DNA from: Thiogranum sp.
GTDB lineage: Bacteria; Pseudomonadota; Gammaproteobacteria; DSM-19610
DNA length: 64,000 nt
NCBI GenBank assembly: GCA_030148775.1
Contig: JASBST010000094.1
Span: forward strand, 1-64,000
Direction: 5' to 3'
The position numbers and the translations under genes are program-made. The notes under the pieces were generated by a model that saw only the letters and a program-made list of their open reading frames with translations, ran no database searches and was not told the DNA's origin. The number at the start of each line of letters is the position of its first letter. Within the stretch, counting starts at the first letter, position 1. Shown here in pieces: positions 1 to 64,000 of this stretch.

Positions 1-1
1 C

Positions 2-496
2 GAGTCACCACAGGACACCGATCGCAAGCTGTCGGGTTTGTGGTTGAAGTTCGCGCTGGCAGCGATGATGACGGGATCCGCCGGCTGGCTGCTGGCGCAC
101 GCCGCCGTTCCGATCGCCGAATACAGCGGTTTGTCGCAAACCGTCATCGGCGGTCTCCTGACCGGCCTCACGAGTTCCCTCCCGGAGCTGATCACGGCGC
201 TGGCCGCGGTTCGTATGGGCGCCTTGACACTGGCAGTTGGCAATATCTTCGGCGGTAATGCCTTCGACGTACTGATCGTCGCTTTCGCCGACTGGACCTT
301 TCCCGGCGGCTCGGTGTTCGCGGCACTCAGCGGCCAACAACTGTTTCTACTCGCGTTGTCGTTGCTGTTGACCGCGATTCTGCTGATGGGGATGCTGTAC
401 CGCGAAAAGCACGGTCTGGCCAATATCGGCCTGGAAAGTGTGCTGGTGCTGGCGCTTTACCTCGGCGGCTTCGCGTCACTGGTGGCGTTTGGCTGA
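2..496 (+). CDS. Sodium/calcium exchanger family membrane protein, C-terminal part (5' truncated by window)
   Basis: The reading frame is open from the left edge and ends at 496, so the gene begins outside the window. It encodes the C-terminal half of a CaCA-family cation antiporter of the inner membrane, which exchanges Ca2+ (or another divalent cation) for Na+ or H+. The key evidence is the second alpha-repeat: a GGLLTGLTSSLPELITAL segment, in which the TSxPE core carries the ion-binding glutamate, followed by GNIFGGNAFDV, the usual GN-x2-GxN signature. Four to five hydrophobic helices follow and the protein ends at the last one, as is usual for the family. The family assignment is firm; the exact ion specificity cannot be read from the sequence. 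Confidence 0.85.
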   Translation, partial: ESPQDTDRKLSGLWLKFALAAMMTGSAGWLLAHAAVPIAEYSGLSQTVIGGLLTGLTSSLPELITALAAVRMGALTLAVGNIFGGNAFDVLIVAFADWTFPGGSVFAALSGQQLFLLALSLLLTAILLMGMLYREKHGLANIGLESVLVLALYLGGFASLVAFG

Positions 497-518
497 TTCG
501 CCAGCCCGCCCGCGCAGG

Positions 519-794
519 TCAACGATCCACACCCCGCAGGCGCTTTGACCAGAGTATGAACGCCGCGGGAACATGCACCAGACCGAACCCGGTAAGAAAT
601 GCGACGGTCTGATACCACCCCGGATCGTCGCGCGCCCAAACCAGCGCACTCCACCCGACGCCGAAGCCCACGACGAGCAACAACAGCCGGCTGAACATAG
701 CCATGCCTCGACTGGCCGTGTGGTACGGCAATCGCCAGTGCGCATACCCGACCGCCACCAGCAGCGGAAAAAGCAACACCCATTCGATCAGCAT
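519..794 (-). CDS. Small hypothetical membrane protein (91 aa)
   Basis: This short gene is convergent with the exchanger, 22 bp beyond its stop. It encodes a protein with three likely membrane helices (about residues 4-16, 34-54 and 63-81) and a basic C-terminus (SKRLRGVDR). The ATG at 794 is preceded by a weak purine-rich ACGGAA. No family is recognised. Overlapping frames on both strands are also open here, so the call rests on the hydrophobic pattern and the plausible start. Confidence 0.55.
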   Translation of the reverse strand: MLIEWVLLFPLLVAVGYAHWRLPYHTASRGMAMFSRLLLLVVGFGVGWSALVWARDDPGWYQTVAFLTGFGLVHVPAAFILWSKRLRGVDR

Positions 795-1004
795 TTCCGT
801 TGTCCCTAATCCAGATTCCCGTGCAGGTCAAGCCGTCTTGGTAAACTGAAGGAATCCAGGGACGTCGTCATTGAGGATCGTCAATCACCAGGACTGCTAT
901 TTCGGCTTTTATCACACATCGTCGACCAACGCGCAGAACATTGAGCCGCCGCTCCGGTGATTGTTATGATTGCGTCTTGGACAGTCCGACGAAGTCACCA
1001 ATCT

Positions 1005-2018
1005 TCATTCTTCACTATATTCCGCAGTTCCGCATACGCCGAACGCGTCGGTATACGCCTGGCGCGCATTTTTCGTCATGTGATCGTAGAGATATTTTCG
1101 TGATGCACACAAGCCTTGTGTGTAAGGATGATCGGCAAGTAAAGCAGTGCGCACGTCGCGATAGCCGATCGGTTCCCGGCTTCCCTGTGGACAAACGTAC
1201 TCTTCGTAATCCCCACTAGTGACTAGTGTCGCGTTGACCGCGCCACAGCGCACCGTGACAAAGGGGTCCTCATCGTTGAGATCCTCGGGACGGTGATGGG
1301 CGACGACGCACCGGTCGCTGAGCACCGCCGTGGGGACGAAAAAGCCCATCGCATCGGTCGCCCGCGTTAGCGCGGTATCCTCGCGCGCCCTGAAAACGAC
1401 CCGCGCCTGATTCGGTACGTGGCAGCCTCCGCATTCGTTCAGCTCAAGAAGGCGCTGCAGTTCGTCGCTCTGCATCGGCGGCTTGTTTTTGGGCCGGCGG
1501 TGGCTGCGGGCATGCGCCCTGAGCCTGGCGGTGGCTTTTTGTTGCGCCGTATCATCGCCCCGCGGCCAGGACCACCCCACCAGAGCCGCATGCGGTGCGG
1601 CTCCCAGCGGACGATAGACGTGCAAGCGCTGCGATCCGTCCTCCAGAATATAGGTGCCCCGGACATCGGCCACGGTCCAGGTCGCGTCGCCGTTTTCGTC
1701 TTTCACCCGATAATATTCGACCCGGTCGCTGCGCGTGCCGGGGGGAAATAGCAGCGAGTACCGGCCCTGATCCGGCAGATAAACGACGTCGATCTTTCCG
1801 TCGGCGGGCACGCGCGACCACACGCGAATAAGATCGTCCCGATCGTGGGTAGTAGGCAGTCGGATCGAAGGCAGCATGAGACGATAGCCATTGTCGCGCC
1901 AATAAGATGCTGGATCGTCGATGCGCAGCGCGCGCGGATATTGGTCGGCGGCGATGGTAACAAACGACGCCGAAAGCATCAGCGTCGCCGTGGCGAGTCG
2001 TACCAACAATAGGCTCAT
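1005..2018 (-). CDS. Secreted protein with one c-type haem-binding motif
   Basis: The 337-residue product starts with a Sec signal peptide (about 1-24, cleavage near TIAA-DQ), so it is probably periplasmic. One CxxCH motif (ECGGCHVPN, near residue 195) indicates a single covalent haem c. The first half is rich in beta-type sequence and resembles a sensing or carbohydrate-binding fold rather than a known cytochrome. The C-terminal part holds several further cysteines (DRCVVAHH, VRCGAV, YVCPQG, GLCASR, GVCGTA) that may form disulfides. The ATG at 2018 follows a GAGGGTG stretch. No neighbouring gene points to an electron-transfer partner. It is a real secreted protein of unknown function; haem attachment is inferred from the motif. 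Confidence 0.7.
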   Translation of the reverse strand: MSLLLVRLATATLMLSASFVTIAADQYPRALRIDDPASYWRDNGYRLMLPSIRLPTTHDRDDLIRVWSRVPADGKIDVVYLPDQGRYSLLFPPGTRSDRVEYYRVKDENGDATWTVADVRGTYILEDGSQRLHVYRPLGAAPHAALVGWSWPRGDDTAQQKATARLRAHARSHRRPKNKPPMQSDELQRLLELNECGGCHVPNQARVVFRAREDTALTRATDAMGFFVPTAVLSDRCVVAHHRPEDLNDEDPFVTVRCGAVNATLVTSGDYEEYVCPQGSREPIGYRDVRTALLADHPYTQGLCASRKYLYDHMTKNARQAYTDAFGVCGTAEYSEE

Positions 2019-2198
2019 GGAAACACCCTCGATTGTCGCCCGGGTACACGCAAACTCCGCCCATCAGCAGATCCCGTTGCCAACCAAACTAGCAGGAAAT
2101 CAGGGACAGGGTGTTATATTTTGTGTATACCGCACGACGGACCGGGATGGGCGGCCGTGCCGATGACGACGCGCTGTCGGCGCGGCTGCGCAACCGGT

Positions 2199-3743
2199 TC
2201 AGGCGCACAAACGGGCGAGCAAGCGTCGGGCGGTTTTCCTGAACTGGTGCAGAGGCCGGGATTTGGCGGGATTCACGGGCTCCGCCAGCAATTCCGGCCA
2301 CTGCTGGCCGATGAGCCGGTGGAACAGCCGGTGGTCAGGGGACAGACGGTGTTTTTCCTCCACCGACAGCATGTCGATAAGAATTTGCCGGCAGTTGAAC
2401 GGCGTAAAGATTTCCCGCCAGGCCAGGTCGAATTCCGCCTGGGTGGCGGCCAACCAGTTGCCGTGGGCCTGCTCCCAGGAGAACAGATCCAGCAAATGCA
2501 CCCCGTGACGTGCCCGGCTGTCCGCCAGCCAGCGGGTATAGGCGTCCAGCGCGAAGGGGTGCTCGCCCATGCGCTGAAGAAAGGCGAGATCCCCGGCGGT
2601 GAAAAACGGCTTGTTGGCGTCGATGCGTTTGCGAAAGGGCTCCCGGGCCACTTCCGCCCCGCTACCGGTCATCACGGCTTTTTGTCGTCCATAACGCAGG
2701 CGGATCGCCTCGATATCGCCGCCGTAGACCTCGTGCGCCGAAAAACAATGCGTCCTGAACATGGCGCTGAAGGCATCCGACATGGCCGGAAGCGCCGCTA
2801 TGACGCTGTGGTCGGCGCCGATACGACGCGCCAGCCGGGCCGCGATCACAAGATCGGCGTGTTTATCCGGCATGGTCTTCTGCCGTACCGTGATCAGGCG
2901 CAAGCGATCGCCAAGCGCGCGCGCGGCCGACAGCACCATGCGGCTGTCCAGTCCGGCGGTCATACCGAGCACGGCATCGAAACGATTGGCGAAGGCGCTC
3001 ACCAGACCCGTCAGTCTTTCGCAGATCCTCGGGACCGCGATCTCCAGATCGATTGGCGCCAACGGCGCCAGCGGCCAATAACGTCGGACTTCCCCGCCGT
3101 CGAGGTTCAGATGGTGGTTCGGCAGCAGATGGGTAATCTCGCGGAAGGCGGTACGATTACCCGGCCACCGGTTTTCGTCGTGGGCACGAAACTCCGGCGA
3201 CGCCATGAAATCCGCCGCCTCCCGGCTCACCTGCAGCTGCAGATGCCAAGCCAACAATCCCGGTTGCGAGCCCACCCACAGCGGCAACCCGCTATCCGGT
3301 GGCGTGAAGAAAATCTGCCGCAGACCAAGCGCGTCGTGAAACATCAGGCGCCTGTCGCCCTGCCGCGCAATGATAATCCAACGTCCGCCATAGGCTGCGG
3401 TGGCGCGAATCAGCGTGTCGAAGTCGTCGAAACGGGCCAACAAAGTCCGGCAAATCGTGGCATCGTCAGCCGCTGGCGCGGCCGGGTCGACCATATAACC
3501 GATCATGGCAAGCGATTTGCCGACGCCGGTCGCGCGGCTGAAGCCCAAGTCCGGATGTAGCGTCAGCTTCAGGTCCGTGGCGATATCATGACGCCGCCAG
3601 CCCCGAAGGGCTGTGACATAATCGGGACCTAGCAGGTACTGACCGCAATAGTGCTCGCCGGGAAACGGCGTATCGATCGACGCTGTGTCCGAACCGGTGA
3701 GCACGGCCGTCAAACGGCGGTCTTCTTGCGAAGAATCCGCCAT
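2199..3743 (-). CDS. Asparagine-synthetase-like ATP-dependent amide/lactam-forming enzyme
   Basis: About 514 residues from the ATG at 3743. A GTG at 3704, just after the upstream stop, is an alternative start, and neither has a good ribosome site. The C-terminal domain carries the ATP-pyrophosphatase loop as TAGLDSR (classical form SGGxDS) followed by a strand/helix typical of asparagine synthetase, beta-lactam synthetase and lasso-cyclase relatives. The N-terminal domain resembles the glutaminase fold (GRWIIIARQGDRRLMFHDALG), but there is no cysteine at position 2, so it should not release ammonia from glutamine. This pattern suggests an adenylating enzyme that joins an internal or supplied amine. 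It overlaps the GNAT gene upstream and is the last gene of a three-gene operon with a 2OG oxygenase. The product is unknown. The family call is good; the reaction is inference. Confidence 0.75.
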   Translation of the reverse strand: MADSSQEDRRLTAVLTGSDTASIDTPFPGEHYCGQYLLGPDYVTALRGWRRHDIATDLKLTLHPDLGFSRATGVGKSLAMIGYMVDPAAPAADDATICRTLLARFDDFDTLIRATAAYGGRWIIIARQGDRRLMFHDALGLRQIFFTPPDSGLPLWVGSQPGLLAWHLQLQVSREAADFMASPEFRAHDENRWPGNRTAFREITHLLPNHHLNLDGGEVRRYWPLAPLAPIDLEIAVPRICERLTGLVSAFANRFDAVLGMTAGLDSRMVLSAARALGDRLRLITVRQKTMPDKHADLVIAARLARRIGADHSVIAALPAMSDAFSAMFRTHCFSAHEVYGGDIEAIRLRYGRQKAVMTGSGAEVAREPFRKRIDANKPFFTAGDLAFLQRMGEHPFALDAYTRWLADSRARHGVHLLDLFSWEQAHGNWLAATQAEFDLAWREIFTPFNCRQILIDMLSVEEKHRLSPDHRLFHRLIGQQWPELLAEPVNPAKSRPLHQFRKTARRLLARLCA

Positions 3744-4228
3744 TCGCCGTCGACACTGGTGTCGCTGCTGGCACCTTTGTCCTCGAAGCCCAGACGTTGC
3801 ATGGAGACCACGCGCTGGCGCTGTGCTTCGACCCACACCTCCTCGAATCCGAGCTCGCACGCCAGTTCGACGCGTGCGCTGACGACGCGCCTGGACAAAC
3901 CGTTACCGCAAAATTCCGGATGAATCGCAAGGCGGTTCAACACACCGACGGGGTAGCGCATCTGATCCAGATAGGGCCCGAAACTACAGCTGTCAGGGAT
4001 TTCGCCGGCCGCGCGCGCGCCGCACAGACGGCCGCAGCCGACGATCTCCCCGTCGCGCAGATCGGCGACGTGCCAACCGGCGTAGTCGAATTGGTCGAGA
4101 CGGAACCGTTGCCGGGCGACCGCCGCGTCGATCAGTCCACACCAGACCCGCAGGCGGAACTCACCGATCCGTTGCAACAGGTCGGTGTCTTCCTCGCCCT
4201 TGAAGATGACCAGCGGTGTCACGACCAT
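3710..4228 (-). CDS. GNAT-family acyltransferase
   Basis: A 172-residue single-domain protein of the GCN5-related N-acyltransferase superfamily. The acyl-CoA binding region is visible as VLNRLAIHPEFCGNGLSRRVV (about residues 95-115), which gives the beta4 strand and the x-x-G-x-G/A turn. The C-terminal GFEDKGA matches the usual motif B region. The start at 4228 overlaps the 3' end of the oxygenase gene by 10 bp, and the 3' end overlaps the asparagine-synthetase-like gene, so the three are probably translationally coupled. This context suggests it acylates a biosynthetic intermediate or makes its donor. The substrate is unknown. Confidence 0.8.
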   Translation of the reverse strand: MVVTPLVIFKGEEDTDLLQRIGEFRLRVWCGLIDAAVARQRFRLDQFDYAGWHVADLRDGEIVGCGRLCGARAAGEIPDSCSFGPYLDQMRYPVGVLNRLAIHPEFCGNGLSRRVVSARVELACELGFEEVWVEAQRQRVVSMQRLGFEDKGASSDTSVDGEWRILRKKTAV

Positions 4229-4974
4229 AACCCCAGACTACCGTCGCCCATGACGCTGATGAATGAGCCATAGGCCAGGCGGTCCTCGGAATGATCGACG
4301 GCGTGGAAATTGCGCGAATTGATCAGCACCACGTCGCCCTGTGTCACCGGTACCCGCAACATCCGGCTGTCGGCGACCACGTCCTGGTGGTAGTAGTAAC
4401 TGTCCTTGACCTGGTAGCGGTCATCTTCCGCGCTCCACAATTTATCCCACAGCAGGAGATCCCCCCCCTGCGACGGAATGCGCAAATAGAAATTCCACGC
4501 CAGTTGCGCCACCGCGTCGGCGACCGCCCAGCCTTGCGAATCCTGGGCGGCAAAGTCCACGTGAATCGGGCTGAAGCCATTGCGCAACTTGCCGTTGCCG
4601 GCGAAATAGGCGCCGCAGTCCGGCTCGCGCATTACGTCAGCCTCGAATTCGACACCGCGCAGTTCACCCAGGAAACGCTCAAGCGGAGAGAAGCTGTGTT
4701 GGAAAATTTCCACGAACGCGGCGTTGAACTGGCGAGCCATCTCGAAATAATTGGATTTCGAAGCGCACAGACCCTGTTCATATTGACTGATACCAAGGCG
4801 GGTGACTTGTTCGATGCTCTGGGTACGGCCCGCGTCGGTCAACAAGGCCCGCATGAAGGATTCGCATTCGGCGGCACTGGCAAAGCTCTCGAGCCGTACC
4901 GCCGGCACACGGCCCGCGGCCAGTTCGAGAATGGCGGTGCGATTGAACGTCTGTATCTGGTCGCTGACCCACAT
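4219..4974 (-). CDS. 2-oxoglutarate/Fe(II)-dependent oxygenase-like protein
   Basis: First gene of the operon with the GNAT and the asparagine-synthetase-like gene. About 251 residues from the ATG at 4974; a TTG at 5013 would add 13 residues. The iron-binding facial triad is apparent: HxD in FSPIHVDFA (mid-protein) and the distal histidine in NSRNFHAVDH. A following Arg (EDRLAYGSF) could hold 2-oxoglutarate. The surrounding strands (LAWNFYLRIPSQGGDLLLW and GDVVLINSR) fit a double-stranded beta-helix of the 2OG-Fe oxygenase superfamily. It probably hydroxylates, desaturates or cyclises a small molecule. The arrangement is reminiscent of clavam-type pathways, but that is only an analogy. Confidence 0.75.
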   Translation of the reverse strand: MWVSDQIQTFNRTAILELAAGRVPAVRLESFASAAECESFMRALLTDAGRTQSIEQVTRLGISQYEQGLCASKSNYFEMARQFNAAFVEIFQHSFSPLERFLGELRGVEFEADVMREPDCGAYFAGNGKLRNGFSPIHVDFAAQDSQGWAVADAVAQLAWNFYLRIPSQGGDLLLWDKLWSAEDDRYQVKDSYYYHQDVVADSRMLRVPVTQGDVVLINSRNFHAVDHSEDRLAYGSFISVMGDGSLGLWS

Positions 4975-5554
4975 GGCTATCGAAACGTCCTGGTGACTCT
5001 GCTGGCCAAGCAATAGCTGGATCGCAGATAGTAACTTCTGATTCGGCTGGAAGCGGTATTAATTTATGTGCTTTTTATTACCGTCTTACGACGACTGCGG
5101 TTTTCGGCCACAGCGTACGCGAAATCCGCCGAGCCGATGTGCTTCATCGCAGCCTTCAATCTGTCGGGAGTTGATTTCCGGATGACTCAGCCATTATCGT
5201 CCACGCAATGTTAATTCATCAATGATCGTCAATACAAAACATCAAATTCATCGATTTGAATAAAGGTTCCCGGACGGGCATACTGCGCCGTTGGATCAAG
5301 CCTCCCGCTCCACCCGGGGCGACCCGGTTGAAAATCGGGACAGGAGGCACAGCCACCCGCTCCGGAACAATTCCCCCGAGCGGGCGAAAAGCGGGCCGGA
5401 GTGTTCGCGGGAGGGAAATAACCGCCCCTGGCGTCGGGCCATCTGTCCGGCCCGTTCATGGTCCATAGCCGCATTCCATCGGTTCCCGGCGGACCGGTGA
5501 CCGGCTTCGTCGATTTACACAATGAGGCCCCACCCTCGTGGCGGGAAACGAAGT
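4975..5554. other. Intergenic region upstream of the SulP gene and the oxygenase operon
   Basis: A 580-bp divergent gap. It is AT-rich around 5040-5080 and 5210-5265 and GC-rich near 5300-5450. It should hold the promoters of both flanking transcription units. Short open frames on both strands (for example 5229-5522, minus) have no recognisable family or good start. No tRNA or riboswitch was recognised. Confidence 0.5.
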
Positions 5555-7696
5555 ATGCAAGCGTTACTCTATAATTTGATGCCTTTTCTGCGCTGGTTCC
5601 CGATGACCCGGGAAGGCCTGCGCGCCGATTTGTTCGCCGGTGTCACGGTGGCCCTGGTACTGGTACCGCAGAGTATGGCCTACGCCCAGTTGGCCGGTCT
5701 GCCGGTGGTCTACGGGCTATATGCTTCATTTGTACCGGTGATTGTCGCCTCACTGTGGGGTTCGTCCAGCCAATTGCACACCGGCCCAGTGGCCATGCTG
5801 TCCTTGATGAGCGCCGCGGCACTGATCCCTTTCGCCAGTCCCGGCAGCGCCGACTTCATCGAGCTGTCCATCATGCTGGCGCTGATGGTCGGTGTACTGC
5901 GCCTGGCGCTGGGGCTGTTTCGCCTCGGCGCTATCGTCAATCTGCTGTCGAGCCCGGTGATCGTCGGTTTCACTAACGCAGCGGCGCTGATCATCGGCCT
6001 GTCGCAGTTGAGCAAAGTGATCGGCGTGCCCTTTCCGCGCACCGACACTTATCTTGAAGACCTCGCCCGGGTGGTGATGCAGATCCCGGAAATGCACCTG
6101 GGAACCGCCGCCTTCGCCGTGGCCGCCTGGCTACTGATCGTGATGTTGCGCCGCAAGCTGCCGTCGATGCCGGGCGTGCTGGCCGCGGTGGTGGCGGCCA
6201 CTCTGGTCAGCGCGCTGATCGGTTACGAGGAGAAGCTCGATATCGCCAGCGAGCAGATTCAGAGCCCTGAGGTGGTCGAGGCGGTACAGGCGTTCGACAC
6301 CGCTCACCGTCGTATCAGCGAACTGACCAACGAACTGGCGGACCTGAACCACCGCGCCGACGAGTTGGAAGCCAAAGGCGGTCTGGAGCGTATCGAGCAG
6401 GCGGCCAATCTGCGCGCGCACGCCGTGGTGATCAAACAACAGCTCAAACAGTTGAAAGCGGATAACACCAAGCGTCGCGTCAGCTTGCACGCCATGAGCC
6501 TGTCGAGCGTCACCACCAGCGACGGTCGACAGCACTTTTATCTGCGCAAGCAGGTACCCGAGGGTCTGGAGACCGACGCCAACCTGTGGCGCTTTGATGG
6601 GGTGAACAACAGCGACGTAGTGCTGTCGGCGGGCGGCGCGGTGGTCGGCAAGATCCCGGAAGGCCTGCCTAACCTGGCGGTACCGACCGTCCACTGGGAG
6701 CTGCTGCTCGCTCTGTTGCCGGCGGCCATCGTCATGGCGCTGATCGGCTTCATGGAGGCGACGTCCATTTCGAAGGCCATCGCCACCAGCACCGGTGAGC
6801 GCATCGACACCAGCAAGGAGCTGGTGGGACAGGGGCTGGCCAACATCGCCGGGAGTTTCTTTGGCTCCTATACCGTCAGCGGCTCCTTCTCCCGCTCCGC
6901 GGTGGCCGCGCGCACAGGCGCCAAGACCGGTCTGTTCGCCATTATCAGCGCTCTGGCCGTTGTACTGGTGCTGCTGTTCTTTACCTCCTACTTATACCAC
7001 CTGCCACAGGCCGTGCTGGCCGTGATCGTGATGATGGCGGTGTTCAGCCTGATCCGTATTGAACCGTTGCGACAGGCGTGGAAGGTCGATCGGGTGAGTG
7101 CGTCTATCGGCATCATCACCTTTGTGGCGACACTGCTGATGGCGCCGTCTATCGCCAACGGCATCCTGCTGGGCGTGGCGCTTACCGTGCTCCATTATCT
7201 GATACGCATCATGAAGCCACGCGCCGAGATTGTCTCGCGCAAAGCCGACGGCACCCTCGGTGGCATCCGCGCCCACGGCCTGGAACCGCTCAGCGAGAGT
7301 TTCGTGCCGGTGCGTTTCGACGGTTCTCTGAGCTTCATCAACGTCGCCTACTTTGAGGACATCATCCTGGAAGCCCACAGCGAATACCCCAACGCGCAGG
7401 TGATCCTGGTGGTGGCCAGCGGCATCAACGATATCGACGCCTCCGGCGAGGAGAAGATTCGCGAGGTGGCCAAACGCCTGCGCGATGTCGGTGTCACCCT
7501 GGTATTCAGCAGTCTTAAACACCAGGTATGGAAAGTACTGGTGCGCAGTGGCCTGGTCGAAGAACTCGGCATCGATTGTTTCTATCCCGACAAGCAGACG
7601 GCACTTAAAACCTTGTGCCAGCGCTACGGCGGGCGTTGTCGCGAAATGGGTATGGGGGGCACGCCAGAAGATAGCGCTGCGACGGCTGGCGCCTGA
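5555..7696 (+). CDS. SulP-family inorganic anion transporter with cytoplasmic STAS domain and a large soluble insertion
   Basis: A 713-residue SLC26/SulP transporter of the inner membrane, likely importing sulfate or bicarbonate. The N-terminus has the family signature (ADLFAGVTVALVLVPQSMAYAQLAGLP, read in parts from residue 22). The core carries GPVAMLSLMSA, SPVIVGFTNAAALIIGLSQL and EATSISKAIA. The C-terminal STAS domain spans about 585-690 (IDASGEEKIREV is the conserved loop). Unusual is an insertion of about 145 residues (roughly 225-370) between membrane segments: a charged coiled coil (ISELTNELADLNHRADELEA and KQQLKQLKADN) followed by a small beta-rich part. The ATG at 5555 was chosen because the protein then starts at the typical family N-terminus; an ATG at 5522 is possible. 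Sulfate handling fits a sulfur oxidiser, but bicarbonate cannot be excluded. Confidence 0.88.
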   Translation: MQALLYNLMPFLRWFPMTREGLRADLFAGVTVALVLVPQSMAYAQLAGLPVVYGLYASFVPVIVASLWGSSSQLHTGPVAMLSLMSAAALIPFASPGSADFIELSIMLALMVGVLRLALGLFRLGAIVNLLSSPVIVGFTNAAALIIGLSQLSKVIGVPFPRTDTYLEDLARVVMQIPEMHLGTAAFAVAAWLLIVMLRRKLPSMPGVLAAVVAATLVSALIGYEEKLDIASEQIQSPEVVEAVQAFDTAHRRISELTNELADLNHRADELEAKGGLERIEQAANLRAHAVVIKQQLKQLKADNTKRRVSLHAMSLSSVTTSDGRQHFYLRKQVPEGLETDANLWRFDGVNNSDVVLSAGGAVVGKIPEGLPNLAVPTVHWELLLALLPAAIVMALIGFMEATSISKAIATSTGERIDTSKELVGQGLANIAGSFFGSYTVSGSFSRSAVAARTGAKTGLFAIISALAVVLVLLFFTSYLYHLPQAVLAVIVMMAVFSLIRIEPLRQAWKVDRVSASIGIITFVATLLMAPSIANGILLGVALTVLHYLIRIMKPRAEIVSRKADGTLGGIRAHGLEPLSESFVPVRFDGSLSFINVAYFEDIILEAHSEYPNAQVILVVASGINDIDASGEEKIREVAKRLRDVGVTLVFSSLKHQVWKVLVRSGLVEELGIDCFYPDKQTALKTLCQRYGGRCREMGMGGTPEDSAATAGA

Positions 7697-7817
7697 GCGC
7701 CAATAGAGTTCGCATCGCGGGATGGAGGCCGTATTCGTCCAATGACCTTAACATCGACATTTGCCTAGCAATGTGGTTCTTGGAAAAGGAGTTCATGCAC
7801 CCGCCATCCCGGACAAG

Positions 7818-8342
7818 TTAGCGTAGGTTGACGCCTCTAGCGTATATCCAGGTAGAGTCTATTGCTTTTAGATTGAGCGAAGCGCCACTCGTCTGCAACA
7901 CACGAAAAGAAATAATATCGCCGGGCTGAACAGGGATGGCAGCGCTGGCCCCATGCTGAATAAAATTTTGCCCCGCCAAGCTAGCGTCCTCCTTTACATT
8001 AAGTCGGCCAGGTACAGGGACCATGGCTCCATTTCTCTCCAACGCCATCTGGATTTGACGCAACCCCGCCGTCGGGCTGTAATCCCATGCCAAATTCGCT
8101 TCTATTTCCAAGTATGTGAAGTTCGGATGCTGTGGGATAACAATTTTGCCAGGATAAGCGGGGTCTTCCATTCCCTCGGTATCATAAACAGTTACATCTG
8201 GGTACACGTCAGTGAAGCTTCCAGAATAGTTGGGTATCAATACGTCGCTGGAAAACGCCAGCAAAATACCTTCCGCAGCGAAGGCCGCATTCCATAACAA
8301 TGAACCTACGACAACGAGAAAAACCGTTACAAGCTTACGCAT
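7818..8342 (-). CDS. Secreted hypothetical protein (174 aa)
   Basis: It starts with a clear Sec signal peptide (MRKLVTVFLVVVGSLLWNAAFA, cleavage near residue 22). The mature part is about 150 residues, mostly beta-type, with an aromatic/proline-rich first half and no cysteines. The ATG at 8342 has an AGGAGT ribosome site. It is transcribed alone, convergent with the SulP gene. The predicted strands and lack of catalytic motifs suggest a periplasmic or extracellular binding or surface protein. No family is recognised. Confidence 0.7.
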   Translation of the reverse strand: MRKLVTVFLVVVGSLLWNAAFAAEGILLAFSSDVLIPNYSGSFTDVYPDVTVYDTEGMEDPAYPGKIVIPQHPNFTYLEIEANLAWDYSPTAGLRQIQMALERNGAMVPVPGRLNVKEDASLAGQNFIQHGASAAIPVQPGDIISFRVLQTSGASLNLKAIDSTWIYARGVNLR

Positions 8343-8760
8343 GGTGATACTCCTATATCAGAGAACAGCTTCGAATTGCGTTCCGTTGCACACTTAGTTC
8401 AAGAGAAAAAGATACCCGACGAACGAAAACGAACAAAGCACTTTAGCGGCAAAGGCGTGACAAACCTTTCTCCGATTCACTATTCCTTAACGACTCTCAT
8501 CTACACTTAACACCACCGACCACCCAAGCTCACTGATCATTAGTACTGCGATCGCTACCAGCACTTCCAATATTGATAGCCGCCGGGACCACAGCTTCTC
8601 GTCACCCCGATCGCCGGCACGGCTACCAGTCTTGACAGATTAGGACATACGTCTATTGAGCTTACAAGTCATCCGGTAGCAGCTGGGGTGCTTTCGACCT
8701 CGCCTCAGGCTGCAGATATCCCTGAGGCACAAATGCAGGTCCGGACCGTTGAGAAATCTG
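8343..8760. other. Intergenic region, no gene recognised
   Basis: A 418-bp divergent gap between the secreted-protein gene and the broken TetR gene. It is AT-rich next to 8343 and becomes GC-rich near 8600. No convincing start, RNA fold or repeat was seen. Confidence 0.5.
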
Positions 8761-9387
8761 ATGCACGCAAAGACCACCCCCGACCAAATCGCCGCGGCAG
8801 CCGACGAACTGTTTTATCGACAGCGGTACGAGCACACCTCGTTCGCCGACATCGCCTCCGCGGTGCACATCTCGCGCGGAAAATTCTACTATCACTTCAA
8901 AACCAAGGATGACATCCTGACTGCCGTCATCGAGTCGCGCCTTGCCGCGACCGGCAGGCTGCTGCAACAGTGGCAACAGGCGCCCCCCTAGGACCGCATT
9001 CGCAGCTTCATCGACATCCTGCTCACGAACCGGGCGCTAATAAAACATTACCGCTGCCCGGTAGGCACGCTGCGCGGCGAACTGGGAAAGATCGGGCGTC
9101 CGGCTCAAGCGGATGCCAACCGACTGTTCACGCTGTTCCGGGTCTGGCTGCGAGGACAGTTCTGGCAACTCGGTCGCCGGCGGGATACCGATAAACTGGC
9201 CATGCATCTGTTGGCCCGCAGCCAGGACGTGGCCACCCTGGCCACTGCATTTCGCGACGACAGCTTTATTCGTCAAGAAGTCAAACTGCTGCATGCCTGG
9301 CTTGACACCTGCGCAGGCGAAAACGCTTATCCCACGCCGGGCAATGTCTCCGACGACCGACAATTTTTCGCTGAAGGAGACAAACGA
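8761..9387 (+). pseudogene. TetR-family regulator interrupted by an in-frame stop
   Basis: From the ATG at 8761 the frame encodes a textbook TetR DNA-binding domain (TTPDQIAAAADELFYRQRYE, then SFADIASAVHISRGKFYYHF). It then meets a TAG at 8989-8991, right after a run of six C. Beyond the stop the same frame continues with a convincing TetR ligand-domain sequence (RSFIDILLTNRALIKHYRCP through KLLHAWLDTCAGE) up to about 9340. No stop follows before the next gene's start, so the natural C-terminus is also unclear. It once probably controlled the YciI-like gene directly downstream, which is also broken. A single-base sequencing error is a possible alternative for the stop. A truncated DNA-binding domain alone would be unlikely to repress normally. 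Confidence 0.75.
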
Positions 9388-9670
9388 ATGTTTATCGTGC
9401 TGTTGAAATTCTCCGATCATAAAGCCAAGGTCGGCCAGCGCATGGACGTGCACAATGACTGGCTCACATGTGGTTTCGCTGACGATTATTTTGGCGGGCA
9501 GCCTGCAGCCGCAACTTGGCGGTGCCATCGTGGCGCACAATACCGGTTCCGCCGCTCTTGCCGCGCGCGTGAAGGAGGATCCTTTTGTGGCGCAGAAGAT
9601 CGTGAGCAAGGAGATACTGGACATCAGTCCTGCCAGGGCAGACGACAGGCTGAATTTTCTGCTCGCTTGA
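9388..9670 (+). pseudogene. YciI-like (YCII-related) small protein gene with a frameshift
   Basis: An ATG at 9388 with a GAAGGAGA ribosome site starts MFIVLLKFSDHKAKVGQRMD, the usual N-terminus of a YCII-domain protein. The match stops after HNDWLTCGFADDYF. It resumes in the +1-shifted frame as ILAGSLQPQLGGAIVAHN through EDPFVAQKIV to the stop at 9670. The break lies in the T-run around 9485-9491. Proteins of this family are small ferredoxin-like dimers of poorly known function. Together with the interrupted TetR gene this looks like a decaying regulator/target pair, or two assembly errors. Confidence 0.75.
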
Positions 9671-9714
9671 GACGATACCGGTCTTGGGTTGCGCCGCGGC
9701 GTCGCCGTTGCCTA

Positions 9715-9745
9715 CATAAAAACAGCCGGGTCGGATGACCCGGCT
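9715..9745 (-). terminator. Rho-independent terminator of the phosphoesterase gene
   Basis: A perfect 9-bp stem AGCCGGGTC/GACCCGGCT (9724-9732 and 9737-9745) with a 4-base loop. Read on the minus strand it is followed by GTTTTTA. It lies 30 bp beyond the phosphoesterase stop. Confidence 0.8.
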
Positions 9746-9774
9746 ATCAGCTTCGACTAATGTTTCAGCAACGG

Positions 9775-11592
9775 CTAGCGGTCGAAGCGGGCTTGCTGGC
9801 GACCGGCCTTGGCGAAACCGCGCTCCTCGTTGCGGCGGGAAAAGGCAAACAGGTTCATGAGATCCCCCACCGCCGGTGCATTGACCGGCCGGTACGGGTC
9901 GTCCTCGCCGGCGACCGGATTGGGCAGATTGTCGCGGCTGCGCGCCGACAGCGTCCCCAGACCCCAGTTGCGCTCGATGAATTTGATCACCGAGGCGTGA
10001 TCGTAGTAGGTGTGATCGACGTAACCTTTCTTCGCGAACGGCGACACCGCGATCATCGGGATACGCGTGCCGTCGCCGAAGAAGTCGATCGGCTGGATGT
10101 AGCCGGAGTCGTAATAGCCGCCGCCTTCGTCGGTAGTGATCAGGATGGCGGTCTTCGCCCAGAGCTTCTTGTTGGCCTGCACCCGGCCGATGAGGTCGGT
10201 GACGAACTGCTCGAACTGCGCCAGGGTGGCGTTGGCCGGATGCCCCGCCATGCTCTCGAACGGCCGCACGAAAGCCACCGCGGGCAATTCGCCGCTGGCG
10301 ACGTCGCCGTAAAACTGCTCGACGCCCTGCAGATTGCTCTTCAGCGAAGTCGTCATGATGCTGCTGAAGCCGATGAGCGGATCGCAGATACCACAGTATT
10401 CGCTGGTCGGCTCGGCATTTGGCACGCGTCCGCCGCTGTAGTATTTCCACGCGACCTGCTTGGCCGAAAGCGCATCGGCTATTGTCGGCACCGTCTGGGG
10501 CGGCAGGGTGAACTGGTCCGCGCCGAGCGCCGCCCGGGTTCCGTCATAGTGGTAACCCAGACTGTAGTTGTTCACCAAATAGTAGGTGTTGGCGGCACAA
10601 TTGCCGTCACGGAACGGCCGGTACGGCAGCGAATGCAGATAATTCTCGATAGCCGCGACACCGGGCTGCGTGCTATCGGCGCAATTGACGTAGGAACCGC
10701 CGCGATAGCCGTCCTCGCTGTACCAATTGTTGAGACCCGGCTGAGGATCGGGGTTCTCTATCTGATTGGAAGGCGGCACATCCCGGCGACCGTTGTTATT
10801 GTGATAGGCAACGTCGGCGGTGACCAGCGCGATAAAATTGGCCCCGGTTCCGCCCATGATGGCCTGATGGTAGTTGTCGCTGATCGCATAGCGGTCTGCC
10901 AGGGCCTTGAGACCCGGAGCGTCGCCGGCGCTCATATTGTAGAAACCCATCGACTCACCGCCCTGATTGGGCTGGGTCGGGGTCGGCGAGAAGCCGTCGT
11001 TGCTTGGCCCGATGCTGGCTGTGGTGGCGACCCAGGGGAACAGATCGTTGCGACCCTGGTTGTACTGCTGCCACATTTGAAAGAAGCGGTGCATGGGATC
11101 GCCGGTGTGGGCATCGGCGGGGACATAGCGGGTGATCTGAAACGGTCCGTTGGGCAGATCGGCGGGGAAACGCTCGTCCGGTACATTCTGCGGCAGGCCG
11201 GTGGCATAGGTGGTGTTGGGTTGCGGCAGTGTGGCGTAGGCGCCGGTACGCTCCGGATCGATGCGGTAGCTGTCAATGTCACTCGCCTGTTGTTGTGCCG
11301 CGGCGGCGAAATTCGGCCCGGGTGTGCCGTCGGCATTGATGATGCCCTTGGACAGCAGATTGTCGATACGCTGTCCGCGCCGCGGCCGGTAGCCGGCAAA
11401 CAGATTGTCGAAGGTATGATTTTCGCCGACGACCACGATGAGATGTTCGATCGGGGTGGCGGTACTACGGCCGCCCTGTTCATCCTCATGCCCATGCTCA
11501 TACCCCATGGCAAGGGGCGCAAAAACGCTTTGGCCAATGAGAGAAAGACTGACGGCAGCCGCCAGCGATTTACGGGAGTGCTTGAATCTCAT
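9775..11592 (-). CDS. Secreted alkaline-phosphatase-superfamily phosphoesterase (phospholipase C / acid phosphatase type)
   Basis: A 605-residue exported enzyme from the ATG at 11592, which has an AGGAG ribosome site. The N-terminus is a Sec signal (RKSLAAAVSLSLIGQSVFAP). The family is shown by the phosphoesterase opening IEHLIVVVGENHTFDNLFAG, in which Glu/Asn and the following Thr serve metal binding and nucleophilic attack. It is also shown by DRYAISDNYHQAIMGGTGANF, the late TDEGGGYYD metal site and the VSPFAKKGYVDHTYYDHASVIKFIE block. Relatives cleave phospholipids or phosphate monoesters outside the cytoplasm; this one has no obvious C-terminal lipid-binding domain. It stands alone, with its own terminator. 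Phosphate scavenging is a reasonable inference; the actual substrate cannot be told. Confidence 0.88.
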   Translation of the reverse strand: MRFKHSRKSLAAAVSLSLIGQSVFAPLAMGYEHGHEDEQGGRSTATPIEHLIVVVGENHTFDNLFAGYRPRRGQRIDNLLSKGIINADGTPGPNFAAAAQQQASDIDSYRIDPERTGAYATLPQPNTTYATGLPQNVPDERFPADLPNGPFQITRYVPADAHTGDPMHRFFQMWQQYNQGRNDLFPWVATTASIGPSNDGFSPTPTQPNQGGESMGFYNMSAGDAPGLKALADRYAISDNYHQAIMGGTGANFIALVTADVAYHNNNGRRDVPPSNQIENPDPQPGLNNWYSEDGYRGGSYVNCADSTQPGVAAIENYLHSLPYRPFRDGNCAANTYYLVNNYSLGYHYDGTRAALGADQFTLPPQTVPTIADALSAKQVAWKYYSGGRVPNAEPTSEYCGICDPLIGFSSIMTTSLKSNLQGVEQFYGDVASGELPAVAFVRPFESMAGHPANATLAQFEQFVTDLIGRVQANKKLWAKTAILITTDEGGGYYDSGYIQPIDFFGDGTRIPMIAVSPFAKKGYVDHTYYDHASVIKFIERNWGLGTLSARSRDNLPNPVAGEDDPYRPVNAPAVGDLMNLFAFSRRNEERGFAKAGRQQARFDR

Positions 11593-11782
11593 AACAACGC
11601 TCCTGTTCAGAAAAAGGTTAAACACATACACTGCAACCGGTGGTAGGCAATTCGGTCGACGGCGATTATTCGCCGGCACTGTGACCTGGTGATGTCGGTT
11701 ATATGAAAGCTTGTTAGGGTTTGTTAGGAATGCAGCAAGAAACACCCCCCTCTTTACGAAAGATTGAGTACAGGAGTCACAA

Positions 11783-12127
11783 ATGGTTTTGTTGGTACTA
11801 TCGCTGCTAACGCTCGCGGCCCTGCTTGGACTGGCGATGGTGGTGCTCGGCGTACGTTATCACCGCGGTAGCGCGGCGCTTGCCCGTGGCCACGGGGGTA
11901 CGGCACTGCTGGCCTTCTCCCTGCTGATTGTCTACTTGCTGCGCAGCCCCACGGACAAGCTTTACAACAATGCCGCCCTGCTATTGTTTCTTGGAATCTG
12001 TGGCGGCGCGGTGTTGTTTATGTTGCGAGACGGGGACAAACCGCCGCAGATGTTCGTCGTCGCACTGCACGCGCTAATGGCGTTCGGTGGCTTGCTATTG
12101 CTGGCCTATGGTTACTTCGCCGGGTAA
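11783..12127 (+). CDS. Small inner-membrane protein with four predicted helices
   Basis: 114 residues, ATG at 11783 after an ACAGGAGTCACAA ribosome site. Four hydrophobic segments (about 3-24, 40-56, 62-81 and 90-112) alternate with short charged loops. No catalytic motif is visible and no family is recognised. It is divergent from the phosphoesterase gene and not clearly linked to the MarR gene downstream. Confidence 0.7.
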   Translation: MVLLVLSLLTLAALLGLAMVVLGVRYHRGSAALARGHGGTALLAFSLLIVYLLRSPTDKLYNNAALLLFLGICGGAVLFMLRDGDKPPQMFVVALHALMAFGGLLLLAYGYFAG

Positions 12128-12359
12128 GGCCGAGGGTGGTGGCGATGGGTATTCATCCCGCTGCCCCGGGCGGCCCTGTGCCGCCGGGACTGGCAAAAAA
12201 AAGAAACCGAACTGGCACCGACACCCGCCGTTTTGTTATCAGGCGTTAGCTGGAGGGTGACGAAAAATAGCATAATGATTTGATAAATAAAGCGAATATA
12301 AAAATAACCCAAAAATCGTCGACACGCGACAAATAGAAGGCAAAGGAACATTCAGTCTC

Positions 12360-12388
12360 TTGACTATTGTTCGTGTACGTACTATATT
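12360..12388 (+). promoter_or_regulatory. Promoter of the MarR gene with an internal palindromic operator
   Basis: TTGACT (12360-12365) and TATATT (12383-12388) are 17 bp apart, a near-consensus sigma70 promoter. The spacer contains the palindrome GTACGTAC (12375-12382). The string TGTACGTACTAT closely matches TATACGTACTAT at the second promoter just after the MarR gene (12887-12898), which suggests autoregulation. Confidence 0.65.
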
Positions 12389-12417
12389 CATTCCAACCTT
12401 AAACGAACGGTCCGGCA

Positions 12418-12864
12418 ATGAGCAGATATAACACAGGCAAAATTCTGGGCGAACCCTGGTTACCGTTGATGCGGGAATTGGTCTGGGCCTATCAGGCCTT
12501 TTCACAGTATTCCAACCAGCATGTGAAGAGCCTCGGTTTGACGCCACCCCAGTTCGATGTCCTCGCCACACTGGGCAATACCGAGGGCATGCCCTTTAAA
12601 GAGCTTGGAGATAAAACCTTAATCACCAAAGGCTCGCTGACGGGCATTGTCGATCGAATGGAAAAAAAAGGCTGGATACAACGGGTGAACTCAAATGAGG
12701 ACAGGCGCTCGACGCTGGCTCGCTTGACTCCGGCAGGACATAAACTTTTCGAGCAGGTGTTTCCGCTTCATCTGGCGCATTTGGCACGTGCATTCAAACG
12801 TCTCGACTGTCGTGAGCGAACGGAACTGATGACGTTGTTAGGCAAGTTGAGGAAAAATTTTTAA
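12418..12864 (+). CDS. MarR-family transcriptional regulator
   Basis: 148 residues with the winged-helix domain in the middle: LTPPQFDVLATLGN, then MPFKELGDKTLITKGSLTGI (recognition helix) and VDRMEKKGWIQRV with the DRRSTLARLT wing. The N- and C-terminal helices form the dimer interface. Such proteins usually repress detoxification or aromatic-compound genes and let go when a phenolic ligand or oxidant binds. One cysteine (FKRLDCRERTEL) is present near the C-terminus and could sense redox, though this is only a possibility. The same sequence motif lies in its own promoter and in that of the YceI operon downstream, so it probably controls both. Confidence 0.88.
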   Translation: MSRYNTGKILGEPWLPLMRELVWAYQAFSQYSNQHVKSLGLTPPQFDVLATLGNTEGMPFKELGDKTLITKGSLTGIVDRMEKKGWIQRVNSNEDRRSTLARLTPAGHKLFEQVFPLHLAHLARAFKRLDCRERTELMTLLGKLRKNF

Positions 12865-12870
12865 AAAAAT

Positions 12871-12898
12871 TTGATCATATAATACGTATACGTACTAT
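12871..12898 (+). promoter_or_regulatory. Probable MarR-controlled promoter of the YceI operon
   Basis: TTGATC (12871-12876) and TACTAT (12893-12898) are 16 bp apart. The palindromic core ACGTATACGT overlaps the -10 region, and TATACGTACTAT differs by one base from the motif in the MarR gene's own promoter. It starts 6 bp after the MarR stop codon. Confidence 0.6.
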
Positions 12899-13186
12899 CC
12901 ATAGGCGAACGTAATTTTCGGGAGAATACAGACCATGCAATGTTCACAGCTTTTATACGTAAAACCTCGCGGCAGGCATGTCCGCCGGTGGTCGGGTCGG
13001 GTAACCGCAGCTGCGCTTTCGCTGCGGCCGCTGCAGCGGGATCGAACCGCCACCAAACTCTTCCACAGTACTGCCGGAGACCCGCAGTGCCGCCCGGCGC
13101 GGTCATGCGGTCTCCGGAAATCGGCCGTCGCGAGATGGCGGCCATACCCAAGTCTGGCAAACAGCCCCACTCTAGGAGAAACCATC
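12899..13186 (+). other. Long leader upstream of the YceI gene
   Basis: A 288-bp leader separates the promoter from the YceI start. It contains an ATG at 12935 with a strong GGGAGA site, and that frame runs through into the YceI frame without a stop (84 extra codons). The encoded extension is Arg/Pro-rich and would bury the signal peptide, so it is unlikely to be the normal start. It could act as a leader peptide or be chance. Confidence 0.4.
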
Positions 13187-13777
13187 ATGCAAGCACCTAT
13201 CAAGACAGCCGTCCACAGTATGACCCTCATTGCAGCCCTCAGCGCCGCACCTGTATTCGCGGCCCCTCCCGCGCAAGGCACTTATAAGATCGACCCTCAG
13301 CACACCAGCGTACACTTCCAGGTGAATCACCTCGGTTTTAGTGAAGTGGTGGGCCGCTTCAACAGCTTGTCGGGTAAAATCAATTTAAAGCCCGACGGCG
13401 ACTCGAAAGTCGACGTGGAGATCCAAACGGCCAGCGTGGATACAAATTACGACAAACGTGACGACCACCTGCGCAGTCCTGACTTCTTCAACGCAAAGCT
13501 GTACCCGATTATCCGATTCACCTCAAACAAGGTCTCGTTCAACAAAAACGGCGATCCCGTGGAAGTCACCGGCGAGCTTACACTTCACGGAAAAACCAAA
13601 CCGGTCACATTGAGCGTCCAACCGGTGGGCGCCGGCGATGATCCGTGGGGCGGTTATCGCGTAGGTTATGTCGCTAAAACGGTTATTAAACGATCCGACT
13701 ACGGCATGAATTTCATGCAAGGCGGCATCGGCGACGATATCGCCATCAACCTGAACATCGAAGCCATCAAGATATAA
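13187..13777 (+). CDS. YceI-family periplasmic lipid-binding protein
   Basis: 196 residues, ATG at 13187 after TAGGAGAAACC. The N-terminal Sec signal (TLIAALSAAPVFA, cleavage near residue 26) puts it in the periplasm. The lipocalin-like YceI signatures are all present: GTYKIDPQHTSVHFQVNHLG, VVGRFNSLSGKI, DDHLRSPDFFNAKLYPIIRF, VTGELTLHGKTKPVTL and RSDYGMNF. The family binds polyisoprenoids or quinone-like amphiphiles in its barrel. It heads an operon with a membrane protein and a DODA-type dioxygenase, behind a promoter sharing the MarR motif. A role in binding a quinone-like compound during aromatic stress fits this setting but is inferred. Confidence 0.92.
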   Translation: MQAPIKTAVHSMTLIAALSAAPVFAAPPAQGTYKIDPQHTSVHFQVNHLGFSEVVGRFNSLSGKINLKPDGDSKVDVEIQTASVDTNYDKRDDHLRSPDFFNAKLYPIIRFTSNKVSFNKNGDPVEVTGELTLHGKTKPVTLSVQPVGAGDDPWGGYRVGYVAKTVIKRSDYGMNFMQGGIGDDIAINLNIEAIKI

Positions 13778-13784
13778 GTCGATT

Positions 13785-13812
13785 GCGCGCCTGGCCAGAA
13801 GACCGGGCGCGC
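13785..13812 (+). terminator. GC-rich hairpin after the YceI gene
   Basis: GCGCGCC (13785-13791) pairs with GGGCGCGC (13805-13812) 7 bp after the YceI stop. There is no T-run, so it may stabilise the mRNA end or attenuate rather than terminate. Confidence 0.4.
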
Positions 13813-13829
13813 TTCGCCTTGCCAAAATC

Positions 13830-14606
13830 ATGAATATGACATTACAACTCGTACTCCCTGCCCTGGTTATGCCAGCGCTCTTTTCATTCGCCATGCTTTG
13901 GCTGGCCAGGCGTAAACCAGGTACAGGCAAGGCACTAATCCTGGTCTGGCTGCCATTATATGTTTGGATAAACGGCGTACCCGAGTTTCCCTCGCGGGAT
14001 GCCACCAACTGGCTGTGGCTGGCTGCGCTGCTGGCCGCCGCGGCCGTTATGCTTGTCCGACAAAGGAGCCTGCTTGCCACGGCGCACAGCACCGTGCTGC
14101 TCGCCGGCCTTCTGACCATCGCATGGCCTGTAATCCACTTGATCAGTGTCGCGTTCACGCTGACCTTGGGTGCGGCGCTGCTGGTCGGCGGTCTGATTTA
14201 CTATCTTCCCAACGAACGGGCCACGCTGCCGATAACCGCGACGGCCGTGAACACCGCGGGTATCGGCCTGGTTTCAGCGCTCGGTGGCAGCTTGCTCGTT
14301 GGTCAGCTGGCTATCGCCCTGGCGGTGGTCCTTGGTGCCTTCACGTTGGCGGAAATCTTTTCCCGAAAAACACGCCTCAACTTTCCGTCTGAGTTTCTCG
14401 CGCCCTTTGTCACCATTGACCTGCTATTGCTCGTGATTGGACGCGTCTATGCCGACTTACCGATAGGCCCGGTGGTGCTGTTGCTTATCTCGCCACTGGT
14501 AGGGCTGCTGTTGCGCTGGCGCTATAGTGTCGTTGTAAGTACATCTCTGGTTCTTGGGGCTCTGCTGTGGTTACTTGTTGGCAGCGGCTCTTCAAACTAT
14601 TACTAG
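13830..14606 (+). CDS. Polytopic membrane protein of unknown function (258 aa)
   Basis: Almost wholly hydrophobic, with about eight predicted helices and short loops, ending with a small hydrophilic tail (GSGSSNYY). It starts 52 bp after YceI and ends 5 bp before the dioxygenase gene, so it is the middle gene of that operon. There is no signature of a known transporter and no conserved charged residues inside the helices beyond a few Asp/Arg at the loops. It could be a transporter or an integral partner of YceI, but that is a guess from position. Confidence 0.75.
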   Translation: MNMTLQLVLPALVMPALFSFAMLWLARRKPGTGKALILVWLPLYVWINGVPEFPSRDATNWLWLAALLAAAAVMLVRQRSLLATAHSTVLLAGLLTIAWPVIHLISVAFTLTLGAALLVGGLIYYLPNERATLPITATAVNTAGIGLVSALGGSLLVGQLAIALAVVLGAFTLAEIFSRKTRLNFPSEFLAPFVTIDLLLLVIGRVYADLPIGPVVLLLISPLVGLLLRWRYSVVVSTSLVLGALLWLLVGSGSSNYY

Positions 14607-14611
14607 ACCCT

Positions 14612-15391
14612 ATGTCTCTGCCCGCTCTATTTATCAGCCATGGCGCGCCGGACACCGCGGTGACGGACATGCCTGCAACCCGATTCCTACGACAGTTAGG
14701 CGAGAGACTGGAGCCAGTCGACAACATTGTTCTGGTTACGTCGCATTGGCTGACGCACCATCCTTTGCTGTCGGCGCAAGCGCAACCGGCCACCTTGCAC
14801 GACTTCTACTGGGGACCTGATCCGGCACTATACGCGATGGAATATCCGGCAAAGGGAAATCCACAGCTCGCCGAAGAAATCGCCCTGTTACTGGCCAACA
14901 ATGGAATCGCCGCCGGTATTGATGTCCAGCGTGATATGGATCACGGCGTATGGACGCCACTGGTTCACCTCAAACCCAAAGCCGAAATCCCCGTGGTGGC
15001 GCTTTCGACTCAGCCCTATTGCGATACACGCCACCACCTGGCGGTCGGCCGGGCGCTGGCTCCGCTCAGGGAAAAGGGCGTATTGATTATTGGGAGTGGC
15101 GCGGTAACACACGACCTGCGCGGCATAGGCGGGTCTTGCGCCCAGCAGGCCGCGCGCTCCCACGCGCTCGAGTTTTCACAGTGGGTCAACAACTCTATGA
15201 AAACAAAGTCCCTGGATGCTTTGCTGAATTACGAAAAGGAAGGGCCGCACGCCGCGATCAATCATCCGACGCCGGAACATCTTCTACCACTGTTTGTTGC
15301 AATGGGCGCCGCAGAAGACGGGCCATGGAGACGGATTCACAGCAGTTGGTCCTATGGGGTCCTGGCGATGGATATTTACAGCTTCGGTTAG
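14612..15391 (+). CDS. DODA-type extradiol aromatic ring-opening dioxygenase (YgiD-like)
   Basis: 259 residues from the ATG at 14612, which lies 5 bp after the previous stop. The LigB/DODA fold is shown by LPALFISHGAP at the N-terminus, in which the His is a metal ligand. It is also shown by VTSHWLTHHPLL, DMDHGVWTPLVHLKP, LIIGSGAVTHDLRG and NHPTPEHLLPLFVAMGAA. In relatives a Zn or Fe centre cleaves catechol rings outside the hydroxyls (for example 4,5-cleavage of DOPA). It is the last gene of the YceI operon, next to a hydroquinone reductase and an operon whose predicted product is catechol, so a catechol-type substrate is plausible. Confidence 0.9.
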   Translation: MSLPALFISHGAPDTAVTDMPATRFLRQLGERLEPVDNIVLVTSHWLTHHPLLSAQAQPATLHDFYWGPDPALYAMEYPAKGNPQLAEEIALLLANNGIAAGIDVQRDMDHGVWTPLVHLKPKAEIPVVALSTQPYCDTRHHLAVGRALAPLREKGVLIIGSGAVTHDLRGIGGSCAQQAARSHALEFSQWVNNSMKTKSLDALLNYEKEGPHAAINHPTPEHLLPLFVAMGAAEDGPWRRIHSSWSYGVLAMDIYSFG

Positions 15392-15399
15392 TCCAAAAT

Positions 15400-16281
15400 T
15401 CAATGCTCGTTAAAACGCGCAGCCAGTTCGTCGATGAACAATCGGACCTTGGCCGATAAATGCTTGCGGTGCGAATAGACCGCGCACAGTCCCAACTCGG
15501 GAATTTTGAAGTTCTCGAGTACAAGCCGGACGGTGCCGTCGGCAATGTCCTTGTCGACAACGAATCTGGGACAGACCGAAATTCCATTGTCCCTGAGCAC
15601 CAACGCCCTGACCGCGATTGCGCTATTGACGATATATTTTGCAGCGATATTTATTTTCTCATCGACGCCTTCAAACCCCCAACAGCCGCCGCCGCGGAAG
15701 TTGGAATCAATAATACACTGATGTTGCGACAACTCCCGCGGGTGTTTCGGCTCTCCAAACTTCTTTAGATAGCCGGCAGAAGCACACACCACAAGGGGAA
15801 TACTACACAGCCGCCGTGCCACCAGACAGGAATCCTGAAAGTCCGCGATCCTGAGTGCGAGATCGAAGCCTTCTTCGACCAGGTCGACGACGCGGTCTGT
15901 CAACACCATGTTAAAGTCTATATCGGGATACTTTCGCGAGAAATCAGAAACGACCTGCATTATATACAGTTCGGCGAAGGTCGTCGGCGCACTTATATAT
16001 AGTTTACCCGTGGGCTTGCCATGCGTCTCGTGGGCTTCGGTTTCCAGCTCATCAAGCTGCTCTAATAGCTGTAGACTCCCTTCGTAATAGTTTCGGCCCA
16101 CGGTGGTCAGATTAATCTGCCGCGTCGTACGTTGTAGCAGGCGGATGTTCAGCTCGTTTTCCAACTGAGCAACATATTTGCTCAGAAGCGTTTTGGAAAT
16201 GTTGGTTTTACGCTCAGCGCGGGAAAATCCACCGGCCTCGACAACCGCCACGAACGCCCGAATACAGGTCAGCTTATCCAT
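15400..16281 (-). CDS. LysR-family transcriptional regulator
   Basis: 293 residues. The N-terminal winged helix (DKLTCIRAFVAVVEAGGFSR, then SKTLLSKYVAQLENELNIRL) is typical. The effector domain from about residue 90 (TGKLYISAPTTFAELYIMQV, GFDLALRIADFQDSCLVARR) is of the CrgA/DhcR-like group that responds to aromatic or quinone compounds. It is convergent with the dioxygenase gene and divergent from the hydroquinone reductase gene, which is its most likely target through the 353-bp shared gap. Confidence 0.9.
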   Translation of the reverse strand: MDKLTCIRAFVAVVEAGGFSRAERKTNISKTLLSKYVAQLENELNIRLLQRTTRQINLTTVGRNYYEGSLQLLEQLDELETEAHETHGKPTGKLYISAPTTFAELYIMQVVSDFSRKYPDIDFNMVLTDRVVDLVEEGFDLALRIADFQDSCLVARRLCSIPLVVCASAGYLKKFGEPKHPRELSQHQCIIDSNFRGGGCWGFEGVDEKINIAAKYIVNSAIAVRALVLRDNGISVCPRFVVDKDIADGTVRLVLENFKIPELGLCAVYSHRKHLSAKVRLFIDELAARFNEH

Positions 16282-16634
16282 GCCACTCGCCTCTTATTGT
16301 CTATATTTTTGCAACAGACTATCAACAATCCGCTGCATTGTGTAACGCCGGAAGTCGAATAATACTGTAGTTAGGTGTTACTGACTGGGTTGAGAAACGA
16401 ATGCGTTATGCACCAAAACTTCGCATTAAGGCAGGACCGGCGGATGCACAGCCGTAAACCGCGTGATCGACGGCGGCGGGCAGCTCTCGTGCCCGCAGTG
16501 GTTATTGCCCCTCCAGCGTCAGCAACAAAGCTTGCTAGCGGCATAAAGCGGCCGGTTTTTAGGCACTTACCGCCAAACCGGCGAGACGGAACGCGCTAGC
16601 GGGAATTCTTAACACTGATTCAGGGGACAACAAA
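16282..16634. other. Divergent control region of LysR and hydroquinone reductase genes
   Basis: 353 bp. AT-rich near the LysR start (16290-16380), with TGTAACGCCGGAAGTCGAATAA close to a likely promoter, then GC-rich with a GGGCAGCTCTCGTGCCC hairpin near 16479-16496. Probably contains the LysR binding site, but no clear T-N11-A pair could be singled out. A 74-codon open frame at 16375-16599 has no recognisable product. Confidence 0.4.
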
Positions 16635-17630
16635 ATGTTAATCAATGGCAAATGGTCGGAAAACTTTCAACCGGTTCAGGACGAAGATGAGCAGGGACGC
16701 TTCCTCCGGCAGGCTTCGCGCTTCAGGAATTGGATCACCGCGGATGGATCGGCAGGGCCTACGGGCACCGACGGCTTTGCGGCTGAAGCCGGTCGCTACC
16801 ACCTTTACGTGGCGCTGATATGCCCCTGGGCCAGCCGTACCCTTATGACGCGCAAGCTCAAGAAACTGGACAACCTTATTTCGGTTACCGTGGTCGAGCC
16901 GTTTCTGTACGATCAATGCTGGCGTTTCGGCGACTTCCCAGGTTCACAGCCCGACCCCCTTTACGGTTGCCAATGGGTTCATGAGCTGTACACACGTGCC
17001 GATTCCAATTATACCGGGCAGGTGACCGTACCTGTTTTATGGGATAAGAAACAGGACACCATTGTTAACAATGAATCCGCCGATATCATCAGAATGTTCA
17101 ATAGCGCCTTTGTTGGCCTGGCCGAGGAAAGTCCGGATCTCTATCCTGAGCACTTGCGCGCTGAAATCGACCGGATCAGCGACCGCCTGTACCGGAACTT
17201 CAACAATGGCGTCTATCAGGCGGGTTTTGCCACCACGCAGTTCGCTTACGAAGAAGCGGTAACCAAGGTCTTCGACTCCCTGGCCTTTTTGGAACGCCGT
17301 TTGACAAACAGACAATTTCTTGTCGGTGAGCAGCTGACCGAGGTTGATATCCGGGCCTTTGTGACATTGATTCGTTTTGACGTCGCGTACTACGGCCTGT
17401 TCAAGACGAATCTCGCCCATGTTTGGGACTACCCACAGGTCTACGCTTACATGAAACGACTATATGCAACCCCTGGTATCGCGGAAACGGTGAACTTCGA
17501 GCATATTCGGCAGGGGTATTACTCGATCAAGGCACTAAACCCCACCGGAATATTGCCCAAGGGACCGCCCGTGGACGAAATAATCAAACAGAAAAAAGAA
17601 AGAACCCCTGTATGGGCCATCGCCAAATAG
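16635..17630 (+). CDS. Glutathionyl-hydroquinone reductase (YqjG/PcpF type)
   Basis: 331 residues, close to the family's usual 320-330. It reduces glutathionyl-hydroquinones back to hydroquinones in the cytoplasm, using a single cysteine. That Cys is visible at residue 63 (ALICPWASRTL). Other signatures are LYVALICPW, QVTVPVLWDKK, IVNNESADIIRMFN, NNGVYQAGFATTQ and LTEVDIRAFVTLIRFD; the last two lie in the all-alpha GST C-domain. The ATG at 16635 follows AGGGGACAAC. Divergent from LysR, convergent with the UbiD-type decarboxylase gene. It protects against benzoquinones and fits the aromatic theme of this island. Confidence 0.93.
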   Translation: MLINGKWSENFQPVQDEDEQGRFLRQASRFRNWITADGSAGPTGTDGFAAEAGRYHLYVALICPWASRTLMTRKLKKLDNLISVTVVEPFLYDQCWRFGDFPGSQPDPLYGCQWVHELYTRADSNYTGQVTVPVLWDKKQDTIVNNESADIIRMFNSAFVGLAEESPDLYPEHLRAEIDRISDRLYRNFNNGVYQAGFATTQFAYEEAVTKVFDSLAFLERRLTNRQFLVGEQLTEVDIRAFVTLIRFDVAYYGLFKTNLAHVWDYPQVYAYMKRLYATPGIAETVNFEHIRQGYYSIKALNPTGILPKGPPVDEIIKQKKERTPVWAIAK

Positions 17631-17664
17631 GTATTTCATCGCTTTGAACTTATCGCCGGCAAAA

Positions 17665-19122
17665 CTAGTTTTCGAGGAAACGCCTAATATCCACATCCTG
17701 AAAATGCGCCCGACGAAACTTATCCTTGAGTCTGAACGGAACAGTACAATCGAAGATTGTTTTGCAAGAGGTTCCATGAGCCGGCAACAGCGGATTGAAT
17801 TCCGGCGTTTGTGACGGATCCAGGGGATGACACCGAACCCCAGGTATGAACAGCGTATTGACGTCCCCCTGATAGCGGGTTGTCATCGCCCACAACACAT
17901 CATTTGTGTCGAAAATATCCACGTCGGGATCAACCAGGATAATATGTTTAAGCTCTGAAAAAGCGGCGAAGGCCGCCAGCGCCGCCTGGCGCTGTCTCCC
18001 CTCATCGTGAATGGAAAGCTTATCGAACTGCATAATCGCCAGGTATTTTCCTCCACCGGCGGAATGCGCGTAAATATTCTTCAGACGGCCCGGCATTGCC
18101 GCTTCCACATGATTGAGAATACTCGCTTCCGTGGGAATGCCGGCAAGATTGGTATGCTCCTCCCCCGGTCCGATGATTGTCTGTAAGATTGCATTACGCC
18201 GGGTGGTCACCGCCGTGACCCGGATGACCGGCAATTCCTTCTGCGCCTCTCCCATATAACCGGGGAACTCAGGCATGGCATAACCGGTATTGGTGTTGGC
18301 ATCTTCCCGCACGCGCTCGCCGGGCAATATCTCGCCCTCGATGACCACTTCGGCATGCGCGATCGCCTTGGCCGCGACCGTTCTGCAGTTCACCAGTTCT
18401 ACCGCGCGTCTCCTGAGTCCGCCGCCGATGGTAAGTTCGTCGAAGCCTAGAGGGGTGGTGGGCGCTTCGAAACAGGCTCCGACGTATAGCGCCGGATCCA
18501 GGCCCATGTTGATTGAAACCGGCAGCGGCTGACCCTTTTTTTCCGCCTTCATGCGAAACTGGTCGATATGCCTCCCTGGCACGAAATACACACTCAGTCT
18601 GTCGGGTCCCTGTACGCAGAGCCTATGAATGGTAACGTCAGCCTCGCCGGTCTCGGGATCCTCCGCTCGAATCAGCCCCATATTAAAGTAAGGACCCGCG
18701 TCCTCGGCGGTATTGGTGGGGGCCGGCAGTAAGGTGCGTATATCAAGCGGCGCTTCGTGAACCACCTCCTGACAGGGGGCGGGAGCGGAAATCGTGACCG
18801 GATCGATACGATGCCTTAAAGCTTCCAGCAGCGTGAAGGGCAACCGCTCTTTGCTCGTCCCGAGGAGTAACGCGGTACGTTCGCGACTGGCCATCACACC
18901 GGTAATGACCGACAGATCGTGGTTTTTTACATTCTTGAACAGCATCGCCGGTCCAACCCGCGTTGGCGGTTCAACTGGCGTACCGGCACCGATATGCCGG
19001 TAGACACCGGCCAGCTCACCATCCGGATCGACTTCGACATTCGTCGACAGCAGCTGCCCCGGGTGTTTGGCGAGCAGAGCGAGTGCGGAGCGCAGATCAT
19101 AGACTTCAGCGGAAGAGGCCAT
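17665..19122 (-). CDS. UbiD-family decarboxylase, protocatechuate/gallate decarboxylase (AroY/LpdC) type
   Basis: 485 residues. UbiD enzymes use prenylated FMN to remove a carboxylate from an aromatic ring. The N-terminus (ELAGVYRHIGAGTPVEPPTR) and the blocks RTLLPAPTNTAEDAGPYFN, VTIHRLCVQG, SINMGLDPALYVGACFEA, EGEILPGERVRED, MPEFPGY and GPGEEHTNLAGIPTEAS follow, from memory, the protocatechuate/gallate decarboxylase branch more than UbiD itself. The catalytic Glu/Arg network (EGE...R...E) is intact. The C-terminal KTIFDCTVPF is also typical of that branch. It is the last gene of the operon with the dehydratase-like, DAHP synthase and DHQ synthase genes. No UbiX (prFMN maker) is in the window, so it must be elsewhere. 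Substrate assignment is inference. Confidence 0.85.
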   Translation of the reverse strand: MASSAEVYDLRSALALLAKHPGQLLSTNVEVDPDGELAGVYRHIGAGTPVEPPTRVGPAMLFKNVKNHDLSVITGVMASRERTALLLGTSKERLPFTLLEALRHRIDPVTISAPAPCQEVVHEAPLDIRTLLPAPTNTAEDAGPYFNMGLIRAEDPETGEADVTIHRLCVQGPDRLSVYFVPGRHIDQFRMKAEKKGQPLPVSINMGLDPALYVGACFEAPTTPLGFDELTIGGGLRRRAVELVNCRTVAAKAIAHAEVVIEGEILPGERVREDANTNTGYAMPEFPGYMGEAQKELPVIRVTAVTTRRNAILQTIIGPGEEHTNLAGIPTEASILNHVEAAMPGRLKNIYAHSAGGGKYLAIMQFDKLSIHDEGRQRQAALAAFAAFSELKHIILVDPDVDIFDTNDVLWAMTTRYQGDVNTLFIPGVRCHPLDPSQTPEFNPLLPAHGTSCKTIFDCTVPFRLKDKFRRAHFQDVDIRRFLEN

Positions 19123-19202
19123 TAAAACGTCCTGTTGTCAGTGTATAGTTCCAATTTACAAACTATACCGATACAGAAATTATGCGTCTATAGCAGAGCG
19201 GG

Positions 19203-20288
19203 TTACGCGGCCGTAACAACCTCTTCGAGCAAGTCATTCTCAAACTGCGAGCATATAAATGACACCCCTGGTTCTTTCAGCAATACCAGGCGCAGCACGC
19301 CTTTGTCGATTTTCTTATCATGGCGCATAAACTCCATCATCGCGCGATGACTGATATCTTTCGGCGCATTGACTGGCAGACCCGCTCTTTTTACCAACGA
19401 GTAAATTCGGTCTTTATCGCTTCCGCTCAGCAACCCCATGCTACAAGACAACTCTGCCGCCAGACACAGCCCGATGGCGACCGCCTCGCCGTGCAGAACC
19501 TTCCCGTATCCGCTCGCCGCCTCGATTGCGTGGCCAAACGTGTGCCCCAGGTTCAAAAGCGCTCGTTGGCCGTCTTCCCGTTCATCCGCTTCTATCAGGC
19601 GCGCCTTGTTCCGACAGGACCGGGAAATACAAAAAAGAAGAGCTGCGTATTCCCGAGCCATTATTTTCTCGATATTGCCCGACAACCAGTCAAAAAACGC
19701 ACCATCGTTGATCAGCGCGTACTTGATGACCTCCGCAATTCCCGCCGAATACTCGCGGGCAGAAAGCGTCGCCAACGTGTCCACATCGATCACGACGCCC
19801 GCCGGTTGATGAAACGCTCCTATCATGTTTTTGCCCAACCTGTGATTGACACCTGTTTTACCCCCAACCGAGGAATCCACCTGAGACAACAGCGTGGTCG
19901 GGACCTGGATAAGATCAACCCCGCGCTGGTAACAGGCAGCCGCAAAACCGCTCATGTCCCCGACTACGCCGCCGCCCAACGCCAACAGGGTGCAATCTCT
20001 GTTAAAACGGTGCTCTAACAATCGGTCAAGTATGGTGGTTACCGTTTCAAGCGTTTTGTACCGCTCACCATCAGCAAGTACGACTGTTTTTACATCATAG
20101 TTTCCCAACGCCGCCTCGACCTTTTTCAAATATAGCCGTGCCACGGTCTCATTTGTCACAATCATAACCTGGCTGGACCCGATAAACTTTGCATAGGTGT
20201 CGGTTCGGGATATCAGATCTGTTCCTATAACAATAGGATAACCCCGTTTGCCAAGATCCACTTTCACTACTTCGCCGATATGTGTCAC
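19203..20288 (-). CDS. aroB: 3-dehydroquinate synthase
   Basis: 361 residues from the GTG at 20288, which has a GGGGGA ribosome site; this length matches AroB, whereas the ATG at 20411 would overlap the upstream gene. It turns DAHP into 3-dehydroquinate with NAD and a divalent metal. Visible signatures: VLADGERYKTLETV, ALGGGVVGDMSGFAAACYQRGV, QVPTTLLSQVDSSVGGKTGVNH (NAD-binding and catalytic Lys), AEVIKYALI (metal Glu), LLNLGHTFGHAIE and LHGEAVAIGLC (metal His residues). This is a normal DHQ synthase rather than a sugar-cyclase relative. It lies between DAHP synthase and the UbiD-type decarboxylase. It may be a second copy dedicated to this operon. Confidence 0.93.
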   Translation of the reverse strand: MTHIGEVVKVDLGKRGYPIVIGTDLISRTDTYAKFIGSSQVMIVTNETVARLYLKKVEAALGNYDVKTVVLADGERYKTLETVTTILDRLLEHRFNRDCTLLALGGGVVGDMSGFAAACYQRGVDLIQVPTTLLSQVDSSVGGKTGVNHRLGKNMIGAFHQPAGVVIDVDTLATLSAREYSAGIAEVIKYALINDGAFFDWLSGNIEKIMAREYAALLFCISRSCRNKARLIEADEREDGQRALLNLGHTFGHAIEAASGYGKVLHGEAVAIGLCLAAELSCSMGLLSGSDKDRIYSLVKRAGLPVNAPKDISHRAMMEFMRHDKKIDKGVLRLVLLKEPGVSFICSQFENDLLEEVVTAA

Positions 20289-20373
20289 TTTCAGTCCCCC
20301 AATCGATGTCCTATAGACCGCATTCTGTACACGCGGAGTCAAATTTAACACGCGCCCGGAAAAACTCGGAAAA

Positions 20374-21477
20374 CTACGCCGCCACTCCGTCGAGATCCGA
20401 AATCGTCGCACGGCGCTCGCGCACCGCCTGGGCGAGTGCTCTCAGGGTATATTCGGTATCCGCCCAATCAATACAGGCGTCGGTTATACTCTGGCCGTAC
20501 GTCAACGGTTTTCCTTCAATATAGTCCTGTCGGCCTTCTTTTAGGTTGCTCTCGAGCATTACACCTACAATTTTTTGCTCTCCACAGGCAATCTGCCGCG
20601 CCAACTCGATGGCGACCTTGATTTGGTTTTTGTGCTTTTTTTCGCTATTGCCATGACTGCAATCGACCATTACCGCGGGATTCAGCCTGGCCGCTTCCAG
20701 AGCGCGCGCGGTGGTTTGAATATCCTCGCTCGAATAGTTCGTGCAGCCCTTTCCTCCACGCAATATAATATGCGCATCGTCATTGCCGGTAGTGGTAAAG
20801 ATTCCGGTCGCCCCGGAACCTGTCAGCGAGATAAGTCGATGTTTATGTTTCGCCGATATCAGAGCATCCACCGCAACCTGAATGCTGCCGTTGGTGGCGT
20901 TTTTGAACCCGACGGGGCAGGACAAACCGGAGGCCATTTCACGATGAATCTGACTCTCAGTGGTGCGCGCACCGATAGCGCCCCAACTGATGAGATCCGT
21001 TATATACTGAGGCGTCATAAGGTCCAGAAATTCACTCGCGGCCGGAAGGCCGAGTTCGGTGATATCGAGCAACAGCTTTCGTGCCAGCCGCAGGCCTTTG
21101 TTGATGTCGAAACTACCATCCAGGTCCGGATCGTTGATCAGACCTTTCCAGCCCACGGTCGTACGCGGCTTTTCGAAATAGACTCTCATCACGATGTGCA
21201 GATCATCGGCAAGTTCGTCGCGCAGTGCTTTCAGCCTCTCTGCATAATCAATCGCCGCGCCTGGATCGTGAATTGAACATGGCCCTACGATTACTACAAG
21301 TCGATCGTCCTGGTTGTGAAGGATATTGTGGATTTCCCGCCGTGCGTCTTTGACCCTTTTCGCCAGCATCGGGGTGATAGGGAATTCCGCCAGCATTTCC
21401 GGGTAGGAGCAGACCTCCTCTATATCGGCGATTCTCAGGTTGTCCACTTTAACCCCTACGGTATTCTTAGCTTCCAT
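20374..21477 (-). CDS. 3-deoxy-7-phosphoheptulonate (DAHP) synthase, class I AroG/AroF/AroH type
   Basis: 367 residues, ATG at 21477 behind AGGAGAATATC. It condenses erythrose-4-phosphate and phosphoenolpyruvate to start the shikimate route. Class I alpha signatures are all present: VVIVGPCSIHDPGAA, MRVYFEKPRTTVGWKGLINDP (read in parts), LPAASEFLDLMTPQY, WGAIGARTTESQIHREMASG, VGFKNATNGS, HIILRGGKG, VMVDCSHGNS and GVMLESNL. The Cys in GPCSI and the His in DCSHGNS are metal ligands. The N-terminal extension (about 40 residues) normally carries the feedback site; which amino acid it senses cannot be told. Second gene of the operon, 40 bp after the TIM-barrel gene. It gives this operon its own supply of DAHP. 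Confidence 0.95.
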   Translation of the reverse strand: MEAKNTVGVKVDNLRIADIEEVCSYPEMLAEFPITPMLAKRVKDARREIHNILHNQDDRLVVIVGPCSIHDPGAAIDYAERLKALRDELADDLHIVMRVYFEKPRTTVGWKGLINDPDLDGSFDINKGLRLARKLLLDITELGLPAASEFLDLMTPQYITDLISWGAIGARTTESQIHREMASGLSCPVGFKNATNGSIQVAVDALISAKHKHRLISLTGSGATGIFTTTGNDDAHIILRGGKGCTNYSSEDIQTTARALEAARLNPAVMVDCSHGNSEKKHKNQIKVAIELARQIACGEQKIVGVMLESNLKEGRQDYIEGKPLTYGQSITDACIDWADTEYTLRALAQAVRERRATISDLDGVAA

Positions 21478-21517
21478 GATATTCTCCTGATTACAAGATT
21501 TTAGAAAACGCAGGCAG

Positions 21518-22396
21518 TTACGCCGCCTTTTGATCCGAAGCCGGAAACATCTTCATGAAGAGTTCGCGTTGCCGCATTAGGTGCGCGGCCGCTGTGTCGA
21601 TGCCGGTTTGCGGGACCAGAAAATCCTCGAGCGCATAAGCACCGTCATAGCCATTCATATACAGCAGATTCAGCAACTGCCTCCAGTCGACCATTCCCTT
21701 ATCGATGCCTGACCAGCCCCACTGCCAGGATTCGTCCTTCAATATCCACGAGGTGTTTTTAACGTGGACATTGCTAATATGGTCCTGCACAAGCTTGATG
21801 CCGAACTCCCAGTCCTCTTTGCCCTCCACCACCATATTGGCCGGGTCAAAGGTAAGCGCGATATATCTCGGATCCAGGTCGGCCAGCAGAAAATAGGCGC
21901 TGCTAAAACTGCTCATCACCGTTCCCCAATGCAACTCCAGCAGCACCTGCAGATTTCTGAGCCTGGCTTTACGCTCAATATCCTTCAGACAGGATCGTAG
22001 TGAAACCATCAGCTCTGCGGGTTGTTTCCTGGGCTCGTAAGAAGGCAGCAGCTCACGGATATTGGCCTGGCGCGACACTGACGCCTTGCAACTGCGGGGC
22101 AATACCAGCCGAACCCTGGGAACGCCCATGTTGTGACATACATTGAGCATACGGTCGACTTTGGCGTTTTCTTCAATCGGCAGGTAGCTGTTCAGCACCT
22201 GAACCTCGATTTCGTCTTTCTCAAGTTTACGAATGACATCGAGGCCTTGATGTTCGAGCTCATCAAGGCTTTTGTGTCCGTATTCATGAACCCGTAACTC
22301 GATCGTCTTGAACTGCGCCGTCTTGACTACCGCCGCCATCTGATCGAAGTCGAAACCGGGCAGTACCGCTGTGCAAAGGTTAAATGTGGGCAACAT
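21518..22396 (-). CDS. Xylose-isomerase-like TIM-barrel enzyme, possible 3-dehydroshikimate dehydratase
   Basis: 292 residues, ATG at 22396 with an AGGAGTCAG site. It belongs to the sugar phosphate isomerase/epimerase (AP endonuclease 2) superfamily. The four metal ligands expected of the barrel are in place: Glu in VLLELHWG, Asp in ALTFDPANM, His in SNVHVKN and Glu in YALEDFLV. The superfamily includes AsbF-type 3-dehydroshikimate dehydratases, which make protocatechuate, as well as sugar isomerases and inosose dehydratases. The choice here depends on context: it heads an operon of DAHP synthase, DHQ synthase and a protocatechuate-decarboxylase-like UbiD protein, so dehydration of 3-dehydroshikimate is the most economical reading. 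Fold firm, reaction inferred. Confidence 0.8.
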   Translation of the reverse strand: MLPTFNLCTAVLPGFDFDQMAAVVKTAQFKTIELRVHEYGHKSLDELEHQGLDVIRKLEKDEIEVQVLNSYLPIEENAKVDRMLNVCHNMGVPRVRLVLPRSCKASVSRQANIRELLPSYEPRKQPAELMVSLRSCLKDIERKARLRNLQVLLELHWGTVMSSFSSAYFLLADLDPRYIALTFDPANMVVEGKEDWEFGIKLVQDHISNVHVKNTSWILKDESWQWGWSGIDKGMVDWRQLLNLLYMNGYDGAYALEDFLVPQTGIDTAAAHLMRQRELFMKMFPASDQKAA

Positions 22397-23129
22397 ATCT
22401 CTGACTCCTGGATAAATGTGATTGGCTTTCGGCTGAGACCACTCAAATGCATCGGCCCGGCAGCTGGGGAAAAGTATTGGGAATAGAGACCGCGCTTACA
22501 ATCAGGTAACTGTGGAAGGAATGTTTCTGAATCAGAAACGCCGACGCGAACAGTGACCGCTGGGTACAAATCACGCTCATCAAAAAACACGGACACGAGG
22601 GCGACATCTGCACAGTCGTAGTGCATCGCACCCGACACGGCCGGGTCATTGGAATGCAGGCATTGGCTCGACTGTATAGGAGATACACAGAGGCCCGCAG
22701 AACCTGCGCATAAGGGAAAAAGCGGCTGATTCGCGGTTCGACCTGGACTCGGCCCCAGGTATATCTGATAGCGGTGACGACCTACGCTCGGTAGCGTGCA
22801 TCTGGACGCTACACTGCCACCTGTTAAGAAATTGAGTGGGGACGCGTTGGGAATCCGGGTCGGCTTGTACGCCGACGTGACGCATGTCCGCCTCGACAGG
22901 ATTGGGAGATATGCCCGACCTCTAATCGGCCCCTCCACTGCATAGTGAGAAATGGACGGACGCCATCGCAGGGCCAGGCGTTGGACGATTCGCTGATCAA
23001 GTCAAGTGTCCACGGAGCTGCCGGCGCGAGGCACGCCGATCCCGTTCACGCCGGCTTGGCCCCAGCGACGGCCGGCACAGCTGAAGGCGGCAGGCGTGAT
23101 TGTTCAGGGCGAGATCCCCGACGCCCCGG
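22397..23129. other. Long region without a supportable gene, including the aromatic-operon promoter
   Basis: 733 bp. The 200 bp next to 22397 should carry the operon promoter. Several overlapping open frames (for example 22327-22938 minus, 22945-23175 plus) exist, but none has a ribosome site, protein-like composition or recognisable family. It could be a decayed gene; nothing definite is seen. Confidence 0.4.
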
Positions 23130-23624
23130 TTATTTCTTCGGAACCACGGTAACACTCCCGTTACGTTCCAAATAGGCGGCCGCAACATCCTGGACACTTT
23201 GCATACCGTAGGCACGAATAGCCTCGGCAAGATCGCCTTCGCTGAAGCCATGGTGACGCATGGTTTTCCAATCAACCTCGCCATCGCGCACCAGCCGCAC
23301 GGCACGCCCTTTAACCAGCCATCCAAACCACTTATAACGGTATGCCGTCAACGCCAAGGCCCAATAAAAAATCACCAGTGCCGCGGTGGCGATCAATGTG
23401 GGAACGACTGGCGCATTGGCGGTAAGTGCGCGACTCAGATTCGAACCGATCAGCACGGCCAGGATGATGTCTACCGGTGCCGCTTTGTTGAACACTCTTC
23501 GACCGGCGATACGCAACAGCGCCAGCCCGAACAAAAAGACAAGCACAGCGCGCAAGATCATTTGCCACCAGGTAATATCGGTGGCCTGACTGCCGATATA
23601 GGTATGCAAACTCGACCAGTCCAC
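23130..23624 (-). CDS. DUF421 (YetF-type) membrane protein
   Basis: 164 residues from a GTG at 23624. Three membrane helices in the first 90 residues (WWQMILRAVLVFLFGLALLR, VDIILAVLIGSNLSRAL and a third near 75-95) are followed by a soluble domain beginning GRAVRLVRDGEVDWKTMR and continuing FSEGDLAEAIRAYGMQSV. This is the standard DUF421/YetF layout, in which the soluble part forms a tetramer; the function is not known. It lies alone between the aromatic operon and the ArsR gene. Confidence 0.85.
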   Translation of the reverse strand: MDWSSLHTYIGSQATDITWWQMILRAVLVFLFGLALLRIAGRRVFNKAAPVDIILAVLIGSNLSRALTANAPVVPTLIATAALVIFYWALALTAYRYKWFGWLVKGRAVRLVRDGEVDWKTMRHHGFSEGDLAEAIRAYGMQSVQDVAAAYLERNGSVTVVPKK

Positions 23625-23846
23625 GCTGATATCTCTTTCAGTGGAACCGAGATTAAAATCCTTTCCTTTTCACAGTCAACTGTGCTGCGTCACCTTATTG
23701 AACCGTTGTGCCGATAACAGCGGTCGATATTGACCCGGACGAACGGGCCGACGGTGAAACCGCCCTATCGCTGTACTGCTGGGCCGTAAAATCGCATTAT
23801 TCTCCGCGCTGAGCAAGAGCATATCCGTTTGCCGGCAGGGTGCAAA

Positions 23847-24158
23847 CTAGACCGGCTCTGGCGCCGTCAGTATGGCGTCAAGCAGGCCCGGGAAGCGGCT
23901 ATCCAGATCCTCGCGTCGAAGCGAATTCATGTACTGTGTACCTTCTGCGCGCATTTGGATAACGCCCGCCTCGCGCAACACCCTAAAATGGTGAGAAGCC
24001 GTGGACTTGGCCACGGGCAGGCCAAAGGTGCCGCAGGCCTGCTCGCCTTGTGCCGCGATACTCTTCACGATGGTGAGACGAACCGGGTCACTGAGCGCAT
24101 AAAGAACCCGTGACAGACTCAGGCTGTCCCTGGGTGGGTGATTTAATAGCCTCATCAT
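23847..24158 (-). CDS. ArsR-family transcriptional regulator
   Basis: 103 residues, a single winged-helix domain: LYALSDPVRLTIVKSI, CGTFGLPVAKSTASHHFRVL (recognition helix) and REAGVIQMRAEGTQYMNSLR (wing). The usual metal-binding CVC motif in the alpha3 helix is absent. One Cys (EQACGTF) remains, so it may respond to redox or an organic ligand instead. It is divergent from the quinone-oxidoreductase-like gene, with a perfect palindrome between them that is probably its operator. Confidence 0.9.
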   Translation of the reverse strand: MMRLLNHPPRDSLSLSRVLYALSDPVRLTIVKSIAAQGEQACGTFGLPVAKSTASHHFRVLREAGVIQMRAEGTQYMNSLRREDLDSRFPGLLDAILTAPEPV

Positions 24159-24187
24159 TGCAGTATCGCATAATAGCGTGCTAAAGT

Positions 24188-24217
24188 CCTATTGTTCTAA
24201 AGTTATAAAACAATAGG
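24188..24217. promoter_or_regulatory. Palindromic operator between ArsR and oxidoreductase genes
   Basis: CCTATTGTT (24188-24196) and AACAATAGG (24209-24217) form perfect 9-bp arms separated by 12 bp. It ends 8 bp before the oxidoreductase start, overlapping its ribosome site, and lies 30 bp from the ArsR start, so one bound dimer could repress both. Confidence 0.75.
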
Positions 24218-24225
24218 AGAATAAC

Positions 24226-25227
24226 ATGCTCGCCTATGAAATACGAAATCACAATCAAACAAGCGCTCTGGCACTTGTCGAGCGCGACAATCCGCGGCTA
24301 GGCCCCGGACAGGTAGCGATCGAGGTAAAGGCGGTCTCGCTGAATTACCGCGACTTAATGGTGCTGGACGGCCTTTATCCGGACATGCCGTCTCCTATTA
24401 TTCCCTTGTCGGATGGCGTCGGTGTGGTCACGGCCGTCGGCGACGGCGTAACCCGGGTAAAACCCGGGGACCGCGTGGCGGGACTATTCGACCAAAACTG
24501 GCTATCGGGCATACCACCCGCACAAACCCGAAGCCTGGGGGGTGAAAGCGACGGAGTGCTCGCGCAACAAATCCTGTTGCACCAGGATGGAGTGGTGCAG
24601 GTGCCACGACATCTAACCGATGAAGAAGCGGCAACCTTGCCATGCGCCGCCGTGACAGCATGGAACGCCTTAATGGCGCAAGGCGAACTCAGGCCGGGAG
24701 AAACAGTGCTGATACAAGGCACGGGAGGGGTATCGCTATTCGCCCTGCAGTTCTCGCAGCTGGCTGGCGCCCAGGCCATTGTCATCTCGGGCAGCGACGA
24801 AAAATTGGAATTGGCACGCCGTTTAGGCGCAAACCAGGTGCTCAACTACAAACAAACGCCGAACTGGGATGAAGCGATACTCACACTTACCGAAAATAAG
24901 GGTGTCGACCATGTGATCGAGATCGGGGGCCCCGCCACCTTGCCCCGATCCGTGAACGCCATTCGCAAGGGAGGACAGATCAACCTCATCGGGCTAGCGA
25001 CCGGCATGACTGCCACACTGGGTATTCCGCCTATACTCGTGAAACAGATTCGAATGCAAGGCATTTACGTAGGCAGTCGGCTGGTATTTGAACAGATGAA
25101 TAGCGCCATCGAACTCCACAAGCTAAGACCGGTGGTGGATCGTGTGTTCTCATTTGACGACGCCATTGAATCCTATGAATATATGCGCAAGGGTGACCAT
25201 AGCGGTAAAATCTGTATAAGCTTATAA
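24226..25227 (+). CDS. Zinc-independent MDR-family NAD(P)H quinone oxidoreductase / alcohol dehydrogenase-like protein
   Basis: 333 residues with the medium-chain dehydrogenase layout. The catalytic domain includes VEVKAVSLNYRDLMVLDGLY and GVGVVTAVGDGVTRVKPGDRVAG. The nucleotide-binding domain includes GETVLIQGTGGVSLFALQFS, GADQVL-like ARRLGANQVLNY and GGQINLIGLATG. There are no four-cysteine structural zinc loop and no Cys/His catalytic zinc set, which places it with the quinone-oxidoreductase group. An AGGAGAATAAC ribosome site precedes the ATG. It is probably under ArsR control through the adjacent palindrome. The likely role is two-electron reduction of a quinone or enone; the electron acceptor is not known. 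Confidence 0.85.
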   Translation: MLAYEIRNHNQTSALALVERDNPRLGPGQVAIEVKAVSLNYRDLMVLDGLYPDMPSPIIPLSDGVGVVTAVGDGVTRVKPGDRVAGLFDQNWLSGIPPAQTRSLGGESDGVLAQQILLHQDGVVQVPRHLTDEEAATLPCAAVTAWNALMAQGELRPGETVLIQGTGGVSLFALQFSQLAGAQAIVISGSDEKLELARRLGANQVLNYKQTPNWDEAILTLTENKGVDHVIEIGGPATLPRSVNAIRKGGQINLIGLATGMTATLGIPPILVKQIRMQGIYVGSRLVFEQMNSAIELHKLRPVVDRVFSFDDAIESYEYMRKGDHSGKICISL

Positions 25228-25567
25228 GCTATGAAGTCTGTGCCCTGATCTGATCGCGGATAGCGGTGCGGGTATTCTCACCAACGCTCTTCACGGCCAT
25301 TGCAAGCTGAACTGGCCTGTATTCTCTATCCAACCATCTTCCCGGTGGACTCGTTCTTCGACGCGGAATGTCGCGAGCGATAGCATTAGTCGGCTACTTT
25401 CGCCAGACTTTTTTGAATCCGAGATATATCGACTTTATGGACGAGCACCGGCTTGCGACCAAGGCGCTTATGATACGGACAATCATCAGCCCGGGGGCAC
25501 CGCCTTTACTCAGGCTGGGGCCGCTAATGGCAGGTCCGGCAAACATCGCCGATCAGTGCAACGACCG
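25228..25567. other. Intergenic region, no gene recognised
   Basis: 340 bp between convergent genes. An open frame at 25368-25589 (plus) runs into the end of the next gene and lacks a ribosome site. No T-rich terminator was found. Confidence 0.4.
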
Positions 25568-26530
25568 TCAGTGCTTGCAATCCGAATGATCGCCTTTGCG
25601 CGGCAGCAGCGCATAACGGTTCGCCTCTGAGTCGCACTCGTGTGCCGGACTTCGCGGTTTACGGGCCGACCGGGACCGACGAATAATATACTGCTTCAGG
25701 TCCGACTCACTTGTGAGCTTGATGCTTATATTATCATCACCAGTACTGATCATAACTCTCCCATTGATCACCAGATTCTGCTTTTCAAGCATCTTGGAAC
25801 TAAGGCCATATCTCATTGTACCCGCACCGGAACCATCGAACTTCAGTGTTTTGTCTGGGCTGGATAAACTGAATTTTTCTGTCACATCGAATAGTGCCGC
25901 ATCCTCTTCGATTCGCTTAAGCCTGTATTCGAGCGCGTGATCAATATTTAGCCCCGCTTGACTAAGTCCGGGTATCTCGATAGACGGGTGCGCTCTGAAA
26001 CTGTCACCTACTTCGAGCCGTCGTTTTGGTACTTCTGCATACGAAAGCACGGCCCTCATCATTCCCTCCAGCGCCGCTCGCTTTTCGGGTTTCACGGAGC
26101 CCCCGAATAATTGGAAGCTCTCCACTTTACCGTTGGAGCCTACAACGCCTTTTGCCATCATACCGATCATGTCTTTCCTGGCGTTAGCGCTTGCGCCTTG
26201 TTCATCTTCCAGGTAGGAATCGGCATCCTCGATTTTAATTGCAATCCGAAAGCTGCCGTTATCGCGCGCTCGGCCTGTTATTTTTTTAATTCTGATAGTT
26301 CTATGGTAGCTGTATTTATATGGAAACCTTATACCAGGTTGTCGATATAGGTCCGCGATCTCGCCATCGCCTTCAACGTTCAACAATACTTCACCGTGAG
26401 CACTGCTGATCGTTTTGACTGCTCTACCCGGTTTTTCAGCCATATCAAGATACAGGCCGTCGTCCGCACGAACATAGACTGGCGGCATGCATATTGGCAA
26501 TAGGGCCAGCGCAATCCCTCTCGCTTTCAT
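25568..26530 (-). CDS. Periplasmic hypothetical protein (320 aa)
   Basis: The N-terminus (RGIALALLPICMPPVYVRADD) is a Sec signal. The mature part is rich in beta strands and polar residues; its layout (a repeated strand/turn pattern, FRIAIKIEDADSYL, MMAKGVVGSNGKVESFQLFG, LEVGDSFRAHPSIEIPGL) resembles the DUF6263-like family of exported beta proteins, but that is a weak impression. The C-terminus is basic and less regular (RRSRSARKPRSP), with a Cys/His-rich end. Lower GC and more AT-ending codons than its neighbours hint at a different origin. No function is proposed. Confidence 0.65.
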   Translation of the reverse strand: MKARGIALALLPICMPPVYVRADDGLYLDMAEKPGRAVKTISSAHGEVLLNVEGDGEIADLYRQPGIRFPYKYSYHRTIRIKKITGRARDNGSFRIAIKIEDADSYLEDEQGASANARKDMIGMMAKGVVGSNGKVESFQLFGGSVKPEKRAALEGMMRAVLSYAEVPKRRLEVGDSFRAHPSIEIPGLSQAGLNIDHALEYRLKRIEEDAALFDVTEKFSLSSPDKTLKFDGSGAGTMRYGLSSKMLEKQNLVINGRVMISTGDDNISIKLTSESDLKQYIIRRSRSARKPRSPAHECDSEANRYALLPRKGDHSDCKH

Positions 26531-27162
26531 TTTCAGCTATACCTTTACTGTATTTCAGAATACCTACTACCTCTACTCAGGCTAGATTTTCAGTATTACA
26601 AGAATATGAACACTTTTTAGACTTTCTCTCGGGCAGAACACACACGTGACGGACGTTTCTCTGAGACGCACGGAACGCGCCTTGGTGGCGCCGTCGCCCA
26701 AACCCGGATACACGACTCAAAGCAAACGCAGTACACCGTCAAACCACCGAGCGCGACTGGATAGGCATGTGCTTCAACCAACCTTCGATAGGCCGCGCCT
26801 GCGTCAAGCGGCTTGAGTGGCTTCCAGTTTCATAAATATATGCGGAAACACCTACGCCACGCAGATCCCGCCGACGAAGCGGGGTCAGCGGTTAGGTGGC
26901 AGGCCGTCCAGGAGCCGCCCCGCAACGAGACGGGAGAAAACAAACAGTGAAATAGCTCTTTTCCGCGCCAGGCTACATTTTCCGGCCGGATCGAATTCGC
27001 AGTCCGCATTGACTTTTGTTAATGAGAGCCGGCCCTTCTCCCGCTAGGCTTATTACCAGCCGCCTACATCGCTTTACCTTGCGGACCTGCAGGTCAGCCC
27101 AGCCAACGCCGGTGGTCTCGCTTGCGAGCCGGGAACGCAGATCTCGTTAATAAGGACATGCC
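26531..27162. other. Intergenic region, no gene recognised
   Basis: 632 bp divergent gap. It contains a GC-rich stretch (26880-26930) with short complementary segments that might fold, but no known RNA family was recognised. It should hold the promoter of the DUF4398/OmpA pair. Confidence 0.4.
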
Positions 27163-27540
27163 ATGAAATCCATACCGCTTCCGTATCGCACCATTGCTCC
27201 ACTTCTGCTTTCACTGAGTTTGCTCGCCTGCGCAAACACGCCAGCGCCGGTCGGCAGTGTCGCAAAAGCCGAGACCGCCGTCGAACAGGCCCGCGAGGCC
27301 AAGGCCGACCAACACGCGCCGCTGCTGTTGCGCCGCGCTGCGCAGAAGGCCGACGAAGCCCGTGCCGCGCTGAAACGGGAAGAGCACGTACAAGCCCGAC
27401 GCCTCGCCGAAGAAGCGCAGGTCGACGCCGAGCTGGCCCAGCAGACAGCGCTCTCAGTGCGAGCGCAACAGGCGGCCACGGAGCTGCGCAATAGCCTGGA
27501 TTTATTGCGCCGCGAACTGGGCTTGCCGGCGCCCCAGTGA
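27163..27540 (+). CDS. DUF4398-type lipoprotein, helical
   Basis: 125 residues, ATG at 27163 after AATAAGGACATGCC. A lipoprotein signal ends in LLSLSLLACANTP; Cys at about residue 22 would be lipidated. The rest is alanine- and charge-rich amphipathic helix (VAKAETAVEQAREAKADQ, AQKADEARAALKREE), typical of DUF4398 proteins. These occur beside OmpA-like partners, as here: the OmpA-domain gene begins 50 bp downstream and shares the same kind of helical region. Likely an envelope structural protein anchored in the outer membrane. Confidence 0.85.
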   Translation: MKSIPLPYRTIAPLLLSLSLLACANTPAPVGSVAKAETAVEQAREAKADQHAPLLLRRAAQKADEARAALKREEHVQARRLAEEAQVDAELAQQTALSVRAQQAATELRNSLDLLRRELGLPAPQ

Positions 27541-27590
27541 GTGGCGGATAGACTCAACCGCACCCGATTTATTTGGATAAGGATTTCACT

Positions 27591-28421
27591 ATGACGCATT
27601 CATTGAAAGTATTGTCGCCGCTGGCTGTGACGCTCATCCTCGCAAGCTGTGCAGGAACACCCGAACGCAATACCGCCCTGGAAGAGGCCAGAAACTCGGT
27701 CGACCAGGCGCAGGGCGATCCCGCGGTCAATCAGTATGCGGCGGTGGAAGCGCAGAAGGCCGAAGAACAGTTGCAGAAGGCCGAATCGCTATGGAAGGCG
27801 GGAAAACCCGGCGCCGAGGTGACTCATGCGGCTTATCTCGCCAAGCAGCGGGCCGCAATCGCCGAGCAGAAAGCCAAGATGGGCCTCGCCGAAGAGGAAA
27901 TACAGAGCGCGCAGGCCAAGCGCGACGAGATCCGTCTCCAGGCGCAGACGCGCAAAATACAATCGGCCGAGACCTCGGCGGCGATGCACCAGCAGACCGC
28001 CGAAAAACTGCAACAACAGGTCAGGGAATTGCAGGCCAAGGAAACCGAACGGGGAATCGTTCTGACACTGGGGGATGTGTTGTTCGACACTGATAAAGCG
28101 GTATTGAAATCGGGTGCCTATCCAACAATTGCCAAACTCAGCGAATTTCTCGATCAGTACAAAAAGCGCAGCGTGCTCATCGAAGGCTTTACCGACAGTC
28201 GCGGCACGCAAGAGTACAATCAACAACTATCCGAGCGACGCGCCAACGCCGTGCGCGACGCGCTGGTCGAGCGCGGCATCGATCCGCAACGAATTCGGGT
28301 ACGCGGTTATGGCGAGGCTTATCCGGTGGCTTCCAACGCCAAGGCCCAAGGTCGTCAGCAAAATCGCCGCGTCGAGATTATTATTTCGGATCCGGACGGC
28401 CAGATTCAGGAGCGTCGCTAA
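27591..28421 (+). CDS. OmpA-family lipoprotein with N-terminal DUF4398 helical domain
   Basis: 276 residues from the ATG at 27591, preceded by AAGGATTTCACT. Lipobox TLILASCAGTP (Cys near 21). Residues about 35-160 are an alanine-rich coiled helix (NTALEEARNSVDQAQGD, KAEEQLQKAESLWKAGK, KLQQQVRELQAKETE). The C-terminal OmpA domain binds peptidoglycan: LGDVLFDTDKAVLKSGAYP, VLIEGFTDSRGTQEYNQQLS, RRANAVRDALVERGID and GYGEAYPVASNAKAQGRQQN-RRVEI. The peptidoglycan-binding Asp and Arg are present (TDSRG...NRRVEI). Together with the preceding lipoprotein it forms an outer-membrane-to-wall tether. Confidence 0.93.
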   Translation: MTHSLKVLSPLAVTLILASCAGTPERNTALEEARNSVDQAQGDPAVNQYAAVEAQKAEEQLQKAESLWKAGKPGAEVTHAAYLAKQRAAIAEQKAKMGLAEEEIQSAQAKRDEIRLQAQTRKIQSAETSAAMHQQTAEKLQQQVRELQAKETERGIVLTLGDVLFDTDKAVLKSGAYPTIAKLSEFLDQYKKRSVLIEGFTDSRGTQEYNQQLSERRANAVRDALVERGIDPQRIRVRGYGEAYPVASNAKAQGRQQNRRVEIIISDPDGQIQERR

Positions 28422-28645
28422 ACGCCCCTCCCTCCTCCCGTGCGCAATGGAAACAGCCATTCCACTGGCCGCAGTCCATTATCAAATGCGGTTGTCCCGT
28501 AAGGCTTCCCCATCCAGACTACTCGTGTCGCATTGACTTTAACGGGTCGCCGACGAGTCCCTGCACGTTCCTCATTGTGCCGGGACTCGTCAACTGCTGT
28601 AGCGACACGCGCTCCAAGCTTGCACCCGTCACGTAAGGAGGCTTT

Positions 28646-28957
28646 ATGAGATTTGTGGGACTAATCTGTCTACCGGCTCTGCTCAGCGCATGTGCGGGAC
28701 ATGACCGAAGAGAGGATCGACGCGAAGACCGGCGGGAGGACCGACAGGACCATCGATACGACGAGACTGAAAGCCGCCTTTGGTTCAAGGAGGACGCTAT
28801 TGCGGCGGCGGCCTCTCAGCGAATGCTCATAGTGGCTGAACCGACCCGTGCGCGAAACCAGCAGCAATCCGCTGCAGGAGATCAGCATGGCATCGGCTAT
28901 GAGGAGTCCGCCATTTTTCCGATGATTGCGGCGGCAGAGCGCGGCCCCGCAAAGTAG
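28646..28957 (+). CDS. Small lipoprotein with RRED repeats
   Basis: 103 residues, ATG at 28646 behind an excellent AAGGAGG site. A short lipoprotein signal (RFVGLICLPALLSACAGHD, Cys near 16) is followed by a repeated DRREDRREDRRED tract and an acidic/basic region. The rest is low-complexity. The nucleotide repeat units vary, so this is a protein-level repeat and not a recent tandem duplication. Similar short lipoproteins often sit beside OmpA-like proteins. Function unknown. Confidence 0.7.
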   Translation: MRFVGLICLPALLSACAGHDRREDRREDRREDRQDHRYDETESRLWFKEDAIAAAASQRMLIVAEPTRARNQQQSAAGDQHGIGYEESAIFPMIAAAERGPAK

Positions 28958-29176
28958 TCGCGCGCGATATGGAGCAGATTTTTATCGATGCCCTTATTTG
29001 TCGCTTCCGCTATCAACCGGTTGATATAGCCAGATTCACCGCCGGCATTTTCGTACCCTCTTTGATCGCGTTCACTCGTCCTGGCTGCGCCAGAAATGAC
29101 GCGCTTACGGAGTAAGCATCTGCCCGCTGAGTATCGGTCACGCTGACCGGTGGCAACAGGCCCATGGATACTGAGT

Positions 29177-30763
29177 TCAGTTTCCCGCCAGGCCGGCGTG
29201 CCGGCCGAATAGCATGGTGATGTTCATGCGGCTGTTTTCATACCCCTGCCGGAAACGGAACCGGTCGGAACGGTGAAACATGTTCGAATGAAACATCACC
29301 GCTCGGTTTTCGCGGTAGGGAATAACCTGCGTGCGCGCGCCTTCGAGGTAATCCATGATCTGCCGCAGAACCCGGGGGTCGTCTTTCTCCGTATTGGTCG
29401 TGTACCAGTCCCAGTCCAGCGGCTGCTCCCTGTCATAAAGCACCAGCCCGCCATGATCTGTGTCCAGATTCGCTGCATCGGGCGTTATCCAGAAGTTGAA
29501 CGTGACCGCCGCCTGATCCGAATGTGGTCGCACACCGTCGCCTTGCGCCGCCTGGCGGTAACACCAGAGATTCTGCAGATGCAACGACCCCAGCACCCCC
29601 GGCAACTTGCGCTTCAGTTCACTGGCAATTTGGTAGAGAACACTGCAATTAAAGCCTTCCTCGAGATAGGACGAGACAAAGGTATTGCGGCTCTGCCTGA
29701 AGAAAATCGTCGATTCTAGACAAAATTCCCGCAGGCTGGCCAGGGCGTCAGTCGTAAGAAAATTGTCGAAAAAAGTCATGCGCCAGGGTGATTCCCGATA
29801 GTCTCTCTCGAGTTTTTCCCCGTCCAGCGAGGGATTCACGGCGCTTCCGGAAACCGGCCTGCTGTCCGCGTAATACAGGGCACGCGTGAGAACGGCCTGC
29901 ACCTTTTCGGTTTCGGCGCGAGACAGCGTGATCAACCCAAAGTCTCCGGTTTTTCCGGCATGAGCCTCGAGGATGTCGCCATAGGTATCCGCCAGTCGCG
30001 CGAAACTGGGATGCAGCCGGCCCCGCGCGATCAGATAATCGATATGGCCGATCAGGTTTTCAAAGAAAAATGGCGCGGCGGAGACCGGCGCCCCGCCCTC
30101 GGCCAAAGGCATTCTCTGTTCAAGATAGGGCCGATTCCCCCACCCCTCCCCGCGCTCCCGGACGAAAAGCCTTGTGAAGACCTCTCTCGCCTCGGCATGC
30201 TTGTCCCGAGCGATCAACGCGAAGCCGAGCATCGTATGCGCATCGCGCATCCCGGGATGAAATTCAAGCAGGAGCTGCAGAAGTTGTTCCGCCGCTTCGA
30301 ATTCACCGGCATCGCGCAGGGATCGCGCCTGTGCAAGCGTGGCCGGGGCGAAACGATCGCCCGCGTTGAGTGCGGTTCTGAATGCGCGCAGTGCCTCAGT
30401 CGGCCTGTGCAGGGCAAGCAGTACCGTTGCACGCCGAAACTCGGCGGGTGCAAGGCCGGGCGCCAGGAACAGAGCCTGCTGATAAGCCGCCAGCGCCGCC
30501 TCCAGTTCTCCCTGGTGTTGCCGGGCCTGACCGAGAAAAAGATGAAATACCGGCTCGCGATCGTTGATCCTGATCGCGGACCCGATCAGTTCAATGGCCC
30601 GTTTCGGGTCGCCCTGGCGCAACGAGAGCGCGCCCAACAAATGCAACGCGTAGGGATGATCCGGCCGCTGCTCCAGAGCCCGGCGGTAGCAACCGGCAGC
30701 CTCATCCAGGCGGCCGGCCCGGTCGTGTTCCATTCCAGTCTTGATCAGACTGTTTTCGTCCAT
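29177..30763 (-). CDS. TPR protein fused to a 2OG-Fe(II) oxygenase-like domain
   Basis: 528 residues. The first ~190 hold five to six TPR units (GMEHDRAGRLDEAAGCYRRA, YALHLLGALSLRQGDPKRAI, VFHLFLGQARQHQGELEAAL and so on). The C-terminal ~200 residues resemble the prolyl-hydroxylase-type double-stranded beta helix, with HSD in GVRPHSDQAAVTFNFW, a distal His in AVMFHSNMFHRSDRFRFRQG and a following Arg (YENSRMNIT) that could bind 2-oxoglutarate. Enzymes of this architecture hydroxylate protein or peptide substrates, the TPR part binding the partner. The start at 30763 has no clear ribosome site. The target is unknown. Confidence 0.8.
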   Translation of the reverse strand: MDENSLIKTGMEHDRAGRLDEAAGCYRRALEQRPDHPYALHLLGALSLRQGDPKRAIELIGSAIRINDREPVFHLFLGQARQHQGELEAALAAYQQALFLAPGLAPAEFRRATVLLALHRPTEALRAFRTALNAGDRFAPATLAQARSLRDAGEFEAAEQLLQLLLEFHPGMRDAHTMLGFALIARDKHAEAREVFTRLFVRERGEGWGNRPYLEQRMPLAEGGAPVSAAPFFFENLIGHIDYLIARGRLHPSFARLADTYGDILEAHAGKTGDFGLITLSRAETEKVQAVLTRALYYADSRPVSGSAVNPSLDGEKLERDYRESPWRMTFFDNFLTTDALASLREFCLESTIFFRQSRNTFVSSYLEEGFNCSVLYQIASELKRKLPGVLGSLHLQNLWCYRQAAQGDGVRPHSDQAAVTFNFWITPDAANLDTDHGGLVLYDREQPLDWDWYTTNTEKDDPRVLRQIMDYLEGARTQVIPYRENRAVMFHSNMFHRSDRFRFRQGYENSRMNITMLFGRHAGLAGN

Positions 30764-31139
30764 CTACGTAGGCTAACACCAAAGGCGTATCGGCGGGGAT
30801 ACGTGGATGGTCACGAAAATACCAGGTTCATAACCTATTGCCAATCGGGGGAAAACCAGCTCAGTCAGCAAATCAATTTTTTAGGTTTGACCGCTGTTCC
30901 GCTGGCACACTGGGTGGGAGGCTTCAGATTAGTTGTCATTGTCCCGGGTCTTGACGGCCCCGGAAAGCACCGAATCGATCACCGCATCCGCTTGAGAGTC
31001 GCAGCGCCTCAAAGCAGCCGGCCAGCGCGGTCGCTACCTCATTCGACCAAATGCGCTCTGCCCGGCTTGGGCAACGGCACCGGCCGCTCTTCACGGTCGA
31101 CATATATCAGCAACGCCGGCATGCCGGGAGCCCTGCGAC
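30764..31139. other. Intergenic region, no gene recognised
   Basis: 376 bp between two minus-strand genes. Contains an AT stretch near 30870-30890 (AATCAATTTTTT). No protein-like frame or clear terminator. Confidence 0.4.
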
Positions 31140-33005
31140 TCAATCCATCATATCGGCATAAGGTGATATCTGGTCGAATATCACGGCAGGGCCATATCCA
31201 TCCACGCTGATTTGTTGCTGATCAATATGGATATCGTCGCCGCTCAACACCCCTTCCCCAAATCGATAAACCGGCTCATCAGTACCTGACAAAACCGCTT
31301 CATGGTGCAAACCGGTCTGCGCATGCACGCGCTCGTTGCGTTTCGCGTGACCGACCATCGCCCGTCTCCCGTGACGTTTTTCCAGCATGCGGCGTACCAC
31401 GTGCGGTGCCAGTAATGCGGTACTGGCGTTATTCCCGCCAAAACCCTTGGCATTGATAAATGCCACGTCCATGCTCTCTCTGCCGATCTCGATATCGTCC
31501 GGGCCGATATGAAGATGCCGGGAATAAACATCGTTGGCCACGTGATCGATGGTTCCTATACCGGGTATGATTCCTTGATCCCACACGCCCAAACTCGCAA
31601 TGATCTGGTCCCCGCCGGCCGAGCCGATAGAATGCCCCAGATAACACTTTATTGCGCTCACCGTCCAGTTATCGATACCAAACGCTTGTGCCGTACGGTC
31701 CAGTATGTGGGATTCGGTCACACGATTCTGAAGCGTACCGCTACCGTGTGCCTGTATATAGCTGCGATGTCGCAGGCATTCATTCCCCAGCAATGCGCGA
31801 ACCGATGCTACGGCACTTGCAAATGTAAGATAATTACCCGCCCCCGGCGCGGCAATGGACTTTTTGAAGCCATCCGCGTTGATGAATACTTCGTTGACAG
31901 CGGCGTGAATGGTTGCACCCAGTTCCACCGCCAACGCGTCGTCAAACAATACGACAAATTGAGCTGATTCTCCGACTACGAAGCCGCAATTACTGGAAAA
32001 TGGCCGGCAGGAGCGAGTGAAATCGGCGTCGGTAACACCTTTATTTGCATCGAGCGCCAGTAGCTTCTCTTCGGTCGCCAACGCACCCATTGATGCATAC
32101 CCTTCAACTATTTCGGGCGTTATCGGCGCCTCGCTGCTGCCAACCACCGCGACGCGCGCGCGGCCGGCCTGGATATCGAGCACCGCCTGATTCAGGTTGT
32201 AGAGAAACGACGCGCACGCGCCCAGATTCGCGCCAGTACGTCCCAGACTACCGAGAACATAGGCATTGACGAAATCCGCCGTCATCTGCGCAAAACCAAG
32301 AGGGCAGAGTTTGGGCGTCACCGGCCTGCCGTGGTGTCTCGCGCTCAGCATGCCGCCTGTGCCGGCGGGATCCAGCTGCCCCATCGCAGATCCGGCGTAT
32401 ACACTGATAGCATCCGGTGACACACGGTTTCTCACGACGTCCCAATCAATGCCCATGGACTGGAGTGCATCGGATACGCCGAACACCGCCATCTTCAGCC
32501 CCCTGGGATGATGACGTGACGCGTAGCGCTTCCCGGGGTCGAACCCAGTGGGTAGCTGGCCTGCGGATTTTACCGGCGAGACCATATAATCGGGCACGTA
32601 AAAGCCGCTGAGATCAGTGATTGAAACTTTTGCACGACCGGAATCGGACACTATAATGTGCCAGTTAGTCGGTGTCTGCCGGGGCAATTCGGAGGCGTCA
32701 CATTCAAACGACAGCGTTGTACCCGCAGCGGTCTCCACCCGCCGGTTCCAGGGTATGCGTTCGACATCGAAATGGAGGGATGCCTCCAGGCGACGAACCA
32801 AGGTTCCTGCTTTTACCTGTCGCCGAATGATTGTTTCCGGTAATGAAGCATCCAGATTCATGAGTTGCGACAGGGAAGCAACGGTATCCGCTGCTACCGC
32901 CGAGGGCAACGAGTCCAGTACGAGTCGGTGATACGCCTGATGATGACTACTGCGTCCGGCCGCGTTGATTCCGCCAAAGCCGACGATCACTGGCAAAGGG
33001 GTCAT
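31140..33005 (-). CDS. Large beta-ketoacyl synthase (thiolase superfamily)
   Basis: About 621 residues from the ATG at 33005, which has an AGGATATGTGGAT site; a GTG at 33011 is possible. The Cys-His-His catalytic set of condensing enzymes is intact: Cys264 in GANLGACASFLYN, His420 in IQAHGSGT and His458 in CYLGHSIGSAGGDQ. At ~620 residues it is about 200 longer than FabB/FabF (~410); the additional length is mainly the N-terminal ~170 residues and a tail of ~80. No acyl-carrier protein or other modules are fused to it. It may make an unusual long-chain or branched lipid product, and it is divergent from a regulator gene. Substrate unknown. Confidence 0.88.
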   Translation of the reverse strand: MTPLPVIVGFGGINAAGRSSHHQAYHRLVLDSLPSAVAADTVASLSQLMNLDASLPETIIRRQVKAGTLVRRLEASLHFDVERIPWNRRVETAAGTTLSFECDASELPRQTPTNWHIIVSDSGRAKVSITDLSGFYVPDYMVSPVKSAGQLPTGFDPGKRYASRHHPRGLKMAVFGVSDALQSMGIDWDVVRNRVSPDAISVYAGSAMGQLDPAGTGGMLSARHHGRPVTPKLCPLGFAQMTADFVNAYVLGSLGRTGANLGACASFLYNLNQAVLDIQAGRARVAVVGSSEAPITPEIVEGYASMGALATEEKLLALDANKGVTDADFTRSCRPFSSNCGFVVGESAQFVVLFDDALAVELGATIHAAVNEVFINADGFKKSIAAPGAGNYLTFASAVASVRALLGNECLRHRSYIQAHGSGTLQNRVTESHILDRTAQAFGIDNWTVSAIKCYLGHSIGSAGGDQIIASLGVWDQGIIPGIGTIDHVANDVYSRHLHIGPDDIEIGRESMDVAFINAKGFGGNNASTALLAPHVVRRMLEKRHGRRAMVGHAKRNERVHAQTGLHHEAVLSGTDEPVYRFGEGVLSGDDIHIDQQQISVDGYGPAVIFDQISPYADMMD

Positions 33006-33121
33006 ATCCACATATCCTAGGGGTTACAACCGCGTTAGTTTAGCGTCGAGAACAGATGGATTGTTGTTGAAATTAGCCATAAAATTACATTCTTTAGCCA
33101 CCCTGAAAATGTAACGGCGCC

Positions 33122-34123
33122 ATGCGACACATCAGCATTTTTCTCTATCCCCAGGCACTCAGCTCGAGCATCGGCCTGCCTGCGGAAATGTTTCAGGCCG
33201 CAAATGAAATTTCCCGGGTGCGGAATCGCCGTCGCAGTGTCCCGAAGATAGAAATCGTGGGCCTGGGAAATGACATGGTCCAGCTGGCGGGCGGAACGCG
33301 TATGCTGGCCGATAAGGTCTGGGGGGACATCGCGGACACAGACCTGATCATTTTGCCCGCTCTCTGGCGCAATCCGCTGAAACTCGCCTCCACACAAGAC
33401 GCCCTGCTGGCTTGGTTCAAACGTCAATGGGAGAACGGTTGCCAGCTGTGCGCGGTTGGCAGCGCCAGTTTCCTGCTGGCCGAAGCCGGCTTGCTCGATG
33501 GCAGGCCGGCAACGACTCATTGGCATTATCTCAGTCAGTTTGCGCACGCCTATCCGCAAGCCCAGCTGCAGCGAAGTCACTTGATCACCAAAGCCGGTCG
33601 TATTTTCTGCGTCGGTAGCGTCAATGCGCTGGCCGACCTGGTCGTACAGCTCATTGCCGAATCCTTCGGGCGCAGTATCGCGCAAAGTGTCGAAAGCCAT
33701 TTCTCGCCCGAGATCCGCCAACCCTGTAACACCCGAATGTTCGATTTCGAAGCCAATAGTCCACACGCCGATGAAGACATTCTGAACGCCCAGCACTGGT
33801 TGCGCTCCCATTATGACCAATCGATCTCAATCCCGGCGCTCGCCGCGCGCCTGAGTATGACTGTCAGAACATTCAATCGACGTTTTAAGAAAGCCTGTGG
33901 TTACGCGCCAAGCACATACCTGCAGAACGTCCGCATGGAAAATGCCAAAGAATTATTGCGCAGCAGCAACTACTCTGTTGCAGAGATTGCCCACCAGGTG
34001 GGTCATCCGGATCCAGCCCATTTCTCGGCAAAGTTCAAACAATGGGTCGGCATTCCTCCCCGACTTTATCGCCTGCAGGTCCGACAGAAACTGTTCAGCG
34101 ACAACTGGGATGCTCAACTATAA
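33122..34123 (+). CDS. GlxA-type transcriptional regulator (DJ-1/PfpI domain plus AraC helix-turn-helix)
   Basis: 333 residues. The N-terminal ~190 form a class-I-glutamine-amidotransferase-like DJ-1/PfpI domain (ISIFLYPQALSSSIGLPAEM; WENGCQLCAVGSASFLLAEAG, where the Cys lies near the nucleophile elbow). The C-terminal ~100 carry two AraC helix-turn-helix units (IPALAARLSMTVRTFNRRFK, then YSVAEIAHQVGHPDPAHFSA). It lies 116 bp from and divergent to the ketoacyl synthase gene, so it probably regulates that gene. The ligand is unknown. Confidence 0.9.
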   Translation: MRHISIFLYPQALSSSIGLPAEMFQAANEISRVRNRRRSVPKIEIVGLGNDMVQLAGGTRMLADKVWGDIADTDLIILPALWRNPLKLASTQDALLAWFKRQWENGCQLCAVGSASFLLAEAGLLDGRPATTHWHYLSQFAHAYPQAQLQRSHLITKAGRIFCVGSVNALADLVVQLIAESFGRSIAQSVESHFSPEIRQPCNTRMFDFEANSPHADEDILNAQHWLRSHYDQSISIPALAARLSMTVRTFNRRFKKACGYAPSTYLQNVRMENAKELLRSSNYSVAEIAHQVGHPDPAHFSAKFKQWVGIPPRLYRLQVRQKLFSDNWDAQL

Positions 34124-34128
34124 GCGCT

Positions 34129-35010
34129 TCAATTTGTTCGATACCCCAATACTGTTTTATCAGTCGCTTGTTCGCTCCGCTCAATAAAATCTATGATTCC
34201 CTGAATCACCTCATTATCTGAAATAATCCGATGATGACCAAGGCGGCGGGTGGTAACCAGTCTGGCATTGGGCGTATAGGCTTCAGAAATCTTTTTTGCC
34301 TGACTGATATCGACCATATGATCACCGTCGTCGTGGATAACCAGTATCGGAATATTCAATTTCTCAGCTTCATAGGTAACCGAGAACTGCTCCCAGATAC
34401 CTTGAACGGGAAGAAACAACTGTTCGATTCGCCGACGAAGATTTTCTCTGACTTTCTCATTCACCCCGAGCTGCTCGCAGAAGGCCTCTTCGAGATAGTC
34501 AAAGTCACACACGCCGCTGATGGCAACCGCCTTCTCTGCCGGCACCGGCGAACGTAGTGCACGGAACTGACACAATACGCCGAAGGAGTGGGCGACCACC
34601 GCCGAGAAACAGCCGTATTTTCCGGCCAATTGCCGACAGATCTCCTCATACTCCAGAATAGACGTCTTATTTCCTGACGATTCGCCATGCCCGGGCGCAT
34701 CGAAAGCGACCGGACTGTAACCAAGCTCCAGCAGCCGCGAAGCCAGTTCGGCGAAACGAGAGGCCCGGGAACTCCAGCCGTGCAACATCAGCACCGGCTT
34801 TGTGCCGTCTCCCCAATGATAGACTGTCACCCGCTTGGCATTAACAGTAAGCCAGCTACCGCGTGCTGACGCCATCCGCTCTTCTTCCCAGGACCGCAAT
34901 CTGGATCTGTGGGTGGGCCTGCAAAACAGGTAGAACGCCACCGATCCGGCAATACGCGGGGATATAGCGCCTAAAATTTTGAGGCTGCCGCAGATAGTCT
35001 TGATTACCAT
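34129..35010 (-). CDS. Alpha/beta hydrolase
   Basis: 293 residues. The nucleophile elbow is AHSFGV, with the Ser in the middle; the oxyanion strand is MLHGWSSRASR; the late acid and base are in ILVIHDDGDHMVDI (Asp) and RLGHHRIISD (His). The first ~45 residues include a hydrophobic segment (ILGAISPRIAGSVAFYLF) that could be a membrane anchor. It is convergent with the GlxA-type regulator (5-bp gap) and lies just downstream of a broken acyl-CoA ligase remnant on the same strand. Possibly a thioesterase or lipase in the same lipid cluster; the substrate is unknown. Confidence 0.85.
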   Translation of the reverse strand: MVIKTICGSLKILGAISPRIAGSVAFYLFCRPTHRSRLRSWEEERMASARGSWLTVNAKRVTVYHWGDGTKPVLMLHGWSSRASRFAELASRLLELGYSPVAFDAPGHGESSGNKTSILEYEEICRQLAGKYGCFSAVVAHSFGVLCQFRALRSPVPAEKAVAISGVCDFDYLEEAFCEQLGVNEKVRENLRRRIEQLFLPVQGIWEQFSVTYEAEKLNIPILVIHDDGDHMVDISQAKKISEAYTPNARLVTTRRLGHHRIISDNEVIQGIIDFIERSEQATDKTVLGYRTN

Positions 35011-35031
35011 ACCGTGTATTCCTGTCAGTAG

Positions 35032-35181
35032 TCAGTCGACCTTGCTGTCCATGCAGGACCAGTACGGGCCTCTCAACTGGCGCCGGAGAATCTTGCCGCT
35101 CGGATTACGCGGTATGTTTCTCACAAATGCAATTTGGTCGGAGCCTTGAAACTGGCTATTCTGCTCTTGAGATATAACATT
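35032..35181 (-). pseudogene. C-terminal remnant of an AMP-forming acyl-CoA ligase
   Basis: On the minus strand, one frame reads LKSRIASFKAPTK and then stops. The neighbouring frame continues as IAFVRNIPRNPSGKILRRQLRG and ends in a stop at 35032-35034. Together they match the end of the adenylate-forming superfamily, in which the PRNxSGKxLR block holds the catalytic lysine. Only the last ~40 residues are left and they are split by a frameshift, so this is a degraded gene fragment. It lies 21 bp upstream of the hydrolase gene start. Its presence hints at an earlier, larger lipid or polyketide gene set around the ketoacyl synthase. Confidence 0.75.
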
Positions 35182-35185
35182 AGCT

Positions 35186-35596
35186 CCGGTCAGCTACAGG
35201 CGCCGCAGGCGGCAAGCAAACCGCCTTATTATTAGAGTACAGTATCGAACTTAGGTCACGGCCGCATAAGAAAAAGCCGATATTGGCTGGATGCGGCGTC
35301 TCTCCGACAATGGATAATACCTGCCTGTTGCCGATTCGATGCATCACCGTGATGCAGCACGAATTGTCCTCCATCGAAACTCCATCGGGGAAACCGACGC
35401 TTCATCCGAAAGCGAACTCGATAGTTACACCTCGTGAGCAACAGCTGAACTCCTCCCCAATATCTAGATACTCGTCGTTAGAGAAAATCGGCCGCTTGCA
35501 TTCGTTCCGCAAAGGGTATCGCCAGCGCCGACCTGGAGGGCCAACACCGTCGCGGCCAAAATTTCACCTCTCCCAGATCGCTGAAGCTGACCTTTG
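35186..35596. other. Intergenic region, no gene recognised
   Basis: 411 bp downstream of the HlyD-type gene and upstream of the ligase remnant. Open frames in it (for example 35283-35720 plus) have no family or ribosome site. No transporter gene follows the adaptor. Confidence 0.4.
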
Positions 35597-36352
35597 TCAG
35601 CGCTGGAACTCAACGTGCGCGGCCTGGCCGGCTTGCAGCGTATCGTCGTCCGCCTCGAATCCGACCCGCACGCGGTACTTCGCCGGGTTGCCGGAGTCGG
35701 CGGCGATTTGTATGACGTGACCGTCGTAGCGATGCCCCCCGACCTGGACCCTGGCTGGCAGGCCGTTCTTCAGACCCGCGAGTTTTTCAACGTCGAGGCT
35801 TGCCTGCGCGACCATGGGGCGGTCGCGGCCGAGCACGATCATCGGCGTGACCTGGTCGCGGTTGACGACCGTTTCGCCCACCTGCACCGGTGTGGCGAGC
35901 ACCCGGCCGCCGTAGGGCGCGCGCAACCGGCTGTACTCCAGCGCCAGCCGGGCGGCGTCGAGGCGGGCCTGCGCGCTGGCGTAATCGGCTTGTGCGCTCG
36001 CGGTGGCTATTTCCTGCAATTGCAGGTCGTGGACCGCTATGACAGTGCGTTCGTACAGCGACTGGGTGCGTTCGAGCTCGCGCTTGGCTTCATCGCGCCG
36101 CAGTTTTTCCTTGTGTACCTGCGCGGTGGCGTCGCGCAGCCGGGTTTCGAAGGGGCGTTGGTCCAGTGTCAACAGGACCTGACCGGCGGTTATACGGTCG
36201 CCCGGGACGACCGGACGCGTTTTCACCACGCCCGAGACCGGCGTGCTCAATGTGGTGCGCTGCGACCAGTCCAGCACGGCGGGATATTGCTCGGCGTATA
36301 CCGTAAGGCTCAGCCCACTGAGGGCGAGGCCAAGTATCCAGGACTTAGTCAT
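35597..36352 (-). CDS. HlyD/RND-type periplasmic efflux adaptor
   Basis: 251 residues with a Sec signal (SWILGLALSGLSLTVYAEQ). The two half-motifs of the lipoyl domain are visible (TPVSGVVKTRPVVPGDRITAG and YSRLRAPYGGRVLATPVQVG), flanking a coiled-coil hairpin (TAQVHKEKLRRDEAKRELER, AQADYASAQARLDAARLALE). It ends early, without the long membrane-proximal domain of full adaptors (usually 350-400 residues). The start overlaps the TolC-type gene by 8 bp, so the two are coupled. No inner-membrane pump gene follows, so the partner is missing or encoded elsewhere. Confidence 0.88.
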   Translation of the reverse strand: MTKSWILGLALSGLSLTVYAEQYPAVLDWSQRTTLSTPVSGVVKTRPVVPGDRITAGQVLLTLDQRPFETRLRDATAQVHKEKLRRDEAKRELERTQSLYERTVIAVHDLQLQEIATASAQADYASAQARLDAARLALEYSRLRAPYGGRVLATPVQVGETVVNRDQVTPMIVLGRDRPMVAQASLDVEKLAGLKNGLPARVQVGGHRYDGHVIQIAADSGNPAKYRVRVGFEADDDTLQAGQAAHVEFQR

Positions 36353-37691
36353 GCGGGTCCCCTTGTCTGTCGAGTGAGGTCGGCTGCAAATAGGGTGAAA
36401 AGGATTCGCCGCTGAGCGCGCTCAGACGTGCCCAGTCCAGGGCCAGGGCGTACTCGGTCTGCGCCGCCAGCAGCGCGGCCCGCGACTGGCCGACCAGGGC
36501 GGTGCCAAAGTCGGTCTTGACCTGCAACTCGTAAAGCGCCTGGGCGCGATCGAAATCAAGCGCGCGGTAATCGGTGCTCACCTCAACTTGCTGGCGTTGC
36601 GCCAGCAGTGTCTGGATGTCCAGCCAGACATCCAGCAGATTCTGTCGCAGGTCGAATTCCAGTTGCTTCAGTTCGGCTTCCAGGCGATGCATAGTGGCGC
36701 GTGCACGCGCGACCTCGGCGTCGACACGCCCCCCCCGGTACAGCGGGATGTCCAGGCGCAGTTCCACCTCCAGCGGATTGCGCGAGCTGATGTCACGGTT
36801 CCCGGCGGCGGTACTGACCGAGCCGCTCAGTACCGGGCGCGCACCGGCACGTTCGGCCTTTATGCGCAGGCGTGCGGCTTCCAGGTCCGCCTTGAGCGAC
36901 TGCACGCGCGGGTTGTTCGCCAGCGCCGCCTTGACCAGGTCTTCGTACTCGGGGAGCGCCTGGTCGTTTTCCTGCAACGGCGGCGGCGCGAGCGTCGCCG
37001 GAAGATCGTCCGGGCGGTTCAGCAGCTGCGCCAGTTTTGCGCGGCTGCTGCGCTGGCGCGCCTGGGCACGCAGGCGTTGCATGCGCAAGGCCTGATAGGC
37101 GTTCTGTTGTTCCAGCAGACGGGAGTCGGAAACCTGCCCGAGCTCGTTACGGTCCCGCAGGCGGTCGGCCTGCACAAAGGCCACCGCCATGGCCTCGTTG
37201 TCGCGGGCGAAGGTCAGGTCTGCGATCAGCACATCGAAAAACGCCTGCATGACACGGATCCGATACTGCGTCAGATCCGCGCTGAATCGCAACCTGCCGC
37301 CGTTGACGCGGGTTTCCGCGGCCGCCTCCAACGCCTCGGTACGGCCAAAATCGTAAAGTTGTTTGCGCGCAAACAGCGCGGCGCGGGAATCGTTGTGGCT
37401 CTGGTCCGTGGCGACGTCGGACGGTTCGATGAAGCGCGCTTGCAGGCGCGCGCCGATATCGATGTCGTCGCGGGCATAGGCCCGGGCGGCGTCGGCCTGC
37501 AGCGACTCGATATCGGCGCGGCTGGCGCTCAACAACGGGTGGTTCTCGCCCGCCAGACGCAGGGCCTCACCCAGGCTCAGCGGCTCGGGCAACGCCTGCC
37601 CGGCCAGGCCGGCCGCCGGCAGGTGCAGCAGCAGACCGAGCACCGCCAGGATCGGCCGCAGGCCGTGCCGCCTGGTACCGCGCCGGATCAT
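36345..37691 (-). CDS. TolC-family outer membrane efflux protein
   Basis: 448 residues from the ATG at 37691, whose first bases overlap the stop of the thioredoxin-like gene (ATGA, 4 bp). A Sec signal (LRPILAVLGLLLHLPAAGLA) leads into the TolC repeat structure: long helices rich in Ala, Leu and Gln (LSLGEALRLAGENHPLLSAS, NPRVQSLKADLEAARLRI, VEVSTDYRALDFDRAQALYE) and the strand-type PLYRGGRVDAEV near the middle. It forms a trimeric channel through the outer membrane and would dock with the adaptor encoded next. Extension upstream to 37781 only adds a non-protein-like basic stretch. Confidence 0.9.
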   Translation of the reverse strand: MIRRGTRRHGLRPILAVLGLLLHLPAAGLAGQALPEPLSLGEALRLAGENHPLLSASRADIESLQADAARAYARDDIDIGARLQARFIEPSDVATDQSHNDSRAALFARKQLYDFGRTEALEAAAETRVNGGRLRFSADLTQYRIRVMQAFFDVLIADLTFARDNEAMAVAFVQADRLRDRNELGQVSDSRLLEQQNAYQALRMQRLRAQARQRSSRAKLAQLLNRPDDLPATLAPPPLQENDQALPEYEDLVKAALANNPRVQSLKADLEAARLRIKAERAGARPVLSGSVSTAAGNRDISSRNPLEVELRLDIPLYRGGRVDAEVARARATMHRLEAELKQLEFDLRQNLLDVWLDIQTLLAQRQQVEVSTDYRALDFDRAQALYELQVKTDFGTALVGQSRAALLAAQTEYALALDWARLSALSGESFSPYLQPTSLDRQGDPHD

Positions 37692-38221
37692 TGCCGGGCG
37701 GTTTGCTTGCGCCTGTCGCGCTTGTATCGGGCGAAGGGTTCGTCGCGGTAATGACCTTCGGCGGCATATTGGCCGAGCCAAAGCATTTCCTCCACGCCGC
37801 TGGTGGGACCGGTATAGCGCGCGACCAGTTTGCCGTCGGTATTGTAAAAGGCGAACACGGGGGTGGCGCGTACCTGGAACTGTTTGAACGCGAAGTCCTT
37901 CTGCGTGGTCGTCCTGCCCTGGAAATCGGTGATCTCCAGATCCCCCTCGATGTCGACGCTGAACAGCCGAAAGTGCTTGCGAAAATACGCCTGCACTTCG
38001 GGCTGGTTGAGTACCGTGGTCTTCATGCGGTGGCAGAAGGGGCAGCTGTCCATTTCAAAGAAAATCATCACGCCCTGTTTGCCCTCATTGCGCGCGAGTT
38101 CGGCCTCCTCCTGGAAGTTGCCGAAGGTTTCCTGGAAAAAATACTGCGCCGGGTCCCGGGTTTCAGCGCCGGCAGGCGACAGAACGATCAGACTCAGCAG
38201 AAGCGACAGCAGGCGAAACAT
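37688..38221 (-). CDS. Secreted thioredoxin-fold protein (SoxW-like)
   Basis: 177 residues from the ATG at 38221, chosen because a clean Sec signal (FRLLSLLLSLIVLSPAGAE) begins there. The CxxC active site is MDSCPFCHRM (Cys60, Cys63). The cis-Pro loop is RATPVFAFYNTDG. The sequence between, GVMIFFEMDSCPFC and KHFRLFSVDIEGD, is typical of the SoxW/thioredoxin-like group in sulfur oxidisers. It leads a three-gene operon with TolC and an adaptor. It may keep cysteines of a periplasmic protein reduced; the partner is unknown. Confidence 0.85.
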   Translation of the reverse strand: MFRLLSLLLSLIVLSPAGAETRDPAQYFFQETFGNFQEEAELARNEGKQGVMIFFEMDSCPFCHRMKTTVLNQPEVQAYFRKHFRLFSVDIEGDLEITDFQGRTTTQKDFAFKQFQVRATPVFAFYNTDGKLVARYTGPTSGVEEMLWLGQYAAEGHYRDEPFARYKRDRRKQTARQ

Positions 38222-38698
38222 GGCGCAAAACCAACGGTAGCGTGTATATACACTGATATTCTGGAGGACGAGCGGGCGCCGCAATTTGTTCCACATTGCA
38301 ACCTATCGCACGTTGAAGCCCACCCGGTCGGTTGTTGGCGAAGGCTCCAACGTCCTGGCCTCTTTGCCGAGCGGTCGAAAGGTCGGGGGCGGGGTGCACC
38401 GGCTGCGGGCGTCCCGAATGTCGCTTCGCACCTGTTATACAAGAGTTTTTTATTTATTGTCCAGTTGTGGTATAAAAAATATTCGATCTGCGCTAAGGGC
38501 AATCATCAAAAAAACCAGTCACCGCCTTAGTCACCAGTCTCTCCCAGACCGCGCCGGTCTCCGCCACTCGGCTGCCCCCACCGGCTCGTCCGAATTCGCT
38601 TGGATCACACGCGGCACAACCCCGCTGATCGGGTCGGCGCAAGACCGGTACATCCCGGAGGATGTACCGGTGCCGCCGGCGAATCTCCACTGTGCCGG
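38222..38698. other. Intergenic region between the thioredoxin-like and di-haem genes
   Basis: 477 bp. The first part (38222-38300) holds the start region of the thioredoxin operon; an AT-rich stretch lies near 38440-38490. The hairpin at 38644-38671 follows the di-haem gene. No gene was recognised. Confidence 0.4.
38644..38671 (-). terminator. Strong hairpin after the tandem di-haem genes
   Basis: ACCGGTACATCC (38644-38655) and GGATGTACCGGT (38660-38671) form a perfect 12-bp stem with a 4-base loop, 27 bp beyond the stop of the second di-haem gene. No T-run follows on the minus strand. Confidence 0.6.
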
Positions 38699-40339
38699 TC
38701 AATAGGTCGTACAACGAAAGTTTTCATCGACCACCAGACAGGGGGTGTCGGCCGGCAGAATTTGCAGCGATTTCAGAAATTCTATGACAGCGTTCTGGCC
38801 CGAGGCCGCCAGTTCCCTGAACGCGTTACCGGATTGTTCGGCTTCGCCATGGTGCGCGAGCACCGCTTCGCGCATAGTCGTATACAGACCGTGATGACCG
38901 AAGCTGTGTTGGTTGGCAATGCCCCAAAGCTTACGGGTCAGGAATTTGCTATTGCCGGCGAAAAACTCGGGGGATCCGGTCGGATGGTTCTGGCTCAACG
39001 GCTCGACGTCGCCATCACACAGTCCGTCCTTGATCAGCTCCGGGTTGGCGTCGCAGGAGGGTTTACCGGTAGTGATGTCGTGCAGTTTCAGGTCTGTGTA
39101 CGCCGGAACCGTTACCACGCCGTTACGCGCGTGCAGACGCGGCTGTGGCAGATCGTCGCGCGTCAGGTCCACCTCCAGTGTGGCCACGCCATCGTCCCGT
39201 CGCAGGGTGCCGGGCGGATTGAACGGACTGGGTTCCGAGAAAACCCATCCCTTGTCGGTAAGCGGCAGGTTTGGGATATGGCAGCCGGCGCAGCCGATGG
39301 TATCGAAAAGGCGCTCGCCCCGCACAATGGCCGCGCGCACCTTTTTATTGCGCGGAATGACACGCCCCGGGGCCGGGAGGGTGGCCTGGAACACGGAGAC
39401 TGCGGTCATATCGGCAATCGTCAGCTCGTTGGCAAAACCGTCTTCGTCCTGATCGACGTCGGTGCCGAAGCGCTCTTCCGACTGAACTCCGAGCAGCCGG
39501 GTGAAGGAGTTGTTGCTGAACTGCCGCAAAGAAATGACGGCCCCGGACTGAAAGAACGGCTGGATTATCAGACTGGGCGCATCGGTTCCGCTCGTCAGCA
39601 GGCTCGGCGCCGGCAGACCGAGCACCTGGGTGGTGTCCCAGGTTCCGTCCGGGTTGCGAATCAGGGTGCCGAAGTCGATCCCCTTCGATGACAGCGCACA
39701 CTCGCTGCCCGGTGCGCAGGCAGCGGCCAGCGCCTGCAGGTCGGTGGTGATCTGCCGCGCCAGCATCTCTATGTAGCCGGACCCGAACATGCCCGTGCTC
39801 TTGCGCGCATCGGAGATATTTTGCAACGTGACCGGCAGGCCCCTCTCGTCGAGCGTGCCGCGGGTAATGACGGTGTCGTTACGATCGAAGGTCGCGAAAT
39901 CAAAGCAATTGGCCAGCACAAAGACATTGCCGAGGGTGTCTCCGCCGCCGACCCGCGGCTGAATATGGCAGCCGATGCAGGAACCGGCCGCCGCGCCGGA
40001 AAAGCGGTTCATGTTTCTCGGGAATGTGAGCGGCGAAAGCGGATCGGTCAATTTACCGTCATTACCTTTACCGAACGGCCGGCCCTGGCCCTCCTGACTG
40101 GTCCAGCGGGCGGTGAACAGCTGCTCACCGTGACTGACCAGCTCGGGAAGCGTGATGTCGAACTCCTGACCGTTTTGCAGGTGCGTCGGGATGGCGAGTT
40201 CACGACCGATAAACGCCGGGTCGAGCACAGGCGGATGGCTGATAAACTCGTCCTGGGTTGTCGCCGCGAACGAAGACGCGCTGAGCAGCGATGTGGCTAC
40301 CATCGCCGGTATAACGTGGAGTCTGCTGAATTTATACAT
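38699..40339 (-). CDS. Di-haem oxidoreductase (DHOR / putative peroxidase family), copy 2
   Basis: 546 residues with a Sec signal (AMVATSLLSASSFAATTQ). Two CxxCH haem sites are visible: SCIGCHIQPR (near residue 135) and GCAGCHIPNLPL (near 345). The family's other marks are LFTARWTSQEGQGRP, FGSGYIEMLARQI, EERFGTDVDQDEDGFANELT and ANQHSFGHHG. Such proteins resemble di-haem cytochrome c peroxidases and occur in periplasmic electron-transfer chains. It directly follows a close relative on the same strand (33-bp gap), so the pair arose by tandem duplication. The ATG at 40339 is preceded by AAGGGACTATTC. The electron donor and substrate are not known. Confidence 0.88.
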   Translation of the reverse strand: MYKFSRLHVIPAMVATSLLSASSFAATTQDEFISHPPVLDPAFIGRELAIPTHLQNGQEFDITLPELVSHGEQLFTARWTSQEGQGRPFGKGNDGKLTDPLSPLTFPRNMNRFSGAAAGSCIGCHIQPRVGGGDTLGNVFVLANCFDFATFDRNDTVITRGTLDERGLPVTLQNISDARKSTGMFGSGYIEMLARQITTDLQALAAACAPGSECALSSKGIDFGTLIRNPDGTWDTTQVLGLPAPSLLTSGTDAPSLIIQPFFQSGAVISLRQFSNNSFTRLLGVQSEERFGTDVDQDEDGFANELTIADMTAVSVFQATLPAPGRVIPRNKKVRAAIVRGERLFDTIGCAGCHIPNLPLTDKGWVFSEPSPFNPPGTLRRDDGVATLEVDLTRDDLPQPRLHARNGVVTVPAYTDLKLHDITTGKPSCDANPELIKDGLCDGDVEPLSQNHPTGSPEFFAGNSKFLTRKLWGIANQHSFGHHGLYTTMREAVLAHHGEAEQSGNAFRELAASGQNAVIEFLKSLQILPADTPCLVVDENFRCTTY

Positions 40340-40372
40340 TGAATAGTCCCTTTTCGTTTGTTGAACAACAGC

Positions 40373-42028
40373 TCAATGAGTCTGTCCGCTGTCGGCGCGG
40401 CGATCGCGGCATTGGTAGTTCTCGTCGACCACCGTGCACGGTGTGCCGGGCGGGAGAATCTGCAGCGATTTCAGGAACTCGATCAGCGCGTTCTGGTCTT
40501 GCGCCGCCAATGCCCGGAACGCCTCGCTTGATGCGGCTGCCTCGCCGGCGTGCGCAAGCAGCGCCTCGCGCATCGTCGAGTATTGTCCGTGATGACCGAA
40601 CGCGTGCTGATTGGCGATCCCCCAGAGCCGCCGAGTGATGAATCTGCTGTTGCCGGCAAAAAATTCCGGGCTGCCTATCGGTTGATTCGCATCGATCGGC
40701 TCGACGTCGCCGTCGCACTCACCGCTATTGATCAGATCGGGATGGGACGCACAGGACGGCAAGCCGGAGGTGATATCGTGCAGCTTCATATCCGTGTAGG
40801 CGGGTACCCGCACCACGCCGTGGCTGACGCGCAGGCGCGGCTGTGGCAGCCGGGCGCTGGTCAAATCGACCTTGAGACTGGCGACCCCGTCTTCCGGGCG
40901 CAGATTGCCGGGCAGGTTGAACGGACCGGGCTCGGAGAAGACCCACGCCCCGTCGGTGAGTGGCAAACTCGGTGTATGACAGCCGGCACACCCGATCTGA
41001 TCAAACAAGCGCTCGCCCCGAGCGATGGCGACACGAAAACGTTTGTCGCGCGGAATCATGCGCCCGGGGACCGGAAGCGTGGCCTGGAACAGCGTCACGG
41101 CGGTGACATCGGCCCGTGTCAATTCATTGGTAAAGCCGTCTCCATCCGGGTCGGCACCAAATCCGAAGCGCTCCTCCGACTGTATGCCGTGGTGTTGATT
41201 GAAGGCACCGTTGGTGAAGTCACGCAGGGATATGACGTTGCCGCCCTGACGGAAGGGCTGGATGATCAGGCTGGGCGGCGCACTGGCGGACGTGGCGAGG
41301 CTTTGCGGCGGCAGTCCAACGACCTGCGATACGTCCCAGGTTCCATCCGGACGATGTATCAGGTATCCGAAATCGACGTTCTTCGCCAACAGCCTGCAAG
41401 TTTCGCCCGGTTTGCACCGGGACGCGCGGCCCTGAAGTTCCCGGGTCATCTCGCGTGCCAGCATCTCGATGAAGCCGGAACCGAACATACCCACGACCTT
41501 GCGTGAATTTCCGATCGACTGCAGCGTGGTCGGTTGCAGTCGCTCGTCGAGCGAACCGCGCGTCGCGACGGTGTCGTCGACCGAAAATGTCGTGAAGTCG
41601 AAGCGATCGCCCAGCAGCGTGATATTGCCGGCGAAGTCGCCACCGCCGCCGGTCGTCGGCAGGTTGTGACAATTCGAGCAGGCACCGGTGTCCGGCCCGG
41701 AGATACGGTTGAAGTTACGCGGAAAGACCAGCGGCGAACTCATGTCCGAAAGCGGTTCGCCGGTGCCTTTGCTGAGCGGTCGTCCCTGCCCCTCCTGGCT
41801 GGTCCAGCGCGCCGTGAACAGACTTTTTCCAAATTCAATAAGCTTTGGCAGCGGTGTGCGGAACTCTTCGCCGTCGCGCAAATGGACCGGGATGGATTTC
41901 TCGACCCCGATCTGATCCGCAGGATCGAGTTGCTGTGACTTTGCCGGCCAGGCCGGAAGAAAAAGGGTGCTGAGAATCACGAAGGTGCAAGCGAGAGTTC
42001 GCCGCGACATAGCTTGGTACTGATCCAT
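40373..42028 (-). CDS. Di-haem oxidoreductase (DHOR / putative peroxidase family), copy 1
   Basis: About 551 residues from the ATG at 42028, six bases after AAGGAG; ATGs at 42031 and 42052 are alternatives. Sec signal (TLACTFVILSTLFLPAWPA). Haem sites ACSNCHNLPT and GCAGCHTPSLPL. It shares most blocks with the downstream gene, such as LFTARWTSQEGQGRPLSKG, FGSGFIEMLAREM and GDGFTNELTRADVTAVTLF, and differs mainly in loops. It is likely co-transcribed with copy 2, and two paralogues may serve different donors or substrates. This is inference. Confidence 0.88.
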   Translation of the reverse strand: MDQYQAMSRRTLACTFVILSTLFLPAWPAKSQQLDPADQIGVEKSIPVHLRDGEEFRTPLPKLIEFGKSLFTARWTSQEGQGRPLSKGTGEPLSDMSSPLVFPRNFNRISGPDTGACSNCHNLPTTGGGGDFAGNITLLGDRFDFTTFSVDDTVATRGSLDERLQPTTLQSIGNSRKVVGMFGSGFIEMLAREMTRELQGRASRCKPGETCRLLAKNVDFGYLIHRPDGTWDVSQVVGLPPQSLATSASAPPSLIIQPFRQGGNVISLRDFTNGAFNQHHGIQSEERFGFGADPDGDGFTNELTRADVTAVTLFQATLPVPGRMIPRDKRFRVAIARGERLFDQIGCAGCHTPSLPLTDGAWVFSEPGPFNLPGNLRPEDGVASLKVDLTSARLPQPRLRVSHGVVRVPAYTDMKLHDITSGLPSCASHPDLINSGECDGDVEPIDANQPIGSPEFFAGNSRFITRRLWGIANQHAFGHHGQYSTMREALLAHAGEAAASSEAFRALAAQDQNALIEFLKSLQILPPGTPCTVVDENYQCRDRRADSGQTH

Positions 42029-42607
42029 CATTATCTCCTTATGGGATGCCAAGGACGCCTGCGACCGGCTCCAGCGTCGCGGGCGTCCGTCCTTACTTTC
42101 CGCTTGTGTAACTGCAACCTACTGGAATCCGATACGCCCCCTCACCGACAAGGTATCGAATTGACGAAATAGAACGGCACCCAACCAAATGAATAGTTTT
42201 CCAGGGTGCGACAACGTATAAGTTTAGGCGTTGTAGATTACAAAGATAAAAAACGGCGAAAAATATTCCCGGTTTTTTTGTTTCTTCACATTCACCCGGA
42301 ATAAAACGCCTCGGCACCTCATCTTTATGCTCGAATGCGGATCGAACTACAGGGAAAGGACAATATGTATCACGATTGAAGAGATTCCGGTGTCTGCATT
42401 CGGCAACGATCGCCCGACCCCGCACACTCGTACCTGTATCCGTGACCTGACCATGTTATAACTAATAACGATTGCGCCAATCGAGGGGCCGTGTCGTTTC
42501 GCGCTCCAAGCGCCGCGCGATGACCGCCTGCTGTAGCGGGCCGCCGTAACGCGAGTACGCGCGCGCTAAATTGGCAAAGGACTTTTGTAGCTTATGGAGG
42601 AGTTTCA
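42029..42607. other. Divergent control region of di-haem and flavoprotein operons
   Basis: 579 bp. AT-rich between 42230 and 42300 (AAAGATAAAAAACGG, then GGTTTTTTTG), GC-rich beyond 42480. It should hold promoters for both operons. An open frame at 42093-42425 (minus) is not protein-like. No known RNA was recognised. Confidence 0.45.
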
Positions 42608-44521
42608 ATGAAGATTCTGGTTAACTTTCAGATAGACAAACCCCTGGAACCGCGACTGATCGGCGACAACGTCATCTACCGACCGGACCTGGAACGGAAA
42701 GGCCCCGGTCACCTCGGGAAGACGCTCGCTGCGGTGGCGCCGGATGTGCTGGTGACCTGCCAGCTCCCCGACGTCGTCAGTGTCGCGAAATGGATACAGA
42801 CAACCTCCTCTTTTCCTGTCTTTATCGTCTGTATCGGCGACTATCCCGAAGCCGTGCAAACGGTTGCCGGCGTTCCTGTGTATTGGGTATCCGCCCAGGG
42901 CGACCTCAGCGCGGCCGAACGCGCGCTGATCCTGACCGAAACACTGCACAGCAGGCAGCTCGACGACGAATGCAACCGGCCGTTGCGAATCGCGCGCCAA
43001 CAGCATCGCAGTGCGCCGCAGGAGCATGTGGTACTCGTGGGCGCCGGCGCGGTCAATCTTCTCACGGCATATTATTTACACGAACAGCGCTATCGTGTCT
43101 CGGTGATCGACGCCAACCCCGACCCGCGCACCACATCGGCGTGGTCCCAGCTCGGCTGCACGCACGGCGGCTGTGACGGACGCATGTTCACGCTCACCGA
43201 ATCACGCTACCACCTGGCAAACTATCAGAACACCGATACCGAACCGGCCCGACCGTTCCAGGATCGCATTGCGGCCAACGGCTGGCTCTGCCAGGACAGG
43301 CACGAGCTCGACGGTACGGATATTGCGTGGATTACGGAATATACCCAGACACCGACCTGGCTCACGTCCGTCCTGAATGAAGACATCATTTCATTCAACC
43401 GGCAGAGCGCGCCGCTGTGGGAGGCGCTGAAACAGGATTGTCCGTCGATCTTCGATGGTGTCGGCTATACGCCAACTGTGTTACGCGTGTATTCGACCCG
43501 GGAGCAGTTTGCCGCGGCGACGGTTAACGAAGCACGCGTGGGGGCGTTGAAACGTGTTCTCGATCCGGCTTCGCTGTGCCGGGAACACCCGGGGCTGGCG
43601 CAAGCCGTGCGCGACGGCGCCATAGTCGGTGCGCTGGAGGTTGTCGGCTTTACCGTCGGTATACATCGCTTCTCGGCAAAGCTCATCGGACTGCTGGAAG
43701 ACGCTGGCGTGGATTTTCGCTGGAATCAGCGGGTCACCGAGGTCGCCAAGGAGACGAACGGCGAGGTGCGCTGTCTCCTGGCGGGGAACGAATCCATCGA
43801 GGCGGATCACTATGTCATCTCTCCGGGCGCCTATGGCGGCTCGCTACTGAACGGCATGGTTTGCGGCGAACAAATCAGCGGCATCGCAGGAGCGTGGCTG
43901 TCTCTTCCCAATACAGAACCCCGTCTTGCCGCGTCCATGAAAATCTCCAGAGTCGGATTCGCCGCCAGCGGTGCGGCCGAAGGGGCGAATGTCATCGTCG
44001 ATTCGAGCACGGATGGAGAGTTCATCCATATCAGCTCTGGGCACGGCTACCTTGGCCGCGATTGCGAGTCAATCGACATGGGCGCGGTCGAAGATCTGTT
44101 TCGTGTGGTCGATGAGACCGCCCGCCGCTACTTCCCCGCGGCATACGACGCCGCGCAACGCAGCGGCCTGCTGTCAAGCAGCCGGCGCTACTGCGTGCGG
44201 CCATGGACGCCATCGGGGCTCGGAATATTCGAGATGGCGCCCACTCGAAACGGCGGATTAGTGGTCGTGACGGGCGGACATAACACTGGGGGATTTGCAC
44301 AGTCACCCAGTGTCGCAATGGCCGTGCTGGCGGCACTGCGTGGCGAGGCGGCGGACATGCATCGGGCCTACCACCCGGAACGACTGCGGCGTTTTCTGGC
44401 CGACGGGTCCTTCCGGCGCAGGGTGACACCCGTGGAGGAAAGCGCAGCGGACATCGGACTGGCCTACCGGGACGATTCGGCAATGGCCGAGTCCGGCGCT
44501 AGCGGAACCCTCTACCAGTGA
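42608..44521 (+). CDS. FAD-dependent oxidoreductase (DAO type) with an N-terminal extra domain
   Basis: 637 residues, ATG at 42608 after TATGGAGGAGTTTCA. The C-terminal ~500 residues are a D-amino-acid-oxidase-type flavoprotein: VVLVGAGAVNLLTAYYLHEQ (FAD GxGxxN variant at ~140), YRVSVIDANPDPR and the C-terminal GLVVVTGGHNTGGFAQSPSV. The first ~130 residues form a separate domain (MKILVNFQIDKPLE, VLVTCQLPDVVSVAKW, VYWVSAQGDLSAAER) that recalls the N-terminal lobe of a D-2-hydroxyacid dehydrogenase, although I cannot confirm this. Its stop overlaps the next gene's GTG by 4 bp. The pair may oxidise an unusual amino or imino acid. Confidence 0.8.
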   Translation: MKILVNFQIDKPLEPRLIGDNVIYRPDLERKGPGHLGKTLAAVAPDVLVTCQLPDVVSVAKWIQTTSSFPVFIVCIGDYPEAVQTVAGVPVYWVSAQGDLSAAERALILTETLHSRQLDDECNRPLRIARQQHRSAPQEHVVLVGAGAVNLLTAYYLHEQRYRVSVIDANPDPRTTSAWSQLGCTHGGCDGRMFTLTESRYHLANYQNTDTEPARPFQDRIAANGWLCQDRHELDGTDIAWITEYTQTPTWLTSVLNEDIISFNRQSAPLWEALKQDCPSIFDGVGYTPTVLRVYSTREQFAAATVNEARVGALKRVLDPASLCREHPGLAQAVRDGAIVGALEVVGFTVGIHRFSAKLIGLLEDAGVDFRWNQRVTEVAKETNGEVRCLLAGNESIEADHYVISPGAYGGSLLNGMVCGEQISGIAGAWLSLPNTEPRLAASMKISRVGFAASGAAEGANVIVDSSTDGEFIHISSGHGYLGRDCESIDMGAVEDLFRVVDETARRYFPAAYDAAQRSGLLSSSRRYCVRPWTPSGLGIFEMAPTRNGGLVVVTGGHNTGGFAQSPSVAMAVLAALRGEAADMHRAYHPERLRRFLADGSFRRRVTPVEESAADIGLAYRDDSAMAESGASGTLYQ

Positions 44522-46461
44522 CGGGTCTGCCCGCAACCGACAAACCCGCCACGACGGATAAATCCATGACAAGCGCTTCAATCGGTATCGTCGGTTGCGG
44601 CCCCTGGGGATTGTGCGTACTCGAGCGCATCCTGTCCCGGGCGCGCCGCATCGACGTCGGCGGCCTGCGGATACACATCATCGAGCCGGGAGAGCCCGGG
44701 ATGGGTGTGCATTTTCGTGGTTTACCGGATTACCTGCTGCTCAATACCAAGTGCAGCCAGGTATCGATGTTCGTCGAGGACGAATTCGGTGATATCCCGG
44801 ATCCCGTCACCGGCCCCAGCCTGCTCGAATGGGCCCGCGAGCAGGGCTATCGCATGAGTCGGGACGGCTTTGGCGTCTCGATCGGCGAGGGCCGGGAGCT
44901 GTCGCCGGGGGATTTTGTGCCGCGACGACTGCTTGGGGAGTATATGAACTGGTACTACAGCCGTCTGTTACGAGACGCGCCGGGCAACGTCACCATTACG
45001 CACCACCGCGAGCCGGCGGTCGATGTGGAAACGGCTGACGCGCGGGAACGCATCCTGCTGCACGGAGGGGATGAAGTCTGCGTCGACTACGCCTTTCTGA
45101 CCACCGGACATACCAGTAACCGGCCAAGACCTGAACGGGCCGGCGCGGCGGACGACCGCACCCGTTTCACCGTCGAGTATCCTTTGACAGCCTGTCTGGG
45201 CGATATCGAATCCGGCACGAAAATAGGCATCGAGGGGTTCGGTCTGTCGGCTATCGATGTACTGACCGAGCTGACCGTGGGAAGAGGTGGCCGATATGTC
45301 CTCCCCGAACAGGGAGGCCGGCGAACCTATCTGCCCAGCGGGCGCGAACCGTCAATCTACATGTTTTCGCGCTCCGGGGCACCTTACTGCGCGCTGCCGG
45401 TTTCAACCGGAAATGCGCCCAGGGTGACCCGCCAGGCGGAGTTCTTTACGGTCGAGCAGATCGATGCATTACGTCAGGTTCGACAGTGCCGAACGGGGGA
45501 CGCCCGTCTGGATTTGTTTACCGACGTCCTGCCGTTGTTGTGGGACGAAATGAAACTCGTTTTTTACGAAAGCAGCGCGCGCCTCAGCGCGGGCGAAAAG
45601 TCGGCACGAGCGCTGCGCAACCGGTTGGTCCAGTCCTGGCATAGCGGCGACTACGAAGCCGAACTGCTGCGGGCGGCCAGGGACTACGGCGAGTTCGATC
45701 CCGAGAGTTTCGTCCTTCGCCCTGTTCCACCGACGATGCCCGACAGCGACACCTACCAGCACCGGATCCGCGCCCTGCTCGAAGACGAACTCGTCGAGGC
45801 CGGCAAAGGCGAGAACGCCAGTGCGCGCAAGTGCGCGCTGGAACTGTTCCGCGTGCTGCGTAACACGCTGCGCTACGCCGTCGACTTTGAAGGTCTGATC
45901 CCCGCGGCGCGGGTCGATTTCCGCAGGCGCATGGCATCGGCTATCAACCGGGTGATCGTCGGTCCTCCGGCGGCACGTTGCGAAGAATTGCTGGCGTTGC
46001 TGGACGCCGGGATTCTGCATATTCCCTTCGGACCCGCTCCGTCCCTGGAAACGCCTGGCGACGGAAAAATCGAGGTGCGGTCCACGGCGTTCGCGGTACC
46101 GCACGCCGTAACCCTGGACACCGTTTGTCACGCCTACCTCGGGCATCCGTCAGTGGACAGATCCGGTTCGCGGCTGTTGACGAACCTCTACCGCCGGGGT
46201 AGGTTGCAGCCCTTCGGGGTCGACGGTGAGTCGCTTGGCGGCGCGATGCTGGATCGGGATTTCCATCCGGTGGATACCTCCGGCAGTGCTCAGTCCCGCA
46301 TTTTCGTGCTCGGGCAGCTCGCGGAGGGAATTCGCTACTTCAATCATTACATTCCGTCGCCTCAAAGCCGGTTTCAGGCTTTTCGGGATGCCGACGCCTG
46401 CGTGCGGGCCATCCTGCAGCCGGGAAAGCACGCTGCCGCGACGCCGGCGACGGTCGTTTAG
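44518..46461 (+). CDS. FAD/NAD(P)-binding monooxygenase-like flavoprotein
   Basis: 647 residues from a GTG at 44518 overlapping the previous stop (GTGA); an ATG at 44566 is an alternative start. The N-terminus SIGIVGCGPWGLCVLERI is a GxGxxG FAD motif of the FAD-NAD(P)-binding (PF13454-like) family. LLLNTKCSQVSMFVEDEFGD, FVPRRLLGEYMNWYY, AFLTTGHTSN and GIEGFGLSAIDVLTEL, an NAD(P)H-binding loop, follow. It is related to amine and lysine N-hydroxylases and to proteins of unknown function in biosynthetic clusters. With its partner it forms the core of a four-gene operon. The substrate is unknown. Confidence 0.8.
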   Translation: MTGLPATDKPATTDKSMTSASIGIVGCGPWGLCVLERILSRARRIDVGGLRIHIIEPGEPGMGVHFRGLPDYLLLNTKCSQVSMFVEDEFGDIPDPVTGPSLLEWAREQGYRMSRDGFGVSIGEGRELSPGDFVPRRLLGEYMNWYYSRLLRDAPGNVTITHHREPAVDVETADARERILLHGGDEVCVDYAFLTTGHTSNRPRPERAGAADDRTRFTVEYPLTACLGDIESGTKIGIEGFGLSAIDVLTELTVGRGGRYVLPEQGGRRTYLPSGREPSIYMFSRSGAPYCALPVSTGNAPRVTRQAEFFTVEQIDALRQVRQCRTGDARLDLFTDVLPLLWDEMKLVFYESSARLSAGEKSARALRNRLVQSWHSGDYEAELLRAARDYGEFDPESFVLRPVPPTMPDSDTYQHRIRALLEDELVEAGKGENASARKCALELFRVLRNTLRYAVDFEGLIPAARVDFRRRMASAINRVIVGPPAARCEELLALLDAGILHIPFGPAPSLETPGDGKIEVRSTAFAVPHAVTLDTVCHAYLGHPSVDRSGSRLLTNLYRRGRLQPFGVDGESLGGAMLDRDFHPVDTSGSAQSRIFVLGQLAEGIRYFNHYIPSPQSRFQAFRDADACVRAILQPGKHAAATPATVV

Positions 46462-46486
46462 TCCATGCCGAAAAAGGAGTTCAGCC

Positions 46487-47251
46487 ATGCCAATGGATCG
46501 TAGAACGTTCATCAGGGCCGCAGCCTCGGGTGTTGCGGTCGGTGCTTTGAGCCCCGCATCGCTGCTGCGGGCCGCAACCGGGCCCCGGCTTCAGGCCGTG
46601 GCCTTCGATGCTTTCCCGATATTCGATCCGCGTCCGGTTTTGAAACTGACCGAAACGCTGTTCCCGGGAAAAGGGGCGCAACTTGGCGAAGTGTGGCGCA
46701 CCCGCCAGTTCGAATACCAGTGGCTGCGGGCGCTGTCGGGACGTTACGTCGACTTCTGGCAGGCCACCGAGGCCGGCCTGACCTTTGCGGCCCGTAAGCT
46801 GGATCTCGAACTGACCGGCGAGAAACGCGACCGGCTCATGGGCGCGTTCCTCCAACTGAAAGCCTGGCCGGATGTGCCGGTGGCGTTAAAAACGCTCAAG
46901 GAAGCTGGGGTTCGGCTGGCGTTCCTGTCCAATATGACGGCCGAAATGCTGCGCACGAATATGCGCAACGCCGACCTGGAACCCCTCTTCGACCAAGTGA
47001 TCAGCACCGACCTCGCGCGGACCTACAAGCCGGATCCGCGCGCCTATCAGCTGGGTGTCGACGTGTTGCAACTGAAACGCGAAGAGATCGCCTTTGCCGC
47101 TTTCGCGGGTTGGGACGTGGCCGGTGCCAAGTGGTTCGGTTATCCGACATTCTGGGTCAATCGGGCGCGGTTTCCGGTCGAAGAGCTTGGCGTTGCGGCT
47201 GACGGCGTCGGCACGGACCTGAGCCCGCTTGTGAAGTTCATCACAGGATAG
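46487..47251 (+). CDS. Tat-exported haloacid dehalogenase-like hydrolase
   Basis: 254 residues, ATG at 46487 behind AAAAAGGAG. The N-terminus MDRRTFIRAAASGVAVGALS is a twin-arginine signal (RR-T-F-I), so the protein should be folded before export. The rest is an L-2-haloacid-dehalogenase fold: nucleophile region AVAFDAFPIFDPR (Asp41), QFEYQWLRALSGRYVDFWQ, FLSNMTAEMLRTN, YKPDPRAYQLG with its Lys and AGWDVAGAKWFGYPTFWVNR. The TLFD part of the loop 1 motif is replaced by PIFD, so activity on haloacids is uncertain. It lies 25 bp after the flavoprotein gene in the same operon. Tat export of this family is unusual. Confidence 0.85.
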   Translation: MPMDRRTFIRAAASGVAVGALSPASLLRAATGPRLQAVAFDAFPIFDPRPVLKLTETLFPGKGAQLGEVWRTRQFEYQWLRALSGRYVDFWQATEAGLTFAARKLDLELTGEKRDRLMGAFLQLKAWPDVPVALKTLKEAGVRLAFLSNMTAEMLRTNMRNADLEPLFDQVISTDLARTYKPDPRAYQLGVDVLQLKREEIAFAAFAGWDVAGAKWFGYPTFWVNRARFPVEELGVAADGVGTDLSPLVKFITG

Positions 47252-47273
47252 GCGGGGCCTAGCGGCAAGCCAT

Positions 47274-48014
47274 TTGGACGTCAGCATCCTCAACTACGCG
47301 CTGGCGGCGTTCATTGTACTTTGCGCCTATTTTATCCGCGGTGTCTCCGGCTTCGGCTCCGGGTTGGTGGCGGTACCCCTGCTGGCGCACTTTCTGCCGC
47401 TGACGTTTGTCGTTCCGCTGATACTGATAACCGACTTTGCGGCCTCCGTCGCGCTGGGTATTCACGTCCGTCGGAGCGCGCGCTGGGACGAGATAGGTCC
47501 GTTATTGCCGTTCGTGTTTGTCGGCACTATTGCGGGAACGACCCTGCTGGTTAACGTGTCCCGGTCGTCTTTATTGTTGGTTCTCGGCACGCTGGTGGTG
47601 ATCTTCGGTCTACGCTACTGGTTCAATCTGCATGGCTCGCGGGTGATACGCAGGATCTGGGCGGTACCGGCCGGTTTGATCGGCGGCACTATCAGCGCCT
47701 TGTTCGGTACCGGTGGACCTCCATATGTGATTTACCTGAATCATCGTATCGAGCAACCGTCCGAGTTGCGGGCGACGTTTACCGGTTTATTCTTCTTCGA
47801 AGGGCTATGGCGCATCGTCACCTTCATATTCGCCGGCTTGTTCCATGATCTCGCATTGATAGCCGCGACACTTGCGGCATTGCCGCTGGTTTTTCTGGGC
47901 CTGATGCTGGGAAACCACGTGCACGTCGGCCTGACCGGCGTACAAATGCAGCGGATTATCGCTACGCTGTTGCTAGTCAGCGGCGGTTCCCTGGTTTGGC
48001 AGGCTCTGGGGTGA
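47274..48014 (+). CDS. TauE/SafE-family membrane anion exporter
   Basis: 246 residues from a TTG at 47274 (no close ATG). Eight to nine hydrophobic helices. Typical repeat blocks: FIRGVSGFGSGLVAVPLLAHFLP (first half) and LIGGTISALFGTGGPPYVIYL (second half), the pseudo-symmetric core of TauE/SafE proteins that export sulfite, sulfonates or organic anions. It is the last gene of the flavoprotein operon. The last 28 codons are copied at 49566-49655. Sulfite export would suit a sulfur oxidiser, but organic acids are equally possible here. Confidence 0.88.
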   Translation: MDVSILNYALAAFIVLCAYFIRGVSGFGSGLVAVPLLAHFLPLTFVVPLILITDFAASVALGIHVRRSARWDEIGPLLPFVFVGTIAGTTLLVNVSRSSLLLVLGTLVVIFGLRYWFNLHGSRVIRRIWAVPAGLIGGTISALFGTGGPPYVIYLNHRIEQPSELRATFTGLFFFEGLWRIVTFIFAGLFHDLALIAATLAALPLVFLGLMLGNHVHVGLTGVQMQRIIATLLLVSGGSLVWQALG

Positions 48015-48020
48015 GGCCAC
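47931..48020 (+). repeat. 90-bp direct repeat, copy A (3' end of the TauE/SafE gene)
   Basis: It begins CTGACCGGCGTACAAATG, spans the last 28 codons and stop of the exporter gene, and ends GTGAGGCCAC. It matches 49566-49655 at 89 of 90 positions (the G at 47954 is T in copy B, a silent change). Confidence 0.95.
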
Positions 48021-48140
48021 CGCCCGACGCCTGCCGCGACTATCGGGATCAGGCAACCGTTTCGATGCGCAACGACTGCCCGCGGCGCGGTTCGGTACCG
48101 CATATGGCGCCATTGCTGCGTAAAGACCCGGCATAGCCGA

Positions 48141-49124
48141 TCAATCTTCCAACGTTACCGGGGTCTCGAAGCCCGGTGGCTTGATCGCCAGCACCGAACA
48201 GTCGAGTTGCTCCAGAATGGTCTCCGCGGTATTGCCCATGGTGAACCCACGGACGCCGGTGCGCGCCACTGTCCCCATGACGATGCAGTCGACCTGCAGA
48301 CGTTTGGCCAGCGCCGGAACCTCGTTGCGGGCCGACCCCTTCAGCAGGTGCGGTTGAGGCTTTATGTAATCCATAGCATCCGGACCCAGTTTTGCGCCGG
48401 TCTCTTGCATCAGCGCATCCAGAAGCTCGGCGTGACGCTGCCGTATCGCTTCGACATAGGCGTTAACCTTGTCTTTCGGCTGGAGCATGAATGCCCCGTG
48501 GCGCATGGCGCTCTCGCCGATCGCCTCCCAGGCATTTACCACGTGCAATTGCGCGAACTCCGACACAGCCAGAGAACTGGCCAATTCCATTACCGTGCCA
48601 TTTAATGCCCGGCGTGTCTTCAGTTCCGCTGGCGGATAGTTGTCGTCCACGTCCACGGCAGCCAGGATGCGCGCGTAGGTGTCCGCCGCCCCCGGTTTGA
48701 CCAACCAGACCGGGCAAGGGCATTTTCGCAACAAATGCATATCGTCACTGGCAAAAACCCGATCCAGCCATGCGGGCGATTCGGGGCATTTGATTACCAG
48801 ATCATGCCTGTTGCGCAACACCTCCCGGATAATTTCCAGGTACGAAATACCCTCCAACACTTTAGCCGTGATCTTGGCTCGGGACCGGTAAGGCTCGATC
48901 AAAGTCTTCAACCGCTGTAACTCAGCCTCCGTCACTCCGGCCTGCATAGCCCCTGGCGCCAGTCCGACCTCAGGTAGTCCGATCCTATCCCGCACGCGCT
49001 CGGTAACGGCAGCGACCGTCGCGCGTGCCTGGTTGTTCTCCGCGAGTATCACGGTCCGGTCAAGGGCGCACTGGTAATCAGCCTGTGGCTTGATCACACA
49101 AAGAATATTCTTGAACCGTTCCAT
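48141..49124 (-). CDS. Tandem universal stress protein (UspE-like)
   Basis: 327 residues from the ATG at 49124, seven bases after AAGGAGGT. Two Usp domains (about 1-150 and 150-315). The second ends with the ATP-binding-type loop VDCIVMGTVARTGVRGFTMG-NTAETIL and LDCSVLAIKP, where G-x2-G-x9-G-S/N is recognisable. The first domain has KNILCVIKPQADYQCALDRT and CPCPVWLVKP but a less complete nucleotide loop. The tandem form resembles UspE, a general stress and growth-arrest protein. It lies alone inside the stretch bracketed by the two copies of the 90-bp repeat. Confidence 0.92.
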   Translation of the reverse strand: MERFKNILCVIKPQADYQCALDRTVILAENNQARATVAAVTERVRDRIGLPEVGLAPGAMQAGVTEAELQRLKTLIEPYRSRAKITAKVLEGISYLEIIREVLRNRHDLVIKCPESPAWLDRVFASDDMHLLRKCPCPVWLVKPGAADTYARILAAVDVDDNYPPAELKTRRALNGTVMELASSLAVSEFAQLHVVNAWEAIGESAMRHGAFMLQPKDKVNAYVEAIRQRHAELLDALMQETGAKLGPDAMDYIKPQPHLLKGSARNEVPALAKRLQVDCIVMGTVARTGVRGFTMGNTAETILEQLDCSVLAIKPPGFETPVTLED

Positions 49125-49259
49125 CTCATCCACCTCCTTTCATCATGGCCCGTCACGCCTTCAACGCGACGGCAGGCATGGCACCGCCATCCCGACCAAC
49201 AGAACAAACCCCGCGCCCTTGACCAGTACGGCGCATGCCGCCCGGGCACATCACCGGCG

Positions 49260-49425
49260 GCACCCCGGGACATCGAGGCCATGACCAACACGACCAAGTC
49301 CTGCACGATCAGACAACCCAGGGCGATACGACCACGCAATGCAGCCATCTCACGTTTGTCGCCGGGCAGTCTGGCGATGATGGCACTGGAGAATAGCAAC
49401 ACGACGCCAAACTCGTACCGTCTCT
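49260..49425 (-). pseudogene. Remnant of a Kef/CPA2-type cation:proton antiporter gene
   Basis: On the minus strand, one frame reads YEFGVVLLFSSAIIARLPGD, then KREMAALRGRIALGCLIVQD and LVVLVMASMSRG. The second and third pieces match the conserved middle of monovalent cation:proton antiporters (xGRIALGxLIVQDLVVV). No start or continuation is present, and flanking frames are not protein-like. It is a deletion-scarred fragment between the UspA gene and copy B of the 90-bp repeat. Confidence 0.65.
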
Positions 49426-49565
49426 TGTGGCAGGCCCTGCCAAGACCGACTCATCGGAGACTAAGCCGGCGTGGCAGCCTGTTCGGCAAAACGGAAAACA
49501 TCGTAGATAATCTAATATAATCAATCGGATTAAGCATTGACCTGGGTCAAGAAGCCAGGCGCAAA

Positions 49566-49655
49566 CTGACCGGCGTACAAATGCAGCGTATTATCGCTAC
49601 GCTGTTGCTAGTCAGCGGCGGTTCCCTGGTTTGGCAGGCTCTGGGGTGAGGCCAC
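49566..49655 (+). repeat. 90-bp direct repeat, copy B
   Basis: Same sequence as 47931-48020, with one silent difference at 49589 (T versus G at 47954). Here it has no upstream gene, so it is a detached scrap of the exporter's 3' end. Confidence 0.95.
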
Positions 49656-49732
49656 GAACGATCGGCGAAGGCTGCTCCTCAATCGCCACCAGTGAGCGGC
49701 TGGTCCGGAATAGACATTGCTCTCGGCAGCGG

Positions 49733-52700
49733 TCACCCCTGTTCGTGAGAAACGCCGCCGCCTGACCCACGGGAGGAATTCTGTGCCAGTAGTGTCGCAG
49801 CCAGTAGATTCTCCAGCGCTTGCGGCTCTGGTGGCTTGACCAGATGGTGATCGAAGCCCGCCTCCGCCGAGCGGCGGCGGTCTTCCTGCTGGCCCCAGCC
49901 GGTCACCGCCGCCAGCACTACACTCTCCAGCCCGGGCATGCTGCGGATACGGCGGGCGACTTCGTAGCCATCCATGCCGGGCATCCCGATATCAAGCAGA
50001 ACCAATGCCGGACGGAACACCTGCACCGCTTCCAGCGCCGCGTTGCCATCGTGAACCACTCGGATTTTATGACCTTTCAAGCGCAGCAGCATGGCCAGCG
50101 CTGTGGCGGCGTCTTCGTTGTTGTCCACTACCAGAAGCCGCAGACCCGAAGGAGCCACTTCTTGCTGCCGCTCGCAGGTTTCGCTTATGGACAGCGCCGG
50201 GCGCTTCGCAATCGACTGCGGCAGCCGAACGACGAATTCGCAGCCCCTGCCCGGTCCGGCACTGTACACCTCGACCGAGCCGTCGTGCATTTCAACCAGA
50301 TTCTTCACCAGCGTCAGGCCGATGCCCAACCCGGCTTGCGCGCGGGTAGCCGAATGATCGCCTTGCACAAACAACTCGAAGACATGGGGCAGCACGTCCG
50401 TGGCAATGCCGATCCCGGTGTCCTTCACGCGCAGCACCACCGCGCCCGCTTCAGAGCGGGCGGACAGCGAAATTCGTCCGCCGGCTTCCGTGTACTTGGC
50501 GGCATTCGTCAGCAGGTTGCCCATTACCTGGGAAAGACGGATCGGATCGGCGTTGAGAACCAACGAGGCGCACGGCAATGAGACGTCCAGGTCGTGGCCA
50601 TTAAGATCGATAAGCGGCTGTGCGGTCTCAACCGCGCGGTTGACCACGGTGGCCAGCTCCACCGGCTCCTTACGCAGTACCACCTTGCCCCGCATCACAC
50701 GCGACACGTCCAGCAAGTCATCCACCAACCGCACCAGTTGATCGACCTGCCGCTCCATGACGTCTCGGGTGCGCCCAGCCAGTCCGGCGTCCACCTCGGT
50801 CATCTTGAGGATTTGCAGCCCGTTACGGATCGGGGCCAGCGGATTGCGCAGTTCGTTGGCTAATGTCGCAAGAAACTCGTCCTTGCGCCGATCGGCGTCT
50901 CGCAGCGCGTCTTCCATTCTCTTGAGATCGCTGATATCGGTGTTGGTCCCGAACCAGTAGAGAATGCGGTTGGCGTCGTCCCGCAGCGGATTCACCCGGG
51001 TAAGAAACGGGCGAAACTCCCCATCCGCGCCCTTCAGGGGCAATACCATGTCGAACGGCTCGCCGCCGGCGACGCAGGCGTTCCAGCGTGTCAGCACCTC
51101 GGGCAGCAGCTGTGGATCGTGGACCGATTGCCAACCCGAACCTTTCACTTGCTCGAGCGTGGTGCCGGTATATTCGTACCAGCGGCGGTTGAACCAGAAG
51201 ACAGAGCCGTCCGGGTGGGCCATCCACGCCAGCTGCGGAATCGTATCGGCCAGCAGCCGCAGTTTTTCCTCGCTTTCCCGCTGCGATCTTTCAGCCAGCT
51301 TCCATGCGGTGACGTCCCTGGTGAAACAGCGGGTGTGAACGAATTCGCCATTGCGCCAAAACACATTGGAGTCGATCAATACGTCCTTCACCAATCCGTT
51401 CTTGCACTGCAGACGCGCCGGATACGCGCGTAATTCCTCCCCGGCCTGCAGGCGATAGAGGATGTCACCAATTACCTCGCTGTCGGCGTGAAAGTCGACG
51501 ATGGAACGGCCTACATACTCTTCTCGGCGGTAGCCGAGCATGTCGAGTTCGGCCCGATTGGCCCGCAGGATCGTCCCGTCGGGGCCGACCCAGTGCAGAC
51601 CGACCGTGGCATTGTCGAAAAAATCGGCAAGCTCCTGTTCGCTTCGTCGGATCTTTTCTTCGGCGGTTTTCCGCTCAAGAAACTGAGCGACGTTTCCGGC
51701 CACCGTCCCCATCATCTCCAGGAGGTCCGCATCAGGTTGCCGAATCTGGTGGCTGAAGAACTCGATCACACCCAGGGTCTTAGTGCCCACCACCAGCGGA
51801 CAGGCAAACGCCCCATGCAGGCCGTCCTTCGCGGCCGACGCAGCCCGCGGGAAATGGGTGGCCTTGACCACATCGCTCAGCCAGGTCGGTTCACCGATCG
51901 CCCAGACATGGCCGGGCAGGCCGTCCCCGCGCCGGAATGTGCGCTGCAGACTAAGGGTCTCCAATCGGGTAAGCGCGACATCGGGCGCGCGCCAGCTCTG
52001 CAGGAGTCGCAAGGTGTCGCCGCCGGGTGCCAGCGTCCAGAAGAAACCCGCGTCCCAACCGAGACCCTCGCAGACAGCTCGCAACAAACCCGTGGCCGCC
52101 TCGGCGGCAGTCGCGGCTTGCGACAAGGTCTCGGTGACAGCCAGCCTGGCATTGCGAAGCCTCTCGTGACGGTTTCGTTCACTGATGTCGCGCACGTAAG
52201 CGGTGAACAGCGGCGGATCGGTTGGAATCCGGGCGATCGCCAACTCCACCGGGAATTCCGTAGTGTCCGCGCGCAAGGCGGACAGTTCGATCCGCTTGCC
52301 AAGCACCGAAGCTTCGCCGGTGGCGAGGTAACGCGCTATGCCCCGGTGGCGGGAATCCCCCGGCGTCGGCGGAATGATAAGATCGTCAAGGTCGCGCCCC
52401 ACCACATCCGCACGTCGGTAACCGAATGTTCGTTCCGCCGCCGGATTGAACTCGATCACCTTGCCGTCGGCGTCCATCGTAACGATGCAGTCGAGGGCCG
52501 TTTCCAGGATGGCGCTCTTGCGGGCCTCGCTTTGCCGCAGCCGTTCCTCGGCCCGCCACCGCTGGAGGACGATGGCTACCTGATTGGCGCCAACGCCCAG
52601 CAATACCCGGTCCTGTTCGGCCGGAAAGCCGGTCCGAAGCGAGCCGGTGACGAGAACCCCTTCGTCCTCTCCGGCGCCAAAATGGGTCACGACGACGTGC

Positions 52701-53035
52701 AGTGTCCCGGCGGAAAACGGGTCGGGGATCGTCGCCGGCGACTCCGTGCGGTCCGGCAACCAAGTCAGCGAGCTTCTGATTGCGTCGAGGTGCGCGGCGT
52801 CCGCGCCGCGTTTGCTGCGAATGACTTCGACCGCCCCCTCGCCAGCCGGCCCCGCCAGACGGATATAAACCAGCTCCAGCGCCAGCGTATCCAGCAGCAC
52901 GCCGGCGACACTGCGCACTATCCCATCCGGCCCGAGGCCGATCCACACGGCAGGCAGGCTCGAAAGCGCTATCAGATCCCGCATCGTCCGCCGCAGGCGG
53001 CGATTCTCTTCAACGACGTTTTCTAACAGCTCCAT
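49733..53035 (-). CDS. Hybrid sensor kinase with PAS/GAF domains, missing phospho-accepting histidine
   Basis: 1100 residues. Order: N-terminal GAF-like region (1-170), PAS1 (~175-295, ILETALDCIVTMDADGKV), GAF (~305-460, EFFSHQIRQPDADLLEMM), PAS2 (~470-590, FFDNATVGLHWVGPDG), PAS3 (~600-715, LADTIPQLAWMAHPDGSV), HisKA-type region (~718-785), HATPase (GNLLTNAAKYTEAGG, DTGIGI, GLGIGLTLVKN) and a receiver domain (LVLLDIGMPGMDG, Asp1015; KPP at Lys1067). The H-box reads FLATLANELRNPLAP: the phospho-accepting His of HELRNPL is Asn (residue 727, codon AAC at 50855-50857). ATP-binding and receiver residues are intact. It lies 39 bp after the MEDS gene. It should not autophosphorylate in the normal way. 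Confidence 0.88.
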   Translation of the reverse strand: MELLENVVEENRRLRRTMRDLIALSSLPAVWIGLGPDGIVRSVAGVLLDTLALELVYIRLAGPAGEGAVEVIRSKRGADAAHLDAIRSSLTWLPDRTESPATIPDPFSAGTLHVVVTHFGAGEDEGVLVTGSLRTGFPAEQDRVLLGVGANQVAIVLQRWRAEERLRQSEARKSAILETALDCIVTMDADGKVIEFNPAAERTFGYRRADVVGRDLDDLIIPPTPGDSRHRGIARYLATGEASVLGKRIELSALRADTTEFPVELAIARIPTDPPLFTAYVRDISERNRHERLRNARLAVTETLSQAATAAEAATGLLRAVCEGLGWDAGFFWTLAPGGDTLRLLQSWRAPDVALTRLETLSLQRTFRRGDGLPGHVWAIGEPTWLSDVVKATHFPRAASAAKDGLHGAFACPLVVGTKTLGVIEFFSHQIRQPDADLLEMMGTVAGNVAQFLERKTAEEKIRRSEQELADFFDNATVGLHWVGPDGTILRANRAELDMLGYRREEYVGRSIVDFHADSEVIGDILYRLQAGEELRAYPARLQCKNGLVKDVLIDSNVFWRNGEFVHTRCFTRDVTAWKLAERSQRESEEKLRLLADTIPQLAWMAHPDGSVFWFNRRWYEYTGTTLEQVKGSGWQSVHDPQLLPEVLTRWNACVAGGEPFDMVLPLKGADGEFRPFLTRVNPLRDDANRILYWFGTNTDISDLKRMEDALRDADRRKDEFLATLANELRNPLAPIRNGLQILKMTEVDAGLAGRTRDVMERQVDQLVRLVDDLLDVSRVMRGKVVLRKEPVELATVVNRAVETAQPLIDLNGHDLDVSLPCASLVLNADPIRLSQVMGNLLTNAAKYTEAGGRISLSARSEAGAVVLRVKDTGIGIATDVLPHVFELFVQGDHSATRAQAGLGIGLTLVKNLVEMHDGSVEVYSAGPGRGCEFVVRLPQSIAKRPALSISETCERQQEVAPSGLRLLVVDNNEDAATALAMLLRLKGHKIRVVHDGNAALEAVQVFRPALVLLDIGMPGMDGYEVARRIRSMPGLESVVLAAVTGWGQQEDRRRSAEAGFDHHLVKPPEPQALENLLAATLLAQNSSRGSGGGVSHEQG

Positions 53036-53074
53036 AGGCGACAGGGTTCGACTTCCGCTTGGCCGCGATTCGGC

Positions 53075-53716
53075 TTAACCGACGACTTTCCCGGCCTTGC
53101 GCTCCTCGAGTTCCTTGAGCATCTCGTCGGGAGGGACGTAGAACGGATTCTGTTGCAGGGCACCGCCGATGATGACCATCGGGTGCGTGCGCATGACATC
53201 CACCACAACGCTGGCGTCGAAGCGGGACAGGTCATAGGTGCAGACGACCGGATCGTGATACGCCGGAAGGAACTGGTTCAGGCGGGTTTCGTATTCGACG
53301 ATATCGTGGACGCCCGGCAAGTCCTCCAGCGCCCACTCCATGTTGGCGATCAGCCGGGTAACCCTGCCGGGCGGCTTGCCGGTCGGGTCCAACGCCTCTT
53401 TGATGGTGGCGATCATCCGATGCTGATCGAAGTGCCCACCTTGAAGGTACGCGTCCTGCCAGCGGCGGACCTCGAGTTGTCCCGCAGCCTCGGAGGCGGC
53501 GACGTCAATCCCCTCTTGTTCCAGCCGCCGCAGATGATCGGGCCGATGTTCGGGGTCGACGACGTGGAAAGCCCGGTCGCCTTTGTCGAAACCATCCTTG
53601 ATGAACGGCATCAGCACGCGGTATTCCTCCTCCTTGGAATGAAAGAATGCGCACACATGGCAGGAGTGGCTCAGAACCGACCCGCCCAACCTTACTTGCT
53701 CTATCGCTGCAGTCAT
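53075..53716 (-). CDS. MEDS-domain sensory protein
   Basis: 213 residues, ATG at 53716 after GGAGGAAACGTC. It matches the MEDS (methanogen/methylotroph, DcmR-type) domain: HVCAFFHSKEEEYRVLMPFI, GDRAFHVVDPEHRPDHLRRL, RRWQDAYLQGGHFDQHRMI, LIANMEWALEDLPGVHDIVE and VVCTYDLSRFDASVVVDVMR-THPMVIIG. A histidine (HVCAFF) and two Cys are near the beginning. MEDS domains sense small molecules and act with histidine kinases, as the immediately following hybrid kinase gene suggests. Signal unknown. Confidence 0.88.
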   Translation of the reverse strand: MTAAIEQVRLGGSVLSHSCHVCAFFHSKEEEYRVLMPFIKDGFDKGDRAFHVVDPEHRPDHLRRLEQEGIDVAASEAAGQLEVRRWQDAYLQGGHFDQHRMIATIKEALDPTGKPPGRVTRLIANMEWALEDLPGVHDIVEYETRLNQFLPAYHDPVVCTYDLSRFDASVVVDVMRTHPMVIIGGALQQNPFYVPPDEMLKELEERKAGKVVG

Positions 53717-53798
53717 GACGTTTCCTCCGAACCCTGTCGGCTCCTTATCTTGATTATTTCTTTATTCTACTATCTTATTCACCTCCCGGAGGACACAA

Positions 53799-53951
53799 AT
53801 GGCGCCAAATCGTTGGCGTCCCTTGGATTTGGGCACGGGGGGATCGACAGAACTCGACGCATTGACTTTCCTGGCGGCGCTTTACCATTCGTATGCGCCA
53901 GGTACCAGGGGCCGCGACCAGCGGTTTCAAGCGGTATTCGGGAAAAAGTAG
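53799..53951 (+). CDS. Possible 50-residue small protein
   Basis: ATG at 53799 with a strong CCGGAGGACACAA site. The frame is short (50 codons) and ends at TAG 53949-53951. The peptide contains LDALTFLAALYHSYAPG and a basic end (GRDQRFQAVFGKK). No family is recognised and no similar gene is nearby. It is supported only by the ribosome site and could be chance. Confidence 0.3.
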   Translation: MAPNRWRPLDLGTGGSTELDALTFLAALYHSYAPGTRGRDQRFQAVFGKK

Positions 53952-54107
53952 AAAAGCCCTGCGAGCTGCCACACTATCGCGCAACCGCGGGATGTTGAAG
54001 TCCCAGCTGCGCTGTCAGCCGGTATCGGTCACGCGCCTGGCGCGCATTGCGTTACGAATGCCTGGAGTCGAGCGGGTCGTTCTGACGCTGCTTATCCGGG
54101 CAGTCGT

Positions 54108-54131
54108 CCGGCCACACCTTGGTGTGGCCGG
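54108..54131. terminator. GC-rich perfect hairpin
   Basis: CCGGCCACACC (54108-54118) pairs with GGTGTGGCCGG (54121-54131) around a 2-base centre, that is an 11-bp stem. It is 46 bp beyond the stop of the 53-residue gene (minus strand). No T-run. Confidence 0.5.
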
Positions 54132-54176
54132 TCTCCGTCGAGGCCGGCCGCTGCCGGATGCGCGCGGCCGGTAGGT

Positions 54177-54338
54177 TTACGGCTGTTTGGGCGTGGAATA
54201 CTCGGCGACTTTCTGGAACGATTCCCAGATCGTTTCGTATCCAACGAAACCCTTTTCATTAGGTGCGTTTTGACGGGTTTTCAGGAAACGCGTCTCGCCC
54301 TCGGGCACCTTGGGCCGTTGTTTGGATGGTTCGCTCAT
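54177..54338 (-). CDS. Small hypothetical protein (53 aa)
   Basis: ATG at 54338 with a GAGGTGATC site 6-8 bp upstream. It encodes 53 residues, highly charged and rich in Pro, Lys and Glu (MSEPSKQRPKVPEGETRFL, then NEKGFVGYETIWESF and STPKQP). It is followed by a perfect hairpin. The absence of hydrophobic stretches points to a small cytoplasmic protein. No family is recognised. Confidence 0.6.
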   Translation of the reverse strand: MSEPSKQRPKVPEGETRFLKTRQNAPNEKGFVGYETIWESFQKVAEYSTPKQP

Positions 54339-54788
54339 AGTAGATCACCTCTTTGTCGTTAGCGTTTAATGTCGGCGTGTCTTCTCGGGCCCGCAAATGG
54401 GAACGATTTGCCACGCTATGTTTCAGATAATTCACCCTGTATCAATGTCCCGTCGGTTCTCACGACCGAGTGGCCATTCAACCAGGTCAGCATGGGCCGG
54501 CCCGTAAGATACGCCCTGTCTGCGCGCGGTGCAGTATACTAGCATCTCCGCGCCGGGGATGAACCGATTCTCCCCTTGAATGTTTATCTGCACTGTCTAT
54601 CGGGAAATAAGCCTGAATGACTTCCTGCGCGGTATACTGGAACCCGCTCGATTTGCCCGTTCCTGACAGCGCGCGCGAACCAGTCCTCAGCTTCTTCAAG
54701 ATTCCAGGCAGGCATCGGAAGCACAGAGGACGCGTAGACCGATGAGCAAGACAGGAGGCGGTTGAAACCGCCGGGGCCAGGATGAGAA

Positions 54789-54853
54789 AATAACAGGGAT
54801 CCATTGTGTTCCTCGAGCGGGAAGTGGAGACGGAAATAATAATCCCTGTTATT
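54789..54853. repeat. Inverted repeat (12-bp arms)
   Basis: AATAACAGGGAT (54789-54800) and ATCCCTGTTATT (54842-54853) are exact inverse copies 41 bp apart. The arms resemble those of the hairpin at 61743-61769, TAACAGGAT/ATCCTGTTA. Confidence 0.7.
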
Positions 54854-55044
54854 GATGGGGTCATGGAGGGTTCAGGGGCCTTTTCCGGCACCCGTTCAGG
54901 GCGAGATTCTAGATCCTTCGCCTGAGATTGAAACTGAACCCGCATTCTTTCGCTCCATCCTCTGGCGAAATTGAGCCGCGCTGATTCGCGAGCGGATCGG
55001 CATATCTGTTTCCATAACTATGGCAGTAGGTTAGACCGATTTTC

Positions 55045-55161
55045 ACTGGCCCCGAGCCAGTCTTGACTTTATAATAGTGGGATTTCGTCAAACTTATGGA
55101 ATGAAAACAGGTGAGTGCCGCGTCGGGTGCGAACCAGGACCAGCTATAATTCGGGGCCAGT
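55045..55161. repeat. Inverted repeat (11-bp arms) in the aprM upstream region
   Basis: ACTGGCCCCGA (55045-55055) and TCGGGGCCAGT (55151-55161) are exact inverse copies 95 bp apart. If transcribed they would clamp a ~117-nt structure 160 bp before aprM. Confidence 0.6.
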
Positions 55162-55320
55162 CGCTCGTTATGACGGCTCACGGACGCCGGCTATAAAATT
55201 CACATATGTGTCATAAAAATTACAAAATTAGCATTCATGCCCGTTGCAATTCACACTGCACGCGCGCTAATGATTCTTAATAATATTGATTAGCTAACGA
55301 TTAGTCTAGGAGACGCCTAC

Positions 55321-56163
55321 ATGCTCAGCACCAACCCCTTCTCCGAACTTTCAACGGTCATTTCGCCAGACATCATGCAGGGCTACGTCATCCTCATGGT
55401 CCTGGCCGTGATCGTCGGAACCATTCTGGACATGATGCACAAGAAAAGTGCCCAGTACTTCTTCGAAAATGCAAAAAAGGCACAGAAAGACGCCAAGCGC
55501 TCCCTGGGTGGTGGCGAGAAAGCCTCGCTTGCGATTCAGACTGTAGCGAATGAGGTCTTGACCTCTTCGGAGTTCAAAAGCACCCGCCGTCGTATCTCGC
55601 ACCTGTTTACCATGTACGGCTTTGTCGTCTTCGTGGTCAGCACGGCGGTGCTGATTTTCGGCTACGCGACCGAAGCTGCCGCGGGTATCTGGCCGGTACT
55701 CTGGCACCTGGGCGCGCTGGCTCTGTGCATTGGCGGCTACTGGTTCTGGTTCGCCATTCGCGTCGACGTCGCCGCCGAAGGCGTCAAATGGTACAACTTC
55801 AACGGCCGCGGCGATCTGTTTATCGTGGGTTTGATCAGCACCGCGACGTTCGCCCTGCTGTGGTCGTTCACCCAGGGTGCCGGGGCATTGAACATGTTGT
55901 TCTTTGTTCTTTTCATTGCCTCCAGCACTGTGCTGTTCGGTACCGTTTTCTGGTCTAAATTCGCGCATATGTTCTTCAAGCCTGCCGCGGCCTACCAGAA
56001 AAAAATCATCTATGCTGACGGTTCCAGAGAGGGGCTGCCCGAGGATTACGATCTGACGGACCCCGCGGTTCAGAAACGTTTTCCGGATATCCCGGAGTAC
56101 ATGGGCACCAACCCACCCAACATGGGCCCAGGTATTAATCGCGAACCTCCTCGTCACTACTAA
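55321..56163 (+). CDS. aprM: Adenylylsulfate reductase membrane anchor AprM
   Basis: 280 residues, ATG at 55321 behind CTAGGAGACGCC. Five to six membrane segments (about 21-38, 95-117, 124-146, 165-185 and 195-218) and a polar C-terminal tail with a PPNMGPGI-type end. Its position immediately before aprB and aprA identifies it as AprM, which links the cytoplasmic AprBA to the quinone pool where the Qmo complex is absent. The pathway oxidises sulfite with AMP to adenylylsulfate (or runs in reverse). No sat (ATP sulfurylase) gene is in this window. Confidence 0.88.
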   Translation: MLSTNPFSELSTVISPDIMQGYVILMVLAVIVGTILDMMHKKSAQYFFENAKKAQKDAKRSLGGGEKASLAIQTVANEVLTSSEFKSTRRRISHLFTMYGFVVFVVSTAVLIFGYATEAAAGIWPVLWHLGALALCIGGYWFWFAIRVDVAAEGVKWYNFNGRGDLFIVGLISTATFALLWSFTQGAGALNMLFFVLFIASSTVLFGTVFWSKFAHMFFKPAAAYQKKIIYADGSREGLPEDYDLTDPAVQKRFPDIPEYMGTNPPNMGPGINREPPRHY

Positions 56164-56192
56164 TCAACTTTCAGAAGTAAGGAGTATTCACA

Positions 56193-56678
56193 ATGCCAAC
56201 TTTTGTATACATGACTCGTTGTGACGGGTGTGGTCATTGCGTCGATATCTGCCCGTCGGACATCATGCACATCGACACGGTCACCCGTCGCGCCTACAAC
56301 ATTGAACCCAATATGTGCTGTGAGTGCTACTCCTGCGTCAAGGCCTGCCCACATCAGGCGATCGACGTTCGCGGATACGCGGACTTCGCACCGCTGGGCC
56401 ACTCGGTGCGCGTGAAACGCGACGAGGAAAAAGGCGTCATTGCCTGGCGCATCAAGTTCCGCAACGGCAAGAAAGACATGGATCTGCTGGCACCGATCAC
56501 GACCAAGCCCTGGGGTACCTGCATCCCCAAGCTCAGCGAGGTCCCCGCGCCGTCCAAGGAACAACGCGACAGCCAGCTGCTGTTCAATGAACCCAAATAC
56601 ATTCGTATGGACGACGGTGATATTCACACCCTCAAGTCCAATGGTCTGAAAATGGTGCAAGGGGTGGAGGGTTACTGA
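56193..56678 (+). CDS. aprB: Adenylylsulfate reductase beta subunit
   Basis: 161 residues, ATG at 56193 behind AAGGAG. Two [4Fe-4S] clusters: RCDGCGHCVDICPSD (Cys10, 13, 16, 20) and MCCECYSCVKACP (Cys42, 45, 48, 52). The C-terminal part (MDLLAPITTKPWGT, CIPKLSEVPAPSKEQ) wraps around the alpha subunit, as usual. It starts 29 bp after aprM and its stop shares one base with the aprA start. It passes electrons between AprM and the FAD of AprA. Confidence 0.96.
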   Translation: MPTFVYMTRCDGCGHCVDICPSDIMHIDTVTRRAYNIEPNMCCECYSCVKACPHQAIDVRGYADFAPLGHSVRVKRDEEKGVIAWRIKFRNGKKDMDLLAPITTKPWGTCIPKLSEVPAPSKEQRDSQLLFNEPKYIRMDDGDIHTLKSNGLKMVQGVEGY

Positions 56679-58546
56679 TGGCCTACAAAACAATCGTAGA
56701 AGATAATATCGACATTCTGGTGGCGGGTGCCGGCCTTGGTGGTACCGGTGCGGCCTTCGAAGCCCGGTACTGGGGCCAGGACAAGAAGATTGTTATCGCG
56801 GAGAAAGCCAACATCGACCGTTCCGGTGCAGTGGCACAGGGCCTGTACGCAATCAACTGCTACATGGGCACCCGTTTCGGTGAAAACAACCCGGAAGATC
56901 ACGTCCGTTACGCGCGTATCGACCTGATGGGCATGGTTCGCGAAGACCTGCTGTTCGACATGGCGCGTCACGTCGACTCGGCGGTCCACCAGTTCGAGGA
57001 ATGGGGTCTGCCGCTGATGCGCAATCCGAAGACCGGCGCCTACCAGCGTGAAGGTCGCTGGCAGATCATGATCCACGGCGAATCGTACAAGCCGATCGTC
57101 GCGGAAGCCGCGAAGAAATCGGCGGACAAAGTCTTCAACCGTATCTGCGTCACCCATCTGCTGATGGACGAGAGCAAGCCGAACCGTGTCGCCGGCGCCG
57201 TGGGCTTCAATGTCCGCACCGGCAACTACCACGTGTTCAAATCCAAGACCGTGATCGTCGGTGCCGGCGGGGCTTCCAACATCTACAAGCCGCGTTCGGT
57301 CGGTGAAGGTGCCGGTCGTGTCTGGTACGCCCCCTGGTCGTCGGGTTCGGCCTATGGCCTGCTGATCGGCGCCGGTGCCAAGATGACCCAGATGGAAAAC
57401 CGTATCGTATTGGCCCGCTTCAAGGACGGTTACGGTCCTGTCGGCGCCTACTTCCTGCATCTGAAAACCTACACCCAGAACGGCCTTGGCGAAGAGTACG
57501 AGTCCAAGTGGTTCCCGGCGCTGGAAGAGATGGTCGGCAAACGTTACCTGGACATCGAGGCCTCTCACCTCACCCACCGGCCGATTCCGACCTGCCTGCG
57601 TAACCATGCCTTCATCAATGAGGTCAACGCCGGCCGCGGCCCGATTCACATGGTGACCATGGAAGCGTTCCAGGATCCGCATCTCGAAGAGATCGGCTGG
57701 CACAACTTCCTCGGCATGACCGTCGGTCAGGCCGTGTTGTGGGCGGCCACCGACGTGGATCCGAAGTACGAGAACCCGGAGCTGACCACATCCGAACCCT
57801 ACGTGATGGGCTCCCACGCGACCGGTTGTGGCGCCTGGTGTTCGGGTCCGGAAGACATATCGCCGCCGGAGTACTACTGGGGCTACAACCGTATGACCAC
57901 GGTCGAAGGCCTGTTTGGCGCCGGTGACGCGGTCGGCGGCACGCCGCACGCGTTCTCGTCCGGTTCCTTCACCGAAGGGCGTCTGGCTGCGAAAGCCGCC
58001 TGCAAGTACATCGATGACGGCAAGGGCGAAGGTATTGTTGTTTCACAGGAACAGATCGAACGCCGTCGGAAAGAGATCTACAAGCCGATGGAGCATTACA
58101 AGATCTACCGTAACGAAATCACCGCCGGTAGTGTGAACCCCAACTACATCAACCCGCGTCAGGCACTGGACCGCCTGCAGAAGCTGATGGACGAGTACGC
58201 CGGCGGGGTGACGGTCAGCTATATGACCAACGAGAAGTTGCTGAACATCGGCCTGAAGAAGCTCAAGATTCTGGAAGAAGACCTGGAGAAGATCGCCGCC
58301 GAGAACATCCACGAGCTGCTGCGTGCCTGGGAAGTCAAGCACCGCCATCTCACCTCAGAGGCTGTGGTCCAGCACACGCTGTTTCGCAAGGAAACGCGTT
58401 GGCCGGGTTACTACTACCGGGGCGATGCGATGCGAGTGGACGACGACAACTGGCATGTACTGACCGTTTCACGCCGTGATCCCGTGACCGGCGAGTACAC
58501 CATGGAGAAGGCACCCCTGTATCACATCGTGGATGAAAACGGATAA
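56678..58546 (+). CDS. aprA: Adenylylsulfate reductase alpha subunit
   Basis: 622 residues, full length. FAD-binding N-terminus IDILVAGAGLGGTGAAFEAR; AQGLYAINCYMGTRFGENN, HMVTMEAFQDPHLEEIGW, HATGCGAWCSGPEDI, GDAVGGTPHAFSSGSFTEGR and the C-terminal HRHLTSEAVVQHTLFRKETR-WPGYYYRGD. It interconverts sulfite plus AMP and adenylylsulfate in the cytoplasm with FAD, using AprB's clusters. Its codons are conspicuously biased (GTC/CTG/CGT rich), which suggests strong expression. It is followed by a good terminator. Confidence 0.98.
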   Translation: MAYKTIVEDNIDILVAGAGLGGTGAAFEARYWGQDKKIVIAEKANIDRSGAVAQGLYAINCYMGTRFGENNPEDHVRYARIDLMGMVREDLLFDMARHVDSAVHQFEEWGLPLMRNPKTGAYQREGRWQIMIHGESYKPIVAEAAKKSADKVFNRICVTHLLMDESKPNRVAGAVGFNVRTGNYHVFKSKTVIVGAGGASNIYKPRSVGEGAGRVWYAPWSSGSAYGLLIGAGAKMTQMENRIVLARFKDGYGPVGAYFLHLKTYTQNGLGEEYESKWFPALEEMVGKRYLDIEASHLTHRPIPTCLRNHAFINEVNAGRGPIHMVTMEAFQDPHLEEIGWHNFLGMTVGQAVLWAATDVDPKYENPELTTSEPYVMGSHATGCGAWCSGPEDISPPEYYWGYNRMTTVEGLFGAGDAVGGTPHAFSSGSFTEGRLAAKAACKYIDDGKGEGIVVSQEQIERRRKEIYKPMEHYKIYRNEITAGSVNPNYINPRQALDRLQKLMDEYAGGVTVSYMTNEKLLNIGLKKLKILEEDLEKIAAENIHELLRAWEVKHRHLTSEAVVQHTLFRKETRWPGYYYRGDAMRVDDDNWHVLTVSRRDPVTGEYTMEKAPLYHIVDENG

Positions 58547-58572
58547 TTCCGAGGCAAACTGGGGTTATACTA

Positions 58573-58603
58573 GGCACCCCGCTTACGCGGGGTGTCTTGT
58601 TTC
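58573..58603 (+). terminator. Rho-independent terminator after aprA
   Basis: GCACCCCGC and GCGGGGTGT form a 9-bp stem (one G-U) around TTAC (58574-58582 and 58587-58595), followed by CTTGTTT. It lies 27 bp after the aprA stop. It probably separates aprMBA transcripts from the small downstream genes, or partly reads through. Confidence 0.85.
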
Positions 58604-58678
58604 CAGACCCGGCCGGAACATGACCAGCAGATGCCGGTCTTTATTTTTTCTACAAACAACTTTCGACATAACGGTTAA

Positions 58679-59074
58679 ATGATGGCGATGACAAGCGAAG
58701 CGACAGAACCGACCGACCAGCTTAAGAACATCCTCGATCATACCGATGAGGAAATCACCCGGATCGCGCACCCCTTGTGGGACGACCTGATCAAGTACTC
58801 CAACGAAGGCAAGTACGGCCTTTTCATCAAACACTTCTCACGCGATCTCCTGCGCGGTCTGAACGAAGTTGAGGTGGGCAAACAGTTTGCCCGCAGCGAG
58901 CTGACCCGCAATCTGTCAACGGACTACGATTTTCTTGGCCTGATCCGTCGCGGCCAGCACGTCACCTGCCTGTATCGGGTCAGAAGCACCAAGAAGGAAG
59001 GTGAATGGCTGGGCCGTCTGGTGCTCGGTTACGAGCGCGGAGAGGTCAGGATTTTCGCGGCGTCGATTTTCTAA
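58679..59074 (+). CDS. Hypothetical protein (131 aa), apr-linked
   Basis: ATG at 58679; the ATGs at 58682 and 58688 are also possible. Short helical N-terminus (EPTDQLKNILDHTDEEI) and a compact C-terminal part (DFLGLIRRGQHVTCLYRVRS, GEWLGRLVLGYERGEVRIFA) with one Cys. Mixed alpha/beta, no signal peptide, no catalytic motif. First of six small genes in one direction after aprA, with the next start 16 bp away. Function unknown, but a link to sulfur metabolism is plausible. Confidence 0.75.
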   Translation: MMAMTSEATEPTDQLKNILDHTDEEITRIAHPLWDDLIKYSNEGKYGLFIKHFSRDLLRGLNEVEVGKQFARSELTRNLSTDYDFLGLIRRGQHVTCLYRVRSTKKEGEWLGRLVLGYERGEVRIFAASIF

Positions 59075-59090
59075 GAGTGAGCTTACAGGT

Positions 59091-59615
59091 ATGTCAGGTA
59101 TGAACAAAGACAGCGTTGCCGATGGCAAGTACGTCGAGCTGAAATACAAGGTCATCGATGTCAAGACCAATAGCGTGCTCACCGAGGTGGAATACCCGCT
59201 GGGCTATGTGCATGGCGTGAATACGGTGCTGGCGCCCCAGGTCATGAATGAACTTGAAGGCAAGGCCGTCGGCGACACCATCGAAGTACCCATCGACTGC
59301 AACAAGCTGTACGGCCCCAGGGACGAATCCCTGGTGATCACGGAAAACATTCACGATGTCCCGGAAGAATACCGCAAGGTCGGCACCGCCATCCTGATGG
59401 AAAACGACAAGGGCCAGACCAAAACCTTCACCGTGACACGCATTGCTGAAGACGTCATCTTCATCGATGGCAATAATCCGCTGTGTGGCAGGGAAGTCAT
59501 ATTCAAACTGGAAATCCTGACGGTACGCGATGCGACGGAAGCGGAAATCGCCCACGGCGGCAAGATCGAGGAAGGTCCGGACCTCGCCGGTGGACAGACG
59601 ATACCGATACAGTAA
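59091..59615 (+). CDS. SlyD/FKBP-like peptidyl-prolyl isomerase
   Basis: 174 residues from the ATG at 59091 (ATG at 59100 possible). It shows the SlyD layout: LKYKVIDVKTNSVLTEVEYP, YVHGVNTVLAPQVMNELEGK, then KAVGDTIEVPIDC as the FKBP part, an insert-in-flap domain (ENIHDVPEEYRKVGTAIL) and the end INGNNPLCG-like (GNNPLCGREVIFKLEILTVR), in place of NHPLAGK. It lacks the His-rich tail. It could help fold Apr or its cofactor-containing partners. Third-party function is not shown. Confidence 0.82.
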   Translation: MSGMNKDSVADGKYVELKYKVIDVKTNSVLTEVEYPLGYVHGVNTVLAPQVMNELEGKAVGDTIEVPIDCNKLYGPRDESLVITENIHDVPEEYRKVGTAILMENDKGQTKTFTVTRIAEDVIFIDGNNPLCGREVIFKLEILTVRDATEAEIAHGGKIEEGPDLAGGQTIPIQ

Positions 59616-59657
59616 TCGGTCTTTTGTATTAAAACCCGACCAGACAGGCCGTTCAGA

Positions 59658-59966
59658 ATGAATCTCAAATTCGATGCCGAACATTTCGACAAGCTGCAGG
59701 CCGTTCTCGCCGCCGAGATCGCACAACGAGTCATGATCAAGCTGCAGGAAGCCGGTATGGAAGGCGCGCAACTGGAGGAATGCACCGCCGGCATCACCTT
59801 CAGCATTGCGAGCGTCATCGATGACATGGCGGCGATTGAGTCCGCCGGCGCGGAGGTCAGACCTTATTTGACTTTCCGCACGGGCGACGACGAGCTGCTG
59901 CATTGCGGCGAAAATTCCTGCACCAATACATTCGTATACGATGCGTTGAAAAAACTGTTCGGCTGA
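59658..59966 (+). CDS. Hypothetical protein (102 aa), apr-linked
   Basis: It starts with an amphipathic helix (DAEHFDKLQAVLAAEIAQRV), followed by mixed alpha/beta sequence and a Cys-containing end (LLHCGENSCTNTFVYDALKK). The two Cys in HCGENSC could bind a metal or form a disulfide. No family recognised. It sits 42 bp after the isomerase gene in the same direction. Confidence 0.72.
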   Translation: MNLKFDAEHFDKLQAVLAAEIAQRVMIKLQEAGMEGAQLEECTAGITFSIASVIDDMAAIESAGAEVRPYLTFRTGDDELLHCGENSCTNTFVYDALKKLFG

Positions 59967-60049
59967 TACGCAGCTGCCGGATGCCGGCCACTGGATGCCT
60001 TTGCAACAGGCGGCCCGAACGCCTGGACAGTTGGTTGATTGGAGAATCC

Positions 60050-60910
60050 ATGATCCAGGCCTATTCGAAACGATTGCTCTCGCCCTACAAGGGGATGGTT
60101 CAAATCGTCGAAACCGAACGCGCCAGAGCGTTAACCCTGGAAGGCACCGACTGGGCAATCCAGTTCAGGATGGATACGGGCCATTCCGGTCAGCGGGATG
60201 GGACGGGCCCGCCGCCAAAAAAACAATATATCCGTGTCGCCAATATCGACGGTTCAGAGATCCAGCGATTAAAACTTCCATACCATCTGGATGATGGCAT
60301 GGTCGAACAACAGGTACTCGTACTGGCGGACTACGTGAAGGATGCGACACTGCCGTTTCCACCCGCGGACGAGTACGAGTACTGGCTACTAGACGAGAAA
60401 AACGAACAACCGCTGGCGCTGATCTACTCCTGCGTGAAGGCCGAGGAAATGGCCATGTACCCCCGGCAACTGGAATGGACCGCGACCCCGGCTTCATTGA
60501 GCGCCGTAGAGAAAACCCCCGAAGAACTCAAAGTCTATACCCCACCGGTGAACTATCAGCTCGAACAGCTGGTTAACGCACGCGCCGGACGCAATCCGCG
60601 CGCCGCCTGGATGAAGCGCAGGGATTCGCTGAATTACGATTTACCACCCTGCCTTGTCTCCGAAATCTGGGAAGAGGAAGAACATCAGCGGCTTTGCAGG
60701 CGGTTTATCGCAAGACTGGCACCCCGCCTGCTGATGCTGCATGAGCTTGAACCGCATGACCGGCTTCGGCTGGAACAGGAGGCAAAGGCGCACGCGCTCG
60801 AAGTCGATCGGTTCTTTCCGCTTTATCCCGCTGTTGCGGACGAGAAACTGATGTCATCCATTCGCGTCGAGGCGCGACTGCGGCTGGCTGCGGGAGAGGC
60901 GAAAAACTGA
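60050..60910 (+). CDS. Hypothetical protein (286 aa), apr-linked
   Basis: ATG at 60050 behind GGAGAATCC; extending upstream only adds a non-protein-like stretch. No signal peptide or membrane segment. The N-terminal ~150 residues are beta-type (MVQIVETERARALTLEGTDW, KQYIRVANIDGSEIQRLKLP), the rest helical and charged (EEEHQRLCRRFIARLAPRLL, RLRLEQEAKAHALEVD). One Cys pair far apart. No family recognised. It is probably co-transcribed with the genes around it. Confidence 0.75.
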   Translation: MIQAYSKRLLSPYKGMVQIVETERARALTLEGTDWAIQFRMDTGHSGQRDGTGPPPKKQYIRVANIDGSEIQRLKLPYHLDDGMVEQQVLVLADYVKDATLPFPPADEYEYWLLDEKNEQPLALIYSCVKAEEMAMYPRQLEWTATPASLSAVEKTPEELKVYTPPVNYQLEQLVNARAGRNPRAAWMKRRDSLNYDLPPCLVSEIWEEEEHQRLCRRFIARLAPRLLMLHELEPHDRLRLEQEAKAHALEVDRFFPLYPAVADEKLMSSIRVEARLRLAAGEAKN

Positions 60911-60986
60911 TGGGAAACATTCATTGCCGATGCGAGGCATTCACCCTATACCTACAAATTCCCAAAACTCTCGGAGACCGATCGTT

Positions 60987-61334
60987 ATGCCACAGTATAT
61001 TTTCGTTTACCTTGGGGGCGAGTTCCCGACCACCCCGGAAGAAAGCCAGAAACATCTCGAACATTACCAGCAGTGGCTGAACGCCCTTGGCGAGCGCGTC
61101 GTGAGCGCGGCAATTCCATTCAAGGACACGCATACCGTGCAAGCCGACGGAACCGCCACGCCGGGCAGCACGAGCGCAATGTCAGGGCTCAGCATTATCC
61201 GCTCGGCATCCATGGACGAAGCGCTGGCCGCCGCCAAATCATGCCCTTTCCTCGAGATCAATGGTGTACTGGAAATCTCGGAAATGGTCGAGATGAACGG
61301 CCCGACCGGTGACCAGGGCGGCGACGCCAACTAA
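60987..61334 (+). CDS. YciI-like (YCII-domain) protein, apr-linked
   Basis: 115 residues from the ATG at 60987, with CGGAGACCG upstream. Family features: MPQYIFVYLGGEFPTTPEES, HLEHYQQWLNALGERVV, AMSGLSIIRSASMDEALAAA-KSCPFLEIN and LEISEMVEM. These are ferredoxin-like dimers with a conserved His/Asp in the pocket; the chemistry is mostly unknown. Another, broken, YCII gene lies at 9388-9670. Confidence 0.85.
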   Translation: MPQYIFVYLGGEFPTTPEESQKHLEHYQQWLNALGERVVSAAIPFKDTHTVQADGTATPGSTSAMSGLSIIRSASMDEALAAAKSCPFLEINGVLEISEMVEMNGPTGDQGGDAN

Positions 61335-61367
61335 TCTCAGCCACACCTGCAAGCGCGAGCAAGATCC

Positions 61368-61628
61368 ATGAGCGAATCCTCCAAAGATGTCGATCCCCAG
61401 AGCATCGAAAATTCGATACAAATGCTGAAAAGGCATCTCGGCGAAGAGCAGATCAAGCCACTGCTGGCCGTACTGGAAGCCCTGGCGAAAGATCCGGATA
61501 ACGAAACGCTGTTTCAGCAGCTATCGGATGTCTTCGGGGGTCTTGGCATCCTGCAGGGCGCGGTACTGACATACGCGCCCTGTTTAGCGATTCTCCTGTC
61601 GGAGAATCCATTCAATGATGCCGAGTGA
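61368..61628 (+). CDS. Small helical protein (86 aa), apr-linked
   Basis: ATG at 61368, about 35 bp after the YciI-like stop. Helix-rich, without signal or membrane segment (QSIENSIQMLKRHLGEEQIK, PLLAVLEALAKDPDNETLF, then QQLSDVFGGLGILQGAVLTY). One Cys (YAPCLAILLS). Last gene of the group; a terminator-like hairpin follows at 61743. No function can be assigned. Confidence 0.7.
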   Translation: MSESSKDVDPQSIENSIQMLKRHLGEEQIKPLLAVLEALAKDPDNETLFQQLSDVFGGLGILQGAVLTYAPCLAILLSENPFNDAE

Positions 61629-61965
61629 GGAACAACACCGCGCCGGGCTTATTACAACACCCGCCGATATCCTCATACCGATGACCGGTGAGTGCCCACA
61701 CAGTCCTCGAAACGTTTACGTAGTTCTTATCTACAAAGAAAATAACAGGATAAGGCTGTCATCCTGTTAGGCCGACTTTTTAGTTTAAGTACGATCAACG
61801 TGGTCCATATATGACGTGTCATAGGTCCGACCAGACGGATTACTCTGAGCGTTTGCCGAGATGACTGCATCAGTCCGACCAGATAAGCCGAACTGCGGCT
61901 CAGCTGTACAGGTAAATCCGACCCACAGAAGAAAGCGTGTTATCTCTACTAAGGGGTTACTGCTT
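61629..61965. other. Intergenic region with the end of the apr group
   Basis: 337 bp between convergent genes. It contains the hairpin at 61743 (separate entry) and two copies of GTCCGACCAGA (61826-61836, 61877-61887). No gene is seen. Confidence 0.45.
61743..61783 (+). terminator. Hairpin with T-run at the end of the apr-linked group
   Basis: TAACAGGAT (61743-61751) and ATCCTGTTA (61761-61769) form a perfect 9-bp stem with a 9-base loop; the sequence GGCCGACTTTTT follows. Stem arms resemble those of the inverted repeat at 54789-54853, on the other side of the apr locus. Confidence 0.5.
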
Positions 61966-62562
61966 TCAGGACGCTATAGCACGCGTCCGCCCCACCGCCC
62001 TGATCGCAGTTGCTTTAATCGCCTCCGCTACTTCTTCAGAGGCTTTAGCACTCTTCATTGCGCGTGCGACGTTTATCCCACCGATAAGAATCCCCAGCAT
62101 GGACCAGGCCCGCGCACGCCGATCTTCATCTGAACCTCCAGCGAGTCCACGCGCAATAAGGGTTGCAATCATAGACATTTTTTTTTCAAAGGCCGCATGG
62201 ACTTCAGTGCCGCAACGTACCACCTCTGATGTCAACGTTGCCATCGCGCAGCCGCATTCGAGATCACCGCGGTGTGGTTTGCCCAGGTAGTATTCTACGA
62301 ACGCCTTGACCCAGTCGGCACCGTGCTTGCTTTGAAATTCCGGCACACCTTCGATGACCTCATCGAGACCGGCCGCCAACGCAACGTCGAACGCCCCGTC
62401 TTTCGAACCCAAATGCGCATAAAACGCGCCTGATGTGACGCCGGCTGCCTTGGCGAGTCCGTCGACACCAATCCCCGCATAGCCGTGCTTGCGAAAACCG
62501 CGTCCGGCTGCTTCGACGACTTTCCGCCGGGTTTCTTCTTTATCAATACCTTTATGCCGCAT
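61966..62562 (-). CDS. TetR-family transcriptional regulator
   Basis: 198 residues, ATG at 62562 after AGGGGTAAGGTC. N-terminal HTH: KEETRRKVVEAAGRGFRKHG, then GVDGLAKAAGVTSGAFYAHLG, which is the three-helix DNA-binding domain, and SKDGAFDVAL. C-terminal ligand part helical; one Cys-pair region (LECGCAMATLTSEVVRCG) could sense oxidants or electrophiles. Divergent from the YdhR-type gene across an exceptionally strong palindrome, so it likely represses that gene and itself. Confidence 0.92.
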   Translation of the reverse strand: MRHKGIDKEETRRKVVEAAGRGFRKHGYAGIGVDGLAKAAGVTSGAFYAHLGSKDGAFDVALAAGLDEVIEGVPEFQSKHGADWVKAFVEYYLGKPHRGDLECGCAMATLTSEVVRCGTEVHAAFEKKMSMIATLIARGLAGGSDEDRRARAWSMLGILIGGINVARAMKSAKASEEVAEAIKATAIRAVGRTRAIAS

Positions 62563-62600
62563 GACCTTACCCCTTTATAATAACGACCGCTATTTAGCGG

Positions 62601-62661
62601 TTGACATATAGTGATCGTTATTTAATACTGTTTATAACGATCACTATATTATGATCGTTAC
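62601..62661 (+). promoter_or_regulatory. TetR operator and promoter of the YdhR-type gene
   Basis: ATATAGTGATCGTTAT (62606-62621) and ATAACGATCACTATAT (62634-62649) are a perfect 16-bp inverted repeat with a 12-bp centre. TTGACA (62601-62606) and TAATAC (62623-62628), 16 bp apart, give a promoter overlapping the left arm. A third, imperfect half-site ATGATCGTTA lies at 62651-62660. The arrangement suits cooperative TetR binding. Confidence 0.85.
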
Positions 62662-62684
62662 GATAAATCAACAGGAGACAGCCC

Positions 62685-63485
62685 GTGGCCAACAGAGAAC
62701 CCTCCACCTATCGATCCCTCGGCTCGCCGATGGGTCGACGCAAAGCGCTCAAGCACACCGCGACAGCACTCACCATCGCTGCCGTCACTGCCTTTGGCGC
62801 ACTTACCGTAGCAGCACAAGAAAACCCCAGCCCCAAGGAGGAGAACATGACTCAGAAAGCCTATGTATATACTGAACTTCAGATATCAGCCCCGTTCAAG
62901 GACGTACCGTGGCAGAGAATCAATAAAGACATCAAGAACCAACCTGGTTTTATCAACAAAACATGGCTTGCTGGTGTTGGGAACAACTCGGCGGGTGGAT
63001 TTTACGTCTTCGATTCTATCGAGCACGCACAAAAATTCGTTACTGAGTACTTTCCCGCCGAGGCAAAGGGATTTGGCGTCGCGCAAACGACGCGCGTGTT
63101 TGATGCTAGCGTGACCGAAGAAGCCAGCCGTGATATGAACTCCATGCACTGGGACGGAAAAATTGACGGTAAGCCTGGCGCCTTCGTCTACACGGAAGTC
63201 CAATTACATGCAGTGCCGTTTAACGAAGCCGCGCCATGGCGAGATCTTAACCCCACCCTTAAGAAGCAACCGGGCCTTATGGCGAAAACCTGGCTTAGCG
63301 GACTTCACACGGGTACTCCTGGCGGACTGTACGCGTTCGACACCGTCGAAAACGCACAAAAATTCGCCGTGGATTACTTCCCAACCGAAGCCAAAGCACT
63401 AAATGCCGCCTTCTATACCCGTGTATTTGATGCCAGTGTGACCGAAGCCGCCAGCCGTGATATGAACTCGCCATTCTACAACTGA
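62685..63485 (+). CDS. Exported protein with two YdhR-type (ferredoxin-like) domains
   Basis: 266 residues from a GTG at 62685 with CAGGAGACAG upstream. The N-terminus has a twin-Arg-like segment (MGRRKALKHTATALTIAAVT) and AQEN cleavage, so it is probably exported, possibly by Tat. The mature part is a tandem repeat: KAYVYTELQISAPFKDVPW... VFDASVTEEASRDMN and AFVYTEVQLHAVPFNEAAPW... VFDASVTEAASRDMN. Each half resembles the YdhR family of putative monooxygenase-like ferredoxin folds. Controlled by the divergent TetR. Substrate unknown. Confidence 0.85.
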   Translation: MANREPSTYRSLGSPMGRRKALKHTATALTIAAVTAFGALTVAAQENPSPKEENMTQKAYVYTELQISAPFKDVPWQRINKDIKNQPGFINKTWLAGVGNNSAGGFYVFDSIEHAQKFVTEYFPAEAKGFGVAQTTRVFDASVTEEASRDMNSMHWDGKIDGKPGAFVYTEVQLHAVPFNEAAPWRDLNPTLKKQPGLMAKTWLSGLHTGTPGGLYAFDTVENAQKFAVDYFPTEAKALNAAFYTRVFDASVTEAASRDMNSPFYN

Positions 63486-63496
63486 GTCCCGCCCGC

Positions 63497-63531
63497 TTGC
63501 GGAAATCCGACGCTGCGTCGGATTTCCGCAA
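63497..63531 (+). terminator. Hairpin after the YdhR-type gene
   Basis: TTGCGGAAATCCGACG (63497-63512) pairs exactly with CGTCGGATTTCCGCAA (63516-63531), a 16-bp stem with a 3-base loop, 12 bp after the stop. It is followed by ACTTC, not a T-run. Confidence 0.7.
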
Positions 63532-63909
63532 CTTCAAAATGGAGTTCGTTGGCGGAAAACCACCAAAGGAAGAAATATGGATGAAGCGCCGCGACGCCAG
63601 GTGGTAGCACGGACGGGCCCGACAGGTGCTACTGAAAAAATAGAACGCGCTAGTTGCGCCTACGCGCTCCAAAAAAAGCTGGAAAATCCAGATCAGTTTT
63701 ATCAGTATATAACCACCCAAACTTGAGAAGTCACGACAATCGGATGTTCAGGGTTATCCGGCGGGTAAGCGAAGCATAAAAAAGCCCTGCTGGGCGTAAT
63801 AATTTAGCGGTAGGCAATAAACACGGTCATTCTCGTAACAGTTGCGAGGCACCATGCCATTCGGGTGCGCGGCTTATCGCGCACAATGTCATCTAACAGG
63901 GAGGTATTA
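63532..63909. other. Intergenic region, no gene recognised
   Basis: 378 bp before the lipoprotein gene. It contains short open frames without ribosome sites (for example 63295-63720, minus). An AT-rich stretch near 63770-63810 may hold a promoter. Confidence 0.4.
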
Positions 63910-64000
63910 ATGAAAAATCCAGCGGCGTATTGTTGTTTACTGGCAATGTTGGCCACGGCCGGCTGCAATAGTGATTCAACGACCACGGAAACGCGAACGT
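63910..64000 (+). CDS. Lipoprotein, N-terminal part (3' truncated by window)
   Basis: ATG at 63910 with an excellent AGGGAGGT site. It encodes a typical lipoprotein signal (KNPAAYCCLLAMLATAGC) with the lipobox Cys near residue 18, followed by NSDSTTTETRT, a Ser/Thr-rich start of the mature protein. The frame runs off the window, so the function cannot be read. Confidence 0.75.
   Translation, partial: MKNPAAYCCLLAMLATAGCNSDSTTTETRT

Follow-up and report, generated by a model that had tools for sequence, protein, structure and literature searches.

Among engineered aromatic pathways, the conversion of 3-dehydroshikimate to protocatechuate and then to catechol is a standard one. As described in the available text of PMC7564838, the engineered AroZ-AroY(-CatA) route carries 3-dehydroshikimate to catechol and muconate, and the part of PMC9324987 at hand describes four classes of 3-dehydroshikimate dehydratase. 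Among the listed titles and abstract openings from the open PMC literature, with subscription journals outside the search, no natural operon for de novo catechol synthesis is announced, which is weak evidence of absence. Here we describe a compact gene set from Thiogranum whose most likely role is to make catechol de novo, by the same route as engineers have built.

The window, by which we mean the whole 64,000-nucleotide stretch analyzed, holds four consecutive genes on the minus strand. These encode a TIM-barrel (AP_endonuc_2) protein with a proposed AsbF-like 3-dehydroshikimate dehydratase activity (TIM; 21518..22396, 292 aa, PF01261), a type I alpha DAHP synthase of the AroF/G/H class (DAHPS; 20374..21477, 367 aa, TIGR00034), a 3-dehydroquinate synthase (DHQS; 19203..20288, 361 aa, TIGR01357) and a predicted AroY-type protocatechuate decarboxylase of the UbiD family (17665..19122, 485 aa, PF20695/PF01977/PF20696). 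The DHQS open reading frame as listed starts at a GTG at 20411 and overlaps the DAHPS gene; starting instead at the GTG at 20288, which follows a GGGGGA, is a better fit and leaves a gap of 85 bp. The intergenic gaps are then 40, 85 and 80 bp along the row, and the order, shared strand and 40-85 bp spacing reported in the initial annotation are borne out by the open reading frames. Spacing and conservation suggest that the four genes are co-transcribed. A consensus scan found three promoter-like sites where 4.0 were expected from shuffles, giving no signal above the shuffles, and nine terminator-like sites where 5.6 were expected (sd 2.8). One terminator-like site on the operon strand (21528-21512) spans the TIM stop codon, between TIM and DAHPS, and this site, like the missing promoter signal, counts against an anabolic catechol operon.

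Both DAHPS and DHQS are second copies in the genome. The operon DAHPS scores 526.2 bits against TIGR00034 (cut-off 173.2) and about 441 bits against AroG structures, and is 62% identical to the other copy, on contig C102. The operon DHQS scores 376.9 bits against TIGR01357 (cut-off 305) and is 58% identical to the copy on C105; its assignment as an AroB-like sugar-phosphate cyclase was rejected, as it reaches 250.3 bits against TIGR04425, below the cut-off of 400. The housekeeping aroB of the source genome contains a stop. The initial annotation had proposed looking for UbiX and AroD elsewhere in the genome; the source genome does encode AroQ, a type II dehydroquinase, and the cofactor enzyme UbiX at other places. 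Because both lie outside the operon, its earlier description as self-contained and lacking only dehydroquinase was too strong. No dehydroquinase was recognized among the genes of the three rows in which DAHPS and DHQS occur (type I dehydroquinases were outside this search), and therefore the TIM proteins might take 3-dehydroquinate directly.

The UbiD protein has a complete three-domain architecture, with PF20695, PF01977 and PF20696 all matched. Its best solved matches are the AroY chains 5o3m, 5ny5 and 5o3n (633-646 bits), while the other 37 solved sequences listed score at most 238 bits, and it is identical to AroY 5ny5 at 292 of 472 aligned residues (62%). In the available text of PMC5656893, exchange of AroY R188, E289, H327, K363 and H436 is described as abolishing activity, and all five mappable residues are retained, as R184, E285, H323, K359 and H432; Arg181, a sixth residue named there, falls on a serine in the printed 5ny5 sequence, and the mapping covers the other five. 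The five are kept in all 13 AroY-type sequences aligned, and four of these positions are replaced in an unrelated UbiD. Together with these residues, a score of 106.9 bits against NF008175 (cut-off 788) led us to reject a ubiquinone-type identity. Among further relatives, VdcC was compared as a profile only (408.9 bits, below its cut-off of 650) and LpdC was left out of the comparison. The protein thus groups with AroY, in the branch to which it had been assigned, and not with the 4-hydroxy-3-polyprenylbenzoate decarboxylases, and we predict that it is a prFMN-dependent protocatechuate decarboxylase.

The TIM enzyme, which we infer to dehydrate 3-dehydroshikimate, is the weakest step of the catechol reading. 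It is a single-domain protein (PF01261, 67.1 bits), and its predicted model has a pLDDT of 85.3 and a pTM of 0.86. AsbF (3dx5) is its third-ranked profile match (E 1.4e-5) and ranks 13th in a fold search, below sugar isomerases and epimerases, with QuiC1 (5hmq) at rank 35; neither by fold nor by sequence profile is a known 3-dehydroshikimate dehydratase its nearest relative. The proposed membership of an AsbF-type group is tentative, and placement by fold is not decisive. Of the eight AsbF active-site residues that could be aligned, taken from the list in the available text of PMC9324987, six are identical (Y70, E142, H144, D172, H198 and K200); His175 corresponds to Asn187, Arg102 is without a clear partner, and F211, Y217 and E253 fall outside the printed alignment. 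The five E/H/D/H/K residues also occur in one of four alignable PF01261 controls. This control is weak: it drew on 13 loci, one of which (L080) proved to be a family member, and just four rows from non-members aligned across the five positions, scoring 1.6-16.9 bits. The TIM protein is a distant AP_endonuc_2 member and only distant kin of AsbF.

The four-gene row is more than a chance arrangement: its order recurs in a second genome, and its functions occur together in another phylum. The second genome, deposited as Thiogranum (G005), has the same ten-gene block, made up of the row and six neighbors, with the DAHPS frame broken in the assembly. All eight examined genomes with both TIM and a full-length AroY-type UbiD carry the two in one gene row, directly adjoining in six and separated by DAHPS and DHQS in two, so the linkage in relatives on which the first reading depended is indeed conserved. 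In the Nostocales locus L009, the row consists of UbiD, TIM, DAHPS, a cupin-like protein, UbiX, DHQS and iPGM, with MarR, DoxX, glutathione transferase (GST) and LigB genes divergent and a tyrosinase downstream. The L009 DAHPS belongs to another class (TIGR01361) than that of the window, and the MarR, quinone-type GST and extradiol dioxygenase are relatives of window genes. A reading of a 150 aa gene in L009 as a type II dehydroquinase found no support, the gene having no NCBIfam match and only sub-cut-off Pfam polysaccharide-synthesis and cupin domains. The tyrosinase family is present in three of 12 TIM-bearing genomes and lies near the pathway genes in both Nostocales with an AroY-type UbiD. 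Related sets in some other bacteria and cyanobacteria stand beside genes that look suited to catechol handling.

The TIM gene is rare in our sample. It occurs in two of 369 genomes sampled from the class, each a Thiogranum, in five of 17 same-genus genomes, and in two of 386 genomes of the cyanobacterial phylum, both already in the compared set; the scan of genome contigs detects close relatives only. TIM relatives of 24-26% also occur on Rhizobium plasmids, which account for 83 of 85 matching plasmid records; these were set aside as uninformative, the one locus inspected adjoining sugar-type genes and ABC transporters. A match on a Subdoligranulum plasmid carries no annotation.

The genes flanking the operon include several that may act on quinones. 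A Xi-class GST of the YqjG-like glutathionyl-hydroquinone reductase family (16635..17630, plus strand) has YqjG 3r3e as its best solved match (359 bits), with 4uss, named glutathionyl hydroquinone reductase, at 262 bits, and has homologues in L009 (48%) and, ahead of TIM, in L011 (52%). Beyond it lie a LysR-family regulator (15400..16281, minus strand; PF00126/PF03466), with relatives of 33-34% upstream of UbiD in L013, L014, L015 and L017, and a LigB-type extradiol dioxygenase (14609..15391, plus strand; PF02900, 110.9 bits) that resembles 4,5-DOPA dioxygenase structures and has a 43% relative in L009. Three further plus-strand genes encode a 258 aa protein with no Pfam match and a 61% counterpart at the same place in G005 (13830..14606), a YceI-like protein (12935..13777; PF04264, 159.3 bits) that is 82% identical to its G005 counterpart, has the domain in its C-terminal part and probably starts further in, and a MarR-family regulator (12418..12864; PF01047, 66.2 bits). 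The last has MarR relatives alongside UbiD in L008 and L009, and its identity to four MarR genes of L084 and L087 is 49-55%.

The LigB-type enzyme linked to the operon could open catechols. Our ring-cleavage search covered PF00775 and a single extradiol family, TIGR03211: the intradiol family PF00775 was absent from all six gammaproteobacteria and present in G385, a Nostocales genome with the cluster, and TIGR03211 had no match above cut-off in any of eight genomes. The source genome is 86.7% complete, so absences from it are soft. With this search empty in the gammaproteobacteria, and with DAHPS and DHQS in the operon, we rejected quinate or shikimate catabolism, though not fully, given the families covered.

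We consider it likely that this is an anabolic operon dedicated to catechol synthesis from 3-dehydroshikimate. With PEP and erythrose 4-phosphate as starting material, the second DAHPS and DHQS would drive carbon into 3-dehydroquinate, which cellular AroQ would convert to 3-dehydroshikimate. Dehydration by the TIM enzyme would yield protocatechuate, from which the AroY-type UbiD, supplied with prFMN by cellular UbiX, would form catechol by decarboxylation. Quinone arising from catechol oxidation is probably sensed and kept in check by the neighboring genes for the regulators, the glutathionyl-hydroquinone reductase and the extradiol dioxygenase. Putative uses of the catechol are as a redox mediator, a metal ligand, or a pigment or polymer precursor. 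More tentatively, gammaproteobacteria and Nostocales may share a modular pathway that deliberately ends in free catechol, put together on two or more occasions with DAHPS of different classes and yielding an extracellular redox mediator, a metal ligand or, in tyrosinase-bearing cyanobacteria, a catechol-melanin monomer; the TIM proteins would then be a new 3-dehydroshikimate dehydratase class beside the four described. The operon brings its own entry enzymes, has a related counterpart in another phylum, and in both places has quinone-type genes nearby; if catechol synthesis is correct, evolution too has built this route. Catechol and muconate production would then gain a dehydratase of a new class together with a decarboxylase to match it, and the question would arise why such bacteria and cyanobacteria make free catechol.

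Other products and activities would fit parts of these data. The main product could be protocatechuate, with UbiD serving a side reaction or reverse carboxylation. Four of six TIM-bearing cyanobacteria hold TIM and an MFS transporter and no full-length AroY-type UbiD, so the catechol route is not open to them and protocatechuate may be an end product there. According to the available text of PMC5656893, AroY is able to carboxylate catechols in vitro. Set against this, all six TIM-bearing gammaproteobacteria have an AroY-type gene in the TIM row, and under physiological conditions the reaction usually runs towards decarboxylation; on balance we think this explanation unlikely for the operon. 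AroY-branch enzymes include gallate decarboxylases, and a dioxygenase and GST would be fitting for any polyphenol prone to oxidation, so the product might be pyrogallol, formed from gallate derived from oxidized dehydroshikimate. No gallate-making gene was recognized in the row, however, and the UbiD residues match the characterized protocatechuate enzyme in a comparison that left out gallate decarboxylases; we regard pyrogallol as highly improbable.

In a mixed operon, the additional DAHPS and DHQS would instead serve the aromatic amino acids and UbiD would act on outside aromatics, TIM being a sugar-phosphate or keto-sugar isomerase or epimerase. Isomerases, epimerases and one hydratase from the superfamily are among the top fold matches of TIM, and these, with its weak NCBIfam matches to L-ribulose-5-phosphate 3-epimerase and IolE, point in this direction. 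Yet TIM is the sole PF01261 match at E 1e-8 in the source genome, in two phyla it lies in the same row as an AroY-type UbiD, and the L009 row also holds DAHPS, UbiX and DHQS, which makes a sugar isomerase quite unlikely and leaves catechol synthesis as our preferred reading.

Compared with known systems, the operon is closest in chemistry to the engineered AroZ-AroY route as far as that is described in the source at hand: a dehydratase followed by a protocatechuate decarboxylase, with identical steps from 3-dehydroshikimate. It differs in being natural, in having its own DAHPS and DHQS and quinone-type neighbors, and in lacking CatA; its TIM enzyme is single-domain, unlike the two-domain AroZ/QuiC type. 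AsbF, an anabolic enzyme of petrobactin biosynthesis, is likewise a single-domain PF01261 barrel and has six of the eight aligned active-site residues in common with TIM, but it is 17% identical to TIM by fold alignment, its His175 is replaced, and no siderophore assembly gene was recognized beside the window TIM. AroY-type plasmid loci, such as that of Peribacillus (L104), encode UbiDs 63-65% identical to that of the window with the same five residues, and the three scanned score 441-478 bits against the VdcC profile, below its cut-off as the window protein does. In contrast to the window operon, UbiX is a close or immediate neighbor of UbiD in four of the five plasmid loci inspected, and genes annotated for aromatic ring cleavage surround the Peribacillus locus. 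TIM, DAHPS and DHQS are absent from all five, and therefore AroY alone says nothing of anabolism. Bagremycin and ferroverdin clusters, known here by model names only, have NCBIfam models for a cluster DAHP synthase, UbiX/UbiD and a tyrosinase-like oxidase, the same kinds of gene that L009 holds; all scores fall well below the cut-offs, and the chemistry of those clusters differs.

The four genes proposed to yield catechol via protocatechuate stand together on one strand with short gaps, as the initial annotation had described. All are open reading frames on the minus strand, running from a TIM-barrel protein (21518-22396, PF01261) through a DAHP synthase (DAHPS; 20374-21477, TIGR00034 at 526.2 bits) and a 3-dehydroquinate synthase (DHQS; 19203 to about 20288, TIGR01357 at 376.9 bits) to a UbiD protein (17665-19122, all three UbiD domains matched), with gaps of 40, 85 and 80 bp. 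Past the UbiD stop lie a LysR regulator on the minus strand and, on the plus strand, a GST, a LigB-type dioxygenase, a family-less 258 aa protein, a YceI protein and a MarR protein. For the GST, the matches are YqjG and a chain that bears the name glutathionyl-hydroquinone reductase; those for the LigB protein are 4,5-DOPA dioxygenases. Elsewhere in the window (36345-46461) are an outer-membrane efflux protein, two di-haem oxidoreductase-like proteins and two FAD/NAD-binding proteins, for which we saw no tie to the operon.

The UbiD protein falls, as proposed, on the side of the protocatechuate decarboxylase AroY: among solved structures, three AroY sequences scored 633-646 bits and all others at most 238, and 292 of 472 aligned residues (62%) are identical to 5ny5. 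PMC5656893 reports that AroY activity is abolished by exchange of residues including R188, E289, H327, K363 and H436, which align with R184, E285, H323, K359 and H432 of the window protein; the sixth AroY residue, Arg181, sits on a serine in the printed 5ny5 chain and hence cannot be mapped, so that five of six were compared. These five are kept in all 13 AroY-type sequences aligned, whereas a differing UbiD of a Nostocales genome carries D, E, Y and D at the last four. In a tree, the eight UbiD proteins linked to the TIM-barrel gene cluster apart from five plasmid-borne AroY-type proteins, but this branch lacks strong support (ultrafast bootstrap 81, SH-aLRT 100) and the outgroup is very long.

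The TIM-barrel protein is the weak link of the catechol reading, and a place with the AsbF type fared better by sequence profile than by fold. A profile of 12 members ranked AsbF third (E 1.4e-5), and AsbF residues Y70, E142, H144, D172, H198 and K200, from the active-site list in PMC9324987, are identical in the profile alignment to Y71, E154, H156, D184, H211 and K213. H175 is replaced by N187, R102 has no clear counterpart, and in a Foldseek search with the predicted model, which is of good quality (pLDDT 85.3, pTM 0.86), SCO6571, Art22, UlaE, AtHYD and others outranked AsbF (rank 13, TM 0.65), with QuiC1 at rank 35. The compared residues are in part a feature of the superfamily as a whole, as the same E/H/D/H/K set occurs in one of four alignable PF01261 controls; sequence alone therefore allows, but does not prove, a 3-dehydroshikimate dehydratase. 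The case for this candidate activity comes from context, as the gene is the single PF01261 gene in its genome at E 1e-8 and is linked to an AroY-type decarboxylase that takes as its substrate the compound expected from such a dehydratase.

The TIM-barrel gene is rare: among 369 genomes sampled from the class, two carry it and both belong to this genus, and within the genus it was seen in 5 of 17 genomes. In Thiogranum sp. BWSM_145 (locus L007), all ten genes from MarR to the TIM-barrel gene keep the same arrangement at 61-93% identity by gene, with a DAHPS reading frame that shifts between bases 9635 and 9655 through assembly error or decay. At four other gammaproteobacterial loci, L013, L014, L015 and L017, the TIM-barrel gene directly follows UbiD within about 300 bp and a LysR relative lies divergent, upstream of UbiD. 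FG-GAP/UnbV proteins lie downstream where the locus reaches far enough; in L013 (8950-15677) and L014 (8937-15662) there is a run of three related proteins, each about 716-744 aa long, and the one scanned carries FG-GAP and UnbV. A profile search for AroY-type UbiD covered 17 entries, made up of the 12 genomes with the TIM-barrel gene, of which four were represented by two entries each, plus G009; it found full-length proteins (>1000 bits) in 8 of the 12. The expected conserved linkage was borne out in all eight, where both genes share a row, adjoining in six and separated by DAHPS and DHQS in the window and BWSM_145; because genomes were picked by the TIM-barrel gene, the count measures linkage given that gene, not AroY frequency.

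The strongest argument for the catechol reading is the cyanobacterial version in L009, a Nostocales MAG. Its row comprises UbiD, TIM-barrel protein, DAHPS, a cupin-like 150 aa protein, UbiX, DHQS and phosphoglycerate mutase, followed by a convergent tyrosinase. UbiX in the row is as expected for an enzyme using prFMN, the cofactor UbiX makes. The DAHPS is of another class (TIGR01361 with a ferredoxin-like domain), so the two rows acquired this function independently, and its spacing of about 400 bp from the TIM-barrel gene means that there may be two transcripts. Divergent from UbiD are a MarR gene, a pyridine-nucleotide oxidoreductase, DoxX, another MarR gene, a GST and a LigB-type dioxygenase; identity to the window is 54-55% for MarR, 48% for the GST and 43% for LigB. 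In the Desmonostoc locus L008, UbiD-TIM is accompanied by a pair of MarR genes, and a tyrosinase gene lies about 4 kb past the TIM-barrel gene. Tyrosinases oxidise catechols. Members of this family were present in 3 of the 12 genomes with the TIM-barrel gene and 0 of 14 controls, with a copy near the pathway genes in both Nostocales carrying AroY-type UbiD and on a different contig from the TIM-barrel gene in the third genome. Judged by their families, the GST, LigB and tyrosinase-type neighbours may defend against, or make use of, an oxidised product.

Full-length AroY-type UbiD was absent, by profile search, from four cyanobacterial genomes (L010, L011, L012, L016), and here the product may be protocatechuate or a derivative. 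An MFS transporter accompanies the TIM-barrel gene in all four and on the Aulosira laxa plasmid AP018309.1 (L092), typed as conjugative; the patchy spread fits horizontal transfer. A GST precedes the TIM-barrel gene in L011; directly before it in L010, L012 (7173-7967), L016 and L092 (11225-11965) is a 246-264 aa protein with no Pfam match (L012 and L092 copies) or NCBIfam match (L092). By eye this protein resembles heme-oxygenase-like diiron proteins, and it may act as another kind of tailoring enzyme. One of these four genomes, Calothrix NIES-4105, retains a partial AroY-type UbiD matching over 149 positions (L091:7132-7653) at a distance of about 0.74 Mb from its TIM-barrel gene, which suggests loss.

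The operon's entry enzymes are second copies in a genome 86.7% complete: another DAHPS lies on contig C102 (62% identical) and another DHQS on C105 (58%), the latter beside genes that by eye resemble a shikimate kinase and a dGTPase gene. This housekeeping aroB has an in-frame TAG in the assembly, either genuine or a sequencing error; if real, the operon encodes the sole intact DHQ synthase found. The UbiX and dehydroquinase sought elsewhere were located: contig C53 carries the genome's one copy of each, the dehydroquinase being of type II.

No intradiol dioxygenase (PF00775) was found in the six gammaproteobacteria, and one of two Nostocales genomes searched has one; catechol 2,3-dioxygenase (TIGR03211) gave no match above cut-off in eight genomes, with sub-cut-off matches in six. 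We consider it likely that this is a natural operon for de novo catechol synthesis. Its enzymes are of known kinds, and none of the titles and abstract openings found in searches of the open literature announced such an assembly as a dedicated anabolic unit. Five plasmid AroY-type loci, from 30 among 409 matching records, served as a contrast: four include UbiX, the Peribacillus locus lies amid genes annotated for aromatic ring cleavage, and none has the TIM-barrel, DAHPS or DHQS gene.
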